Assembly (NCBI GenBank): GCA_029204225.1
Contig: CM055102.1
Location: 23,033,390 to 23,097,389, forward strand
Source: Diphasiastrum complanatum
Lineage: Eukaryota > Streptophyta > Lycopodiopsida > Lycopodiales > Lycopodiaceae
Reading direction: 5' to 3'
Length of the DNA stretch: 64,000 nt
In this document: one piece after another, positions 1 to 64,000 of the stretch
How the letters are laid out: each line of letters starts with the position of its first letter
How positions within the stretch are numbered: the first letter of the stretch is position 1
Notes under the pieces: model-generated
The model's input: the letters and a program-made list of their open reading frames with translations, nothing else
The model's database searches: none
What the model was told of the DNA's origin: nothing
Made by a program: the position numbers and the translations under genes

Positions 1-119
1 GATAGAAATAACCACTTCTCACTTTTCATTTCTCAAGGTATTTAGAAGTTCTCTCTCTAGCAATGCCAATTATTCATTATAATATGTTTACCTACACACA
101 CCTATCATTATTCAACACT

Positions 120-205
120 GTCCAACGGGGTTGGCTCAGTTGGTTAGCTTGACATCCAAAGTTTCTTTGGTCTCAGGTTCGAGCCTCCCCTTGGAAACCA
201 AGAAG
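120..205 (+). mobile_element. Short tRNA-derived SINE-like retroposon
   Basis: An 86-bp insert is bounded by identical 14-bp direct repeats (CATTATTCAACACT at 106-119 and 206-219), which I read as a target-site duplication. Inside are a good Pol III A box (TGGCTCAGTTGG, 132-143) and B box (GGTTCGAGCC, 176-185) at tRNA-like spacing. The acceptor and T stems do not pair well, so this is not a working tRNA gene. It has no long tail or LINE-like body, which makes it unusually short for a SINE. It may be a retroposed tRNA-like molecule. Confidence 0.72.
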
Positions 206-420
206 CATTATTCAACACTATAATATATGTGTTCCATATAGTTTAAAAGAGAGCCCAGATCAACCAGGTGTGTACATTCAATAACAAATACCTACAAGAT
301 TTTCTACCATTTCAAATACATTTCCAAATTACTTGGCTATCATATCCAAACAAATTTGGGAATAAAGTCGAATTATTAACATTTTCATCTAGAAGACTCC
401 CATCTATTACTTGGGTATAA

Positions 421-540
421 AAAGAACCTTTGTATGGTATAAAATTTCTCATAATCAACAAATCTAGATGTAATAACAAAAAAGAACCTTTGTATGGTAT
501 AAAATTTCTCATAATCAACAAATCTAGATATAATACACAT
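421..540. repeat. 60-bp tandem duplication
   Basis: Two adjacent 60-bp units start at 421 and 481. Their first 50 bases are identical and they diverge only in the last ten. No coding role is visible; short open frames here are by-products of the duplication. Confidence 0.9.
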
Positions 541-1909
541 GGTAATGAAATCCATGTCAAACAAACAAGAATGATTCAAGGTTGAGTCATAGTTACATCA
601 TATAATGACATAGTTGTTTATATTACTAGGTTGTATTTGAATTGTGACAATAAAGTCAAATTTAAATACTAGCAATTTGCAAGTTTGCGAACATCAAAAT
701 TCACCTGAATTGCTCAACTTTGTGTGGACTATAGTTTATTTTACATTGAAGTATCATAAAAGGTTGTACATGAATATATATATATATATTGAGGAGCAAT
801 ACAAGTGTTGGGCACCACATAACTTTCAATACTTTTAGAGATTGTGATTGCATGGAATAGATTGTAGTATATGTCATTTCATGCTAGCAAAATCATTTTA
901 ACATATAGCAACACTGAATTTTTTTTTATCACAATTAGTCTTATATTTGATAAATTTCTCATTCCACAATGATAATATAAGTGATTAAATATAAAAACAA
1001 TGCTCAATCTTTCAAGCTCATAGTAGCAAGTAGAGCATATTTTTTTTGACTTTTAAACATTTTAAGCTCGACAACATTGCAAATTATTTGTCATGTTTAT
1101 GTAATTATTTATAGATTCTTTATGAGAATTGGTTTTGGCCTTGTCTTGTAAAGAGATGAATGTGTTCAAGTTGGTCAAAGAAGCTTGTGAAGAAGTCAAC
1201 ATTCAAGAAAGTGGGATTTTTTAGTAGATGATAGATGTTTTCAAGTTTGAGTGTTTTTTCATTTTTATTCTCAAGAGAGAAGAAATTAAAAATTGTTTTT
1301 GGGGCTTGCATTGCCAACTAAAAGTACTAAAAATTGTATGTGTTTCCATAATGGGAAAAAAATCTCAAAAGTCCAAAAAATTTCATAACACTAGCATAAT
1401 TCATTAGATCCTAAAATAAGTTCGTTTGAAATTTAGGGGAAGAAATGGTAGTAGGAAGCTCCAATCAATATTGTCAACATATTTATGATGACTAGATTCA
1501 GTCTGCACTTGTCGAATTAAGGAGAGAGCATTAGGGATTTCAAACATGCATAATAAATCTTTTCGAATGTTTAAAAAACAATTTCGGGCCAAAAACATAT
1601 GCACATGTGTCATCATGTCCTTAAAAAAGCTCTTGCTTTGTTGATAGATGGAACTTTGAATTCTAGCCAACGTATTTGTCGTCTATTAATGTGGATAGGA
1701 ACTCACAAGAAGTTAAAAATTCGTTGTCTCAACACTAGAGTTATACCAAAATTCACACAAAAGTGTGCAAATATTTAAAGAAAAAATCATTTTTCTCATG
1801 TATACCCTACAACTAAAGTCTACCAATAAAGACTTTACAATTGTAATGTGTTGAATAGCGTAAAATGACAAAGTTGATTATAAATCATGAGTCAATTGAT
1901 TTTACAATG
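541..1909. other. A+T-rich stretch with no recognisable gene
   Basis: Short open frames occur on both strands, including two minus-strand ones near 1120-1317 and 1404-1670. None shows a motif I recognise. I see no RNA gene or LTR boundary here. Confidence 0.5.
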
Positions 1910-2600
1910 ATGTCCTTTTTCATGAGAGTTGGTTTTACACAAGATTCACATAGTCCTTGTGCTTGCCAAGTTGGGTAAGCACACTACTATAGCAAATTCA
2001 ATTGCATCCATACGTACATGGATTGTAACTTAATAGTCTGGTGCTCATTAGATGGGAACTATGATTGATGCATTCTTGATGGTGTTGAAGCTTCTCAAAG
2101 CTTTTTGGTCCATTTGGAAATCATTGTGAATCTCTAAATTGGTCCTGTTGATATTAAAAGATTCAAAATAAATTGTCAAATAGTAATTAGCGAGGCCCAA
2201 AAAAGTGTCGACTAACCTAACATATTGTGGTAAAGGTGATAAGAGAATGAACTTTGTCTTTTGATTTGGATCTATAGCTATTCCTTCAAATGATAATATG
2301 TGGATTCGTACTGCTACATATGTGACCCAAATTTGGCATTTTACTAGATTTAAGATGATTCCATATTTTCTACATTGAATAGTCCTTTTTTAAAACATTC
2401 TTGGTGTCTCTTACATGATAAATGTCTACAAAGGTCATCAAGAAAGATCTCTAGAAACTCCTAATGTTATTTATTCTCAAGGTGTTGGCAAGTTATTTGA
2501 TTCTCTTTTGGAACTAAGGCAGCGTACCATAGTGAGAACCTCAAAGTGTGACCAATGGCAGCTTAATAAGGCAGAGGCATTCTTGCATCCATTAAATGTT
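1910..2600 (-). pseudogene. Decayed Ty3/Gypsy RT to RNase H fragment
   Basis: Read on the minus strand across several frameshifts, this stretch follows the order of a Gypsy reverse transcriptase. It has FLDDL, the catalytic xxDD motif (2431-2457), then KCQIWVTY (about 2320-2350), then a connection block resembling the FLG-x-x-NYY motif of Gypsy RTs. Remnants of an RNase H start (LTQLGKHKDY-like) follow towards 1910. It repeats the domain order of the better preserved element at 2938-3939 but is much more diverged, so it is a separate insertion or an old rearranged copy. No intact frame remains. Confidence 0.7.
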
Positions 2601-2645
2601 TTTAATATAAAAGGGATAATATTTCAATGGATTTTTTTAGTGGGA

Positions 2646-4463
2646 TTACCAAGGACAAATGAGGAACTGAGTGATCTCCTCAGCCCATAGGGGTGTGGCA
2701 TCGATCTGAAAATGGCATGCATTAGGAAGATCATCGTTGACTGGTGCCGTTGCTTTTTCAGCACTTGGTAGTCTAGAAAGGTGATCCGCCATAAAATGTT
2801 GGGACCCTTTTCGAATGACTATACGGAAATTAAATTCCTCCAAAATTAGTAGCCATTGAGCTATTCGTCTCGTCTTACAAGAATTATTAACAATATATAG
2901 GAGTGCTTGATGGTCTGTGTAGAAAGCAAAGTCTGGCCTAATAATAATGTCGTAGTTGTTGTACCACATAGACCATTGCCAATGCTTCTCTCTCGGTAGT
3001 GGTATAGTTTACTTCAGCAGGCACCAGTTGCCTGCTTAAGAAACATATGGGAAAGTCCTTACCATACTTGTCCGGTTGTGCAAGAAGACCCCCAATGGCA
3101 CACTTACTTGCGTCAGTATGCACATGGAATTCTTTCATGTAATCTGGCGAGCGGAGTATGGGAGCCATTGTGAGTGCTGTCTTCAACTCCTCAAAGGCCT
3201 TAATTCGTTCTTCGGTCCAGCGAGGATCTACCACAACTAAATAAATGAGACGTGCCTTGCCGACATAGTCGATTATAAAGATGCGATAGTAGTTGGTATG
3301 ACCGAGGAAGACATATACTTCCTTCATTGTTGTAGGTAGGGGCATGTCCATGATAACCTTGATTTTTGACGGGTCGGTAGAAATACCATCCTTTGATATT
3401 ACATGCCCGAGTACAACCCCGTGGGTGACCCATATTTGGCATTTATCAAGGTTTAGTGAGATGCAGAACCTACAACAACGAATGAAGATTTTCTCCAAGG
3501 TGTCTAGGTGCGTAGCAGCGGAAGAATGTACACCTAGATCGTCCAGATAAATCTCCACGACCTGATGTAACAGATCTTGAAAGGCCAGTTGCATGACCTG
3601 TTGGAATGTTGAGGGGGCGTTACATAAGCCAAAAGGCATAACGTTATAAGCGTAAACGCCGCTCTCTGTGGCAAAAGCCATTTTATGTTTATCTTCACGG
3701 GCTATTTGAACAAGGAAATAGCTGTTAAACCCATCCAAGAAGCTGAAAGCTTCAGCTCCTGCCATTTCCTCTAATATTTGGGTCGTTAGGGGCAAGGGAA
3801 AATGGTCTTTCTTCGTAACCGCATTAAGGTTCTTGAAATCAACACAGATACGAAGCTTGCCATTTTTCTTGGGTACAACCACAATGGGTGATACCCAATC
3901 AGTATGTTGGACTTCATAAATGAAGCCAACATCCAGCAATTTTTTAATATCTTCGTCAATCCTCTCACGATAGCTGAGTTACTGTGGTAAGGTTTAGCCC
4001 TAACAGGCTTAGCATTGTCTTCTAGAGGAATCCGATGTACTAATATTTCAGGGGAGATTCCTTTCATTTTGGTATAATTCCATGCAAATACATCCTTGTA
4101 TTTGCGTAATAAAGTCTCTAGATCAGATAGTTGAGTTGATGACAAATGTGCACCAACATGAACTATTCGATCTATGTCCTCGTCAGGATCTTTAAGGTTT
4201 AGTGGAATTGTCTTAGTGGGTCCTTCAAAGGAATTGGAACTTGGTGTAGGTTCCCAATGTGGTTGCGATAACTGGATAACAACTTCATCCAGTGTAAAGT
4301 CTTTGAACTTCTGTGGAAGATCGAAAGGTGGGTCCACAAAATGTTCTGGCACTTTAGGAATCATTTGAGGTGATTCTTTCTCAGACGTGGAAGCTTTGTC
4401 GCAGTGTTTGTTGTCTGTCCCCTCTGACAAGGGCTTGATTGGCTGTTTAAGCTTTTCATGCAT
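2646..4463 (-). pseudogene. Gypsy A reverse transcriptase and RNase H
   Basis: Three overlapping or adjacent frames cover this stretch. The upstream frame (4463-3786) has the RT entry block around FAWNYTKMKGISPE and VHRIPL. The middle frame (3939-2938) carries VPKKNGKLR, MPFGLCNAPSTFQ and the catalytic YLDD (3538-3549), then the thumb and connection and the RNase H start (FHVHTDASKCAIG). The last frame (2969-2646) holds TDHQALLYIVN and DHLSRL, the RNase H end. Frameshifts near 3940 and 2950 break one original polyprotein. It copies genomic RNA into DNA and removes the RNA strand. Integrase would follow but is absent. Confidence 0.9.
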
Positions 4464-5750
4464 CTATTTTTGTCGCTCGGTTAATTTTGTATCAATAATG
4501 TTATTTTTTTGTAACCAAGGTTTTTGTGGTTTTTGAATGGGTGGTGTTGTGGTCTCACTTACCATATCGTCGTCGATTGTATCCCAGACTTCATCGAGAT
4601 ACACGTCCCAAGTATATACCGTGGTTTTGGGCCTATATGCTTGTGTGTTTGGTACTTTGGATGTTAGTTGGACATGAGCCAACGGTCCTGGTGACTTGAT
4701 CTCCTTAGGAATGACTTTGGACGGATAACGTTGAGCATCTAGATAGAGGAGTACATGATCATCCGTCATTTCGTCATCATCCATGGAAAGAATACCTTCT
4801 TTTGAAACATGGGCAGTAGAGACACTAGGTTCTCCTAGGCACCAGGCTATAGGAATGGGGTCTATCATCATAAGGGGGATGATGGGTGTGTCAATGTCCG
4901 TAGAAGATGGAAGAATATCTACATCTTCTGCAGCCATTTCGATACGACATCGATTGGAATCCGCATAGTCCACGGTAGCTAGTGCATGACCCCAATTGAT
5001 TATATCCGTGGTTCGTGTATAATGGCTTTCACTATCTGATTCGTCATATGTTGTAGATGACCAATCATCGTATACCTTGGCGGGCTTGACATGGCCATTT
5101 GAGTCAACTGTGACTCATTTATCGTGGTTGCCAAAGGTAGTTTTGCTGTTCTTCCAGTCTTGGACAACACTTGCCATCTGGAGCCAAGGTGTACCAAGAA
5201 GGAGTTTATACGTATTGGCATCTTCTGGTTGGTCTAAGATGACACAATCGATGATAAACTTGACACCTGCTATTCGAACTTTTATATTTGATAAATGACC
5301 AACAGGGTCGGAAACTCGTTAATCAGTCATACAAAGTTTATATCGTGGTTGATCGAGGGTATTGAAGCCCCATGACTTTGCCAATGACAAAGCCATTATA
5401 TTGATGTCTGATCCGCTATCGAGGATAGCAGATAATGCGGGATAATCTTTATACGACAAGGGCAGTGTGATGCTATTCCCCTTAGCAACACCTATATTCA
5501 TCAAATTCATAGGAATCTGAGGAATTTCAGGAATCGCTTCTAGTTTTTGCTGTTCATCAGGAATAGGAGACAACTGAAAACTACGATGGATATAATGTTG
5601 AAGTCCGGTGAAGGATTTGATAGCACTATGGAATGACATTGTGAGTTGAGCTTGCAGGAGGTCAAAAAATACTTCAAGTCCCTGGAGGGATTGCTCCTTT
5701 TCGGGGATATGAGCTGATAACGGACTGTCCGTATGTTCTTCCTCTCGCAA
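4464..5750 (-). pseudogene. Gypsy A aspartic protease and linker
   Basis: The frame 5750-5319 contains AILDSGSDINIM, the retropepsin active site (DSGS codons at 5410-5420). The next frame (5221-5000) has YKLLLGTPWLQ, which matches the conserved C-terminal strand of retropepsins. An acidic linker with no recognised domain (4973-4464) precedes the RT. The parts lie in different frames and are separated by stops near 5300 and 4985, so the protease-RT polyprotein is broken. The role is polyprotein processing, inferred from the family. Confidence 0.82.
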
Positions 5751-5827
5751 AAATTCATCTCAAAATTCGTTATATTGCCTTTGTTCCACTTTTGGGTCTG
5801 GGTAATCTTTTGGTAATGTGGAGGCCG

Positions 5828-7619
5828 TCAAATGGCTTCCATGTGGGTCAGCTGATTGTCCATGGTTTTGCTATTGTTCTTGTTGTTGGCATTGTGCTCT
5901 AGTAAGAACTCTAACAGGTTCGGATGTGATATGACGTGCTGGAAGGATCCTGTTAGGTTGTTTAGGATAGTCCTTGAAGCTGTGTTTGCAAACACAGTTG
6001 GGACATTCTGCATGGTATTGGTTTTTAGCTTTACAGTCAGCCATGAAATTTTCTGTTTCGCCACAGATAAAACAGCGGTTGCTCATGGGTCCGGTGGCGA
6101 TAGTGTAACCATCTTGGATGGCTAGCTGAGTTGCATTTTCTTGTGGTGTGGAATACTCAGCTTGTTTGAACGAGCATGAGTTGTCAGTTTGATACTATTG
6201 ATGGTTAGATGATGGAATTGATGTATCATGATGATATGATTGATTGTAGGAGTTTTCGACCATGTGTGTGTGTGCAGACTCTCGAGGATGTCTATTTTTT
6301 TGTGCTCCTAGATCATGTTGTCCTCGTGGTGGTGGTCCTAAGAGTGCCAGCTGTTGTTGAGGTTCATGTCTAGGTTGTCTGGGCAACTCTTATATATGGA
6401 TCTAGTTGTTTCGTGGTGGATAGGACGTGTGTTGTTGCTGTGAAACAAATAGTTGTCGAGGAGGTTGATAGTGTCCTCCTGACTGGTTGTGAGGCTGATT
6501 CCTCGGGTTATAAAAGTAATAAAGGGCAGTATGCCCCATAAAGTCTCAGATTTCACATTTGATCAAGGAGGTATCTGGGACTGGTTGGTATGAAGGGCAC
6601 TCATTGCCAGTGTTTGTACCTCGGCAGTGAGGGCACCACGTGTTCTCTCGTCTATGATGGATTTGGATAGTGGGTAACTGACCTAGCATCGAACTTTGGA
6701 TAGACTTAAGAGTGTTTTGAAACTCTTTTGTGAGTTTCTCCATCTGTTGTTGGTGTTGCTGATTAAGCAACTCCATTTGTGTTTTCCATAACTGTTCTCG
6801 TGTGTCATCATTTGGTCGAGCTTCTTGGACAACACGATGTGCTCTCCGTTCTCGTGGTTCCTCAACATCTGAGCCCTCGTCTTCTTCTCGAATGACATCA
6901 GACATGGCTTGTTTCAATGATGTATATTCATCATTGGAACGAAGTTCATGTCTGATCCATCGGTGAAGTCCAATGAGGAACCAAATGATGAGCATGGACT
7001 CAGTAGGTTGCTCTTGTACCTGACTTTTTAATCGTTTAAATCATTCGATATAGTCACGTACTTTTTTGTCTTTTGTCATTTTGATATTACTTAGTTTGAC
7101 AAAAGAACTTTCTATCAAGCAAAAAGGCTTGAACCGTTTGATAACTGCCACTTTCAAGAGTAACCAGTCACGTTTATCTTCACGATCAAGGTTAAAAAAC
7201 CACTCTCGTGTGCGATCGATCATGGTCATCGAGAAGAGCTGTACCATGGCCTCTGGTGATGTCTCGCCGTAGACGTCACAGGCATTCTCAAAGACTTGGA
7301 GAGATCTCTGAGGATCAGTGTTACCATCATACTTAAGTAAGTCTAGCTTTGGGGTCCGTTTTTCAGTACGTGGAACATTATTTGCGAAAGCTCCGTTTAA
7401 GTGAGCTCTTGCATGGAATGATTCGACAGCATGGAATTGTGGTCATTCATATGGAGCTTCATAACGCGTAGGTTTCCATCTGTCGAATGGGTTTGTGGAT
7501 GGCTCTTGGACTTGGGATTTCATCCGAGAATACCTGTTAAATCGAGCCTGTTCGGTAGATGGGAAGACCATCTCTAGTGGATAGTCCTCTATAGTATTCG
7601 GATCATAAGGGCGATCCAT
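5828..7619 (-). pseudogene. Gypsy A gag with zinc knuckle
   Basis: The gag start is the ATG at 7619-7617 (MDRPYDPNTIEDY). The capsid-like region follows (FENACDVYGETSPEAM, then WFFNLDREDKRDW at about 7240-7180), then a charged coiled-coil-like stretch (6995-6700). A zinc knuckle lies at 6074-6033. The knuckle reads CFICGETENFMADC, with Asn where His is expected in C-X2-C-X4-H-X4-C. At least four frame interruptions occur; one stop lies about 60 codons after the start. The start is supported by the matching start in Gypsy B (MDQQNELE..., 16732). Gag forms the virus-like particle and packages RNA. Confidence 0.85.
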
Positions 7620-9063
7620 GACAACTCGTAGATTTGTAGGATTGTGAAAATAGCTTGTGCACTCTGGTTACGGTGGATACGGTTTTCGGAATGTAGTTGT
7701 TGTGGTTTGTTACGGGTTGATTTCGGTTTGGGATGGTCGATGGAGGTCGATTATGGTGGAGGATTGCGGTTGTGGTATAGTCATTGGAAGCCGTAAGATG
7801 GCTGTGGTGACTGTCTATGAAGGTGGGGACGTTTGTTTGCGGGTTGGCAGTAGGGAAGGTTTCATAGTGGGCCGTAAGATGGCTGATGTGGTGGTCAGGA
7901 GTGGTTGATGGAGGTCGTTGAAGGTCGTAAACTGTAATATTGTGGTCTATTGTGGTTTGTGATGGTCAAGGAAGGATGTGCATCAGACGGAACTTGAGTG
8001 AGGCTCCGGCTCCGATTGAAATTTGACAGGGATCCGGCTTCGGTTGAGATTGAAAGTAGGCCGTCAGTTGAGAGGTGACTATGGCCTCCGGTTGAAATTC
8101 AAGAGCAGTGCTCCGGTTGAGATCTGAACAGAGTGCTTCGGTTGAGATCTGAGGAGAGTTCTTCGGTTGAGATCTGAGTGAAATGCTTCGGTCGAAATCT
8201 GACAGAAGTGCTTCGGTCGAGATCTGAACAGAGTGTTTAGCTCGAGATCTGAGTAGAGTGCTTTGGTCGAGATTGGACTGAACACTCCGGTTGAGATGTG
8301 AGCGACATGCTCCGGTTGAGAATTGATGGCAATGCTCCGGTCGAGTTTTGACTGAGCACTTCGATTGAGATGCGAGCAAAATGCTTCGGTTGAGAATTGA
8401 TGGCAGTGCTCCGGTCGAGTTTTGACTAAACACTCCGGTTGAGGTGCGAGCGAAATGCTCTGGTTGAGAATTGATGGCAATGCTCCGGTTGAGTTTTGAC
8501 TGAACACTCCGATTGAGGTGCGAGCGAAATGCTCCGGTTGAGAATTGATGGCAGTGCTCCGGTCGAATTTTGACTGAGCACTCCAGTTGAAATGCGAGCA
8601 AAATGCTCCGGTTGAGAATTGATGGCAGTGCCTCGGTTGAGTTTTGACTGAACACTCCGGTTGAGGTGCGAAAGAGCGCTCCGGCTGAAATTTGGATTGA
8701 AGGGTCCGGTTGAGATGTGACAGCTTCCTTCGGTCGAGATGTCAAAGAGATGTTCGTTCTAAATGTGGAGTTATGACTCCGTTCGAGTTTTGAACGATTA
8801 GCGGTGGTTGAGGTGTAATTCAGGACATGTTAGGATCGTGAAGTTGTGGTTCGGTTGAGAGGTATGAGATAATAGTACCGTCCAGACTTGAGTCGTGGAG
8901 CTTGTCGTGGTGAGGATCGTGAGACTTTGGTTGAGAAACGAGCAGGACTTCGGTAAAGACCGAAGTGATGAGCTCGGCAATGAATGTGTAGGAGCTCTCA
9001 GACGATGGTGTTGCAACACATGAGATTGAGATATGGCTTGGTTAAACATGTGTGTAGCTGTGG
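7620..9063 (-). repeat. Gypsy A leader with 24-25 bp minisatellite
   Basis: This untranslated leader between primer site and gag is strongly strand-biased; the + strand is G/T-rich near 7650-7960. From about 8080 to 8760 it consists of tandem 24-25 bp units with the core CCGGTTGAGAT or close variants. Between 8284 and 8653 three unit types alternate in a fixed order, giving five successive higher-order units of exactly 74 bp (starts 8284, 8358, 8432, 8506, 8580). The minus strand is stop-free from 8745 to 7966 (259 codons), but that frame begins only at a TTG, so I do not call a protein. Confidence 0.88.
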
Positions 9064-9073
9064 AACGGCGCCA
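9064..9073 (-). promoter_or_regulatory. Primer-binding site (tRNA-Asp type), Gypsy A
   Basis: On the minus strand this reads TGGCGCCGTT, complementary to the 3' end of plant tRNA-Asp (…AACGGCGCCA). It lies two bases inside the LTR edge, where a minus-strand DNA primer site belongs. Confidence 0.85.
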
Positions 9074-9075
9074 AA

Positions 9076-10178
9076 TATTCACAGATTCATTGAATCTGTA
9101 AACACGATTTTTCTCTTTCTTTTGTGGCTTATCTCTCTTGGATTACTTTTGTTGTTATGGTTCTTTGTGATTACTCTTCTTATTAGAACGGTTATAGAGC
9201 AGAAGTAATATTCAAGGATGCATTACGTATTTCTCATCCTGTTAGTGGGTAACTCAAATCCGATACTCAGCTACATGCATACACTAGCCATGCAACCATC
9301 TATAGCTCAAGCATATCAATGTTCAGCATAGAGAGCGATCCTACTACTAACTACTGAATCAAAGAACAATCAAGAACTAGATTAGCTACTGAAACTAAAA
9401 CAAGATTCAAGAAACAAGAAACAAGATTCATAGCAGCATTTAACAATCTAAGAATCAAGAAACACACGTTACTTGATGCCTAGATTATCCAAGAACATCA
9501 AGAACTAGAATGTCAAGACTATGCAAGATTTACACCACATTTCTAGCCTCTATTGTTTACTTGAATGCTGATTTCTACAAGATTCCACAAGCAAGAACTG
9601 AAGCTAATCCACAACTAAGCAAGAACAAGAAACAAGAACCTAGTTAATCCACAAGCAAGGAATCAAACATGCTCATAGAAATATCACTCAAGATCATTGC
9701 CATGAACAAGGAGCTTAGTGATCTTCAAGAACTCGTGGATGATCCTCTTTATTAGCTCAAGAGAACTTGAAAATACAATCAAAGCTCCCTCACAAGAGAG
9801 GGGGGCCCTTAAATAAGCAAGAAGGCTGCCCATGTGGAGCCCATGTGGCAATTCCACTAAATTAGAAATTACATGTGAAATTTGCCCTTCCACTAGAGGT
9901 CACCATCAAAAGGTGGCTCACTCTTACTATTTTAAGGGGGGTCTACATTTATTACAACTATTCAAGGAAATGTTACTAGCTCCTACATGGTCATTCCTTC
10001 TTTGGGATACACCATGTAGGCTCACATAGTTAATCACTATCTTCCTAGCTAGTATTTCCTCGGCTCTCATGCTCGGCTCTCAGCTTCTTCTGCTCTCTTC
10101 CTTCTGAGACCTCCTCGGTCATAAGTGAGAGATAACTTATGTCTCCAGCTTGGCTCGGCACTAGAGAATTGGCTAACA
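9076..10178 (-). mobile_element. 5' LTR of Gypsy A
   Basis: The inner end begins TATTCACAGATTC; the paralogous LTR of Gypsy B begins TGTTGACAGATTC, so the terminal TG has mutated. A plausible outer end is …CTAACA at 10178. A TATTTAAG box on the minus strand near 9805-9818 fits a promoter. Stretches near 9489-9570 align with 19967-20040 in the other element. The outer boundary is inferred from the terminal inverted pair only; no second LTR is available for comparison. Confidence 0.65.
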
Positions 10179-10194
10179 ATCAAGAAATTTTTTC

Positions 10195-10390
10195 ACTCAT
10201 CTTGTACCTTACAATGGATCTAGAAAGTTCATCTCCATTCCTAATGATAGTAGATGCAATGTACCAATTGGTCTTGGATCCACTAGGACTCTTAATGATG
10301 TACTTTTGTGCCCAATCGCACCATGAATCTCATTAGTGTTGGTCAAATGCTTGATGATGGCTTTCAAGTTGGAAGCATTGTAATTAAAGT
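10195..10390 (+). pseudogene. Copia protease / GAG-pre-integrase scrap
   Basis: In one frame MNLISVGQMLDDGFQVG is read from 10323, which is the typical start of the Copia GAG-pre-integrase segment. Just upstream in another frame is PIGLGSTRTLNDVLL, matching the end of the Copia protease domain. A frameshift separates them near 10305. Nothing else of this element survives nearby. Gypsy A's LTR edge abuts it, so Gypsy A may have inserted into this older Copia copy. Confidence 0.72.
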
Positions 10391-10679
10391 TTATTTGATA
10401 GTAATATCTAAATAAAGTGAAGATAAACTCAAAAAATGACCATAGCTTTATATATTTATTTGGCTTATAATAATTGTGATTTACTAAATTTAAAAAAAAA
10501 TAGTCATAGGCTACAACTAAATTGAAAGACTTAGAAAATTTGAAAGATATTCTTAGCTTAAGTTAAAGTGAATATAAACATAATATTTCTATAAGTGGAC
10601 TCTCTGGGCCTTGGCATTTTGTGAGTAAATTTTTTACGAGTTTTGTGAGTTTCTTTCTTGCCATGACTCAACAAAAAGA

Positions 10680-10944
10680 TAGCACATGGTGTGCTACATT
10701 TTTTATGCTATTACTTCAATGTTTATTATTAAGAATGTGGTTTGGTACATAGTTAAAAATTTCACAAAGTAATAAAAAATTCAAATTTAATTTTTTTTTG
10801 CAGCTCCAAAGATAGCACGTCGGCGTGCTAGGTGAGACTGTCCGAATTATTATTATTTTGTTTACTTTAGCACCCTTGCATGCTATCTTTGAAGGTTTCA
10901 AAAAAAAAAAATCTAACTAATTTACTTAGCACGCTGGCGTGCTA
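10680..10944. repeat. Four TAGCAC…GTGCTA palindromes
   Basis: Imperfect 17-18 bp palindromes start at 10680, 10813, 10868 and 10927. They share TAGCAC and (G)TGCTA arms around a variable 5-6 base centre, for example TAGCACGCTGGCGTGCTA. Three are flanked by CAAAGAT- or ATCTTTG-like bases. No coding frame spans them. They could be binding sites, hairpins or remnants of transposon termini. Confidence 0.8.
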
Positions 10945-12920
10945 TGTTTGGAAGCTGAAAAAGATATTATGAAATAATGTTTTTACTCAAAATTTGGTTC
11001 TCAGATGTGTCAAAATACCTTTTATTTTATTTTATAAAACCTATAATGTATCCACAAAAATACGGTGGAATATCTTAAAAGTAAATATTGTTCATGACAA
11101 TGATGGTTTGATATATTGATTGTCACATAGAGCAGAATTTGGTACTCCCATAAACACATAGACTATCTAATTTGTTTTACATGAGAAAGTTGAATGGTTA
11201 TGAATGATTCGCATAATACAATGGCTTAAGCTATGGTGTCCAACTAAAACACTTGATACAAAAATATAAAAAACTAGATATATTCTTTCTAAAAAAGCTC
11301 CATTATAATTTGAAAATATACAAAAAAAAATTCATTGACATGACAAGTTAAGTACATGTGGTTTACAATATGGGTTAAAACACTAAGAATCATCAAAAGA
11401 CATAATTAAAACTTTTGGACTCTTGAGACATGCGATTTACAATATAGGTTAAAACACTCAAAATCATCAAAAGACATAATTAAAATTTTTGATTGAGATA
11501 CACACTTCTACTAATGCAGTGATATTTTGATGTCAAAGATCTACAACTCTTTATATCGAGTTCATGTGAAAAAGATCTCATAATAAATTATTATTATAAA
11601 TCTTGTTATAATGATATTATTACACTATGATATAATCTACAAGAGAAACTAAAGTCCACTATTGGATCCAATATACTTGAATTGCATATGTGACCTTGTT
11701 GTCACGTGTTTTTCTTGTTTATACTTATTTAGGTTGAAAAGAACATGTATTTATATAGTTTGATTGTGTTGTTTTGGTAGATGAGTAAAATTTGTATGTG
11801 TGATTATGATAATATCAAATTCTTACTTTGCTTCACCATAAAAAATGCCATAAGATATTTCAAAACATTTTTAGTACAAAAACACCTACTAGTCAGTATC
11901 AAAGGACTTTGGCTTGTGATATACATAACTTGATCTATGCTTATTAGATTAGAAATATTTAGAAGTAAATTTTAGTAGTAATTCAAAATATTGAGTCCTA
12001 AACTTCTTGAACTCAAAACCAAAAATCCTAACTAGCTCTTAATGTTATAAAACCTATGACTAACTAATATAATTTATTGACATCGTTGGTTATTATAGAT
12101 ATCATGTGTTATACAATTTTGAATTTATGTTATTTATTTAGTTTCAAAATTATGACACCATGCACTAATTTGTTTTAAATTTAGATTTCTATACTTAGAA
12201 TCATAACTCCAAGACATTGATAGTCTAGAAATGTCTATACCATTAGCATGCCATATGAAATCAGAATCATGATGCTGAAATATCGCAAGACTTGGCTTGA
12301 AAAAACAATACATTTTACTTGATGATATTCTTATTATTTGAAATATTATGAAACTTTCAATATGATGTCTCTTTTTAAATATACAAAAGTGAAAAAACTC
12401 AAGAAGTCACCATCAAGTCATAACATCTAGCCTAAGCATAAAATTTACAAGATGAATAACTATGAATTTTGCATTGTATTTTGATTTGCATTGATTTATT
12501 TATTTTGAATTAACTATTTTAAATTGTATGTTGAACTTCAATACAGGTCTCACAAAGACAAACTTTTGATAGTACATGAACCCATAAGTGCTGCTATATT
12601 GATTATATCTTCCACTATAATGGGAAATTGATTGAACTATGATCTAACATATCATGATACAAGATTTTCTATGATTGTAAATTGAATAATTTTCTAGATA
12701 TATTCACATCTAAGTACCGAATAACTTACACTTTCTATGTGCAAAAAATAAAACTTTAGCTCTATATCCTAGATCTTTTAGATAACTTGACCTTTTCTAC
12801 GCTACTTAATTCATTAATAGGGGATTATACCTAATTTGATAATGATGTTCTATCTCTCATCCTTTTCATCATGGAATTCTTCTTGCCAATAATGAAAATC
12901 ACATACATTTAAATTATGTA
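10945..12920. repeat. Gene-poor A+T-rich stretch with 74-bp tandem duplication
   Basis: I see no gene in this stretch. The one clear structure is a tandem duplication with a 74-bp period: the block starting ACATGTGGTTTACAATAT at 11354 recurs at 11428 as ACATGCGATTTACAATAT and stays similar to about 11492. Confidence 0.6.
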
Positions 12921-12935
12921 TCACTCACTCACTCA

Positions 12936-12985
<50 letters not shown>
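12921..12985. repeat. (TCAC)n-(AC)n microsatellite
   Basis: About four TCAC units run directly into an AC dinucleotide tract of roughly 45 bp. Confidence 0.95.
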
Positions 12986-12989
<4 letters not shown>

Positions 12990-13273
12990 ATCATGATTTG
13001 ATTATATATTATTGATTATTATTATTTTCATCATTGTTAATTAGTTTTGGTGTGTCAAATATATTTTAGTTTAGTCATTACTTTGATTTTGTATTGTGTG
13101 GAATTAGACTAAATATAATTTTTTTTAAGTGTGTGACATGTTTTACAGTTGAGGCTATATTGAGAAGTAGACTTGACTATAATGTACATGAGTACATGTG
13201 CACGTGTCTACACGTGCACTCGTGTGATATGCACACATATATGACTATTTTTCTAAGTGTCTTAAGATAAAAT

Positions 13274-13274
<1 letters not shown>

Positions 13275-13337
<63 letters not shown>

Positions 13338-13342
13338 ACACG
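13275..13342. repeat. (AC)n microsatellite
   Basis: An AC/CA tract with one interruption runs into a short CG/GC alternating segment (CGCGTGCGCGCG), which is potential Z-DNA. Cys/Val- and His/Thr-repeat open frames over it are artefacts. Confidence 0.95.
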
Positions 13343-13782
13343 CGTGCGCGCGTACACACGATATCTATCTATATATATATTTAAACTTATGTACAGTTTT
13401 GCGCATGTGTATGGGTGCACCATACATGCTCCTCCCCTCACCCATGCATGCACGTTTTCTAACTAAAAAACTTGGGGAGGAGGATGCATGTATGGGGAAA
13501 AGGATGCATGGCCCTCCTTTCCATGCATGCATCTAAGGGGCCACTCCAAATTCAAATTATCCTTTACCAACACACATAGTGTTTTGAAGTGCATGTACAT
13601 ACTTTCATGGTGAAAGGTGTTAAACAAATGAGACTTTTATTATCAAAAATTTGAAGGGTGCTCTAAGGGTTTTTTAAATTATCAAAGTTTCCACGGGAAA
13701 GGCTGAAATAAAAATACATTTCTATGAAGGAAAAATCGGCTATGAAGGGTTGGGAAGACTTCAAAACGTAGGCCTGGTGGGT

Positions 13783-14720
13783 CTCTCTCTCTCTCTCTAG
13801 TTGCACTCAAGCTTGCATGGCAGACCTACGTGGTGCATAGCTTAGTTAGCTTGCCACACAAGCCTATGTCAAGCCTATATGTGGCAGACTGCAACATGCC
13901 TGCATGGCAGACATCAAGCCTATGTCATGCCTATATGACCTGCCACACAAGCCTATGATAGGCCTACATGGCTTGCCACATGGCAAGTCCCAAGTCTATG
14001 TGGTTTATCTCATGACATGCCTATGTGGCTTGCCACATGGCAACTTGTGAGCCCCAGCTCTCTCTCTCTCTCTAGGTCCACTCAAGCCTACATGGCAAAG
14101 CTTGGTTGGCTTGCCACACAAGCCGCAGACATCAGACCTATGCCATGCCTATGTGGCCTGCCACGCAAGCCTATGGTAGGCCTGCATGGAAACTTTCGAG
14201 CCAACCTAAATATCTCTCTCTAGGTCCACTCAAACCTACATGACAGAGCCCGGTTTGCTTGCCATACAAGCCTATGGTAGGCCTACATGCTTGCCACATG
14301 GCAAACCTCAAGCTTGCATGATTTGCCATGTGGCAAACCTACGTGGTAGTGTGCGACAGACTTAGCAGATAGCAGACCACGTAGGCAGAGCCTGATTGGC
14401 TTGCCAGCCTATGATGGGCCTACGTGGCTTGCCACATGACTAATCCCAAGCCTGCATGATTTTCCACGTGGCAGCCATACATGATTGCCACATGGCATCC
14501 TATGACAGGCTTGGTAGATGGCAAGCCTATGTGGCCTGTTACACAAGCCTATGATAGGCCATGTGGCAAGCCACACAAGCCTATGAGAGGCATACGTGGC
14601 TTGCCACATGAAAACTTTTGAGCCCCACCTCTTTCTCTCTCTAGGTCCACTCAGGCCTACGTGGCAAAGCCTGGTTGGCTTGCCACAGAAGCCTATGTTA
14701 AACCTACATGGTTTGCAACA
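13783..14720. repeat. Complex palindromic repeat field
   Basis: Irregular units open with a (TC)n run followed by TAGGTCCACTCAAGCCTACRTGGCA (starts near 13785, 14055, 14207 and 14635). They continue with many copies of CTTGCCACATGGCAAG-like palindromes and GCCTATGATAGGC-like palindromes. The field ends only a few bases before a Copia gag ATG at 14725, so it may be that element's leader or LTR end. No protein is called; frames across it are repeat shadows. Confidence 0.8.
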
Positions 14721-14724
14721 CAAT

Positions 14725-15135
14725 ATGGCTACGACAATCCAGACCAAAGTAGAAATCAGTCTCAATGGCACAAATTACAGAATCTGGAAATTCAAAATCA
14801 AAACACTCCTGAAGAGCGAAGGCATCTGGTCGGTGACCGAGCTCTCAAAGGTGCAGCCTCCAGAGGGAGACCCGAGGAGAGCTGAATGGATTCGAAAGGA
14901 TGAGTGCAATGGTGATCATCATTTTGTTCATATATGAAGATCTACTCATGCAGATTGAAGACTGCGAAAGCAACCATGCAGCATGGGAAAGATTAAAGCA
15001 GAAGTATGAAGTGAGGACTACAGCTTCAGTCATGCACCTTCATAATCAGCTGCAATCAATACGGTGGGATGGCAACCAGTTGGATCAACACGTTGAGAAT
15101 ATCAAAACGATCTTCGCTCAACTCGCTGCATCAGG
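14725..15135 (+). pseudogene. Copia gag N-terminal fragment
   Basis: From the ATG at 14725 the frame reads a typical Copia gag (UBN2-type) start: LNGTNYRIWKFKIKTLLKS, then VTELSKVQPPEG. It stops at 14937. The adjacent frame continues collinearly with EDLLMQIEDCESNHAAWERL and SVMHLHNQLQSIR to about 15133, so one frameshift near 14905 splits it. Beyond about 15135 the plus-strand frame is the antisense of Gypsy B. Gypsy B therefore joins or interrupts this Copia copy there. Zinc knuckle, protease and pol are absent. Confidence 0.82.
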
Positions 15136-15349
15136 AAGTTGCAGAAGGGGAGGAAATCTGTCAATTCCCTATGGAGGTTGCTCTTGGTTGGACATTGCAG
15201 CAAATGATGGAATATCGGTTTCACTTTCTTGTGACAATGACTCATTTCATATTAGTGTCTTCTGGCATTTTGGAACTGGTATATTGTGCGGTAATGTAGA
15301 AGTTTGCTAGAAACTTCTCAAGTGAGCAGTAGGTTGAGCGGTTGGGTGC

Positions 15350-16732
15350 TATGGTGCTCGTGTGGTTGTCGTGAGGATCCTATCGGGAGTCATAACTAAC
15401 ATGACGGGCAAGTAGGATCTTAGTTGGTTGCTTTGGACAGCCTTTGAAAATGTGTTTTCGAAAATAGTCAGGACACTCAGCATGGTACTGGGTATTAACT
15501 GGACAATCAACCATGAAGTGGCCGGTTTCACCACAGATGAAACATCTGGTGTGTAGTGGCCCTTGTATAACGCCGTAGCCATCTTGTATGGCTAGTGGTT
15601 CTGGACTTTCTGGTGGATATTCATGATAAGGCAAGGCATTTCCAGATTGTGATGGGTGTTCTTCATATTGTTGAACTGTATGTGCTTGGATAGGTTGGTA
15701 TGAAGGACAAGCATCAACAAGATGTGTAGCCCGGCAGTGTGGGCACTATATTGTTTTTCGTCTATAAGGTACTTGTGTAGGGTTTGGCTGACCAGGCATA
15801 TTGCTTTGGATAGACTTCAGGGTAGCTTGAAACTCATTGGTGAGTTTCTCCATCTATAGTTGATGTTGCTTATTAAGCAACTCCAACTGGGATTTCCAAA
15901 GCTAATCTTGGGTGTCCTTGATCGGCTTTGACTCATGGACAGGAGCGCGTGGTGCTCGCCTTTCCCTAGATTCGTCAACATCTGATCCTTCATCTTCTTC
16001 CTTAATGGCATCAGACATAGCTAGCTTTAGACTCGTGTATTCATCATTGGATTTAAACTCGTGTCTAATCCATCTTGGAAGGCCGACTAAGAACTAGATG
16101 ATGAGCATCTGTTCGGAGGGCTATTCTTGTACTTGACTTTTGAGTTGTTTGAAATGCTCGATATAGTCTTTTACACATTCATCTTTTGCCATCTTGATGT
16201 TATTCAATTTGACAAAAGGGCTCTCGTCCATGCGAAAGGGCTTAAAAGTCTGGATAAAGGACTCTTTTAAAATTGACCAGTCTGTCTTCTCTTCACGATC
16301 AAGGTTGCAAAACTAGTCACATGCTTTAGCGATCATGGTCATCAAAAACAGTTGGACCATAGCATTGGGGGATGTTTCGCCATATACATCACATGCATTC
16401 TCAAAGATTTGCAAAAATCTTTGAGGGTCCAAACTACCGTCAAACTTTGGTAGATCTAGTTTGGGTGTACGTCTTTTAAGATGAGCTCCATGGGTAGCAG
16501 AAACTCCATTAGGGTTGGTTCTGACCCCTGAGGACTCAGTACCATAAAAATGGGCTTGTGCTCATGAAGACTCGGCTCTATCAGGTTCTTGTCCATCGAA
16601 CGGGTTTGTGGATGGCTCTTGGAGTTCGTCTCTCATTCGGTAGAATCTATGACGTCTGATTTGTTCAGCTACAAGGGACCAGATCTCGTATGGATAATCG
16701 TTTGGGACTTCAAGCTCATTTTGTTGGTCCAT
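15350..16732 (-). pseudogene. Gypsy B gag with zinc knuckle
   Basis: Gag starts at the ATG at 16732-16730 (MDQQNELEVPNDYPYE). QEPSTNPFDGQEP, FENACDVYGETSPNAM and NLDREEKTDW match the capsid region of Gypsy A. The zinc knuckle CFICGETGHFMVDC (15544-15503) is a canonical C-X2-C-X4-H-X4-C, unlike the His-to-Asn version in A. Several in-frame stops (for example near 16575, 16310 and 16120) make it a pseudogene. Several can be explained by single C-to-T or G-to-A changes. The frame trails to about 15140 through a decayed pre-protease segment. Confidence 0.85.
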
Positions 16733-19494
16733 TGAGGACTGGTGTGTCTGTTTTTGTGTTGGGTATGAATTTTTTTATTGTGTTTTTGGTTTGAAGACGC
16801 TCAGGTTGGAGGTGACTGAGGCCGCTATGGCTGAACGGTGGATTTGGTTGAATGTGTGCGAGCGTTGGAACGTGGTGATGCAGTTTCTACGGTGTGAGAA
16901 TGGAGACGGTTGGATTGCGGTGGGTGGCGATGTTTTGCGGTCTGCTGGATTACAACTAGTTGTGTGTAGTTGCGTGCTGGTTGATTGCTGGTCACGTGGG
17001 ATCTGGTGCAGTGATGGTGGTTAGTTAGGATCTATGGGGAAAGGTAGTCAGGACAGATTGATGTGTGCATGGTTTGAATTTCTCTGGTTGTAGGCGAAAG
17101 AGGCTGCTACGGTTGAACAACAGATGGCTTGTGGTTTCCACGATGTGAGAATGGAGACGAGGTGATTGTGGAGTTGTGCGGTGGGTTATGGTGGATGTGG
17201 TGATTACGGTGGATGTGGTGATTACGATATACGGGGAGTGGTTGTGGCGATTGCGATTTCAACGGCTTGTGGCAGTTTCAACGGCTGGGTGCGGTTTCAA
17301 CGGCGGTATGCAGATGTGGGTAGAGGGTGGTCTCTTGGTGGTTGAAGGTGGCCGAGGGTAGTTGTAAAGTCGTCTGATTGCAGTCTGTTGCAACTGTGGA
17401 GGGAATACGGTTGTAATGAGGGGGTTAAGGGTGGATGCAGGTAGTGTTCGGGTTCGGTTGTGATGGTGTAGAGGAGTGACTATGTTGTGATTGGATGTGG
17501 ATGACTGGGTGATGTGGAGTGCAGCCAGTTGCAGTTGAAGATGGAAGGGGTGTGAATGTGGTGGGTTGTAAATGAAGGATGAATGGCGTTGGGTGTTTGT
17601 GAATGCAGACAAATGCGATGTGTTTGAGAGTTAGGTAGGGTAGTTAGCAAATTGGTGTTCTGCAATGCAATGTGGTCAGTTGTGGTGTAGTGCGGGTAGT
17701 ATGGATGTATGTGTTCTTGTTTACGACTGCTAATGAAGGCAGTCTATTTGCGATCTAATGTGGATGTGGGTAGGCGTGTGATTAAATAGGTAGAGAGACA
17801 TGGGAGATGAACAGGGGCAGAGTGCATCAGATGCAAATGGAGATTGACAGAGTCAGATGCAAACAAAGGTAGAAGGTGGTGGATGCAAAGAAAATGCGTA
17901 GTGATTTGTTATGGTCTGGCGTGGATGTCGTCTTGCTAAAGTGTGAGAGATCCCTTTGGTCAATATCTGATGATAGGCTTTGGCTCCGATCGAGATTTTA
18001 ACAGTTGGTCATCGGTTGAGAGCTGACTGAGGCCCTCAGTTGAGATCTAACTAAGGCCATCGGTTGAGATCTGACTGAGGCTGTCGGTTGATATTTGAAT
18101 GAGGCTGTCGATTGAGATCTGACTGAGGCCGTTGGTTGAGATCTGACTGAGGCCGTCGGTTGAGATTTGAACCAACCTGTCGGTTGAGATCTGAACAAGG
18201 CCATCAATTGAGATCTGAATGAGGCCGTCAGTTGAGATCTGACTGAGGTCGTCGGTTGAGATTTAACTGAAAATTGTCGGTTGAGATCTAACTGAAAGCC
18301 GTCAGTCTAGATGTCATAGAGCACCGTCGATCGAGATCTGAGAGCTGGGCTCTGGCTCCGGTTCAGATTTTAACTTGAGGGAACGGAAGGAGCGTGAAGG
18401 TCTGGCGGAGAGGAAGAGAAGTATGGTTGTAAACGGTCGTGATGGGATGGCAGGCAGTTGCGATGATGTGGGGGTGCTTTAATGTTGATGGTATGTGTTT
18501 GACGTCGAGGTGCTCATTCCAGGCCGAATTGTGGTGGATTGCGACCTAATGTGGTGTGTTGTTGTGGTGATGGAATGCGGGCACAATGGAATGTGGGTGC
18601 GATTGGTTTACGGTCTGCGGTGACTATGGTGGTAGTGTGGTCAGCTGTTGTGTCAACGGTTGAGTGTATGTCAGTGGTTGATTACGGTGTCAGCGACTAA
18701 TTGTGGATGAATGGAAAGCGAGGCTGTTGGCGATTATATGCTGTGGAATGCGGGGTATTTCGTTATGCGGATGCGTGCAGTGTTTGCGATGTGTGGAGGT
18801 TGCGATGGTATGTTGTTGTAGGGTGATTGCAAGGGTTCGATGACATGCGATGGTTGCGAAGTGATACGGTGTGATGGCTATTGCGATGGAGTGCGGCAGG
18901 TATGTTGACTGAGATGGTATGCGGTCAGATGCGGAGGTGAGAAAGTCCTTCTATGCAGAACGGATGGAATCGCATCGGTTCATATTTGAAGCTGATCCCG
19001 TCGGTTGGCAAAGTCCATCGGTTGAGATTTCAGAGATCACGCCGGTTGGGAATTGACAAAGGCCTCCGGTTGAGATTTGACACAGGCCTCCAGTTGAGAT
19101 GGGAGGCAGTGCATCGGTTGAGATCATACAGATTGGCTCCGGTTGAGATGTGAGGCAGTGTGTGTCAGTTGAGATCTGAATGAGCACTCCGGTTGAGATA
19201 TAAGCTGGTGCTTTGGTTGAGATTTTGTTTGGGCTCCGGTTGAGATTTGAAGCATGAGAAAACTGGAGCAGAAGCTTGGAAAGAAGGGAATCTAGGTCTG
19301 CTTGGGCGTTTGGTAACAATGGGTCTCCGACTCTATCAGCCCATGCGTTTGGGCAATGATGCAGCCATTTATGTGGCTCTGGCCAGTTGTAGAAACTGAG
19401 AGATGTTGAAAGATGGGAGGTTTGTGTGCATGGATCTGAGCATGGACAATGTTGCGGTTGTTCTGTATGTAGAATGCGGTGGAGTTTGAGTAGC
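16733..19494 (-). repeat. Gypsy B leader with 24-bp minisatellite
   Basis: The + strand is G/T-rich throughout. Tandem 24-bp units with core GTCGGTTGAGATCTGACTGAGGCC fill about 17980-18370 (around 14 units). A second block of related units lies at about 18990-19250. Because 24 is a multiple of three, the minus strand reads an 8-residue repeat (RSQPTASV) from 18207 to 17998. A second stop-free minus frame runs from 19505 to 18951 but starts at a TTG. I see no convincing protein; the repeats share the GGTTGAGAT core with the leader of Gypsy A. Confidence 0.85.
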
Positions 19495-20045
19495 AACGAC
19501 GCCAAATGTTGACAGATTCTACACTCTAGAATCTGTTTACTAGTTCTTTCTTGTTTCTTGTTTACAAGAATTGTTTTCTACCTATTTAGAGGCTTGTTGG
19601 CATTTTCTTGAATGTTAGCTTCTTAGCTCAATGCCGAAACCAGACAGAAGGGACTGATATTGATGTAGTAAATGTCCTTGTCCTGCTTGTCAGAGGACTA
19701 CTCAGGATCGTCTCTCTTGAATGCACTTACATTCTACATAGATGCAAGCCAAGAATGCTCATTCACAGATCAGCATGCAGCCCAAATGAACGTTCAGTAG
19801 TTTTTACAGCTATCTACACTTAAAACGGACTGAATCAGAGCCTGTATTTTACTAACACTGAGCTACACGTGCATAAATTGACAAAACAAGAATCAAGAAC
19901 TAATCTATAGCATTTTAGGAGTCCAAGAATCAAGAAACCAACCGGCCTTTTGATTCTTGGACACCCCAAGAACATCAAGAACTGGAATGTCAGAGAATAT
20001 GCAAGATTTACATCACAGATCCAGCCTATGTAGTTTATCTGATTT
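19495..20045 (-). mobile_element. LTR and primer-binding site of Gypsy B
   Basis: AACGACGCCA at 19495-19504 is the tRNA-Asp-type primer site with one mismatch to that of Gypsy A. The LTR begins TGTTGACAGATTCT at 19507. Similarity to the LTR of A can be followed to about 20045 (AAGAACATCAAGAACTRGAATGTCA). Beyond that I cannot place the outer end. Confidence 0.7.
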
Positions 20046-20670
20046 GAAGTTTTGCAATTTTAATTTGTGAGTAAAATTGGCAAAATTTTGAATTATTCTG
20101 ATTGCATGCCAGTCATTTCCCTAGTTTGTAGTATTGTGCTTGCATGTATTGATTGCATGTTGATTCTCAATTTGATTCTGACATGCATAAGGTATTTACA
20201 ATCGAATTGAGTGGTCATACGCATGTGCTCTGACGGTTGGGACACAAATCGGTGATATTGGCTGACAAATTCTGTAGAACTGATATTTACTTAAAAAATT
20301 CGATAATGACATTTTGTGACTAATGTAGTGTGCATTGGATGACAGTTGGACATTAGTTTAGTGACATTAGAAATCCAACAGTATTTCGAGTTTCTTTATT
20401 TCGATTGTCTTTTGTACTAAAAGTATTTTTGTTAGAATTTTTTTGAATTACGTAAATTAAACAAAAAATTGAGTTTTTTTTTTTGAAAAATCAAAATTTC
20501 AATTATTTTTTTGTTATTTATGAAATTAGTGTAGATTTGTAAATTGACTACACTGAGTTTATTAGTCAGAGTCACAGTGCTTTCACTAAGGCTAAATTAT
20601 TTCCTCGTTATAAATAAGTTAAAATTGACAAAAGGAACCGCAATGAATTTGTCGACAATTTTTTTTTTTC
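20046..20670. other. Unassigned A+T-rich DNA
   Basis: I see no gene or element. The stretch has homopolymer T/A runs and ends in a T-run directly before a truncated LTR. Confidence 0.4.
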
Positions 20671-21311
20671 AAAGAGTCATAGGTTATGGAAGGAGTCTCT
20701 TGATCTTCCATAAGCTTATGGAGGCTCTTGGAGATTCTTTAACTCCCCTAGGCTTCTCTCTCTCTCATTGGATGAGCTTGGAACTCCATATTGCATTGAA
20801 GGGGTCAATGGGCCATCTATATGAGGGTAGTAGGGCGCCCATTGGGAGGGAGAGATCTCTCTTGTTTGCTTTGCTTATGCTCTAGTGTTGCTACTAGTGT
20901 ATAGAGTGCTTTCTTGTGGTAGTATGCTTAAGGGTTGGATCTTGCTTATGGTATGGGACATAAATTGGGTTTGGATCTTGAGTATGCTATGGAGTGTTGT
21001 GGTATGCTTGTGATTTGTTTATGGTTAGCAAGGGGGGTGCTAGATAGGTCTTTCTTGGAGCTTGGATCTAGCTATGGTTGGGTGGTGAATACTTGAGGCC
21101 AGCTTGTTATCTATCTTTGTGTTTAAAGAGTAGGGACACAGGTGGAGGAGAGATCCTTTAAGGCTTGCAGATCCTTACTTGTAGGTGGAGGCATCCTAGC
21201 TTGGAGTTAGGGAGCATCTTGAAGCTTGCAGGTTGCTTGGAGGACATTTGGAGGCTCAACCTTGGATTTGGAGGACTTCCTCACCTCTACTTGTAAAAGT
21301 GGTATCAGAGC
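20671..21311 (+). mobile_element. Truncated LTR (copy 1) with iMet primer site
   Basis: This segment is about 95% identical by eye to 22707-23336. It ends at …ACTTGTAAAAG followed directly by TGGTATCAGAGC (21300-21311), the plant initiator-Met tRNA primer-binding site. The first part of the LTR (about 395 bp present in copy 2) is missing here, so this copy is 5' truncated at a T-run. Confidence 0.78.
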
Positions 21312-22038
21312 TAGACAAAGGATGGTAACCTTTCTAACCTTGCATTCCTTAGTTAAGGATTAGACTCAGCTCATTAGCGATTGTATCCCAGAGTGCTCAG
21401 TTGGATAACAAATCATAATGAATCCGAAAATAATAATTGAATGATATTCAGCAAGATTTTGGGTATCTAGATTTAATTCTAGACGATAATATAAAATTTT
21501 TTGTGGTTAAAGATGATCGACATTTTTTATTTTGGTACACTTTCTGTCTTTCATTACCAGTGGCATATAAAATGAGAATATCTAGTACTTCTGTCAGGGA
21601 ATCCAGTTTGGAGAATGTTGGGAAAGAGTTTGGTATGATTATTACTTTCTTGAGTTATGTTGGACATATACTCCAGTATCCTTAAATGATTAGGTATGAT
21701 TTTGGATTCTAGTGAGTTATGATTGATGAATTATATGAATCTAAATATTTATGATTGATGGATCGTAAATAGATACTTACTTGTTATCAGTGGATTATAA
21801 GAAATTGTGATGATTTTTAAGTGGGATGATTGATTCTTGGTCTATCAATTGAGTTAGAATTCAGATCAGTGTTTTGAATCTCTTTACTCTAGTATTTTTA
21901 TTTGAGAACCTCTGGATCTCACAGACATTCTCACAAGATAAGTTTTTTACTTGTGGAGAATTTAATTTATCTAGTGGATGCTATTCAACTACAGTTTATG
22001 GTCTACAGATGTTTGTGTAGAGTCCTTTTGATTGAAAA

Positions 22039-22275
22039 ATGACTAAGGAATTAGGATTAGAAGACCGGATTCAGCCTACTGTTCATCATAAAATACATTT
22101 AGCCGATGGATCTCGCTGCATACCAGTAGGAGAGTTAAGAAGTATCAATGTAAATATAGAAACAAAGACTTTCATGATGAATTTCTTTGTCATAAACCCC
22201 CCGGATAAGCCACAGTATTCTATATTGTTTGGTAGACCATGGTTAGACCAAGCTGACTGTTACATACCTATGTAA
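22039..22275 (+). pseudogene. Gypsy protease C-terminal fragment
   Basis: An open frame from an ATG at 22039 reads MTKELGLEDRIQPTV, then LADGSRCIPVGELRSINV, then SILFGRPWLDQADCYI. The ADGS…G.L order with a final ILFGRPWL fits the C-terminal half of a retropepsin from a Ty3/Gypsy element. The active-site DSG is not visible upstream, where frames are broken. The frame ends 35 bp before an LTR starts at 22311, which probably interrupted it. Confidence 0.68.
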
Positions 22276-22310
22276 CTAGCAGTACTTCAAACCCCTATTA
22301 GTCCATCTAG

Positions 22311-23348
22311 TGTTGGGGGCTAAATGGCAAGGTACCCTTAGGATTAAGGGTATGTGCCCTTAGATAAGGATAGACAATTGACTATACCTTAGTGGGAGGT
22401 ATGGAGTCATGTGACCCTTGGATAAGGGGTACCCTTAGTATTAAGGGTAGGTGTCTTAGATTAAGGTACTAGTTCCTTGCTTAAGGGTAGGTAGGTGTCT
22501 ATACCTTGGATGGAGGTATGGAACCTAGAGAGGTGTTAGAAAGTCATTGGATGACTATTTTTCTAAACCTTAGGCCTCAACCTTGAACCATATGACTTTA
22601 TTGGTCTAGGACCAAAGTATACTTGCACAACTTGGGCAATGGGACCTAGTAGGAGGGCGCCCTTCTAAAGTGTCCATTGAGTTCCCAACTCCCACAAGAA
22701 AGACATTCAAAGGGTCATAGGTTATGGAAGGAGTCTCTTGACATTCCATAAGCCTATGGAGGCTCTTGGAGATTCTTTAACTCCCCTAGGCTTCTCTCTC
22801 TCTCATTGGATGAGCATGGAACTCCATAGTGCATTGGAGGGGTCGATGGGCCATCTATATGAGGGTAGCAGGGCGCCCATTGGGAGGGAGATATCTCTCT
22901 TGTTTGCTTTGCCTATGCTCTAGTGTTGCTACTAGTGTGTGGAGTGCTTTCTTGTGGTAGTATACTTAAGGTTTGGATCTTGCTTATGGTATGGGACATA
23001 AGTAGGGTTTGGATCTTGAGTATGCTATGGAGTGTTGTGGTATGCTTGTAATTTGTTTATGGTTAGCAAGGGGGTGCTAGATAGGTCTTGCTTGGAGCTT
23101 GGATCTAGCTATGGTTGGGTGGTGAATACTTGAGGCTAGCTTGTTATCTATCTTTGTGTTTAAAGAGTAGGGACACAGGTGGAGGAGAGATCCTTGGAGG
23201 CTTGCAGATCCTTACTTGCAGGTGGAGGCATCCTAGCTTGGAGTTGGGGAGCATCTTGAAGCTTGCAGGTTGCTTGGAGGACATTTGGAGGCTCTCACTT
23301 TGATTTGGAGGACTTTCTCACTTCTACTTGTAAAAGTGGTATCAGAGC
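22311..23348 (+). mobile_element. Full-length LTR (copy 2) with iMet primer site
   Basis: The LTR starts TGTTGGGGGC at 22311 and runs to about 23336. TGGTATCAGAGC (23337-23348) follows directly. The first 400 bp carry repeats of a TACCCTTAG-N-ATTAAGGGTA palindrome-like motif (about 22330 and 22425). The 3' terminal bases are AAAG rather than CA, so the exact edge is uncertain. The shared region matches copy 1 (20671-21299). Confidence 0.75.
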
Positions 23349-24382
23349 TAGACAAAGGGTGGTAACCTTTCCAACCTTCTTCAAGTTCTCTTAAGATCAC
23401 CAACTAATTTTTTTTGGGGAAGATTATAGGCTTTTCTAGTTGTAGGAAGCTTGTAATTGAAGAACCCAATGAATCTAGTTCTCTTTAGAAGAGAGTAATG
23501 ATGCCTATAGAATTGTTTAGGGGCTGATTTTATATCATGTTAGAGAAGTTTTAAAGTGGGCTTGGGGTTTTAAAAGTTCTGAAAAAAGATTTGTGCGATG
23601 GGTAGAGAAAGTCTTCCTCTACATACACAAACATTTTTTGGCAAAAAAGATTGACTCTAACTATGTGTTTTGATCAAAACTAGTGTTTTTTTGGCATAAA
23701 TGAAGTGTTTGAAGTTTTGATTTTCATTCTAAAGTTCTGTTTTTTAGACCTATAAATCTAAAAGTCAGATCTAAAAAGTGAAGTTTTCATTCAAACTTCA
23801 TTAGTTACACCTTTCTATATCCTAATTTCATGAAGATGGCAATGTAGCAAGGGAATGGTAGTGTAACTTTGTGCATAAAACAAGTTTTGAAATTCTGTTT
23901 TTTGTCATTTTGAAGTTCTGATTTTCAGACCTGTAAATCTGAAAATCAGATCTGAAAATTGATATTTTCATAAAGGTTAATTAGTTATCCATTTCTAGAC
24001 ACTAGTTTCTTGGTTTTGGAAATCTAGAATAGTGAGAAATGTGAAAACTTTGGTTGCCTTTGAAATGACAAATGGAATTGGAATGGGAATGGGAACTTTA
24101 TATAAAAATTAGCTTGGACTAGTTAAATGAAGTTTACATAAAGATTTGGTTTTCATTTTTGCTTTTGATTAAGGCAAATATAGCTTGTTGTTGTTTTTCT
24201 CTTAAGCTTGGATTGAGCTTGCAAATAGTAGGCTTGGATTGAGCTTACAAACAATAAGATTGAATGAATAGAAGTAAATACTTTTTATTTGCATTGGATG
24301 TAACAATTGAAGCATTTCTATCATTCTAATTTGAACACTTGTTGTTGTATTTGCATAATAGGAAAACACACAAGCAACCCCA
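23349..24382 (+). other. Leader downstream of LTR copy 2
   Basis: This non-coding A+T-rich kilobase lies between the primer site and the first open frame at 24383. A duplicated block (TTCTGTTTTTTAGACCT… near 23735 and TTCTGATTTTCAGACCT… near 23915) is visible. Confidence 0.5.
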
Positions 24383-24616
24383 ATGGATCAAACCAATGAA
24401 AACCCAACATTTGATCTATCAAACCCATCCAATGTGGCACAAGCTCTTGAACCTCTATACCAACAAATTCAAGCCACTAATAAGCGGCGAAGGTTGCTTG
24501 TTTGGCAAGCAACACAAGTCTCCAACTCCAAAGACATCAAATGGTTGAATGACCCAAGTATTGGAATTGATCCATGCATATGTGCTAGGTACAAACTCCC
24601 TTTCTTAGAGGATTAA
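24383..24616 (+). CDS. Gag-like N-terminal open frame, uncertain
   Basis: A 77-residue frame begins MDQTNENPTFDLSNPSNV at the first good ATG after an LTR, primer site and 1-kb leader, which is the position of a gag start. The sequence is polar, with a basic NKRRRLL patch, and I recognise no domain. It stops at 24616. A Copia integrase scrap in a different frame follows within 50 bp. It may be a truncated gag or unrelated. Confidence 0.35.
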   Translation: MDQTNENPTFDLSNPSNVAQALEPLYQQIQATNKRRRLLVWQATQVSNSKDIKWLNDPSIGIDPCICARYKLPFLED

Positions 24617-24659
24617 AATGCTTTGTACCTTTCACTAATGACTTCTCAAGAAGAGTTAG

Positions 24660-24830
24660 GGTGTATTTTTGAAAGCTAAATCAAGGGTATTTGTCATATT
24701 CAAAGTATTTCACAAATGGGAAAAACTTCAGAAATGCAGAAAGCTTAAGATCCCACAAAGCGATAATGGAGGAGAATTCACTTTGAGTTTTTTCAATTTC
24801 TTACTAGACCATGAAAACACACCATTACCA
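24660..24830 (+). pseudogene. Copia integrase fragment
   Basis: One plus frame reads KVFHKWEKLQKCRKLKIP followed by QSDNGGEF, the second catalytic Asp block of Copia integrases (normally RSDNGGEF), and then SFFNFLLDHE. Only about 55 codons survive. The join with an opposite-strand RNase H scrap falls immediately after, at about 24825. Confidence 0.72.
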
Positions 24831-25060
24831 TTATGAAAAGCATAACTTGTGGTGGATCTTATGTCATTTACACAGCCTGCCCAATTCGAATCTATGAAGC
24901 CATGTATTATTGATAAAGTTTGTTCTCTCTCATATAACAATCCATGGATTAGTTTTTCTTTGATGTAATGAAGAATTCTCTTCTCTAGTTTAGTCACATT
25001 TTCGTAAATTGTCAATAAGAGGCCAAAACTCATTTTAGACTTAGAGATAAACCTTTTGAA
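24830..25060 (-). pseudogene. Copia RNase H fragment (minus strand)
   Basis: The minus frame reads KRILHYIKEKLIHGLLYE, then GFIDSNWAGCVNDIRSTTSYAF and GVFSWSSKK. These match the Copia RNase H entry (KRILRYIKGT… DSDWAG… RRSTSGY… SWSSKKQ). The catalytic Asp of DSxWAG is present. The opposite orientation to the adjoining integrase scrap shows an inversion or independent insertion. Confidence 0.82.
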
Positions 25061-25101
25061 GTTATATTAGTTTAAAATACATTCAATAAACACTTTTGGA
25101 A

Positions 25102-25442
25102 AGTGTGGAAAAGTTGGTAGTCGAGTTTGAGAGAGATTCAAATTTGAACTTTGGGTACATTGAATCTAGACCCAAAAATAGTAGGGTTTACATTTTGGAG
25201 GGAAAGCCAAGTGGCCAAATAGGTTTTGGAAACTCTATAAAAGGATGTAACTCATGGAGAGACACATCTTCTCTCTTCTCTTTCTCATTTCATCATTATA
25301 CATGGTTCTCTTTGGGTTTTACTATCATTGGTGCACTATCTTGGTGTTATCTTGCAATTCTATGTGTAGAATGATCATTTATTGCTATTTTCGGTTCCAC
25401 ACGTGTGAAATATAGTAGGGTACCGTAATTGTACGGACAACA
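25102..25442 (+). mobile_element. Probable LTR remnant
   Basis: This has LTR-like layout rather than a proven pair. It starts near TGTGGAAAAG, has a TATA box (TCTATAAAAGG, 25234-25244), the 10-bp palindrome CACACGTGTG (25398-25407), and CCGTAATTGTACGG, then ends near GGACAACA. Copia-2 and Copia-3 LTRs carry the same CACACGTGTG and CCGTAC motifs near their 3' parts. No second copy is in the window. Confidence 0.35.
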
Positions 25443-25651
25443 AACATATTTTATGTTTTGGTTCATGTTTGATCAATATCTCTTAGAGTTTGCATCTCAT
25501 TTTGTATGTAGATGCTGATTTTTCTACATTGGCAGGATTGTTGGTTTGCTCCTTATTGTAACCAAAGATTTAGGACATGGATTGGATCTTGAATTATCTG
25601 AAATCCTTCACACTTCCCACTCGACCTTGGATTGAAGCTGTCAAAGGAGCA

Positions 25652-26374
25652 ATGTCCAAAATCCGAGTCAGAGAAGGAGAAAATAAAGTAGTATCCATTT
25701 CACTCCGTCATTGGGTCACTTATGTATGCTATGCTCTGCACTCAACCCGACCTTGCTTACTCAATCAGCTCTCTCAACCAATTCCTATCAAATCTGGGTC
25801 CAGTACATTGGAAGGCCCTCATGAAGGTCATGAAATATTTCCAAGCAACAAAACATCTCAGCATTTGTTATGGAGTCAACCAAACTACCAATATTCTAAT
25901 AGGGTACACAGATGCAGATTGGGCAGGAGATATTGATACAAGACCTCAGGATTTGTATTCTTGTTCAATCAAGGTCCAATTTCATGGAATAGCCAAAAAT
26001 AGATCTCAGTAGCATCATCTTCAATAGAATCGGAATATATAGCTACCACAAATGCTACCAAGGAGGCAATTCGGCTGATAAACCTACTTGTAGATATCGA
26101 ACTTGTTCAGTCACATCCGACTACCATTTATTGTGACAACCAAAGTACTATTACACTATCTCTGAATCTGAAATTTCATTATCGAAGAAAGCATATCAAA
26201 ATCAGGTATCACTACCTTAGAGAAAAAGTGCAAAGCAAATAAATTTCTTTGGTTTACTTCAAGACAGATTTACAAGCAATAGATTACTTCACCAAGGCAT
26301 TATCAAAGGAGCACCATCTTAGATTAAACAATTTGCTAGTAAATCTGAAGGTCAAAATTTTTCAGGATCCACAT
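25652..26374 (+). pseudogene. Copia RT-end / RNase H fragment
   Basis: Across frameshifts near 25725, 25945 and 26010, the frames read MYAMLCTQPDLAYSISSLNQF, then VMKYFQATKHLSICYG, GYTDADWAGDIDTR, SSIESEYIATTNATKEAI, IYCDNQSTITLS and a DYFTKALSKEHH-like end. That is the thumb-to-RNase H part of a Copia polyprotein. Upstream domains are missing. A polypurine tract and LTR follow in the right order. Confidence 0.85.
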
Positions 26375-26375
26375 T

Positions 26376-27099
26376 AAGGGGGAGTGTTGGATCTCAATGC
26401 TCAGGCTAAAATATGTTGATAATGGGAATTCTGAAAACCCATTGTATATACTTATTCTTGGAAAAAAAAAAAACAAACAAGGGCCAAAATTTTTTCCGAC
26501 CCAACGTTAGTCCTACAAAGAAAATTTTTTTGACCCTGGGTCGACAGGTCAAATCGGGTCTAACTTTTTCGACCCTAGTTCACTGTATGTTTTTCAACCC
26601 AGTATATATTTCTGACCCTTTGTAAAATCTGATACTGTCAACTCAAAAATTTGACCCACGTTGCGACTTTGGCAGTCCGCCTACTCTTGTACATACATTT
26701 AATGTAAAATGACCTATCTTTCAATGTACTGATCGACTGACATCCAATCATTACTGTAGATCTACAATGAAGTCATCATCTTGATCATGTTATCATCCTG
26801 TAGGCAATTTTAGTCATGGTAGTGGATTTTAATCTCTTAATGAGGTTGTAGCATCATCGATCTATCAATTGAAGCATTGTTGTGTCTTACTGTCTCGCGG
26901 CCAGCTTCATGCTCCTGTACTCATTTTGATATCTAATCATAGTGTAGTTTTTGTCCACATTGTTGTTGTTCTATTGAGCAATTTTTGATTTATTCATCTT
27001 GAATGCTTACTGGTTACTGCTTCACTTCTGATCTTTAACCATCTGCTCACCACTTCCGCTGCTCACCACCTTTCCACTAATTTCCTACATGGTATCAGA
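26376..27099 (+). mobile_element. Copia LTR flanked by PPT and primer site
   Basis: A polypurine tract AAGGGGGAG (26376-26384) precedes an LTR starting TGTTGGATCTC at 26385. The LTR ends …TTCCTACA at 27089 (705 bp). TGGTATCAGA (27090-27099), the first ten bases of an iMet primer site, follows at once. Inside are about six TTTTTCGACCC-like repeats (26487-26660). An LTR normally has a PPT or a primer site beside it, not both, so two element copies may once have shared it. Confidence 0.72.
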
Positions 27100-28404
27100 T
27101 TGTCTACAAACTACCATAATGCGAACATTGACTATAGCTGGCCATCGGGTAGGTCTTAAAGCATGCTATAAAGTTAACCATATTCAGAATAATTTCTCGT
27201 GCAAAACCTTATATAATGTGACGATGACCTTGAACACCATTAAGAATTTCTTATGTGGCATTCTTTATAGAACCCTTTTTGGATCGAGTTCCTTCTTTGC
27301 AAAAACTCACAACCAAATATATGAGCAAGAAACCATTTCCTTTATAAAATAAATGGACTTTCTATGCATAATAGTCCATAAAAAAAAAGATGAGCAAACC
27401 TATGATAAAAAATTATGAGAAGATAACACGACCCTAGCTAGCCTCAACCCTACCCAATTGGTTACATAAGAATTACATCACAAAACTTGAACTTGGAGAA
27501 CCATCACTTTTCCTACCTTTGGCTTAATTACGAAGCTTATTCTTGTGCTTATCAAGAGATAAAGAACTACCATGGTCCATGATAGACACTTTAAAGCAAC
27601 CAAACACCTATCAATCAAACAATCAAGACTGCTTTATTATGCCAAATTTATGTTCCAGCCATATTAAAAAGAAGTGTAAAAAATAACAAAGGTATTACAT
27701 CAAGAAGAATGGCCAAATAAGGCTAGCCATTTCTTTAATGACACTTTGCTGAAGAATGCAAATTATGAACAAAGCAAACTAATGGCATACATAATGACAA
27801 AGAACATCAAATCCAAAGCTTAACCAAACTGCGACAAACCACTACACATAAAAGCTAGATGAATGTATACTTGTAAGTTAGAAAATTCAAATGAGGAAGA
27901 TGCTAGAAAAATTATGCATCATGATTGATGGTTTAAGCTTGTGGCACATAGCCTAGAAAATAGTATTTCTAATAAAGGTATCAAGTTTTTTAAAGGTGAG
28001 AAGAATGTTGTAAACTTGGCTAGGGAGTCCCAAAATGCTCCCAAGGCTCATGTTAGTGACACGACTTCCCATGGATTAACCTTGATGTCCCAAAATAAAT
28101 CTCCTAAATCAAATCTAGATAAACATGGCTGAGCCATTAGCTTAGAGGTAGGGGTTGAGCTAGCTATGGAGCTTCAATCTAGGGCATATAGTACATGTTG
28201 CCTAAAATTTGTCATGGCTCTTGACATTAGTTGGCCAAGAGTCACGGTGGGTGTATTACAGCCCCATGATTATTCTAAGTATGAAAATATATGCAACACA
28301 AGAAGGACCTTTGAGTATGTGTGAGAGGAGTCATGAAATATTAAAAAACTTTAGGAAAGTTAGACAGTCAAAAACTTGAAAGCTAGAAAAGCCTTGAGAT
28401 TTAG
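27100..28404. other. Unassigned stretch
   Basis: Only short frames occur, such as 27941-28132, which is polar and unrecognised. I see no gag despite the primer-site-like start, and no RNA gene. Confidence 0.4.
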
Positions 28405-28655
28405 TGTCAAATCTCAACTCCTCTTACCATCATAAGCCAGATTATGTGCCTAACTCATGTCGGTGGCCTCAAGGCTAGTCATAGTTCGGATCAAACTCAT
28501 TGTACTTCAGATCAATCACTAAATTATGCTTTCGCATTGAATCTCAACTCCTCTTAATTACCATTATCAGCCATATTATGCCGAACTCATTGGTGGCCTC
28601 AGGACGAATCATATACTAGTTTGGATCAAACTCATAGTACTTCACTATCAATCAC
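28405..28655. repeat. Diverged tandem duplication, about 130 bp unit
   Basis: Two similar blocks each contain AATCTCAACTCCTCTT, TGGTGGCCTCA, TGGATCAAACTCAT or its variant, and ATCAATCACTAAA. They start near 28410 and 28540. Divergence and small indels indicate an old duplication. Confidence 0.8.
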
Positions 28656-29083
28656 TAAAATCTACTTTGGCACGATGAGGCTGATTCCCTTGTAAGTCAA
28701 TTTCCTTGTCTTGGTCTAGTGGAAAGGAACCATATCTCATGTCCTATTCTTGAATGTTTGGCCAAGGACCTAATATAGAAAATGCTATGCCCATGGGACT
28801 GTTCAGTCACTATAGAAGAAGCTATGTCATGAGGCCCATTCAAGACTTTGCCTTGTTGTTGGTAGCTTTTGTGGGATGCTAGGTTGGTTCTGTGCTTAGT
28901 CACATAAATGATGTGAGAAATTACTAGGACAATTGTCTTCTAAGTTGGCATTGAGCAAGTATGTGTTGGTTGGATAAGTGAGTAAAGTTAATTCATAGAC
29001 TCGAGAATCCAAATAAAATTTGATGCCTTTGCAATGTTTGTGTGAGTGAGTGAGAGCGTATGTGTGCATGAGCATGTGCACAC

Positions 29084-29107
29084 TGTGTGTGTGTGTGTGT
29101 GTGTGTG
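29084..29107. repeat. (GT)n microsatellite
   Basis: A short GT tract of about 24 bp. Confidence 0.9.
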
Positions 29108-31736
29108 ACTAGGCAAATGATGGCACAATCTTCATCTAATCTTTGTTTCAAGTGAGGAAAAAAATAAAATACATGAACATTTGTCGTTATCTTTTACCTA
29201 ATGTTTGAGATGAGACCTTTTACCTAATATTTGAGAAGTGGCCTAAATTGTCCAACTAAATTATTGCCTTAGCATTTCACTGTTCACTCACTTAATTCGA
29301 CATATTTTGCCTATCTTTTGGGAGTTTCCATTTCTAAAATGGTGGTAAAGATTGAAAGTGCATATTATAATTTAAAAAATCGACTTTCAACATAAGATGG
29401 TTTACAAATGCTTTACAATTCTCAACAAGTTTGTGAAGAACTTTATGAAGCAAATTACAGCCCACGGAAGAGTCAAAATGTGTGGCCCCTATAGTCCGTT
29501 TAGCCATACCACCATTGCCTTTCTGTGTGACATGCACCAGTGCTCACGAAAAACCGACAAATAAAACAACCCAATTGTTGAAATTCAATTTTCACCGCTT
29601 CATTTTAGATTTATAGGTTTTTTATATGGCCTAAGTTATAAATTTTAGGTTTTAAGGTTTTATTTTAACCTTTTATCGATTCCGTAATAGTTTTTTGGGT
29701 TTTTTACAAGGTTAGTTTGAAATGTTTTTATGCATATCTTTCAATCATTAAAATTTCCATTGCCCAATGTTACTAAAATGCCCTTTTCCCCTACATTGGC
29801 AACATTGTCATTGCAAACTTCATAATGGATGTGGCGTCGTAGCATACAAAGTGTGGTGACTTTCTCTCTCACGTGAAGCCAACTTTTGCACATGCAGCTC
29901 ATCGATGAAGCTGGAGAGAGTATAGACTCTCGAGCTGCGAGCACTAGAATTCAACAGCTTCACATAGGATTCCTTCAAACTCACTCGACGAGGAATCCTT
30001 TTCGTGGTGGACCATGGACACTGGATTCCACCCAGTTATTTACGCACATCTAGGCTGATCACGAGACAGCCCATCAATGATATCCTCCACCACCTACAAG
30101 AACAACTTTGAAATCGATGTCGTCTTTTTATCGATGCCCAAAAACAAGAAGGCTTCAGCAGATACCCGGCAAGAAATCCAATCAGTCTTTCCAATCTTTG
30201 TAATCCCGAGAGAGGGAGCGAGAGCTGTGTAAGTACACGACAACAGCCAGAGTGACAAGTCACAACCAACAAGCTTCAAGCATCAATGCCATCCATTCCG
30301 CCATCACTAATGTATCCCACCCATGGACATTGACCAGAATCCTGGTCTCAGAAACGAAGTTAAGCATTGCACGTTTTCCTATGATATGCGATAACAAAGG
30401 TTTCAAGATGAGACTCTGGAGAATCCCCTGAAGTTTAGAATAGAGCTGCTTGCTGTGCTTTTATCTGCAAGGTAAGATTCGAGTCACGCGCTGACTCCGA
30501 CTAGGGAGGATGCAGGGATGGATTGATCATGGATTTGGATGACTTGGAAGCCAATTTGCAACGCTAGCTGCCATACACGGCACATGTTGCAGAAGCTATG
30601 GCGTTTACACTAGAAATCAAAGTGCACACAATTGTAGGAGGAAATCAAAACAGGAGACAAATTCATCTGGAAAGTGGAACCCACAATTTGCCAATTGCAC
30701 AATGCGAAGGCAAATGCGAGATATAGATTCATAGGCATCCGTGACTTAGAATAGAAAATGCATACTCAACACATAGGTACGACAATGCTTAGGAATCAGA
30801 ATAGTATTATCACGAAGAACGAAACTTGAAAGGGTACAGAAGATGTCAAGCAAGCAACGTGGTGTTGAGGAGTGAGAGTCGGTGAGACGTGACACTCCGT
30901 TGTCGATTTAGCGATGCACAACATAGGCACACAAAGAGAAAGTGACGCACAGTGTCAGAGAAGGAGAGGCACCAACCAGCACGTAGCGTGCAGTGGGCGT
31001 CTGACTTCAATCCCGACCGTCAAGATTGTCAACTTCAAACATGAAACCACAATCCCTCAATTCCCACATTATATCAATTCTTCATAGCAATAGCCTATAG
31101 CAAAGCACCTACTTTTGGCTTTAACTACCCTACACCTGGGTTTCCTCGAAACAGTCTTGTACAAATCAATTCAATATGGGATGCTTTAATGAGAACTGAA
31201 AATTTAAAATTCAAAATTTACATCTAAAAATTAGTGAAGGTTTGGCATAAAGCTCATTGAATGTTGAGAGGATAAATTTTTCAAAATCTGCTTTTGTATA
31301 GGGATAACCCCATCACCACCAAGCATTCCTAAAGAGACAAGTGTTCTCAAATACATTGGTGCCTGAAACCTGAAAACTCTAAAATTCAGCGTTGAGCCCG
31401 TAAGTTTATGACATAATTAATCGATCCTTAAGTAAGTATTGACAATTGGAGGTGTGGATAGAATAGGCAGCTCTCTTCAGAATTGTGATTCTAGTCAACT
31501 TCTAAACATCAACCAAACAACCGACCAACCTACCCTAGTAGATGAAGAACTTCTTTTTGGGCTTTTGACAAATCAAGAATTAGACAAAGCATACTTGCAT
31601 ATAAATCATACCAATAATAGCTTGCTAGAAAGTCAATTTCACAAAAAAAAATCATATGCAAGATTGTTCTAGAAAACAAGTCAGTATTCGATGCATTGAG
31701 AAGAAATTTTTTAAAAAGTCAAATGCAAGAAAAGAT

Positions 31737-31740
<4 letters not shown>
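29108..31740. other. Unassigned stretch, locally less A+T-rich
   Basis: About 29880-31060 is more G+C-balanced than its surroundings and could once have been genic or LTR sequence. I find no conserved motif in any frame (for example minus 30272-30036 or plus 31439-31672). Confidence 0.35.
30300..30440 (+). pseudogene. Possible 5S-rRNA-like remnant
   Basis: TCAGAAACGAAGTTAAGC (30348-30365) resembles the internal 5S rRNA segment (plant 5S has AGAACTCCGAAGTTAAGC). CCATCACTAATGTATCC upstream (30301-30317) resembles the CCAGCACTAATGCACC part of 5S. The spacing is expanded and the 3' half is hardly recognisable. It may be a 5S pseudogene, a 5S-derived SINE head, or chance. Confidence 0.3.

Positions 31741-31779
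<39 letters not shown>
31741..31779. repeat. (GA)n microsatellite
   Basis: A GA tract with one AA interruption near its start. Confidence 0.9.
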
Positions 31780-31780
<1 letters not shown>

Positions 31781-32599
31781 CTCACTAAAATAAAACAAAT
31801 CTCAAACATTTGAAGTCAAATTGGTCTATGGGCTACTATAGACTTAATGAAGACATTTAAATATGATAACAATTTATATTGATGAAATTCCAAAAAATAT
31901 ACAAGCTATCCCAACAATTGAGAACTTGGTGCAACGACTGCTACTTTTTTTCAAAAGTCACAGAAGTACTCATTGTTACCCTATTCAAAAGTTTTATAGT
32001 AACTTTCTATCATGTGATGATTTTCTATCAATTTAGAATATAGTCCAATTAGGTATAAAATAATCATTCATAAAACAAATTTGCACCATCTAGGGCAGAT
32101 GGAAGCATATTTTTACATTTATTTTTTTTTACAGAGTCTAACAATTATCTAGATCTTTTTGAGTTTAGTGGGCTTAATCTTGCATAGGCATTTCTTGGCC
32201 ACCAAAATGCCATCTTCATGGCCAATCGGTCCACTAACATTTTGGGATACTTTGCAACAATTCAATAGTTTGGCTGGTACAAAAAATTGACAATTAAACT
32301 CTTTAATTCATGTTTAGTGTGGACACCGTAATGTTGAAGTTTTGCCAGAGCTTGTATGATACTTAAATATTTGAGCATCAAAAGTCAATTATCAAACTGA
32401 AGGAGAACTTAGAATTTTGGTGAAAACATTGAATTCAGAATCTTGAATCAAATTAGAACCAAAGCAAACGAGCTACAAAAGCTACATGTATTATAGCAAG
32501 ATAAAGTAAAGCCATCCATGAAGAAGTTATGGTAGTACCTCCATGTAGTCGTTGCACCCTGTTCGCTACCCACCACTGATTGCATTCAAGGGATTTGCA

Positions 32600-32600
<1 letters not shown>

Positions 32601-32639
<39 letters not shown>

Positions 32640-32667
32640 ACGCGCACGCGTACACATTTGTGGATGT

Positions 32668-32732
<65 letters not shown>
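32601..32732. repeat. (GT)n and (GA)n compound microsatellite
   Basis: GT tract at 32601-32639, a CGCGCACGCG spacer, then a GA tract at 32670-32732. The neighbouring low-complexity frames are artefacts. Confidence 0.95.
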
Positions 32733-32737
<5 letters not shown>

Positions 32738-33492
32738 TGAACTTGGCCCAAATAAATAACTTTTAACCTTAGTCAATTTTAGCAAGTTGGCAAACATGTT
32801 GTCCATAGACATAATGATCTTCTAATTATGAACAAATTGGCCTCACAAGTGTCTCGTGCTCATATGTTTCGAGTTTAGATGTCGTCTTGGTTATGGACTA
32901 TTGTTTCTCACAAAAGTTTTGTGTATCATTGAAATACCCCAAATTAAGACTATATTCTTTATAAATTATTGCTCTTGTATGTCCTCATTTGTTTGTGTGG
33001 TGGATTGAAGTTGAATTCCTAACTTCAACTAGAGTCTAATGTTTTATATCAATATACTAAAGTTGAAGTTTTATCTTGTCAAGAATTAGATATGCAACAT
33101 CAAACATTCACCATAAGCAATCACCACAAGAAGGCGGAAGAAGAACATGCACTGTCACTCTATCACACTAACTCATACAGAATGTAAAATGTACAAATAA
33201 ACCCTGAACCCCTGATAGAGAGAGAAAACCTACGAGTAGACTAATAGACTAGCCTACGGCTAATGACAGCTGGTCATAGCTATCAACATTAATGTACCTC
33301 GTAAACAATAACAATGAAGTTTATCATTGATTTATAACACTCTCCCTCAATGATAAAATTACATTCTTCTATTCCTTATAGAGTACGAAACCTCTCAAAT
33401 TTACATCTACCTAATGACTTAGTAAAAATATCTGCCATTTGATCTTCAAATTTACAAAAAACAAGATCAATGGCTCCATCAAGAATTTTCTC

Positions 33493-34913
33493 TCAAACAA
33501 AATGGTAGGGTATTTCGATGTGCTTGGTTCGAGCATGTAGAACTGGATTTTTGGCAAGGTGAATGCAACTTTGATTATCGCAAGATATAGTAGTCACATC
33601 CACCTGTGGTTGACCTAAATCCACAAGCAATATTCGTAACCATGCCGCTTCTTGTGTAGCATTGCTGAGTGCTCGATATTCAGCTTTCGTCGATGATAAG
33701 GCTACTGTAGGTTGCTTTATGCTGCTCCATGAAATTGCAGCTGTACCATAACTGAATGTATGACCACTGGTAGATCTTTTGTCATCAATATTATCTGTCC
33801 AATCGACATCTGTATAACCTACCAACATTGGCGCTTTAGGCTGATCATACTTCAAACCAAAATTCAATGTCCCCCGAATGTATTTGAGAATACGTTTAAC
33901 AGACTTCCAATGTGCTTGACTAGAATCTTGCATACATTGACTAACAACACCAACAACATAAGAAATATCAGATAGTGTGTGTGTCAAATAAATCAAACTA
34001 CCCACCAGTTGTCCATACAAATAAGCATCCACTTTCTCAGATTCATCATATGCAGTAAGCTTCATGTTGACATCCATAGGTATACTCAAAGGCTTACAAT
34101 CCTACATATTGAACTTATAAAGCAAATCTCGTGCATATTTGCTTTGTGTAAGAAAGACCATGTCTTCCTTTTGCCATACTTCAATGCCAAGACAGTAGTG
34201 CATCAATCCTAGATCACTCATGTCAAAAGCATTGAAAAGATCTGATTTTATTTCATCAATTAAGCTCTCATTACTTCCTGTAATAATCAAATCATCCACG
34301 TACAACACAATGAACACTATATCTGAGTCTTGCCTTAGAATGTAAAGATTAGGATCAGCATCACTCTTTACCATTCCCCTTCACTTGAAGTGTTCATCAA
34401 TGCAAGAGTACCATGCCCGTGGTGCTTGCTTCAATCCATAAATGGCTTTGTTGAGCTTACAAACGAGATGCTCTCTCCCTCGCTCAACAAAACCTTGAGA
34501 GGTTGTACTAAGTACACCTCTTCATCTAGCACTCCATTAAGAAAAGCAGATTTAACGTCCATTTGTTGGATCTTCCAACTATAGAAAACAGAAATAGCAA
34601 TGATAGAACGTATAGTTACCATCTTAGCTACAGGTGCGAAGGTTTCTTCAAAATCCATACCTTCCTACTGTTCAAATCCTCTCGCAACCAACCGTGCTTT
34701 GTACTTGTTGAGTTGCCCATCAGCTCCATATTTGATCTTGTATATCCATTTGCAAGGATAGGCATCTTACCATCAGGTAGCTCAACCAAGTTCCACGTCC
34801 TATTTTTCGTTAGAGTTTCCATTTTTCAATTCCATAGCTTCACGCCACTCCTTGTGCTCCTTTGCTTTATCAAAAGTTTTTGGTTCTTGAGCCTTGAGCA
34901 CAGAACTCATTAG
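33493..34913 (-). pseudogene. Copia-1 reverse transcriptase and RNase H
   Basis: RT begins in frames at 34658-34431 with DFEETFAPVAKMVTIR and [19 protein letters not shown]. The next frame (34374-34102) carries the catalytic YVDD (34302-34291) and LGIEVW. RNase H in the frame 34089-33493 has VGYTDVDWTDNIDDKRSTSG, ALSSTKAEYRAL, SCDNQSCIHLAKNP and HARTKHIEIPYHFV. The frames are broken near 34400, 34380 and 34090. Purine-rich sequence and the 3' LTR follow, as expected. Confidence 0.92.
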
Positions 34914-35208
34914 GGCTAGATTCATCTCTAATCTTGCAGGAGGTTTTCGATCTCTACTTGATCTTCTAAGCTCCCCTGCTCACTTGATTCGAGAGTATCT
35001 CCCTTATTAACATCACTTGTTACTGACAAGTACCACTTAGACACTCTCCTAGGAATCTCATTATTGACCCTGTCTTTTTCCATTGGCTCTTCCATATCAA
35101 CACCAACTTCTTCCTTCACTTGCACTTTAGCTTTATCATCAAAGGGATCAATTGTCAATTTTATTTGGTCATTTTGACCCATCTCATCAAAATTAGCATC
35201 TCTAGAAA

Positions 35209-36450
35209 TCACGATCTTTTGTACATCTGTGTCATACATCCTGTATGCCTTGGCTCTTTCATCATATCCAAGGAAAATACACTTAACAGCTTTTGCATCC
35301 AGCTTCTTTCATTTTTCATCAGGTACATGAGCGTAAGCATCACAACCAAATACTCGTAAATGAGAAACATTAGGTTTCTTTCCAGTAAAAGCTTCATAAG
35401 GTGTCTTACCCTCCACGGACTTCGTAGGACACCGATTCAAGATATGAGTAGTTGTGTTGCATGCTTCTTCCCAAAAAGTATTTGGCAAACCCTTGCTCTT
35501 AAGCATTTCCCTAGCCATCTCCACAATGGATCTATTTTTTCGTTCTGCAACTCCGTTCTATTGTGGTGAATAGGGTGTAGTGGTTTGTCTCTTGATCCCC
35601 TGATCCTTGCAAAAGTTTATAAACTCTATTGAAAAATACTCATCGCCATCATCTGATCTGAGGGTCTTAATATAACAACCTGTTTATTTCTCAACTAGAG
35701 CCTTAAACTCTCTAAACTTGGCAAAAGCATCAGATTTCTTGCTTATGAAATAAATCCAGATATGTCTACTATAGTCATCAATGAATGTGAGGAAATAGTA
35801 ACAACCACTAATGGACCTAGGTTGTATTGATCCACACAGATCACTATGAACAAGATCAAGAATGCCATTGGCTCTTCTTGCTCCATCTTTGGGAAATCTC
35901 TCTCTCTATGTTGTTTTCCCAAATTGCAACCCTCACAAATTTTTCCTTCAAAAGAGATATCAGGCAATCCAACAACTAGATTACCTCTTTTAAGAATTTG
36001 CAAGCTTTGAGCACTGATATGACCAAACCTTTGATGCCAAAGGTCACTTCGACTATCAACAGTGCTTACCATAGCTTGAGTAAAAGATCTCGCATTCAAT
36101 TTGTAGAGTCAATTCTCGTTGACTCTAGCTCCTGTAGCAATCACTTTGTAGTGATTCTTGATTTCTTTGACAATACATTTGTCACTATCAAACTCAACCT
36201 TGAGTTGTTGATCAGCCATCGTCCCAACAGATAGTAGATTGTTAGCTAAGCCAGGTACATATTGCACATTGCTTATTTGCTTTATTTTCCCGCTGGCTAA
36301 CTTCACTGGTACCACTCCAAGTCCTTTAACAGATAGCAATTTGCCATCAGCTTGTCCAACTTCATCACCAATGTCAGTTTTCTTGAGTTCTTAAAACCAC
36401 ACTTTCCTTGAAGTCATGTGCTTGGATGCACCACTATCAATGTACCATGT
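35209..36450 (-). pseudogene. Copia-1 protease and integrase
   Basis: The protease active site IDSGASKHMTS is read at about 36440-36400 (DSG at 36438-36428). The frame 36339-36109 holds the rest of the protease and GAG-pre-integrase start (NVQYVPGLANNLLSVG). The integrase zinc-binding part (WHQRFGHISAQSL…CEGCNLGK) lies at 36040-35920. The core continues to the NGVAER block, where a TAG stop (35560-35558) replaces a Gln codon. EMAREMLKSKGLPNTFWEEA and the GKKPNVSHLRVFGCDAYAHV tail follow. The stop and several frameshifts disable it. Confidence 0.9.
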
Positions 36451-36548
36451 ATCCTTGGCTTCATCACTTGTCATTAATGCTGTAATGAACAATTTTGAAC
36501 TCTCACCAGTATCATCTTCATATTGATCATCATCGTATTGATGTTGAT

Positions 36549-37490
36549 TTAATTAATTGTCTTCATAATAATAGTCATCAAATTGATGTTGATCAACACA
36601 ATTTCCCGCTTGCCATTTGTCTTTTCTTTGTTCCATCTCCTTCTGTTTCTTGAAGCATTCACGCTCCCAGTGGCCAGGTTTGTTGCAGTACCTACAATTT
36701 CCAAGTTTATTTTATCTTGAATAGCCGCGTCCTTGACATTGGCATTGATTTCAATTGCCTCGATTCGGACTATCATTGACTTGCTTATGAAATTGTTGAA
36801 ATGATCCCCAGCTTGAGTTTCCTCCTCTCGATTGATACCTTCCACGACCAAATCTTCCACCTCATCCTTTAACTGCAAGAGCTTGATCATAGCTCCTGTT
36901 ATGATGATTCAAGTTCTCTTGACGTTGCTCTTCTTGCAAAAGCAATCCACCTAGTTCTTCATAGGTTGGAAGATTTTCTCTTGTGGCTATACTCTACACA
37001 AACATCTGATGTGACTCACTCAAACTATTCAATCTCAATTGCACGATCTCACGATCTTGTACTCGCTCTCCAACTACTGCTACAAGTCACGGATCTCTTT
37101 GATCTTCAGTATGTGATCGGCAATAGTTGCGCCATCATCCATCCACAATGTATGCAACTTCGTCTTCAGAAACAGTATTTGAGATGTATTTGTTGTTTCA
37201 AACAATGCCTTCAATGTATCCCATGCTTCTTTTGGTCCTTCTAAATTTGAAATATAGGGAATAATTGCATCTCTAACCGATAAGTTGATGACATTCTGGG
37301 CTTTCCGTTTTCTCCTATCAAATGCCCACTGATCTTCTTCAATCACTGACCTTGTCTCTTCACCTGTCACGATCTCCCACAACTCCTTTTCCATCAAAAT
37401 GTTCTTCAGTTTGAATTTCCAAACTGCATAGTTGCCGGCACCTTCCAATTTGCTTGACTCATTAAGGACACTCTCGCTTAGAGTTGCCAT
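36549..37490 (-). pseudogene. Copia-1 gag
   Basis: Gag starts at the ATG at 37490 (MATLSESVLNESSKLEGAGN, then YAVWKFKLKNILMEKELW). It continues open to 37080 through EAWDTLKALFETTNTSQI. A stop there and a frame change precede the zinc knuckle C-R-Y-C-N-K-P-G-H-W-E-R-E-C near 36700-36656, a canonical C-X2-C-X4-H-X4-C motif. The start is unusual because the stop of the upstream repeat frame overlaps it as TAATG. Confidence 0.9.
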
Positions 37491-38130
37491 TACTGGATAG
37501 ATGAGTCTAGCTCAAAAAAATTATCACACCACAGAGCTGTAAATTTTTGGTTGGACAACCTGATATCGGTACGACGTGTGGGTCCACGACTACTCGGGAT
37601 TCTCTTTAGCTTGCGCGTGTGGATCCGATATTGGTACAAATATGCGATATTGGTATGACGCGCGGATGGACGACTGTTCCAGATTTTCTTTACCTTTGGC
37701 GTGTCGCTCCAATATTGGTACTGATATGTGATATCGGTATGACGTGTGGATGTACAACTGCTCTTGGTTTTCTTTACCTCTGGCGTGTCGATTCGATATT
37801 GGTATGGACAAGATGAAAAGTAGAGCCCTAGCCTTTTGGATGCCTCCGGGACTGTGCTTTTCACAACAACTAGGAAATACTATAAAAACTCTCCACTCAA
37901 CAGATTTTCAACTTGTTTGATGCTGCCCTGGCTTTTCTGATGCCTTCAAGACTGTGTCTTTGTTCCCCACTGATGATTCTGAGCTCCAAACCTGCAAAGT
38001 ACACGAAAGAAGGATTTCTTCCAGCCGTTTTTATCTCTCCAAGCTTTCACCTCCCGTGAAGGACTTTCTCACTTCGTTGCAGAGCTTGTGACAAGCTGTA
38101 TCCACTGATCAGGCACACAAGACTATTGCT
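37491..38130 (-). repeat. Copia-1 leader with 84-bp tandem repeats
   Basis: Three 84-bp units start at 37563, 37647 and 37731 (core ATATYGGTAYGACG…). Since 84 is a multiple of three, the minus strand reads a 28-residue repeat (YQYRIDTPEVKK-like) in one 124-codon stop-free frame from 37864. That frame has no ATG; its first possible start is GTG. Its stop codon overlaps the gag ATG in the string TAATG. Confidence 0.85.
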
Positions 38131-38142
38131 GCTCTGATACCA
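38131..38142 (-). promoter_or_regulatory. Copia-1 primer-binding site (iMet)
   Basis: GCTCTGATACCA on the + strand is TGGTATCAGAGC on the element's sense strand. It exactly complements the 3' end of plant initiator-Met tRNA and abuts the 5' LTR. Confidence 0.95.
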
Positions 38143-38744
38143 AGTCAAGAATTAGATATGCAACATCAAGCATTCACCATAAGCAATCATTACAAGAAGG
38201 CAGGAGAAGAACACACACTGTCACTCTATCACACTAACTCATATAGAATGTAAAATGTGCAAATAAACCCTGAACCCTTGATAGAGAGAGAAAACCTACG
38301 AGTAGACTAATAGACTAGCCTATGGCTAATGACAGCTGGTCACAACTGTCAACATTAATGTACCTCGTAAACAGTAACAATGAAGTTTATCATTGATTTC
38401 TAACATATCTTTGGCCCAAAGGCTATTTATAGTGACTTCAAAGGAAATACACAAGATTTTGAGACTTAATTTCAATAGATAGTAGGTGCTTATGTTTGAT
38501 GGCACATCATTCTAAAGGCACATGCAATGATTTACTTCATGCATGAATATTTTGTTTGAGTTTCAATCTAGTACAGGTTGCTACATATGCAAAATTAATT
38601 ATACTTGAGGATATACTAATTAGTCTCTAGTAATAGCTTATTGTATTCAACAACAAGAACTACTTTCTTGTTTGGGAGGGGTGGCACATGAAGGTACTTA
38701 TCTATTAGGTTCTTTGCATTGTGTACTTGACCTTTCATCTCTTA

Positions 38745-41375
38745 TGGCGCCATGCCAGATCGGGGGTCCCGATGTGGGTGACTTCCCTCCGCGCCAGCCG
38801 CCCGACATACATCAAACTTAACCAACTCGAAGCTTCATTACAAACGAGTAACATCCATTCCAAGCAAGCGGTCTGACTTACATCAGACTTAACCAATTGA
38901 AAGCTTCGTCACGAGCGCTGGAAGCCAACCTGGCGCCACGCCAGACTAGATAGCCATAAACAGGTAACTTCCACCCAAGCAAGCCATCCAACTCAACCGA
39001 CAGGTTAGAGCCCGTTCCCCAAGAGCTTAACCCATTCACATTCATGCAAGGAACACTTAGAACCACAAGCCACGATAGATATGGAGACAACCAGTTCTTG
39101 GACCAAATGGTCCCGACAGCATACCGTTGGCGCTACGGACCGAATGGTCCCGACGGCATACCGTTGGCGTCCCGGGATACGACCCTCAGCTATGTGCCAA
39201 ATTAAAAAGTTTGAAGCGGCCTTACAACTGGCGCTTTTACCGAACACTGAAACCCAGAAGGTAATCATAGTCAGTTTGAGGAAAATCCCACTTTATTGAT
39301 AAATCTGAGGAGGTTACATATCAAATGTGTGACCGACCCTAGTCTCCAAGGCGCTGGCATGCCAAGGCGAGTGCTAGGACAACATTCCAGCAAGGGAGGC
39401 TGAGACTTGGTTGGAGCTCGCCCTGAGTCGGAACCCGCACTCCCCTATAGTATTGGTGGGATTCGCCACCTCCCCTCATACCAAGTACTCTACCCAGGCT
39501 GGTAAAGCACGTTTTCTCTCTCTAGAAAGTCATTTTATCTCTCTAGAATTTATTGATCCGCAGGCTTCCTTTAATCATGCCTAGATCGTGTGAGATGATT
39601 GCACATCGATCTGAGCTCTCTGGACTTCGCTAGAACCGATCAAAGATTTTCAGCCATAGGGACTTGGCGCCGGCTGGATTCTGGTCACAGTGGCGCTGGG
39701 AACAGTAGGGGCGCTTCTGGCGCCGGGGACAATATTGGCGTCGGTGGCGCCGTAAGTAAGGCTTGTAAAGGTAACTTTACAACATCCACCCCACCTTTAT
39801 AAAATCTGATGTCCTCATCAGATGTCAGATTAAAGTAAAGGTGCCTCCCAATTAAGAGTAACTATACATTTGATCTACTTGGCACGATACTCAATTTATT
39901 GGCCACTTTTTATTAACATTGAAGCTGGCACACCACAAGTCGGAGGCTCAGCTAAATGTACTAAAAAAGTACTTAACTTGTAGCACCTTGACTCATCAAG
40001 TCCCCCGTTCTGCCAACCACCCCGACCGTGGACGCACCCGCGCTTACACTGTGGGCAGCACCTTGCACAGCAGTTGTCCTGATGAACCCCAAACAGTGGC
40101 CATGCCCGCGAGATCCGCATAGCTGACCGACCAGTCAGCTCTGATACCACATGTAGCGCAGGCATCCCAAAGGGAGTTGGGAACCACGACTTAGCTTCCC
40201 AGGCTTCAACTCTTGCCATCCAAACCCAACTGACATACAAGCAGCCAACTCGCCAACAAAGATCAGACTTAACCAACTTGAAGTTTCAAAACCAACATTG
40301 AGATCCAACCTGGCGCCATGCCAGATCGGGGATCCCGATGTGGGTGACTTCCCTCCGTGCCAGCCGCCTGACATACATCAAACTTAACCAACTCGAAGCT
40401 TCGTTACAAACGAGTAACATCCATTCCAAGCAAGCAGTCTGACTTACATCAGACTTAACCAGCTGAAAGCTTCCTCATGAGTGCTGGAAGCCAACCTGGC
40501 ACCACGCCAGACTGGACAGCCATAAACATGTAACTTCCACCCAAGCAAGCCATCCAACTCAGCCGACAGGTTAGAGCCCGTTCCCCAAGAGCTTAACCCA
40601 TTCACGTTCATGCAAAGAACACTTAGAACCACAAGCCACGACAGATATGGAGACAACCAGTTCTTGGACCAAATGGTCCCGACAGCATACCGCTGGCGCT
40701 ACGGACCGAATGGTTCCGACGGCATACCGTTGGCGTCCCGGGATACGACCCTCAGCTATGTGCCAGATTAAAAAGTTTGAAGTGGCCTTACAACTGGCGC
40801 TTTTACCGAACACTGAAACCCAGAAGGTAATCATAGTCAATTTGAGGAAAATCCCACTTTATTGATAAATCTGAGAAGGTTACATTTCAAGTGTGTGACC
40901 GAACCTAGTCTTCGAGGCGCTGGCATGCCAAGGCGAGTGCCAGGACAACATTCCAGCAAGGGAGGCTGAGACTTGGTTGGAGCTCGCCCTGAGTCGCAAC
41001 CCGCACTCCCCTATAGTATTGGTGGGATTCGCCACCTCCCCTCATACCAAGTACTCTACCCATGCTGGTAAAGCACATTTTCTCTCTCTAGGATTTTCTC
41101 TCTCTAGAAAGTCATTTTCTCTCTCTAGAATTTATTGATCCCCAGGCTTCCTCTAATCATGCCTAGATCGTGTGGGGTGATTGCACATCAATTTGAGCTC
41201 TCTAGACTTCGCTAGAACCGATGAAAGATTTTCAGCCATAGGAACTTGGCGCTGGCTGGATTCTGGTCACAGTGGTGCCGAGAGCGGCGTTGACACTAGT
41301 GGCGTCGGGAGCAGCAGGGGCGCTGCTAGCGTCGGTGGCGCCAGAAGTAAGGCTTGTAAATGTAACTTTACAACA
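38745..41375 (-). mobile_element. Non-autonomous LTR element D, LTRs longer than interior
   Basis: The 5' LTR spans 40152-41375 (1224 bp, TGTAGCGCAGG…TTACAACA). The 3' LTR spans 38745-39784 and lacks the first ~160 bp at its left edge. The interior is only 39785-40151. It holds the iMet primer site (40149-40138, minus) and a purine-rich tract on the minus strand (39796-39785) directly before the 3' LTR. No gag or pol is present. It is more G+C-rich than its surroundings. It resembles a TRIM or LARD element in lacking genes but has long LTRs and a tiny interior, so it would depend on another Copia-type element. Confidence 0.85.
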
Positions 41376-41396
41376 CTACTCTAGAATGTTGGATAG

Positions 41397-42510
41397 TTGG
41401 TATCGAGTGCACTTCTGACATCTTATCCTAGGATCATCAAGGACCATATGGATGGAGGATTTCTCAGTGTTCCAAGAGTTGGATACTTCAATGTTGAATG
41501 GCACTTAGCAGGTGATTTGAAAACATTGAAATGCATAGATAGTGTCTCTCATGGTGCTACATATAAACATCCTTGTTTGTACTACATGAAAATGGCAGAA
41601 AATGTAACTAGAAGTACAAGAATTACTAGAGAAAATGCAGATCCAAACTGGAAGCCTTATTGCCTATTCCCTTCAAAAATGTGCATGTTTGCACTCTTCA
41701 TGTAGAAGTTAGGATAATAGAGAAGCTCGTTTATATTCATATAGTTTTTGCTTGGAATAGTAAGCCAACATCATCAACGAAGGAAGCTATTAGTCGATTA
41801 GAAGATGTTTTATCGAAAGCATGACTTCATATATGGGACATGTCAAAATACAAAAAGATGAATATGCCTACTAATCCAAGCATAGGAGGAGCAAAAGCAC
41901 ATCGATTCCTATCAAACCACACAAGTAAGGCTTCTAATATTTAACACTTAGTCTGGAAAGATATTGTTGCTGCCACTCAGGACTTGGGGGTGACCGACAA
42001 AACTAGATTACTGAAAGTTGATGTATGGAGGAAGCTTGACAGTATGATTAAAATATCAAGAAAAGACAAATCTTCTAATATTGATAAGAGAGCTCTACAA
42101 AAGACTTGTGTCGATTTTGTTGATGCAGTATCAAAAGCATGGGGAGAAGATCACATCACTTATTACATGGTTAGTATTCATGCTCACAGCTGCTTTGAAT
42201 TCAACTATATATTTTGATCCAAGCATAAGACTGACATTACGATTTTGACATGTGCAACACATACTAAGAGATCATACATCATTTTTTGCAAACACATATA
42301 AAAGCCTAAGTGTCTGGTCATCACAAGGGATGGAGAAGTCACATTGGCAAGCAGGGGCAACATTTCATTGAAATACACAACATGGAGGAACCAATGAAAA
42401 ACGAAACTATATTTGTCAATTATTTCAGTGGTTCTATCGCAGAGTTCAGATTCGATAGATTACCAAATCTTCAAATTATGACAAATTTAGAAAAGCTTGC
42501 AACTCATTGA
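41397..42510 (+). pseudogene. Gene a: unidentified, decayed multi-part coding region
   Basis: Collinear plus-strand frames read SYPRIIKDHMDGGFLSVPRV, AGDLKTLKCIDSVSHGATY and ENADPNWKPYC (to 41705). These are followed by SKPTSSTKEAISRLEDVLSK (41770-41820), LGVTDKTRLLKVDVWRKLD and DFVDAVSKAWGEDHITYYM (to about 42170), then WSSQGMEKSHW and NTQHGG (42315-42395). A GTTAGT at 42170 and an AG near 42305 could bound an intron. The GDLK…C and QGMEKSHW…TQHGG blocks remind me of uncharacterised transposon-associated eukaryotic proteins, which I cannot name. At least three stops each fit one C-to-T change. It converges with gene b. Confidence 0.5.
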
Positions 42511-42587
42511 GCAACAAAGAAGTTAGAAATTTAGAGCAACAAAGATGCTACAAAATTTTATTCATAATATTCAGTATATACAAAGTT

Positions 42588-44111
42588 TCATTTAGTGGGA
42601 TCTGATATTTCGTCTTGTCCAATTGTTGTGCTATCATGCAGTAACTCTCTGCTTGCATAAGCATCCAGAAGATGCGCATTGTCCTTGTTACCACTCAATT
42701 CTATAAACGTTGCATACAATGAATAATGGGAACTCCTTAATGGTACATTTCCATCTACAAATCCTAATATGTTCAAAACATACAATCTCTTTTAAAAAAA
42801 TTATTTTATTTGCTTTAGCAAAGTTATGTCCACCTAGTTAATAAGATAAGGCTTTCACAGCCATTATCAGAGTCTCTCCAACTGGACTAAGTTTGGAATG
42901 AGCAACACAAATTTCATTTTTCTGAAAGTGCCTCAAGTAGTGGCCAAGACCACTACCCCTGTGGAACGATGATGAATGTTGTCTGAAGCCCCCTTGACTA
43001 GTAGCAAAGTCGTCGATCACAAGTGAATTATGCATAACAAAATTGGAGCTCTTAGTTTATAAAACTCAATAGAACACATACATATGATAAACTTACAGTA
43101 AAACTGCTAAACTTATGCATTCTTCATTATCTGCTGCAACTAGATCGAGATGATCTATATTGTGACCCCCTATTCAAGAAGAGTCATCTGCAAATTTCAC
43201 TACCGATGGACGAGGGAATCCCAGTTGGGCCTGGAAGGAAATAAATTTCTCTTCAGATGGCAAAATTTGTTGGCATGATCATGAACATTTGAAAAAGCCA
43301 TCAACAAACATTCCTCACTAGTCAGAATACCTTCTTCATCATCATAGTCAATGCCCAGCACCATGTCGATTTTAAAATCAACAAGGTTAGAGAATTCAAA
43401 AATGGTGCACAATAGACAAAGAATCTCATCCTCCTGATAATCGAAAAAAACGCACAGATCTGTAGTTGTAATATATGCTTCATTAATATAATATTTCAAC
43501 AAATCAAAGAAGCATTTGGAATGTACATCAACAATTTTTTTCTCAATATTGGCATTGGAGTCAATGAAGACATCTCTCAACTTATCAGTATCTACACTCA
43601 TATAGTCAGTGTCTTTATCAGGAGTATCCACCAAGAAATGACTGATATCCTTTATGGAAGGTTTAGTAGTGGAGAATGAAGGGATCTCAGTTTTAGAAAT
43701 TGATGTATCTAACTCTTCTGGGATCTGCACTAACAAAAAAAACACAAATCTGGTTTGATACTTGCGATAATGATATTTTTGTTTACATATATTACATTAA
43801 GTGAAATTCTTAAATTGGTCAAAAATTTTAGTGTACATCTTGTCTAGTTGTTGCTTATAATGTGGAAAACTATCTACAAGGTTAGTGAAATGCATAAACG
43901 ACAAATTACCCAAAGATATTAGAGGGATATTGATTATATCCCTGAATCTGACATATTGGTCATAAAAAACATTTGGACTCTATTATGTTGTATTGAACAC
44001 ATGTAAAAAAGGCTAGAAGAGGGACTTGAAGTACTCTATGAACTCAGTTATACCAAACTCAGTGAGAAATCTGGACAAGGACTCCCGACTAGGATCAAAC
44101 GAGGAAGCCAT
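42588..44111 (-). pseudogene. Gene b: unidentified gene with a likely intron
   Basis: The start is ATG at 44111 (MASSFDPSRESLSRFLTEFG). The same frame continues to 43796, with stops at three Gln-compatible positions (TAG and TAA-TAG), each explainable by a C-to-T change. A 71-bp intron is likely: GTAATA at 43795 and a T-rich stretch ending TGCAG at 43725. The next exon is open from 43724 to 43200 and is acidic (IPEELDTSISKTE… and SNLVDFKIDMVLGIDYDDEE). The frame is not preserved across this intron as it stands. Further open pieces lie at 43035-42838 and 42785-42588. No domain is recognised. A TATAAA box lies at about 44315-44306 on the same strand. Confidence 0.5.
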
Positions 44112-44918
44112 TGCCTAGTATCAGTTTTGTGTGAGAGGGGACTATCCGTGAAAAAAGGAGTACATTATGCATGCACAAAACTGATATGTATGCTCTTGTA
44201 CACGTGTCGTGTTCTAGGTCACAGCAACGACAAGTCGGGCATGCATAGAACCGATATGACTGAAAATCGAGAAAGAAAGACGAAAAAAATATTTTGGGGA
44301 TCATGCCCTTTATAGTTGTTTCACACATGCAAGTCAAATGGTCAACCGACCATGTGTCGGCCTTCGATTGGCTCAAGAACGACCACACGTGCAAAACTAC
44401 ATAGTTTCCAGGTGTCAAGAACTGATTGGTCCATACATGACATGTGTCGAGGTCTCATTGGGCCACTGGACACGCACATGCGAATGCCACATGTTTATCC
44501 TTGAGCGGGTTGTATAGAACTCACACATGTGACAACACATGCGACATCTAAGGGCACAAGGTCACAAACATCGAGGTCATTTTCACTTTTTGTTCTTTAG
44601 ACTTTTGTCACATATCACTTCTTTACGCGTCCCGTTTGCTCCCTCATCGCCTTGTCTCTCTGCATGCGCACAAGAGCGATACTGCGACTGTACATATCGC
44701 TTTTGTGCGTCATTACCTCATTTGCCACTTTTTTCTTTCTCGACCCTTGCACAAGACCGATACATCTCTACATATCGCACCTCCGCAAGCCTAGTTATCC
44801 TCCTCTGATCATTGTTACTATAACCTCACACAAAACCCATACTAGCCACATGTCTAGGGTCAAATAGAATCAGAGGGATTTTTTCTCTCCTAGTATTGTG
44901 TCCACGAGTACTCCTGCT
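44112..44918. promoter_or_regulatory. Divergent spacer between genes b and c
   Basis: Both flanking genes are read away from this 800-bp spacer. On the minus strand a CTATAAAGG TATA box (about 44306-44315) lies 200 bp before gene b, with AGCCAAT some 50 bp further up. On the plus side GCACAAGAGCGATAC (44668) and GCACAAGACCGATAC (44749) are direct repeats, each followed by ACATATCGC. A related ACAAGAGCATACATATC lies on the minus strand near 44173-44200. Shared control of b and c is inferred, not shown. Confidence 0.4.
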
Positions 44919-45281
44919 ATGAATCCACCATGGCAGACTAGGCATAACAAGAGCAGGTGGCTCTCTGAGATTAAGAAATATCAGAGATCCACCTTACTCT
45001 TGATACCAAGAGCCTCTTTCTATAGAATTGTCCATCAGATTACTAGGGATAATCTGGACAGTCTTGTTAGGTTCACACCTAGAACACTGCAGTGCTTGCA
45101 TGAGACTGCAGAAGACTATTTGAGCTCTTTTTTTGAAGATTCATTTTTTGAGAGATACTGTAAACTTCACAAGGGTGAACTCTCTGCTCCCAGGGATGAT
45201 CCCATTGACAGGACTAATCTTCTCACTAAGAGGCCTTGCAGGCAACCTTCCCCCAAAAGGAGTAAGAAAACCTCTACTTAG
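44919..45281 (+). CDS. Gene c, part 1: diverged histone-H3-like fold
   Basis: From ATG 44919 the 120-residue frame matches the histone H3 core from the N-terminal helix to helix 2. LSEIKKYQRSTLLLI corresponds to H3 LREIRRYQKSTELLI. FYRIVHQITRDN corresponds to FQRLVREIAQDF. RFTPRTLQCLHETAEDYLSSFFED corresponds (by parts) to RFQS…ALQEAAEAYL..LFED. After FED the resemblance drops, and the C-terminus is basic (KRSKK). The N-tail is only about 14 residues, though the frame is open upstream to 44868 and TTTTTTCTCTCCTAG at 44891 could be a splice acceptor. It is neither canonical H3 nor obviously CENH3. A GTAAGA (45261) with an AG at 45352 would join the next open exon in phase. Confidence 0.78.
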   Translation: MNPPWQTRHNKSRWLSEIKKYQRSTLLLIPRASFYRIVHQITRDNLDSLVRFTPRTLQCLHETAEDYLSSFFEDSFFERYCKLHKGELSAPRDDPIDRTNLLTKRPCRQPSPKRSKKTST

Positions 45282-45475
45282 GGACCTAAAAAGGTATGAC
45301 GCATGGACCTCCAACATTCCTCATTTGGAGGTGATGCGATTGTAAATACAGTTGTCTTAGATATTGTGGTCGACTCAGCCACAAAAATTTTGGACAATCC
45401 TTCTGTCAACCCCTTTATTGTGAATACTACTCCTCTCCCCCCTCCTTCCATTAATCTCACTCCTTTATTATATTT

Positions 45476-46156
45476 TGTTAAAAATTCACAATTCTAGCTT
45501 GACTAGTTTTGGTCATATGACTTGTAAATAGTTAGATGGTCATGATGTGGCTTGTCACATGTGCCAAATAGCATAGGATTCTATTAATAAGGATGTTCTC
45601 AAGTAGAACTAAGTGTTAGAACCTTTGGAATGAGTCCAAATTATGCTTAGATACAAGGGAGAAAAAATAGGAGCTATTTTTGGTAATTTTTGCATTGTTG
45701 AGGGATCTCCAAGATTCCAACCCTAACTTGGTAGGGATGAAAGATCCACCAAAATTAGCATTAGGGATAGGTTTAGGGCTACTCATACCTGCCCAAAACC
45801 GTGATGGATCATGTATATATAGTGATGATATCTCACCAAAATCAATCAAGCAATTTCATGTTTTTTCTCTCATAATGGTGCAATTGCTCTCTATGTTCAT
45901 AATTGTTTGAGTACTTGTGATTACTATTGAATGTAGGTCTGGTGTACAGTACTCAGACTGTGGGAGGCCGTACTTTCACACGTGTGAATCCTTCTTCAAG
46001 GATTTGGGCCATTTAGTGAGGTTCAAGAATAGATTTTTGATGGATTTTGATGGTTCAACTTGTGCTAATCTTATGAAATCATAATCTATTGTTTTCCTCA
46101 TCATTTCAAGTGTTTTAGGATCCTTATTTGCTGTAATTTTTACATGGTATCAGAGC
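45476..46156 (+). promoter_or_regulatory. Copia-2 5' LTR, TATA box and primer site
   Basis: U3 drives transcription from the TATATATA box at 45814-45821. Downstream lie GGCCGTAC and the perfect 10-bp palindrome CACACGTGTG (45977-45986). The LTR ends TTTTTACA at 46144, directly followed by the primer site TGGTATCAGAGC. Confidence 0.9.
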
Positions 46157-46954
46157 CTAAAGGTTGAAATGAGCTAAATCCTTGGTTTTCATTCAATTTG
46201 ATCACAATTTTTGATCTAAATCTTGTGTAGATTGGATCTTAGCATCTAGTATTGATTCTAGAACTCAAAGTGAGTCAAATACATTGGAGATTGGTGTTGT
46301 GTGACTTCATTTGCAGGTGTTTAGGTGTCTAAAACCAGAGGCAAAGTTGAATTCAATTCACATTACCAAGATAGCAAGTTTTGCTTGCTCCAAGCATTGA
46401 TTTCTAAGCGAGTTTTGGAGGTGATTTCATAGAGGAGGCTTTCTAGCATTCAAGGAGAGGGAAGATCAGAGTTTTGGGGACTCTTCAAGGCTGTTCTAAG
46501 GTGTAGTAGGCACCTCCTAAAGTGATTTAGGTTCAGTCCAACCCTTGCTTGACTTATGCACCAAATTAGATCAATTTTTCATCATTTTTGATCATTTTTT
46601 GCTTGTGATTGGATAGTAGATTGTGTTGCATCCTCATTAAGTTCCATTTAGCTCTTTTCAAGTGATTTTGGAAGTATATTAGGTTGCTGAAATTCACTCT
46701 TGATCAGATCATTTGGAAGTTTTAATGTTCTTTATAGAAAGAGGGGCAATTCTACTAGTATTGTCTACTTCAATCAAGCAAGTGCATTGTTTCTAGTATT
46801 CTATGATTTGATTTTGTTAGAGATCATTCTTAGATCTTTATAGGAAGTCTATTACTGATCTTTTCAGGTCCCTAAGAAGTGGGATAAGATAGACCTTCAA
46901 TCAAATCAATAGAAGTAACCTTCATTTGTGTCAAGTCCTTGATTAGGAGACTAG
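46157..46954 (+). other. Copia-2 untranslated leader
   Basis: About 800 bp lie between primer site and gag-pol start, without tandem repeats. This differs from the repeat-filled leaders of Copia-1 and the Gypsy elements. Confidence 0.8.
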
Positions 46955-49900
46955 ATGGCATCTATAAATGCATATCTTTTGGATACTAATGAAAGGCTCA
47001 ACAAAACTAACTATTCCATATGGAAAGTTAGAATGGAATCTATCATGATCATGCAAGATCTGATGGAAATTGTAAATGGTAAGGAGGGTGAACCTATTCA
47101 TCCTCAAGAAAAAGCCAAATACATCAAGAGGTGCAATGTTACACTACATTGCATAAAAATGAATGTTGCAAATGAACTCTTAAGAGAGGTAGGAGATTGC
47201 ACTTCAGCTCAAGATGCTTGGGAGACTTTGCAAAAGGTCTATGAATCCAAGAACCAAACTAGAATGTTAGCTTTGAAGAATGAAATCTATAGAAGCTATC
47301 AAAAGAAAGGAGAGAGTGCACATACTTTTGTCCTAAGAGTAAAGGAATTGAACAAAGAGCTAGCCTTTATAGGTGACCCTATCAAGGATGAAGAGCTTGT
47401 TCAACTCATATTTAATGGACTAAGCTTTGAATTTGACAATTTGGTTCAGGGATATGCAATTATGGGTAAGCTACCCATACTTGAAGAACTCCAAGGCACA
47501 CTCATGACCGAGGAATCAAGAAGGAGCCAAATGCAAGAGAGGATCGATAGGCTTTCCATCCAAGGTGGAGATGACCAAGCTCTCTTCACCAAAGGCAAAG
47601 GCAAGTCCAAAGGCAAAGGATCAACATTCAAGAAGTCTACAAAGCTTGAGGATCAAGAAGGACCCCCAAAGGCATCTCCATCAACCACCAAAGTCAACAA
47701 GGACAAATCAAAGGTGAAGTGCTACTATTGTAGCAAGATGGGGCATTATGCCTCGGAATGCTTCAAGAGGAAGCAAGATCAAAGCCAAGACAACATGAGC
47801 AAAGAGGAGGAGGAGGAGAGTTCACATGAGGACTCTCTCATGATGTCCATATTTTCTTCAACAAGCTTCAAAGGAGAAGATCCTTGGTGGATTGACTCGG
47901 GTGCTAGTTCACACATGACTAGTAAAAGGGAGTTTTTCTCTTCTCTCTTATCTTATGATGGACCTATAAAGTCTATCTATATAGCAAATGATGAAGCTTG
48001 TAAGATTGAAGGAGTTGGTAGCATTCCCCTTTGCTTAGGATCTTCCAAAAAGATCAACATAGAAGGTGTTTTGTACATTCCCACAATAACAAAGAATCTA
48101 CTAAGTGTTGGCCAAATGGTAGACAATGGTTTCAATTTTGACTTTGCTTCAAATGAATGTTTCATCAAGAAGAAGGGTAAGATAGTGGCTAAGGGCACTA
48201 GACTTGGCAAACTTTATAAGCTGGATGCATTTGTGGATACTAATGTTGTCATGTTGGCCGAGAAGAGCAAGATATCTACCTTTACTTTATGGCACAAAAG
48301 ACTTGGACATGTCAACTCGGGTTCCATGGAGGCTATGATCAAGGAGGAGTATGCTTTAGGCCTAACAAGGTCTATTGGGAAGGAAGACAAGGTTTGTGAA
48401 GCTTGTGCCTTATCCAAGGCACATAAGAAGGTGTTTCCTAACTCCATCACAAAGTCATCTCATCCTCTTGAACTCATACACTCGGATGTGCACATTGCTA
48501 GCACCAAATCTAATGGAGGTTCATCCATGTTTTTAACCTTCATTGACGACTACTCAAGATATTGTTGGGTGTTCTTACTTTCCCTCAAGTCTCAAGTATT
48601 TGATACTTTTGTAAAGTTCAAGTTGTTTGTGGAAAAGCATCATAATCATAGCATCAAGATTCTTAGAAGTGACAATGGTGGAGAATTCATCTCCAATGAG
48701 TTCAAGGCCTTTTGTGAGGAGGAAGGGATCAAGAAAGAGACTTCTTGTCCTTACACTCCTCAACAAAATGGAGTTGCTGAAAGAAGGAATAGAACATTAT
48801 GTGAATGTTCTAAGGCTTTAAGATTAGATGCTTGTTTGCCCAAATCCTTTTGGGGTGAGTCTCTTGTATGTGCAAACTACTTGATGAATAGGGTGTCTTG
48901 CAAAGCAATTGAAGGCAAAACTCCTTATGAGATGTTGTATGGAAAGAAACCCAATCTTGATCACTTGAAAGTTTTTGGGTGTATATGTTATGTGCATGTG
49001 CCATTGGAAACAAGAACCAAGGAGGATCCATCTTCCACAAGAGGGATCATGCTTGGATATGCAAGCTCAAGCAAGGGCTACAAAGTCTATCTCCCATCCT
49101 TGAACAAATTTGTTGTTTCAAGGGATGTCATCTTTGATGAACATCATATGCATATGCTTGAAGAAGGCTCAAGTGCTCCAACAATCAAGAAGAAGATGGC
49201 CGAGGAGCAAGATCTTGGTTTTGAGGAGGAGCTCATGGAGGAGCAAGCACCAAACCCACCTATCACACCAAGGAGATCTTCAAGGGCAAAAGTGGAGCCA
49301 TCAAGGCTCACATATCAAGGCAAAGAACAGCAAGTTGAGGGTATCTCATCCACTTCTTATGCTTTATCTAGTTTTGAAGAACCGTCTAATGTTGAAGATG
49401 CATTGAACTCCAAAGAATGGTATAAAGCTATGTTGGATGAGTATGATGCCTTGATTGAGAATGAAACTTGGTTGCTTGTTGAGAGACCTCAAAGGAATGT
49501 AATAGGATGCAAGTGGGTCTTCAAGCTTAAGTTGAATGCAAATGGGAGTGTTAACAAACATAAAGCAAGATTAGTTGCAAAAGGTTATGCTCAAGAGAGA
49601 GGGATAGACTATGAGGAAACTTTTGCACCCGTGGCCAAGATGGTCACAATAAGACTAATCATTGCACTTGCATCACATTTTGGATGGATTCTATGTCAAA
49701 TGGATGTCTCTAATGCTTTCTTGAATGGTTTTTTGGAAGAGGATATCTATATGGAGCAGCCACAAGGGTTCATCAAGCATGGAATGGAGAACAAAGTATG
49801 CTATCTCCAAAGAAGCATCTACGGCTTGAAGCAAGCCTCGAGATCTTGGAATTCAAGACTACATTGCTATCTTATTTCACTTTCTTTTGTTCAAAGTGAA

Positions 49901-50923
49901 TATGATCCCACTCTTTACATTAAGTTTGATGATGTTGGTATTGTACTTTTACTCATTTATGTAGATGACATCATCATTAGTGGAAATAGTGTTGATGGTA
50001 TTGAAAAAATCAAGATAGATCTATCCTTAGAGTTCAAGATGGTAGATCTAGGGTGTCTTCACTTCATCTTAGGCATAGAAGTACTTAGAGGGTCTGATTT
50101 TATCTTTATAAGTCAAGTAAACTATGCTCAAAGTCTTTTGAAGAAGTTTAAGATGGAAGTATGCAAAAGTGTTGACACACCAATGGAGCAAGATGTAAAA
50201 GTGCCAAATGAAGATGATGAAAGATCCTTCATGGACATCACTTTGTTTAGACAACTTATAGGTTACTTAATGTGGATCACTATAACTAGACCAGATCTTA
50301 GCTTTAGTGTATGTAGGTTGAGCCAATCCATGCAAAAGCCATTGAATATCCATTGGAAAAAGACTAAGAGGATTCTAAGATACATCTCGGGTACATTGGA
50401 TTTTGGGATTCTATATAGAGGAGATGTGATTAACCTTCATGCATTTAGTGATTCAGATTTTGCAGGGGACAAGAGGGATAGGAAATCAACAAGTGCCTAT
50501 TCAACTTTCATAGGAGAAGGTGTGGTTTCATGGCTTTCAAAAAAGCAAGAAACTATATCTCTATCTTCAACCGAGGCTGAGTACAAAGCTTTGACAACCA
50601 CTACAAAGGAGGTACTTTGGATCAAGAGATTATTGGTGGAACTAAAGATCATGGATTCAGAGGAGGCACCAATCATCTACAATGACAATATATCAGCCCA
50701 ACACCTTGCATCTAACCCAATCTTCCATGCAAGATCTAAGCACATTGAGATATGCCATCACTTTGTGAGAGAAATGGTGCAAGCCAAGGAGATTGCTTTG
50801 GAGCATGTTCCAAGCAATGAATGTGTAGCTGATCTACTTACTAAACCACTTCAAAAGACACCTTTTATGAAGTTCAGATCATCACTTGGAGTGATTAGTA
50901 AAGCAATGATTGAACCAAGCTAG
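46955..50923 (+). CDS. Copia-2 gag-pol polyprotein
   Basis: This is a single 1322-residue frame. Gag begins at residue 1 (LNKTNYSIWKVRMESIM). The zinc knuckle CYYCSKMGHYASEC covers 256-269. The protease site DSGA is at 314-317. GAG-pre-integrase/HHCC starts at WHKRLGH (His about 447). Integrase D511, D573 and E609 leave the usual 35 residues between the last two. RT YVDD is at 1002-1005, and the RNase H block DSDFAGD begins at about 1166. HARSKHIEICHHFV is near the C-terminus. All catalytic residues I can check are present and no stop or frameshift interrupts it. Together with near-identical LTRs this suggests an element capable of movement recently. Confidence 0.97.
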   Translation: MASINAYLLDTNERLNKTNYSIWKVRMESIMIMQDLMEIVNGKEGEPIHPQEKAKYIKRCNVTLHCIKMNVANELLREVGDCTSAQDAWETLQKVYESKNQTRMLALKNEIYRSYQKKGESAHTFVLRVKELNKELAFIGDPIKDEELVQLIFNGLSFEFDNLVQGYAIMGKLPILEELQGTLMTEESRRSQMQERIDRLSIQGGDDQALFTKGKGKSKGKGSTFKKSTKLEDQEGPPKASPSTTKVNKDKSKVKCYYCSKMGHYASECFKRKQDQSQDNMSKEEEEESSHEDSLMMSIFSSTSFKGEDPWWIDSGASSHMTSKREFFSSLLSYDGPIKSIYIANDEACKIEGVGSIPLCLGSSKKINIEGVLYIPTITKNLLSVGQMVDNGFNFDFASNECFIKKKGKIVAKGTRLGKLYKLDAFVDTNVVMLAEKSKISTFTLWHKRLGHVNSGSMEAMIKEEYALGLTRSIGKEDKVCEACALSKAHKKVFPNSITKSSHPLELIHSDVHIASTKSNGGSSMFLTFIDDYSRYCWVFLLSLKSQVFDTFVKFKLFVEKHHNHSIKILRSDNGGEFISNEFKAFCEEEGIKKETSCPYTPQQNGVAERRNRTLCECSKALRLDACLPKSFWGESLVCANYLMNRVSCKAIEGKTPYEMLYGKKPNLDHLKVFGCICYVHVPLETRTKEDPSSTRGIMLGYASSSKGYKVYLPSLNKFVVSRDVIFDEHHMHMLEEGSSAPTIKKKMAEEQDLGFEEELMEEQAPNPPITPRRSSRAKVEPSRLTYQGKEQQVEGISSTSYALSSFEEPSNVEDALNSKEWYKAMLDEYDALIENETWLLVERPQRNVIGCKWVFKLKLNANGSVNKHKARLVAKGYAQERGIDYEETFAPVAKMVTIRLIIALASHFGWILCQMDVSNAFLNGFLEEDIYMEQPQGFIKHGMENKVCYLQRSIYGLKQASRSWNSRLHCYLISLSFVQSEYDPTLYIKFDDVGIVLLLIYVDDIIISGNSVDGIEKIKIDLSLEFKMVDLGCLHFILGIEVLRGSDFIFISQVNYAQSLLKKFKMEVCKSVDTPMEQDVKVPNEDDERSFMDITLFRQLIGYLMWITITRPDLSFSVCRLSQSMQKPLNIHWKKTKRILRYISGTLDFGILYRGDVINLHAFSDSDFAGDKRDRKSTSAYSTFIGEGVVSWLSKKQETISLSSTEAEYKALTTTTKEVLWIKRLLVELKIMDSEEAPIIYNDNISAQHLASNPIFHARSKHIEICHHFVREMVQAKEIALEHVPSNECVADLLTKPLQKTPFMKFRSSLGVISKAMIEPS

Positions 50924-51795
50924 ATAGTGAGGAGGAGTGTTAAAAATTCACAATTCTAGCTTGACTAGTTTTGGTCATATGACTTGTAAATAGTTAGATG
51001 GTCATGATGTGGCTTGTCACACGTGCCAAATAGCATAGGCTTCTATTCATAAGGATGTTCTCAAGTAGAACTAAGTGTTAGAACCTTTGGAATGAGTCCA
51101 AATTATGCTTAGATACAAGGGAGAAAAAATAGGAGCTATTTTTGGTAATTTTTGCATTGTTGAGGGATCTCCAAGATTCCAACCCTAACTTGGTAGGGAT
51201 GAAAGATCCACCAAAATTAGAATTAGGGATAGGTTTAGGGCTACTCATACCTGCCCAAAACCGTGATGGATCATGTATATATAGGTGATGATATCTCACC
51301 AAAATCAATCAAGCAATTTCATGTTTTTTCTCTCATAATGGTGCAATTGCTCTCTATGTTCATAATTGTTTGAGTACTTGTGATTACTAATGATTATAGG
51401 ATTGAATGTAGGTCTGGTGTACAGTACTCAGACTGTGGGAGGCCGTACTTTCACACGTGTGAAGCCTTCTTCAAGGATTTGGGCCATTTAGTGAGGTTCA
51501 AGCATAGATTTTTGAGGATTTTGATGGTTCAACTTGTGCTAATCTTATGAAATCATAATCTATTGTTTTCCTCATCATTTCAAGTGTTTTAGGATCCTTA
51601 TTTGCTGTAATTTTTACATATTTGGATTCTAAAGATTATCTAGAATTGGAGAGAGATATATCGGATGTTATGGATAATATCGGCATGCCAATTCTCTTCT
51701 AAATTGAAGAAATTGGTTTAAGTCTTAACTTTAGAATCTCTGACTGTATTCAGATGAAGGATAGAAGGGCTTCTATTAGCGATCTAGTGATAGAG

Positions 51796-52263
51796 GCGGG
51801 TCTCCCTGTGCTGCAATTTGATATTGCAAGGGATTCAATGAAAGAAATGTGTCTTCTCAACAATTTCTTTCTGTAGGCCATCAAGGATGACAACGACACT
51901 TTGTCACACTATCTCCTTGGTGGATGCTCACCAGCTAATGATGCCATATCATACCAAGTATGTTTATTTCTCTACTTGTTTGTATGTTTAAGTTTACTTG
52001 TAATCACTGTATCATATATCTAATAGAATGCGGGTCTCCCTCTGCTGCAATTTGATATTGCGAGGGATCCAATGAAAGAAATGTGTCTTCTAAACGATTT
52101 CTTTCTGCAGGCCATCAAGGACGACAACGACACTTTGTCACATTATCTCCTTGGTGGATGCTCACTAGGTAATGATGCCATATCATACCAAGTATGTTTA
52201 TTTCTCTACTTGTTTGTATGTTTAAGTTTATTTGTAATCACTGTATCATATATCTAATAAAAT
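51796..52263 (+). repeat. Tandem duplication of an exon and part of its intron
   Basis: A 234-bp unit (GCGGGTCTCCCT…) begins at 51796 and again at 52030. It includes the end of the coding exon, its GTATGT donor (51958 and 52192) and about 65 bp of intron. The second copy reads LLNDFFLQAIKDD with no stop. The first reads LLNNFFL, then TAG. The duplication therefore leaves one open version of this exon. Confidence 0.88.
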
Positions 52264-52930
52264 GCTTTTTTGTTTTTGCAGTGAACACTGGAGCTTGAAT
52301 TAGTCTCTATACAAAATAACTGTAAATAATGTAGTAAATCTTTTTTGTGTGAAGATGAATTTTGCCCGTAACACACATAAAGATATTGACTCACTGATGC
52401 TAACAATTTGTAAATACTTTCTAGTAGAGAATGCCACGGTAGGGGCATGTGAAATCGTAAGCATTGAGGTAACCATTGAACACTTCTTGCATATTTTTAT
52501 TAATTATTTTTGTTTAGTGTCAGTTTCTTCCTCCCATTATTAATCAGTTGATCGTATTGTAGACATTCCAACAAAATGACTCATTTAGTTGTGCATGATG
52601 GTGTACTCTTTATAATGCAAAGTTAGTTTTTGAGTGGTACAATGTTCAAGAGGATGTTGATATTTCGAAGGTGAGTTATTTAGTCTCCTTTCTCTTTAAT
52701 CTGCATCTAATATATTGTTTATTATACATATTCATCTAATATATTGTTTATTGTAGTTTGCCCTCGGTGATTATACAGCTGGCGAAGTGTACAAGTTTTG
52801 ATAGGAGCTCATCTTTAGTCTTTTGGCCAGGTCAATAGCTAGACCAAAGACTTCTCCAGGGCCATCTAAGCCAGATGATGTTCAGATTTTAAATGAGATT
52901 GGGGAATTTGTAAATACCCAAGCTGAATAG
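52030..52930 (+). pseudogene. Gene c, part 3: Ulp1-type (C48) cysteine peptidase
   Basis: The order of C48 motifs is complete. CLLNDFFLQAI fits the substrate-side LND motif (52090-52098). After an acceptor TTTTTGCAG (52281), EHWSL supplies the catalytic His-Trp (His codon 52286-52288). HKDIDSLMLTICKYFL supplies the Asp. Across a GTAACC…TTGTAG intron (52469-52562), TFQQNDSFSC supplies Gln and the nucleophile Cys (52590-52592). A strong GTGAGT donor (52671) and TTGTAG acceptor (52756) lead to FALGDYTAGEVYKF and a tail ending at 52930. Stops at TAG (about 52301), TGA (in the Cys exon) and TGA-TAG (52799-52804) inactivate it. Ulp1 peptidases process SUMO or related modifiers; plant Mutator-like elements are known to carry Ulp1-like genes. 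Confidence 0.75.
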
Positions 52931-53229
52931 ATATACATAGTTTCATACTGATATAGAAACATAAAATACAGAAAAGAATTATTTGCACAATTGTACAAAA
53001 TTTTCAAATTCAGGTGATATTTTATCAAATACAGATATTAGTTTATACAATTGATTGTATGACTTGTCATTGTTCTTCTACAATGTTGCTATATGTAGAA
53101 ATATCTTTGCAGAGTGTTGTGTTTTCCTATCTTTTTCGTATCTGCGTGAAAGATAAGCAACTTGTTAATTTGGTAATTCTTTAAATAGAGTTACATATAT
53201 AATGATTGATTGATTTGCAAATCACAAAA
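52931..53229. other. Spacer after gene c
   Basis: A+T-rich sequence between the last exon of gene c and the minus-strand frames that follow. It may include the 3' untranslated region of gene c; no clear signal was picked out. Confidence 0.4.
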
Positions 53230-53660
53230 AAATGTTACCAGCTTTTCATTGATAATGAATATGAAGTGTTCAGAAAGAATTTCATAGTGCATTAAGACCA
53301 GCTCTTGTCTGATATAACTTAAGCTCCAATGATTCTCCACTTCAATCGTAGTTAGCATATCTTCATTGTTGATCTCTGTGACCATCCATTTGAAGATCTT
53401 GATCTAGTGGCGTCTAGGTCCCACTTATTTGTTTCCATCTCTGGTAACTAAATGTAAGACTAAGCATTTGTCTCTCAATGCAATAACGAAATATCATACA
53501 AGATTTCTTAATTCTACATTCAATAGCTCCAACTGCCTTGCATTCCCACCCTACATCTATCAGATCTGAAAGAGTGTCATCTGACACATCCTTACAAACA
53601 AATAATGTTGGTGTTCTACGAACATTTGCATTTGAAAAGAAATCAACAAATACATATAAG
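53230..53660 (-). pseudogene. Gene d: unidentified minus-strand coding remnants
   Basis: Minus frames read NWFLSLYVFVDFFSNANVRR, PTLFVCKDVSDDTLSDLIDVG, WECKAVGAIECRIKKSCMIFR and YCIERQMLSL (about 53670-53460). A separate frame, WSLSYIRQELVLMHYEILSE, lies at 53345-53270. I recognise no family. It faces gene c tail to tail. A Copia-3 LTR fragment starts at about 53695 and probably truncated it. Confidence 0.4.
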
Positions 53661-54311
53661 GACAGAAACCAATTTAATCTATTGACTTTTGATCCAGTAA
53701 ACTCTGTTTACAGGCCGTACAACAGCCTCATTTTCACATGTGTGAAGTCGGATTATAGCTTTTGATCAATACTCTGATTGTCTCTACTTGTTTTCTATCA
53801 AGCTGCTAAACTAGATCTTGTTTTCTGATGACTAGTATTTGATAGATTGTTTAACAAGCACACAATCAACCTTGTGGATCATTCAAAGATCCATTTATGG
53901 TCCTTAGTATTGTACTTTTAACATGGTATTAGAGCCAAGTACAAGCTATTGATCAGTGTCTAAAACTATTCCAGTTTTAGCAAGTTTTGGTGCAAAAAGC
54001 TAGTATTGGAAGGACGAGCTGGTATCCAGATTTTGGTGAGGAGATTTGATCCCAAACTTTTCCAGGATCAAAATCCGTACTGTTCACACGTGTGGGCATC
54101 TTTGAACCAGCATTTAAAACCCCATATTCATTGGATCACTGTAATTTCATCTGGTGTTAGTTTGATGTAATTTTTGGTGCAAATTCTAGGATAAGCTACC
54201 AAGATCACTTGCCATCAATTAGTTTTGGATTTGATTCATGAAAACTAATTAATCTAGGCTGAATTCAGACCTTTTTAAAGTAGAAACTAGGTCTAGAAAG
54301 TACATCAAAGT

Positions 54312-54456
<145 letters not shown>

Positions 54457-55056
54457 TCTATTGTCCAAAATAGCCTAGATTGGCAAGATTTGCTTGAGAG
54501 TAGTTTTTACTTCATCTTATCTTCATTCCAGCTTTGTGAGGGAGTGATAGAACTGTGGTTACAAGTCCATCTGTTTGATTAGAAGTCAACATTTGAGTGA
54601 AACACTGCAAGTTAGAAACCTTTGTGAGTTTCAAGCTCAAACCATTAGAGGAGTTTTGAGCTCCAAAAGGACCCTTTAAAAATTCGTGTAGGATGTAGTT
54701 TATATTATTAAAATATTATAGCATTAATACTTTTGACTTGCCAAAATCTTTTAATCGTAGCCCAAAAGTATGTCATCTAACATATCATTGGAAAGCCCTT
54801 GTTGAGCGCTTTCCAATGCACAAAACTTCGCTAAATTTGAACTTACCACTAAAAAGTTATGCCAGTTTTAGTGTGGAATCAAAATGTGGACTCAAAAAGT
54901 TACGTTACGTAGATTTCAAATTTGAGTGTTTTGATTGGTCCATGTGTAAGAAAAAATTGAGAAAAAATATAAAAAGAATCTTTACAAAGGGTCTTTTTTA
55001 GATTTAGAACTCCTCTAATGAAATCTATATCTTGTGTGTAGAATTTCACTAGTAAG

Positions 55057-55700
55057 ATGGGATCTGCTGGAGCATACCTTCTAGAAGCTAGTGAGAGGTT
55101 AAATTCTACCAATTATGCTATTTGGAAAGTGAGGATGGAGTCACTCATGGTGCTCCAGGATCTCTATGAGTTTCTGATTGATGATGGAGATCATCTACTA
55201 AGAATTTTGGCATTTTGTATAGAGGGACTAATCTTGGCTTAAGAGCCTATAGTGACTCGGATTTTGCAGGTGACAAAGTAGATAGAAGATCAACAAGTGC
55301 TTTTTCCACCTTTCTATGTGATGGAGTAGTATCATGGCTTTTTAAAAAGCAAGATACCATCTCTTTATCTTCCACAGAATCCGAATACAAGGCCTTGACA
55401 GCAACATGCAAGGAGGTCTTGTGGCTCAAAAGGCTATTGGTGGAGCTTCGTGTCATGGAGGAGGAGATTACTATCATCTATTGTGACAACCAATCAGCCC
55501 TAATCACTTGCAACTGATCCTGCATTCCATGCAAAAAGCAAACACATCGAGATTGCTCATCATTTCGTGAGGGAGAAAGTGCAAGTCAAAGAGATCAAGC
55601 TCCAACATGTGCCATCATCAAGTTGCTTGGCTGATTTGTTTACTAAATCTTTACCTAAAGATTCATTTGTCAAGCTTAGATATTCAATTGGAGTGATTTA
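55057..55700 (+). pseudogene. Copia-3 gag start fused to RNase H by deletion
   Basis: ATG 55057 opens MGSAGAYLLEASERLNSTNY, closely like the Copia-2 gag start. At about 55195 the sequence changes to RNase H (FGILYRGTNLGLRAYSDSDF in the neighbouring frame). It continues through VVSWLFKKQDTISLSSTESEY, IYCDNQSALI and HAKSKHIEIAHHFVREK to LPKDSFVKLRYSIGVI. The rest of gag, protease, integrase and RT is deleted (about 3.4 kb by comparison with Copia-2). A frameshift near 55510 also breaks the RNase H. Confidence 0.88.
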
Positions 55701-55819
55701 ATTATCTTTCCATTTACTTGATGTTCTTCTAATTTATAGAATCAAAAAATGTATTTTATAAGATTTTCAATATCAAAAAAAATATTATTACAATCGTTGT
55801 AATTGAGCTCACCATATTC

Positions 55820-56210
55820 TCATTTGTATAAATAAGTTATTTGAAGTGGTTGGCCGACTACTTTGAACATTCCATCATTATAATAATTTCTTGCTAATCT
55901 TACCCGATATGGACGAGGAAGATACATTTTCTTCATCATCACTTGAGAAAAAGCTTCTTTAACTATCCTAAAAAAAGTGGAATATGCATTTTTGTTGATT
56001 CTAGAATAATCACATGTACCTTGTATCACATTTGCATCCAAGTAAATTTGAACCTTATTCAAAATAGCCTCTGCAATTTCGTTTTACATTTTTTCAAAGC
56101 AAGCATTTTTCATCATTGCCTTTGTTGACTTTCTTGGTAAAACATGACTTAAAGATGATCTAATGCATGAACAATCTATTAAATAGTTTTTTGCCACCAA
56201 ACATGATCTA
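55820..56210 (-). pseudogene. Unidentified minus-strand frame
   Basis: The frame 56062-55820 reads IYLDANVIQGTCDYSRINKN and LPRPYRVRLARNYYNDGMF. Less complete collinear codons extend to about 56150. I recognise no family; it could be part of a host gene or a DNA transposon. Confidence 0.3.
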
Positions 56211-56929
56211 CAACAAACATATAAAACTCAAATTAATTTTAATAAATTGATAATGAATGTTATGAAATGCAAATGAAACTTAAATGACAAATACAAACCA
56301 AATAAATGATTTATAAGAAAACATACTTAAATGTTCGAATCCTTTTTTTTCTAATTGCCACTATGTGTAGAGAAGTCATCAATACTCTTCATCGGTACTC
56401 TCTTTCTTTTCCTTTTCATCATTGCCTTTTGGGTAACTTGTATATCAACCACAAATTTTAAACTTTTCGATCACAACTTGTCCATGGATTCTATCATATC
56501 TTGGTTTGAGCCACAAAGACTAGTGACTGTAGCATTCAACTCTGATATAACATGCTTGATGTTGATTTCACACGTGTGGAGTGCCCACCACTTGTGCTTT
56601 GGATCTCCTAAGGTGTGTAGATGCACTAAGATCAAGACTAGATTGAGATTCAAGATCTATCTTTGATTCTATGGCAAAAACACGCTACTACATGCATTCA
56701 ATCACTTCCAACTCTCACTCACACATGTGGGAAGTGTTCCAAAAATAATCCAAGTAAAAAAAATTGCTCTCCTCAAATAGAGAGAGAAAATCATCATGAG
56801 CTCTCGGGTAGAGAGAGAAAAATAGAAAACCAATTACTCACAAAATCCACTCAATCTCCAAATCAATTAGATTTAAAAGAGAAGTACAATGATACTAGTA
56901 GATCCACGAGCTATCACAATGCTCAATCA

Positions 56930-57130
56930 TGATTGGACCACACTTTTGCCACCTCTTAATCTTATTGGACCATTGATCCATTCACCTCTAAATTCTATTG
57001 GACTATTTTCAAGCATATCTCAAATTCTATTGGACCACTCATGGTTCCACCTCTAAATCCTATTGGACCTCTTAAACTTCATCAAACAAAAGCATTACAA
57101 TTTTCTACACTCTAATTGGCTCAAGTTTGG
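56930..57130. repeat. ATTGGACC / CCAAT-type repeat cluster
   Basis: Variants of TCTAAATTCTATTGGACC recur about every 30-60 bp (near 56930, 56965, 56993, 57027, 57055 and 57112). On the minus strand each presents a CCAAT box, which suits the U3 part of a minus-strand LTR, but no LTR pair was found. Confidence 0.5.
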
Positions 57131-57632
57131 CCTCCTACTCTATTTTGGCTCAATAGTGGCATTACAATTGGAAATGGATAATTTGCCATCTATGCCAAAT
57201 TTGACCCTATCAACATCCTACACCTAGATGCTTGATACAAAAAACATACGATCCCTATTTCTAATATTTTTAATTTAATTTACAATTCTCCACATGTGAA
57301 TACATCCTCCACATATGTGAGATTCACTTACAAACTTCTTTCATAAAAATACCAAGCTAGATTTTTGCCAATTTCTCACACTCCTCAAAAAAATAGCTTG
57401 GAAAGGTACTCGATCACTTGAGAAGTTTGTAAATCTTTTTGAGTGGATCCTTTGGTATGCATAAGAAGTGAAGATCAGCCAAGGGATCCATCATAGTAGC
57501 ACCCTCACCATATCCATAACAAGATTTCCTTGGTGGAAATCATTTGCAAAAACTTTGAAGATCATTCCACCAATATGCCGCTATGATCATGTGCTTCCTC
57601 CATGCTTGATGATGGCCTTTTATTAGAAAGCT

Positions 57633-58082
57633 TCACTTGAATGATGGATGCACCATAAATAGAGAAATATGAGGCTTCCAAGCCTCAGAAGGATCATGGA
57701 GATCAAGATCATAAGATGTGAAAAAATGATGATCATCAAGATTATGCTTTCTAGCTTGACTAGTCCACATACAATGAGCTATATCCATGATGGATCTAAT
57801 CTTGATATTAAATAAAATTTTGATCTTTTTGAGACTAAACACTTGCTCAAGGATGGAAGTGTCCTCTTTGGATGCTTCACTTAATCTCAAGAGAAGTTTA
57901 AAAGATGTCTCAAAACATGTAAAAACATGATTTTTCAAATTTTGAGCAACAAGCTCAATCTTGCTCTTACAAAATCCAAGAGCATACTCTTGATAACACA
58001 ATCTCTTGCTTTCAAAGAACTTTGGAAACATATCTAAGACTTTCATGACAAGAAATATGTCCACGTAATAGGCATCATACAA
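57633..58082 (-). CDS. Unidentified 149-codon open frame
   Basis: The frame runs YVDIFLVMKVLDMFPKFFES, then LGFCKSKIELVAQNLKNHVF, KLLLRLSEASKEDTSILEQV and SLKKIKILFNIKIRSIMDIA. It lies directly downstream of a rearranged Copia frame (58978-58085) on the same strand. I see no Copia domain in it. It might be a captured host fragment or a remnant of a different transposon, and its start (TTG or GTG rather than a good ATG) is uncertain. Confidence 0.3.
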   Translation of the reverse strand: MYDAYYVDIFLVMKVLDMFPKFFESKRLCYQEYALGFCKSKIELVAQNLKNHVFTCFETSFKLLLRLSEASKEDTSILEQVFSLKKIKILFNIKIRSIMDIAHCMWTSQARKHNLDDHHFFTSYDLDLHDPSEAWKPHISLFMVHPSFK

Positions 58083-58084
58083 AA

Positions 58085-59045
58085 CTAGTCACTTGCCTCT
58101 CTTGAACTTTGAGATGTAGAAATCTCATTAAAGCAAGATAGTGCATCAAGCAATGAAAGAGAAGCATAACTGAGAATGTTAAAGTGGATACCACCTGAAA
58201 ATTTCCTCTCTTTACCATAAAAGATGAGCCAAAAGTACTTGGCTATCCATCTTGAAGATCCCCTTGAAATCATATGTTGAGGAGGCTCCTCCTCAAACCT
58301 CCACTCCTTCACATCTTGATAATCTCCAATAGATATGATTTGGGGTGCATCTTGAGATGCCTTGAGTTTGGCCCCTTCCAAGGTTGAATGTAGGTCTTCA
58401 TAAAATATGACTTCTTTGCTCTCCATCACTTTTGAAATAGAGAGTATAATGCCAACTATGATCCATGAGCTTGGATCAATTTTCCTCCTTGTTTCCAAGG
58501 GAATATGTGCAAAGCCAGCACTACCAAGTTCACTAAGGTGATTAACCTTAAGCTTTATCTTGAATAAAACTTCATATGTTGCTATTCCTTCAAGAGCTTC
58601 AATACTCCTTAAAGCTTTGATCTTCAATGAGAATTGCTTCTCAACACATGCTTTGTATAATAGGGAATAATTATACACCATAGAACTTGAAGAGAGAAGA
58701 TATGTGCATCTTGTGTGATCATTATCCTTTGAAAGATTGGATATATAAGAAGCATCAAGAGAGTTTGCACTCTCACTTGGATCCAATTTGTAGATGCCTT
58801 CAAATCTTGATCCATATGCAAGGATCTCATTATCCTTCTTGATCACACAATTGTCAATATTGAAATTGACATCAAAGCCACTATCAAAAAGTTGGCCAAC
58901 ACTTAAGATGTTCTCTGTAAGCTTTGGGACAAAAAGAACATTGTTGAGAAAGAGATCTTTGGAAGATGCAAGCTTCAAGAGAATAATCTGTTCTCCTTCA
59001 ATGATCTCCTAAGCAAAGCTTTTGTACTATAGATCTTCTATTGAT
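58085..59045 (-). pseudogene. Copia-4 fragment with internal deletions
   Basis: The 297-codon minus frame begins in the protease/GAG-pre-integrase part (NNVLFVPKLTENILSVGQLF). It then shows only the edge of the integrase core (EKQFSLKIKALRS) and jumps to the integrase tail (ALEGIATYEVLFKIK, AGFAHIPLETRRKIDPSSW). It ends in the linker before RT (SSRWIAKYFWL… LDALSCFNEI). The catalytic integrase residues are gone, yet the frame is open, so the deletions happen to be in phase. Diverged codons extend to about 59045. Confidence 0.82.
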
Positions 59046-59589
59046 TGAAATCCAAGATCAATTGATGAAAACTAAGGCAAAGAGGCGAAGTTACATGCAT
59101 ACATTCATAACTGAAGTAGTTTCACATGTGTGGAAATATGTACTTCTAGAACTAAGTGTTGGAGGATGCAAGCTATGCACAAAGTGGCTGCGTCCGAAAA
59201 GGCACCAAAAAGAGTGCATTCGTCCCATAAGCAAATGGAGACTATAACAGAATCCACATATAAGCTCATTGTAGACAATGTACCCTTGTCCCCTGGTACA
59301 AACCCTTTTGGGGTCAAAAGGGAATAATGGCGGGTGGCTAGGCGGTGGGGATGGGATCCCGCACGCGGCCCGTAGGCATAAGGTAGTAGTCTGATGCTAG
59401 TAAGTAATCAAGACGAAATATAGACAACAAGTGCGCCTGCGTGCGAGACGAGCTTTGTGATCAGGATCCATAGAGGTCCAATTGTTCGCTAGTAAAGCGA
59501 GACGATTACTCGTGAGAGAACCGTGTTTCTCTCACACCAATGCACTGCGTGGATTTGCATGCAGTGCTTAAAGAAAGCAGAGGAAGATC
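59046..59589. other. Unassigned stretch before element E
   Basis: About 59320-59480 is locally G+C-rich (GGGATCCCGCACGCGGCCCG). Two short near-palindromes, GTTCTCTCAC/GTGAGAGAAC and GCACTGCGTGGA…GCATGCAGTGC, lie at 59500-59570. No gene is seen. Confidence 0.4.
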
Positions 59590-62500
59590 TGTGGTGACTT
59601 GGTTTCAACAATTTGTTAATGATTTTAGCTTTTTATTGCTAAATATTCAGCCTTTGCTTTTCCGTTGTGTATAGCCTAATCATAAGTTGCATTCAGTGGG
59701 GTGTGACTTAAATTTGTTTTGTGGCATTAAGGCAGCCCTTTTACTACTTATAAATTTGGCATATGGTTGTGCCTAGTTGTTGCTCTTTTAAGTTATAAAA
59801 GTCATTGGTTTAAGAAGGCACGAACCTTCGTCAAGCTGTTCTTAAGGTTGTAGTCATATTCTAGAGCCCAGTCGGCATTCTCGCATTATTCGGCTTTGTG
59901 TGAGAGTCAAGTTTCAATGCCAGTTTTAGAGGCTGACTATAACCTGCCATGTTCGCAATTTTTTTTGGGCAAACTACTATTTTCAAAGGCAAGGCACTAC
60001 AAATCTGAAGGGCCATTGTCGCACATTTCTCACTATTCGGGATTTTTGGAGCCTCGTTCATTCTTTAGTGCCTACCTCGAAGCACCTCCACGTAGCCAGA
60101 GACTCTCACCTTCGCATTTCTTAAGGACAGTTGTCGCACTTCTTAAAGGCAGCTTTGCACTTTTCTCTCTCTATCTTCGGGTTCTTGTAGGGCAGGCTTT
60201 GCTCTTCATCTCCAGCTAGCCATCGTGCTTCTTTTGGAGCGCAAACTAGCAATTAGGGTTGCTTGATCTTATGATCATTCTCCAGGATGCAACCATATAC
60301 AAAGATAGATTTCAGATGGCATATGCAACGACAACCATCTTCGTTCTTTAGCGACAGTTTACCAGTAGCCAACGACAGTTCCAAAGGCAGTTAGGGCAGC
60401 CCACGCGTTTCCATCTCAAGCGGTTGTTTGCAGGTGTCATGGCTATTTGCAATGGGAAGCGACCTGTTTCACCACTCTGTTGGGCTGTTTTCAAACAGTT
60501 TTGAGCTAGTGGCCCTCATTCATCCTTCATATGGTTGGTTTCCTTGCACAAGGCAGCGACCTTGATTCCAACTATCGGCTATTTGTTGGCAGCATTCCAT
60601 TGGCCCATGGGCAGTCATTTCTAGATGTCAGATATCTATTTGTTCTCTCTTTGCAGACAGTTATCAAAGCCCATAGCCTCTAGCACGTTCTCTCTCTGGC
60701 TATTAGTTGTCAGCTTATGCCATTGTAAATCATTCAGACATAATGTTGAACAGAGGCTCAAAAGCTCTGTTGGTGCTTTAATGAAGATTTACTGCTTTTT
60801 CTATTTATCTACAAGTTCAGAACCTTTGTGTTCTCAGATTCTTGTATAGAGGTGTAGCAATCCCTCTTCTTTGCAGTGTCTAGACTGTAATGAATATATC
60901 TTTGTACTCTGCAAATGGTGAATACAGAATCACACACAACTTGTTTTTATTGTGAATACCTTCTGTGCTTTTCAGGGTGATTCATTTTGGTAATAGGAAG
61001 TTTATGGCACTGTATTGTTTGTGCCTATACACAATGACTTGGACTGGAATTGATTAGTGAAGTGGCTCTAGCCTTCAATCTTTTGATTTGTGCAGATCAT
61101 AGGAGTTGGATTCATGATAAGCTACTGTCAAGATAACGGAAACACTGTGTAGCTTTTCCTTTTGCCAAAGTATTTGCTTTCTTGAGTTCACTCCCATTTG
61201 AATCTGAAAACCATAATGAAGTATTCAGTATTTTTCTCCTGGGTGTTTGTTTTTTTTTATACGGTTGTACTAGCAGCTCCTTGTGGAAACATCTATTGAT
61301 GACCAGTTTGCAATCACTTCTTCTCTCCACTCTATTCATTCTTAGTTATTTCTAGTTTTGCACTGATAATGACAGTATTAGTCTTTTTATTAACGATACC
61401 CATTTATACTACAAATATCAATCATTTTGTTGTTGGTATGCCGCGACATATACCAATTTTGGCACCGTTGCCAGGAAGCAATGGATGTTCTGTCATTATT
61501 CTGATTCTTGTTTATATTTTTTAGATTCACAGGTTATTGTTCTAGTTCTTCAAGTATTTCAGAAGGGGAAGAGTGAAATCTGAGTTTCGACCACCCTGAC
61601 TCGTCATTTCACTTTTGATTTTCTATTTCCGATTTTTGGTAGAGTTCTTAAATTCGTTTACAGTTTGTAAAATGTGTTTAGTTCTTGTTATGTACAGTCT
61701 GAAGATTATGTTGTTATGTCCAATAATCTCTTGGTTTTCCGTAAGCAAATTTTGATTCATGCTTTTCCAAGAGACGGTTCTATTCTATTTTGTTTTGGCT
61801 CTCTAATTACAAGATCTTTAAGCTAAAATAAAAGCTTGTTCTAAGGCTTTGGTGCTATCCAAGATGTGCTGATGCTGTCTAAAGACTATTGCTGACAAAT
61901 GCTGATCTTTCTATGTTCTATTCATAGTTAACGACTTGTTGGTGCTACTGTCCAAAATCACATTATTTAAATGATGCAGAGCCAAGTTTTTAAAGCTGAT
62001 TTTCTGTTCTGCATATGCTCATAATTATGTCAAATGGTGCTGACTTTTGGAAGTAATATATGCTGAAGTTTTACTTGTTGAAGACTGTACAATCAAGGCT
62101 TTGGCTTGTCAAAGGCTGCAGACTGTGGCAAGTCAGATTCTTTGCAAAGCTTCGACAATGGTTCCTATTCTCAATGTTTACAAGCCGCTGCACACTTGAG
62201 GAGGGGAATATGTGGTGACTTGGTTTCAACAATTTGTTAATGATTTCGGCTTTTTATTGCTAAATCTTAAGCCTTTGCTTTGTCATTGTGTATAGCCTAA
62301 TCATAAGTTGCATTCAGTGGGGTACAACTTAAATTTGTTTTGTGGCATTAAGACAGCCCTTTTACTGCTTATAAATTTGGCATATGGCTGTGCCTAGCTG
62401 TTGCTCTTTTAAGTTATAAAAGTCATTGGTGTAAGAAGGCACGAACCTTTGTCAAGCTGTACTTAAAGGTTATAGTCATATTCTAAAGCCCAGTCGCCAT

Positions 62501-64000
62501 TCTCGCATTGTTCGGCTTTGTGTGAGAGTCAAGTTTCAATGGCAGTTTTAGCGGCTGAACCCGCCATCTTTGCAATTTTTTTTAAGAAAACTGCTATTTT
62601 CAAAGGCAAGGCACTACAAATCTAAAGGGCCATTGTCGCACATTGCCCACTATTCAAGATTTTTGGAGCCTCGTTCATTCTTTAGTGCCTACCTCGAAGC
62701 ACCTCCACGCAGCCAGAGACTCCCACCTTCGCATTTCTTAAGGATAGTTGTCGCACTTCTTAAAGGCAGCTTTGCACTTTTCTCTCTCTCTCTCTCTTCG
62801 GATTCTTGTAGGGCAGGCTTCGCTCTTTATCTCCAGCCAACCATCGTGCTTCTTTTGGAGCGTGAACCAGCAGTTAGGGCTGCTTGATCTTATGATCATT
62901 CTCCAGGATGCAACCATATACAAAGATAGATTTCAGATGGCATATGCAATGACAACCATCTTCGTTCTTTAGCGACAGTTACCAGTAGCCAACGACAGTT
63001 CCAAAGGCAGTTTGGGCAGCCCACGCATTTCCATCTCAAGCGGCTGTTTGCAGGTGTCATGGCTATTTGCAATGGAAAGCGACTTATTTCACCACTCTGT
63101 TGGGCTGTTTTCAGACAGTTTTGAGCCAGTGGCCCTCATTCATCCTTCATACAGTTGTTTTCCTTGCACAAGGCAGTGACCTTGAATTCCAACTGTCGGC
63201 TATTTGTTTGCAGCATTCCATTGGCTCATGGGCAATCATTTCCAGATGTCAAATATTTATTTGTTCTCTCTTTGGAGACAGTTATCAAAGCCCATAGCCT
63301 CTAGCACATTTTCTATTTGGCTATAAGTTGTCAGACTTATGCCATTGTAAATCATTCAGACACAATGTAGAATAGAGGCTCAGAAGCTTTGTTGGTGCTT
63401 TAATGTAGATTTACTGCTTTTTCTATTCATCTACAAGTTCAAAACCTTTGTGTACTCAGATTCTTGTATAGAGGTGTAGCAATCCCTCTTCTTTGTAGTG
63501 TCTAGACTGTAATGGATATATCTTTGTACTTTGCAAATGGTGAATACAGATAATGTAAATCTGAGTGTTCTGAATCACACACAATTTGTTTCTATTGTGA
63601 ATACCTTATGTGCTTTTCATGGTGATTCATTTTGGTAATAGGAAGTTTATGGCACTGTATTGTTTGTGCCTATACACAGTGACTTGGACTGGAATTTATT
63701 AGTGAAGTGTCTCTAGCCTTCAATCTTGTGATTTGCGAAGATCATAGGAGTTAGATTCATGATAAGCTACTGTCAAGATAACGGAAACACTGTGTGGCTT
63801 TCACTTTTGCCGAAGTATTTGCTTTCTTGAGTTCACTCCCATTTGAATATGAAAACCATAATGAAGTATTCAGTATTTTTCTCCTGGGTGTTTGATTTCT
63901 TTATATGGTTGTATTGGCAGCCCCTTGTGGAAACATCTATTGATGACCAGTTTGCAATCACTTCTCCTCTCCACTCCATTCCTTCTTAGTTATTTCTGGT
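59590..64000 (+). mobile_element. Non-autonomous LTR element E, running off the window
   Basis: The first LTR runs from TGTGGTGACTTGG at 59590 to about …ATACCA at 61455 (1.87 kb). The second LTR starts with the same bases at 62211 and is cut by the window end. The interior is only about 750 bp. It opens with TGGCACCGTTGCC (61460-61472), an Asp-type primer site with one mismatch, and closes with the purine tract TTGAGGAGGGGAATA (62196-62210). No coding region is present. The two LTRs are similar throughout but carry indels (for example an insertion near 63548). Confidence 0.85.

Follow-up and report, generated by a model that had tools for sequence, protein, structure and literature searches.

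When a histone-H3-like fold and the motifs of a Ulp1-type peptidase stand one after the other on the same strand, do they belong to one fused gene or to two neighbours? The question was raised by a 64,000-nucleotide stretch of Diphasiastrum complanatum DNA (the window), in which a sequence-only reading had seen an H3-like core followed by C48 peptidase motifs, with an open linker in phase between them once a Copia-2 insertion was discounted, and had not decided between the two arrangements.

A dead transposon copy and its relatives

What remains at the window locus is one dead copy of a DNA transposon, about 9.4 kb long, that has terminal inverted repeats and is abundant in the genome; its parts are collected in Table 1.

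Table 1. Remains of the transposon copy and the Copia element inserted in it, in window positions.
Feature	Positions	Strand	Evidence or remark
ORF1 remains (candidate transposase), C-terminal exons, stops inside	41418..42527	+	tblastn with relatives' ORF1, 68-80% identity, E 2e-101 and 2e-47
ORF2 remains, stops inside	42600..44111	-	tblastn 53-78% identity, E 2e-93 / 6e-40 / 7e-32; homologue in second H3 family
H3-like N-terminal domain of fusion gene	44850..45296	+	Pfam Histone E 5.4e-13; 67% identity to L015, E 2e-68
Linker, part one, up to Copia insertion	45300..45475	+	in phase; tblastn E 9e-7
Copia LTR retrotransposon within linker	45476..51618	+	LTRs 45476-46145 and 50938-51618
Linker, part two, and N-terminal part of C48 (exon 1 end), two stops	51624..51957	+	tblastn 72% identity to L009, E 5e-50
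Tandem duplication, 234 bp, 95% identity: exon 1 end and intron start	51796..52263 (51796-52029 / 52030-52263)	+	
C48 exon 2 (HW motif), one stop	52283..52468	+	61% identity to L015, E 5e-22; splice borders in relatives
C48 exon 3 (QQNDSFSC motif, catalytic Cys), one stop	52563..52670	+	83% identity, E 1e-15
C48 exon 4, gene end, two stops	52757..52930 (match to 52924)	+	71% identity, E 2e-22
ORF4 remains	53369..53695	-	61% identity, E 1e-42; homologue in second H3 family
5'-type terminal repeat	54643..54682	+	paired with 54981-55020, bounds a possible 378-bp short element
3' terminal inverted repeat, last letters ..GAACTCCTCTAATG	54981..55020	+	terminus identical to relatives'

The homologous start of the fusion gene is ATG 44850, the start formerly placed at 44919 being merely an internal ATG. 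An in-frame stop lies at codon 6, a 22-residue in-frame deletion takes out loop 2 and the last helix of the H3 fold as seen in relatives, and further stops follow at 45279 and 45297, the second of them matched by a stop in the relative L015. An intron proposed at 45261/45352 had to be abandoned: L009 reads through this region, and the window simply has its two stops there. The remaining proposed exon ends coincide with splice borders of the relatives. The linker does run in phase when the Copia element is discounted; this insertion has LTRs about 97% alike, an open gag-pol frame (46955-50923) and a TATTT target duplication on both sides (45471-45475 and 51619-51623).

Thirty-two bases of the terminal repeat have 1,147 exact matches in the genome (control, 0), and the H3 and peptidase halves used as queries match at least 265 stretches (150 of 5,607 candidates scored) and at least 398 stretches (140 of 10,513 candidates scored), respectively; stops are present in many of the H3 matches listed. 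Copy number rules out reading the H3 part as a single gene or as the CenH3 gene. That the gene is a transposon's, present in very many copies and dead in the window, lay beyond the view of the sequence-only reading.

Of the general traits of a TIR DNA transposon, the element has terminal inverted repeats and many dispersed copies. ORF1 lies in the same element as the fusion gene, and motifs read in it by eye suggest a transposase; neither ORF1 nor ORF2 nor ORF4 matches a Pfam family. Target duplications were not consistent, a 3-bp match being found at one of six pairs of ends. Membership of hAT was rejected on the lack of a hAT domain in ORF1 (Pfam) and of an 8-bp repeat at these six pairs. 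The target duplication of MULEs is 8-11 bp; none of this length was found at the six pairs, nor any Pfam match, and membership of the KAONASHI/Vandal MULEs was likewise rejected. No relatives were found in plasmids.

A histone-peptidase fusion in relatives of the same genome

Among 20 copies chosen for long frames, ten, including L009 from the window's own subfamily, carry in a single open frame the H3 core, a linker rich in Pro and Lys, and the first part of the peptidase. The gene of these relatives has a first exon, comprising H3, linker and peptidase start, and three short exons. Its splice borders recur: the first donor GT is present in 16 of the 20 copies, the AG before exon 2 in 17, the GT after exon 2 and the AG before exon 3 in 18 each, and the GT after exon 3 in 16, while the AG before exon 4 was observed in one copy, L024. 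The spliced product of L024 is 491 residues long and free of stops; by a mechanical splice rule one copy in 20 is intact, and in four of the ten open-frame copies (L013, L017, L019 and L026) a stop at codon 6 precedes the H3 core. In the seven relatives aligned, Pfam finds both domains in the same protein, Histone in all (best E 3.3e-27) and Peptidase_C48 in six. Because the relatives show one open frame, a stop-free product in L024 and both Pfam domains in one protein, the H3 and C48 parts form a true fusion inside a transposon, the arrangement between which and two genes the earlier reading had wavered. That reading knew of no described pairing of H3 with Ulp1, and our literature searches, judged from titles and the beginnings of abstracts, named no such fusion.

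The two halves and the selection on them

The H3-like core claimed at the start of the gene is well founded: the window itself matches Pfam Histone (PF00125) above the curated cut-off (44868-45281; Table 1), and its best PDB matches are CenH3 or H3 chains (about 1e-9). With the relatives, the 60 PDB matches listed of 198 are chains of H3 or CenH3, or entries that bear just the name histone; CENP-T and CENP-S profiles match the relatives too, below their cut-offs. The range of the fold is complete in relatives, L024 covering Pfam positions 28-122 of 122, and incomplete in the window, where the 22 deleted residues are gone. H113, K115, V117, M120, P121 and K122 are retained in all 13 aligned copies, and R83, R116, T118 and D123 in 12; altered positions are R63 (P in 12 of 13), L65 (A in 13 of 13) and R49 (S in 12 of 13), and R72 is retained in just six.

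Which H3 is nearest is finely balanced. L024 is 50% identical to host H3 and 46% to Arabidopsis CENH3, L015 40% and 41%, and a LIP.A.F stretch is common to the element H3 and this CENH3. Trees gave decisive support to neither an H3 nor a CenH3 placement, the final one being built without the window row. With Arabidopsis CENH3 as query, the host's own CenH3 was not picked out: of 5,528 candidates 150 were scored, and canonical H3 genes took the first 13 places. A coding pattern for HARRVTLMRKD had no match in the genome.

The peptidase half is less easily recognized. The window's own exons, joined with X at the stops, match no Pfam or NCBIfam family, and in PDB find chance-level chains, the best (E 0.85) a receptor. 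A profile search thus confirms the histone in the window itself, and the peptidase in relatives, whose best Peptidase_C48 (PF02902) match scores 36.1 bits against a cut-off of 20.7 (best E 8e-9). The C48 motifs reported in the window are not a chance occurrence, because its exons match the C48 exons of these relatives, which in turn match Peptidase_C48. A profile of the peptidase has two matches in all in PDB, both of them Ulp1 SUMO proteases and both weak (E 0.077 and 0.14).

His339, Cys409 and, six residues upstream of this Cys, Gln403 correspond to catalytic residues of Ulp1; they are invariant in the seven aligned relatives and stand in the expected order. The DIDSL motif may not be the catalytic-acid motif: at what seems, on our own reading, to be the place of the Ulp1 catalytic Asp there is an invariant Asn363 (7 of 7). 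Asp371 is invariant in the same relatives, and the weak profile alignment favours neither. Since the Asn seems to replace the catalytic Asp, peptidase activity is not assured.

For dN/dS, 12 of the 20 copies were chosen because their frames could be used. Between subfamilies, where dS is saturated (1.4-2.8), the ratio was 0.09 for the H3 core, 0.06 for exon 3 with the active cysteine and 0.42 for the linker; the corresponding values within subfamilies were 0.13, 0.16 and 0.79. Wrong-frame controls of the H3 core gave 1.26 and 0.98, compared with 0.17. Both halves are kept by selection, in the same frame, which suggests a transposon acting on host chromatin from inside.

Possible roles and known systems

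From this architecture, observed in the relatives, we infer a function: the best explanation, which we put forward tentatively, is a nucleosome-anchored SUMO protease that shields the element from silencing. The encoded protein consists of an H3 fold, a basic Pro/Lys-rich linker and a C48 (Ulp1-type) peptidase. The H3 half would pair with host H4 or with an H3 chaperone, bringing the protein into or onto nucleosomes, where the predicted peptidase would strip SUMO from chromatin proteins; the element's silencing through SUMO, or the rejection of its insertion, would then be weakened. By analogy with VANC (KIU), the fusion may be an anti-silencing factor acting in cis or on its family, with H3 as the targeting part.

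A possible alternative, which we think unlikely, is that the fusion serves transposition, H3 being a DNA-binding or chromatin-docking part of the complex that transposes the element, or steering insertion to a type of chromatin, and the peptidase trimming element proteins or their SUMO. The candidate transposase in the same element fits this, as does the clustering of exact TIR matches on contig C1: of 83, 27 fall within the last 6.6 Mb, where 5.4 are expected, and 15 within 64.9-66.7 Mb, where 1.5 are expected, compared with maxima of 18 per 6 Mb and 10 per 2 Mb in 2,000 runs of uniform placement, on this single contig and in intervals both picked after the match list had been viewed. Such clustering may, however, arise because copies persist where recombination is low, and not from targeting.

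Some DNA viruses mature their virions with proteases of Ulp1-like fold, and the peptidase could stem from a maturation protease of viral or Polinton type in a degenerate virus-like element, with H3 as its genome-packaging protein. The histones carried by viruses (PMC9145170) lend this some colour, but it is improbable: in the ORFs of the element that were searched, Pfam recognizes no polymerase, capsid protein or ATPase, the peptidase profile matches just cellular Ulp1 in PDB, and the window H3, ORF1 and fusion queries found no relative in viral contigs. Less credible still is that H3 and Ulp1 fragments were captured and spread as functionless passengers, in the manner of Pack-type elements or of RIP-dead fungal H3. 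Gene capture is common, many of the listed matches have stops, and the amplified H3 copies of Pseudocercospora fijiensis are RIP-inactivated (PMC6710886); against this, both domains show strong purifying selection and the linker a weaker one, the wrong frames of the H3 core show none, and H3 cargo is retained in a second, divergent family. Least credible is the accidental adjacency of two genes, a reading largely refuted: stops 45279 and 45297 do part the halves in the window and L015 has the second stop too, but the linker is open in one frame in ten of 20 relatives, L009 included, and both domains are under selection in the same frame.

In the second family, which is dispersed as well, the single copy read from its start opens with ARTKQTAR, identical to the H3 N-terminus; a long insert then precedes the H3 core. 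The family shares two further genes with the fusion element, homologues of ORF2 and ORF4. More speculative than the anti-silencing protease itself is a broader picture in which a plant transposon superfamily has H3 as standing cargo, in an ARTKQTAR lineage and a SUMO-protease-fused lineage: the element H3 might enter nucleosomes, or mimic H3 to its readers, and so bring an enzyme that counters silencing to the chromatin of the element itself, as a selfish nucleosome.

It has long been asked how transposons evade silencing by chromatin, and few encoded anti-silencing factors are known. A histone-SUMO-protease fusion would attack chromatin from within, directly and testably; the abundance of copies, both halves of which are under selection, provides natural variation, and the sister family that keeps the start of the H3 tail offers a second route, histone-tail mimicry. 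The fusion would also be a ready-made means to place an enzyme on nucleosomes.

Four known systems bear comparison. Like plant CenH3, the element protein is, by its sequence, an H3 variant. Viral single histones likewise are core histones brought by a mobile or infectious agent and believed to become part of host nucleosomes; the available part of the review (PMC9145170) describes no peptidase fusion, and here the carrier is a chromosomal transposon. KAONASHI and the VANC-KIU genes of Vandal MULEs, in Arabidopsis and other plants, are closer: the accessible text of PMC13317346 describes a Ulp1 domain within VANC anti-silencing genes (KIU), hence a DNA transposon with Ulp1 in a larger gene tied to escape from silencing. 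There the partner of Ulp1 is VANC, here a histone, and the Vandal MULEs are non-TIR, whereas our element has TIRs and no Pfam-recognised transposase. Finally, fungal hAT elements of 5.6-9.5 kb, with copy numbers from tens to hundreds, bear an H3-like gene (H3L of Pyrenophora tritici-repentis, and P. fijiensis, with a count of 784 H3-like copies and inactivation of the amplified ones by RIP; PMC3538342 and PMC6710886, in their available parts). Those portions describe no peptidase fusion, and the fungal gene adjoins a hAT transposase in elements with 8-bp target duplications, whereas the H3 of the present element is part of a peptidase fusion and under purifying selection rather than RIP-dead, and neither a hAT domain nor an 8-bp duplication was found. 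An H3 borne by a transposable element (fungal hAT) and a Ulp1 so borne (plant MULE) are each known on their own; a fusion of the two did not come up in our searches.

An H3 core and a C48 peptidase in one gene

The sequence-only reading had placed a histone-H3-like core upstream of a Ulp1-type peptidase, possibly fused to it. The core is borne out by the open frame at 44868-45281 of the window, which matches the Pfam Histone family (5.4e-13) and, in a PDB search, H3 and CenH3 chains. The window copy retains remnants of all four element genes (41418-53695) and a right end, at 55020; it is without its left part and carries stops in its genes. The Copia element within it (see table) looks young, with an uninterrupted gag-pol frame of 1322 codons and LTRs about 97% alike. 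It is of plant type, and together with the H3 sequence of the host it marks the latter as a green plant.

In the 1.74-Gb assembly, where the window lies on contig C11, the H3 piece matched at least 265 stretches (150 of 5,607 candidates scored), at up to 86% identity, self excluded, many of them lying within open frames 300-470 codons long; the peptidase half matched at least 398 (140 of 10,513 scored), both counts being lower bounds. Relatives were read as a non-random sample of twenty 9.9-kb stretches chosen for long open frames, plus seven upstream stretches. In ten of the twenty (L009, L010, L013, L017, L019, L020, L021, L024, L025 and L026), H3 core, linker and the N-terminal part of the peptidase lie in a single open frame, with a frame slip within the linker of L010 and another near the exon end of L017. 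The suspected fusion is thus real: the H3-peptidase gene is one gene. Four of the twenty relatives (L013, L017, L019, L026) and the window copy (at 44865) share a stop at codon 6, before the H3 core, which may be inherited or may have arisen repeatedly.

The exon with the peptidase N-part is followed by three more, and the spliced product of L024 is a stop-free protein of 491 residues; since the other copies were cut at the L024 borders, this mechanical splice rule yields intact genes in 1/20. Among the seven of twenty spliced proteins that were aligned, all match Histone and six Peptidase_C48 (best 7.9e-9, 36.1 bits vs a cut-off of 20.7). Built from six of the seven, a peptidase-half profile had just two matches among 177,635 distinct PDB sequences at E<=10, both Ulp1 SUMO proteases, at weak E values of 0.077 and 0.14. 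His339, Gln403 and Cys409 occur in order in all seven aligned relatives; an invariant Asn363 apparently occupies the Asp place, with an invariant Asp371 close by, so that the catalytic acid is uncertain.

Features in and beyond the window (window positions unless a contig is named)
Feature	Location	Strand	Remarks
Copia element	45476-51618		between H3 frame and peptidase exons; matching LTRs, TATTT target duplication
Possible short non-autonomous copy	54643-55020 (378 bp)		bordered by a left-type and a right-type element terminus
Distant ORF1 relative	55682-56227	-	36% identity, E 1.5e-37, three stops
Direct repeat pairs	59587-61356 / 62208-64000; 38745-39784 / 40311-41375		large, ~92% identity; unrelated to the fusion
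Host canonical H3, thirteen places	C11:30.68-31.04 and 50.37-51.80 Mb; C5; C23		stop-free
Second high-copy H3 family	L036-L040; C4157:10710-11954 and many places		starts MARTKQTAR in the copy read

The transposon and the constraint on its fusion gene

By its ends and copy number, the fusion element is a transposon. Its copies share the left end CATTAGAGGAGTTCTCAATATCAAAAAGACCCTTT, whose reverse complement forms the right end; a 32-base stretch of this repeat has 582 forward and 565 reverse exact matches in the genome (control, 0), and two facing pairs of ends span 9,371 and 9,451 bases. The left end lies 5.59-5.84 kb from the approximate H3 start (five copies). The right end, located in eleven copies, lies 3.74-3.77 kb past that start in L013, L017, L022, L023 and L025 and 1.34-4.92 kb past it in six others, the kind of spread that gain and loss of segments among the copies would produce. 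Joints of six elements with both ends read, four of them paired by facing ends alone with interiors unread, gave one 3-bp direct repeat and none longer, and target duplication is therefore not evident. Exact end matches on contig C1 are clustered, 15 of 83 falling in 64.97-66.68 Mb (1.5 expected) and 27 of 83 in 95.04-100.64 Mb (5.4 expected), intervals that are possibly centromere or low-recombination blocks.

Gene order is ORF1 (+), ORF2 (-), the H3-peptidase gene (+) and ORF4 (-). ORF1 is split into several exons and contains a coiled coil. It also contains a segment, marked by the motifs GDLKTLK..HPCLYC and GMEKSH, which on our own reading looks like a DDE transposase; a Pfam search of ORF1 returned no family match. 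Its distant relative just beyond the window copy, and antisense to it, is by its sequence a further superfamily member.

Judged by substitution ratios, the fusion gene is under constraint. For the twelve of twenty copies with usable frames (20 pairs between the two subfamilies, where dS is saturated, and 46 within), dN/dS between and within subfamilies respectively was 0.09 and 0.13 for the H3 core, 0.20 and 0.33 for the peptidase N-part, 0.42 and 0.79 for the linker, and 0.30 and 0.46 for the short N-terminal tail; eight copies each gave 0.18 and 0.36 for exon 2, and 0.06 and 0.16 for exon 3, which has the cysteine. A wrong-frame control, covering the H3 core of the larger subfamily, gave 1.26 and 0.98 vs 0.17 in the true frame (uncorrected proportions). 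Histone residues H113, K115, V117, M120, P121 and K122 are conserved in 13/13 copies, R83, R116, T118 and D123 in 12/13, R69 in 10/13 and R72 in 6/13; at R63, L65 and R49, 12 or 13 of the 13 copies have another residue. Several of these positions are H3-H3' or DNA contacts.

A second dispersed H3 family

A query with canonical H3 picked up 13 host H3 places free of stops, 97-99% identical to it, together with many dispersed matches of 44-57% identity; in the genome searched, no host CenH3 gene was distinguishable among the element copies. Four dispersed matches were read (L036-L039), and their H3 core terminates H3-like, three having a stop directly after ..LRRERN or ..RERT and L038 continuing. 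In one copy (L040 with L037) the protein start MARTKQTARGPR is exactly H3 residues 1-8 after Met, and an acidic, Q-rich and Pro-rich insert of ~290 residues, with one in-frame stop, precedes the core; Pfam Histone matches this protein at 1e-28. A 74-residue query from this start matched 150 scored places of 412 candidates (60-92% identity, self excluded), ARTKQTAR itself having been read in one copy only. On contig C10 leader and core lie in frames each reported as 440 codons long.

Next to the L040/L037 gene stand homologues of ORF4 (E 1e-21) and ORF2 (E 2e-12), from single comparisons in one copy, which suggests that the two families belong to one superfamily of elements. By our comparison, the fusion start MDRRKQTRR has six of nine residues like MARTKQTAR. 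Copia gag frames stand at the start of the second-family 8-kb stretch, in which terminal repeats like those of the fusion element were not found.

Possible role and known systems

A linker that evolves more freely between two domains that are held is the pattern of a two-module protein, in which one part would provide place and the other action, H3 being the natural placing part. Silenced chromatin is an obvious substrate pool for SUMO proteases, and a protease anchored to nucleosomes would ease silencing of its own element family. This pattern, these substrates and the Ulp1 precedent of VANC lead us to favour, tentatively, a nucleosome-anchored SUMO protease with that effect. That the fusion serves transposition or target choice seems unlikely, the clustering of ends on C1 being the sole observation in its favour. 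A viral origin is improbable, and the capture of H3 and peptidase as passengers marginally more so.

For the favoured anti-silencing protease, the nearest known case is in plants, where a Ulp1 domain lies within the VANC anti-silencing genes of Vandal elements, according to PMC13317346, a precedent for the fusion peptidase. An H3-Ulp1 fusion was not found in the literature searched, most subscription journals being outside its reach; published sources record H3 in fungal hAT elements and Ulp1 in plant MULEs. We file the fusion element as a gene-carrying DNA transposon of a new variety.
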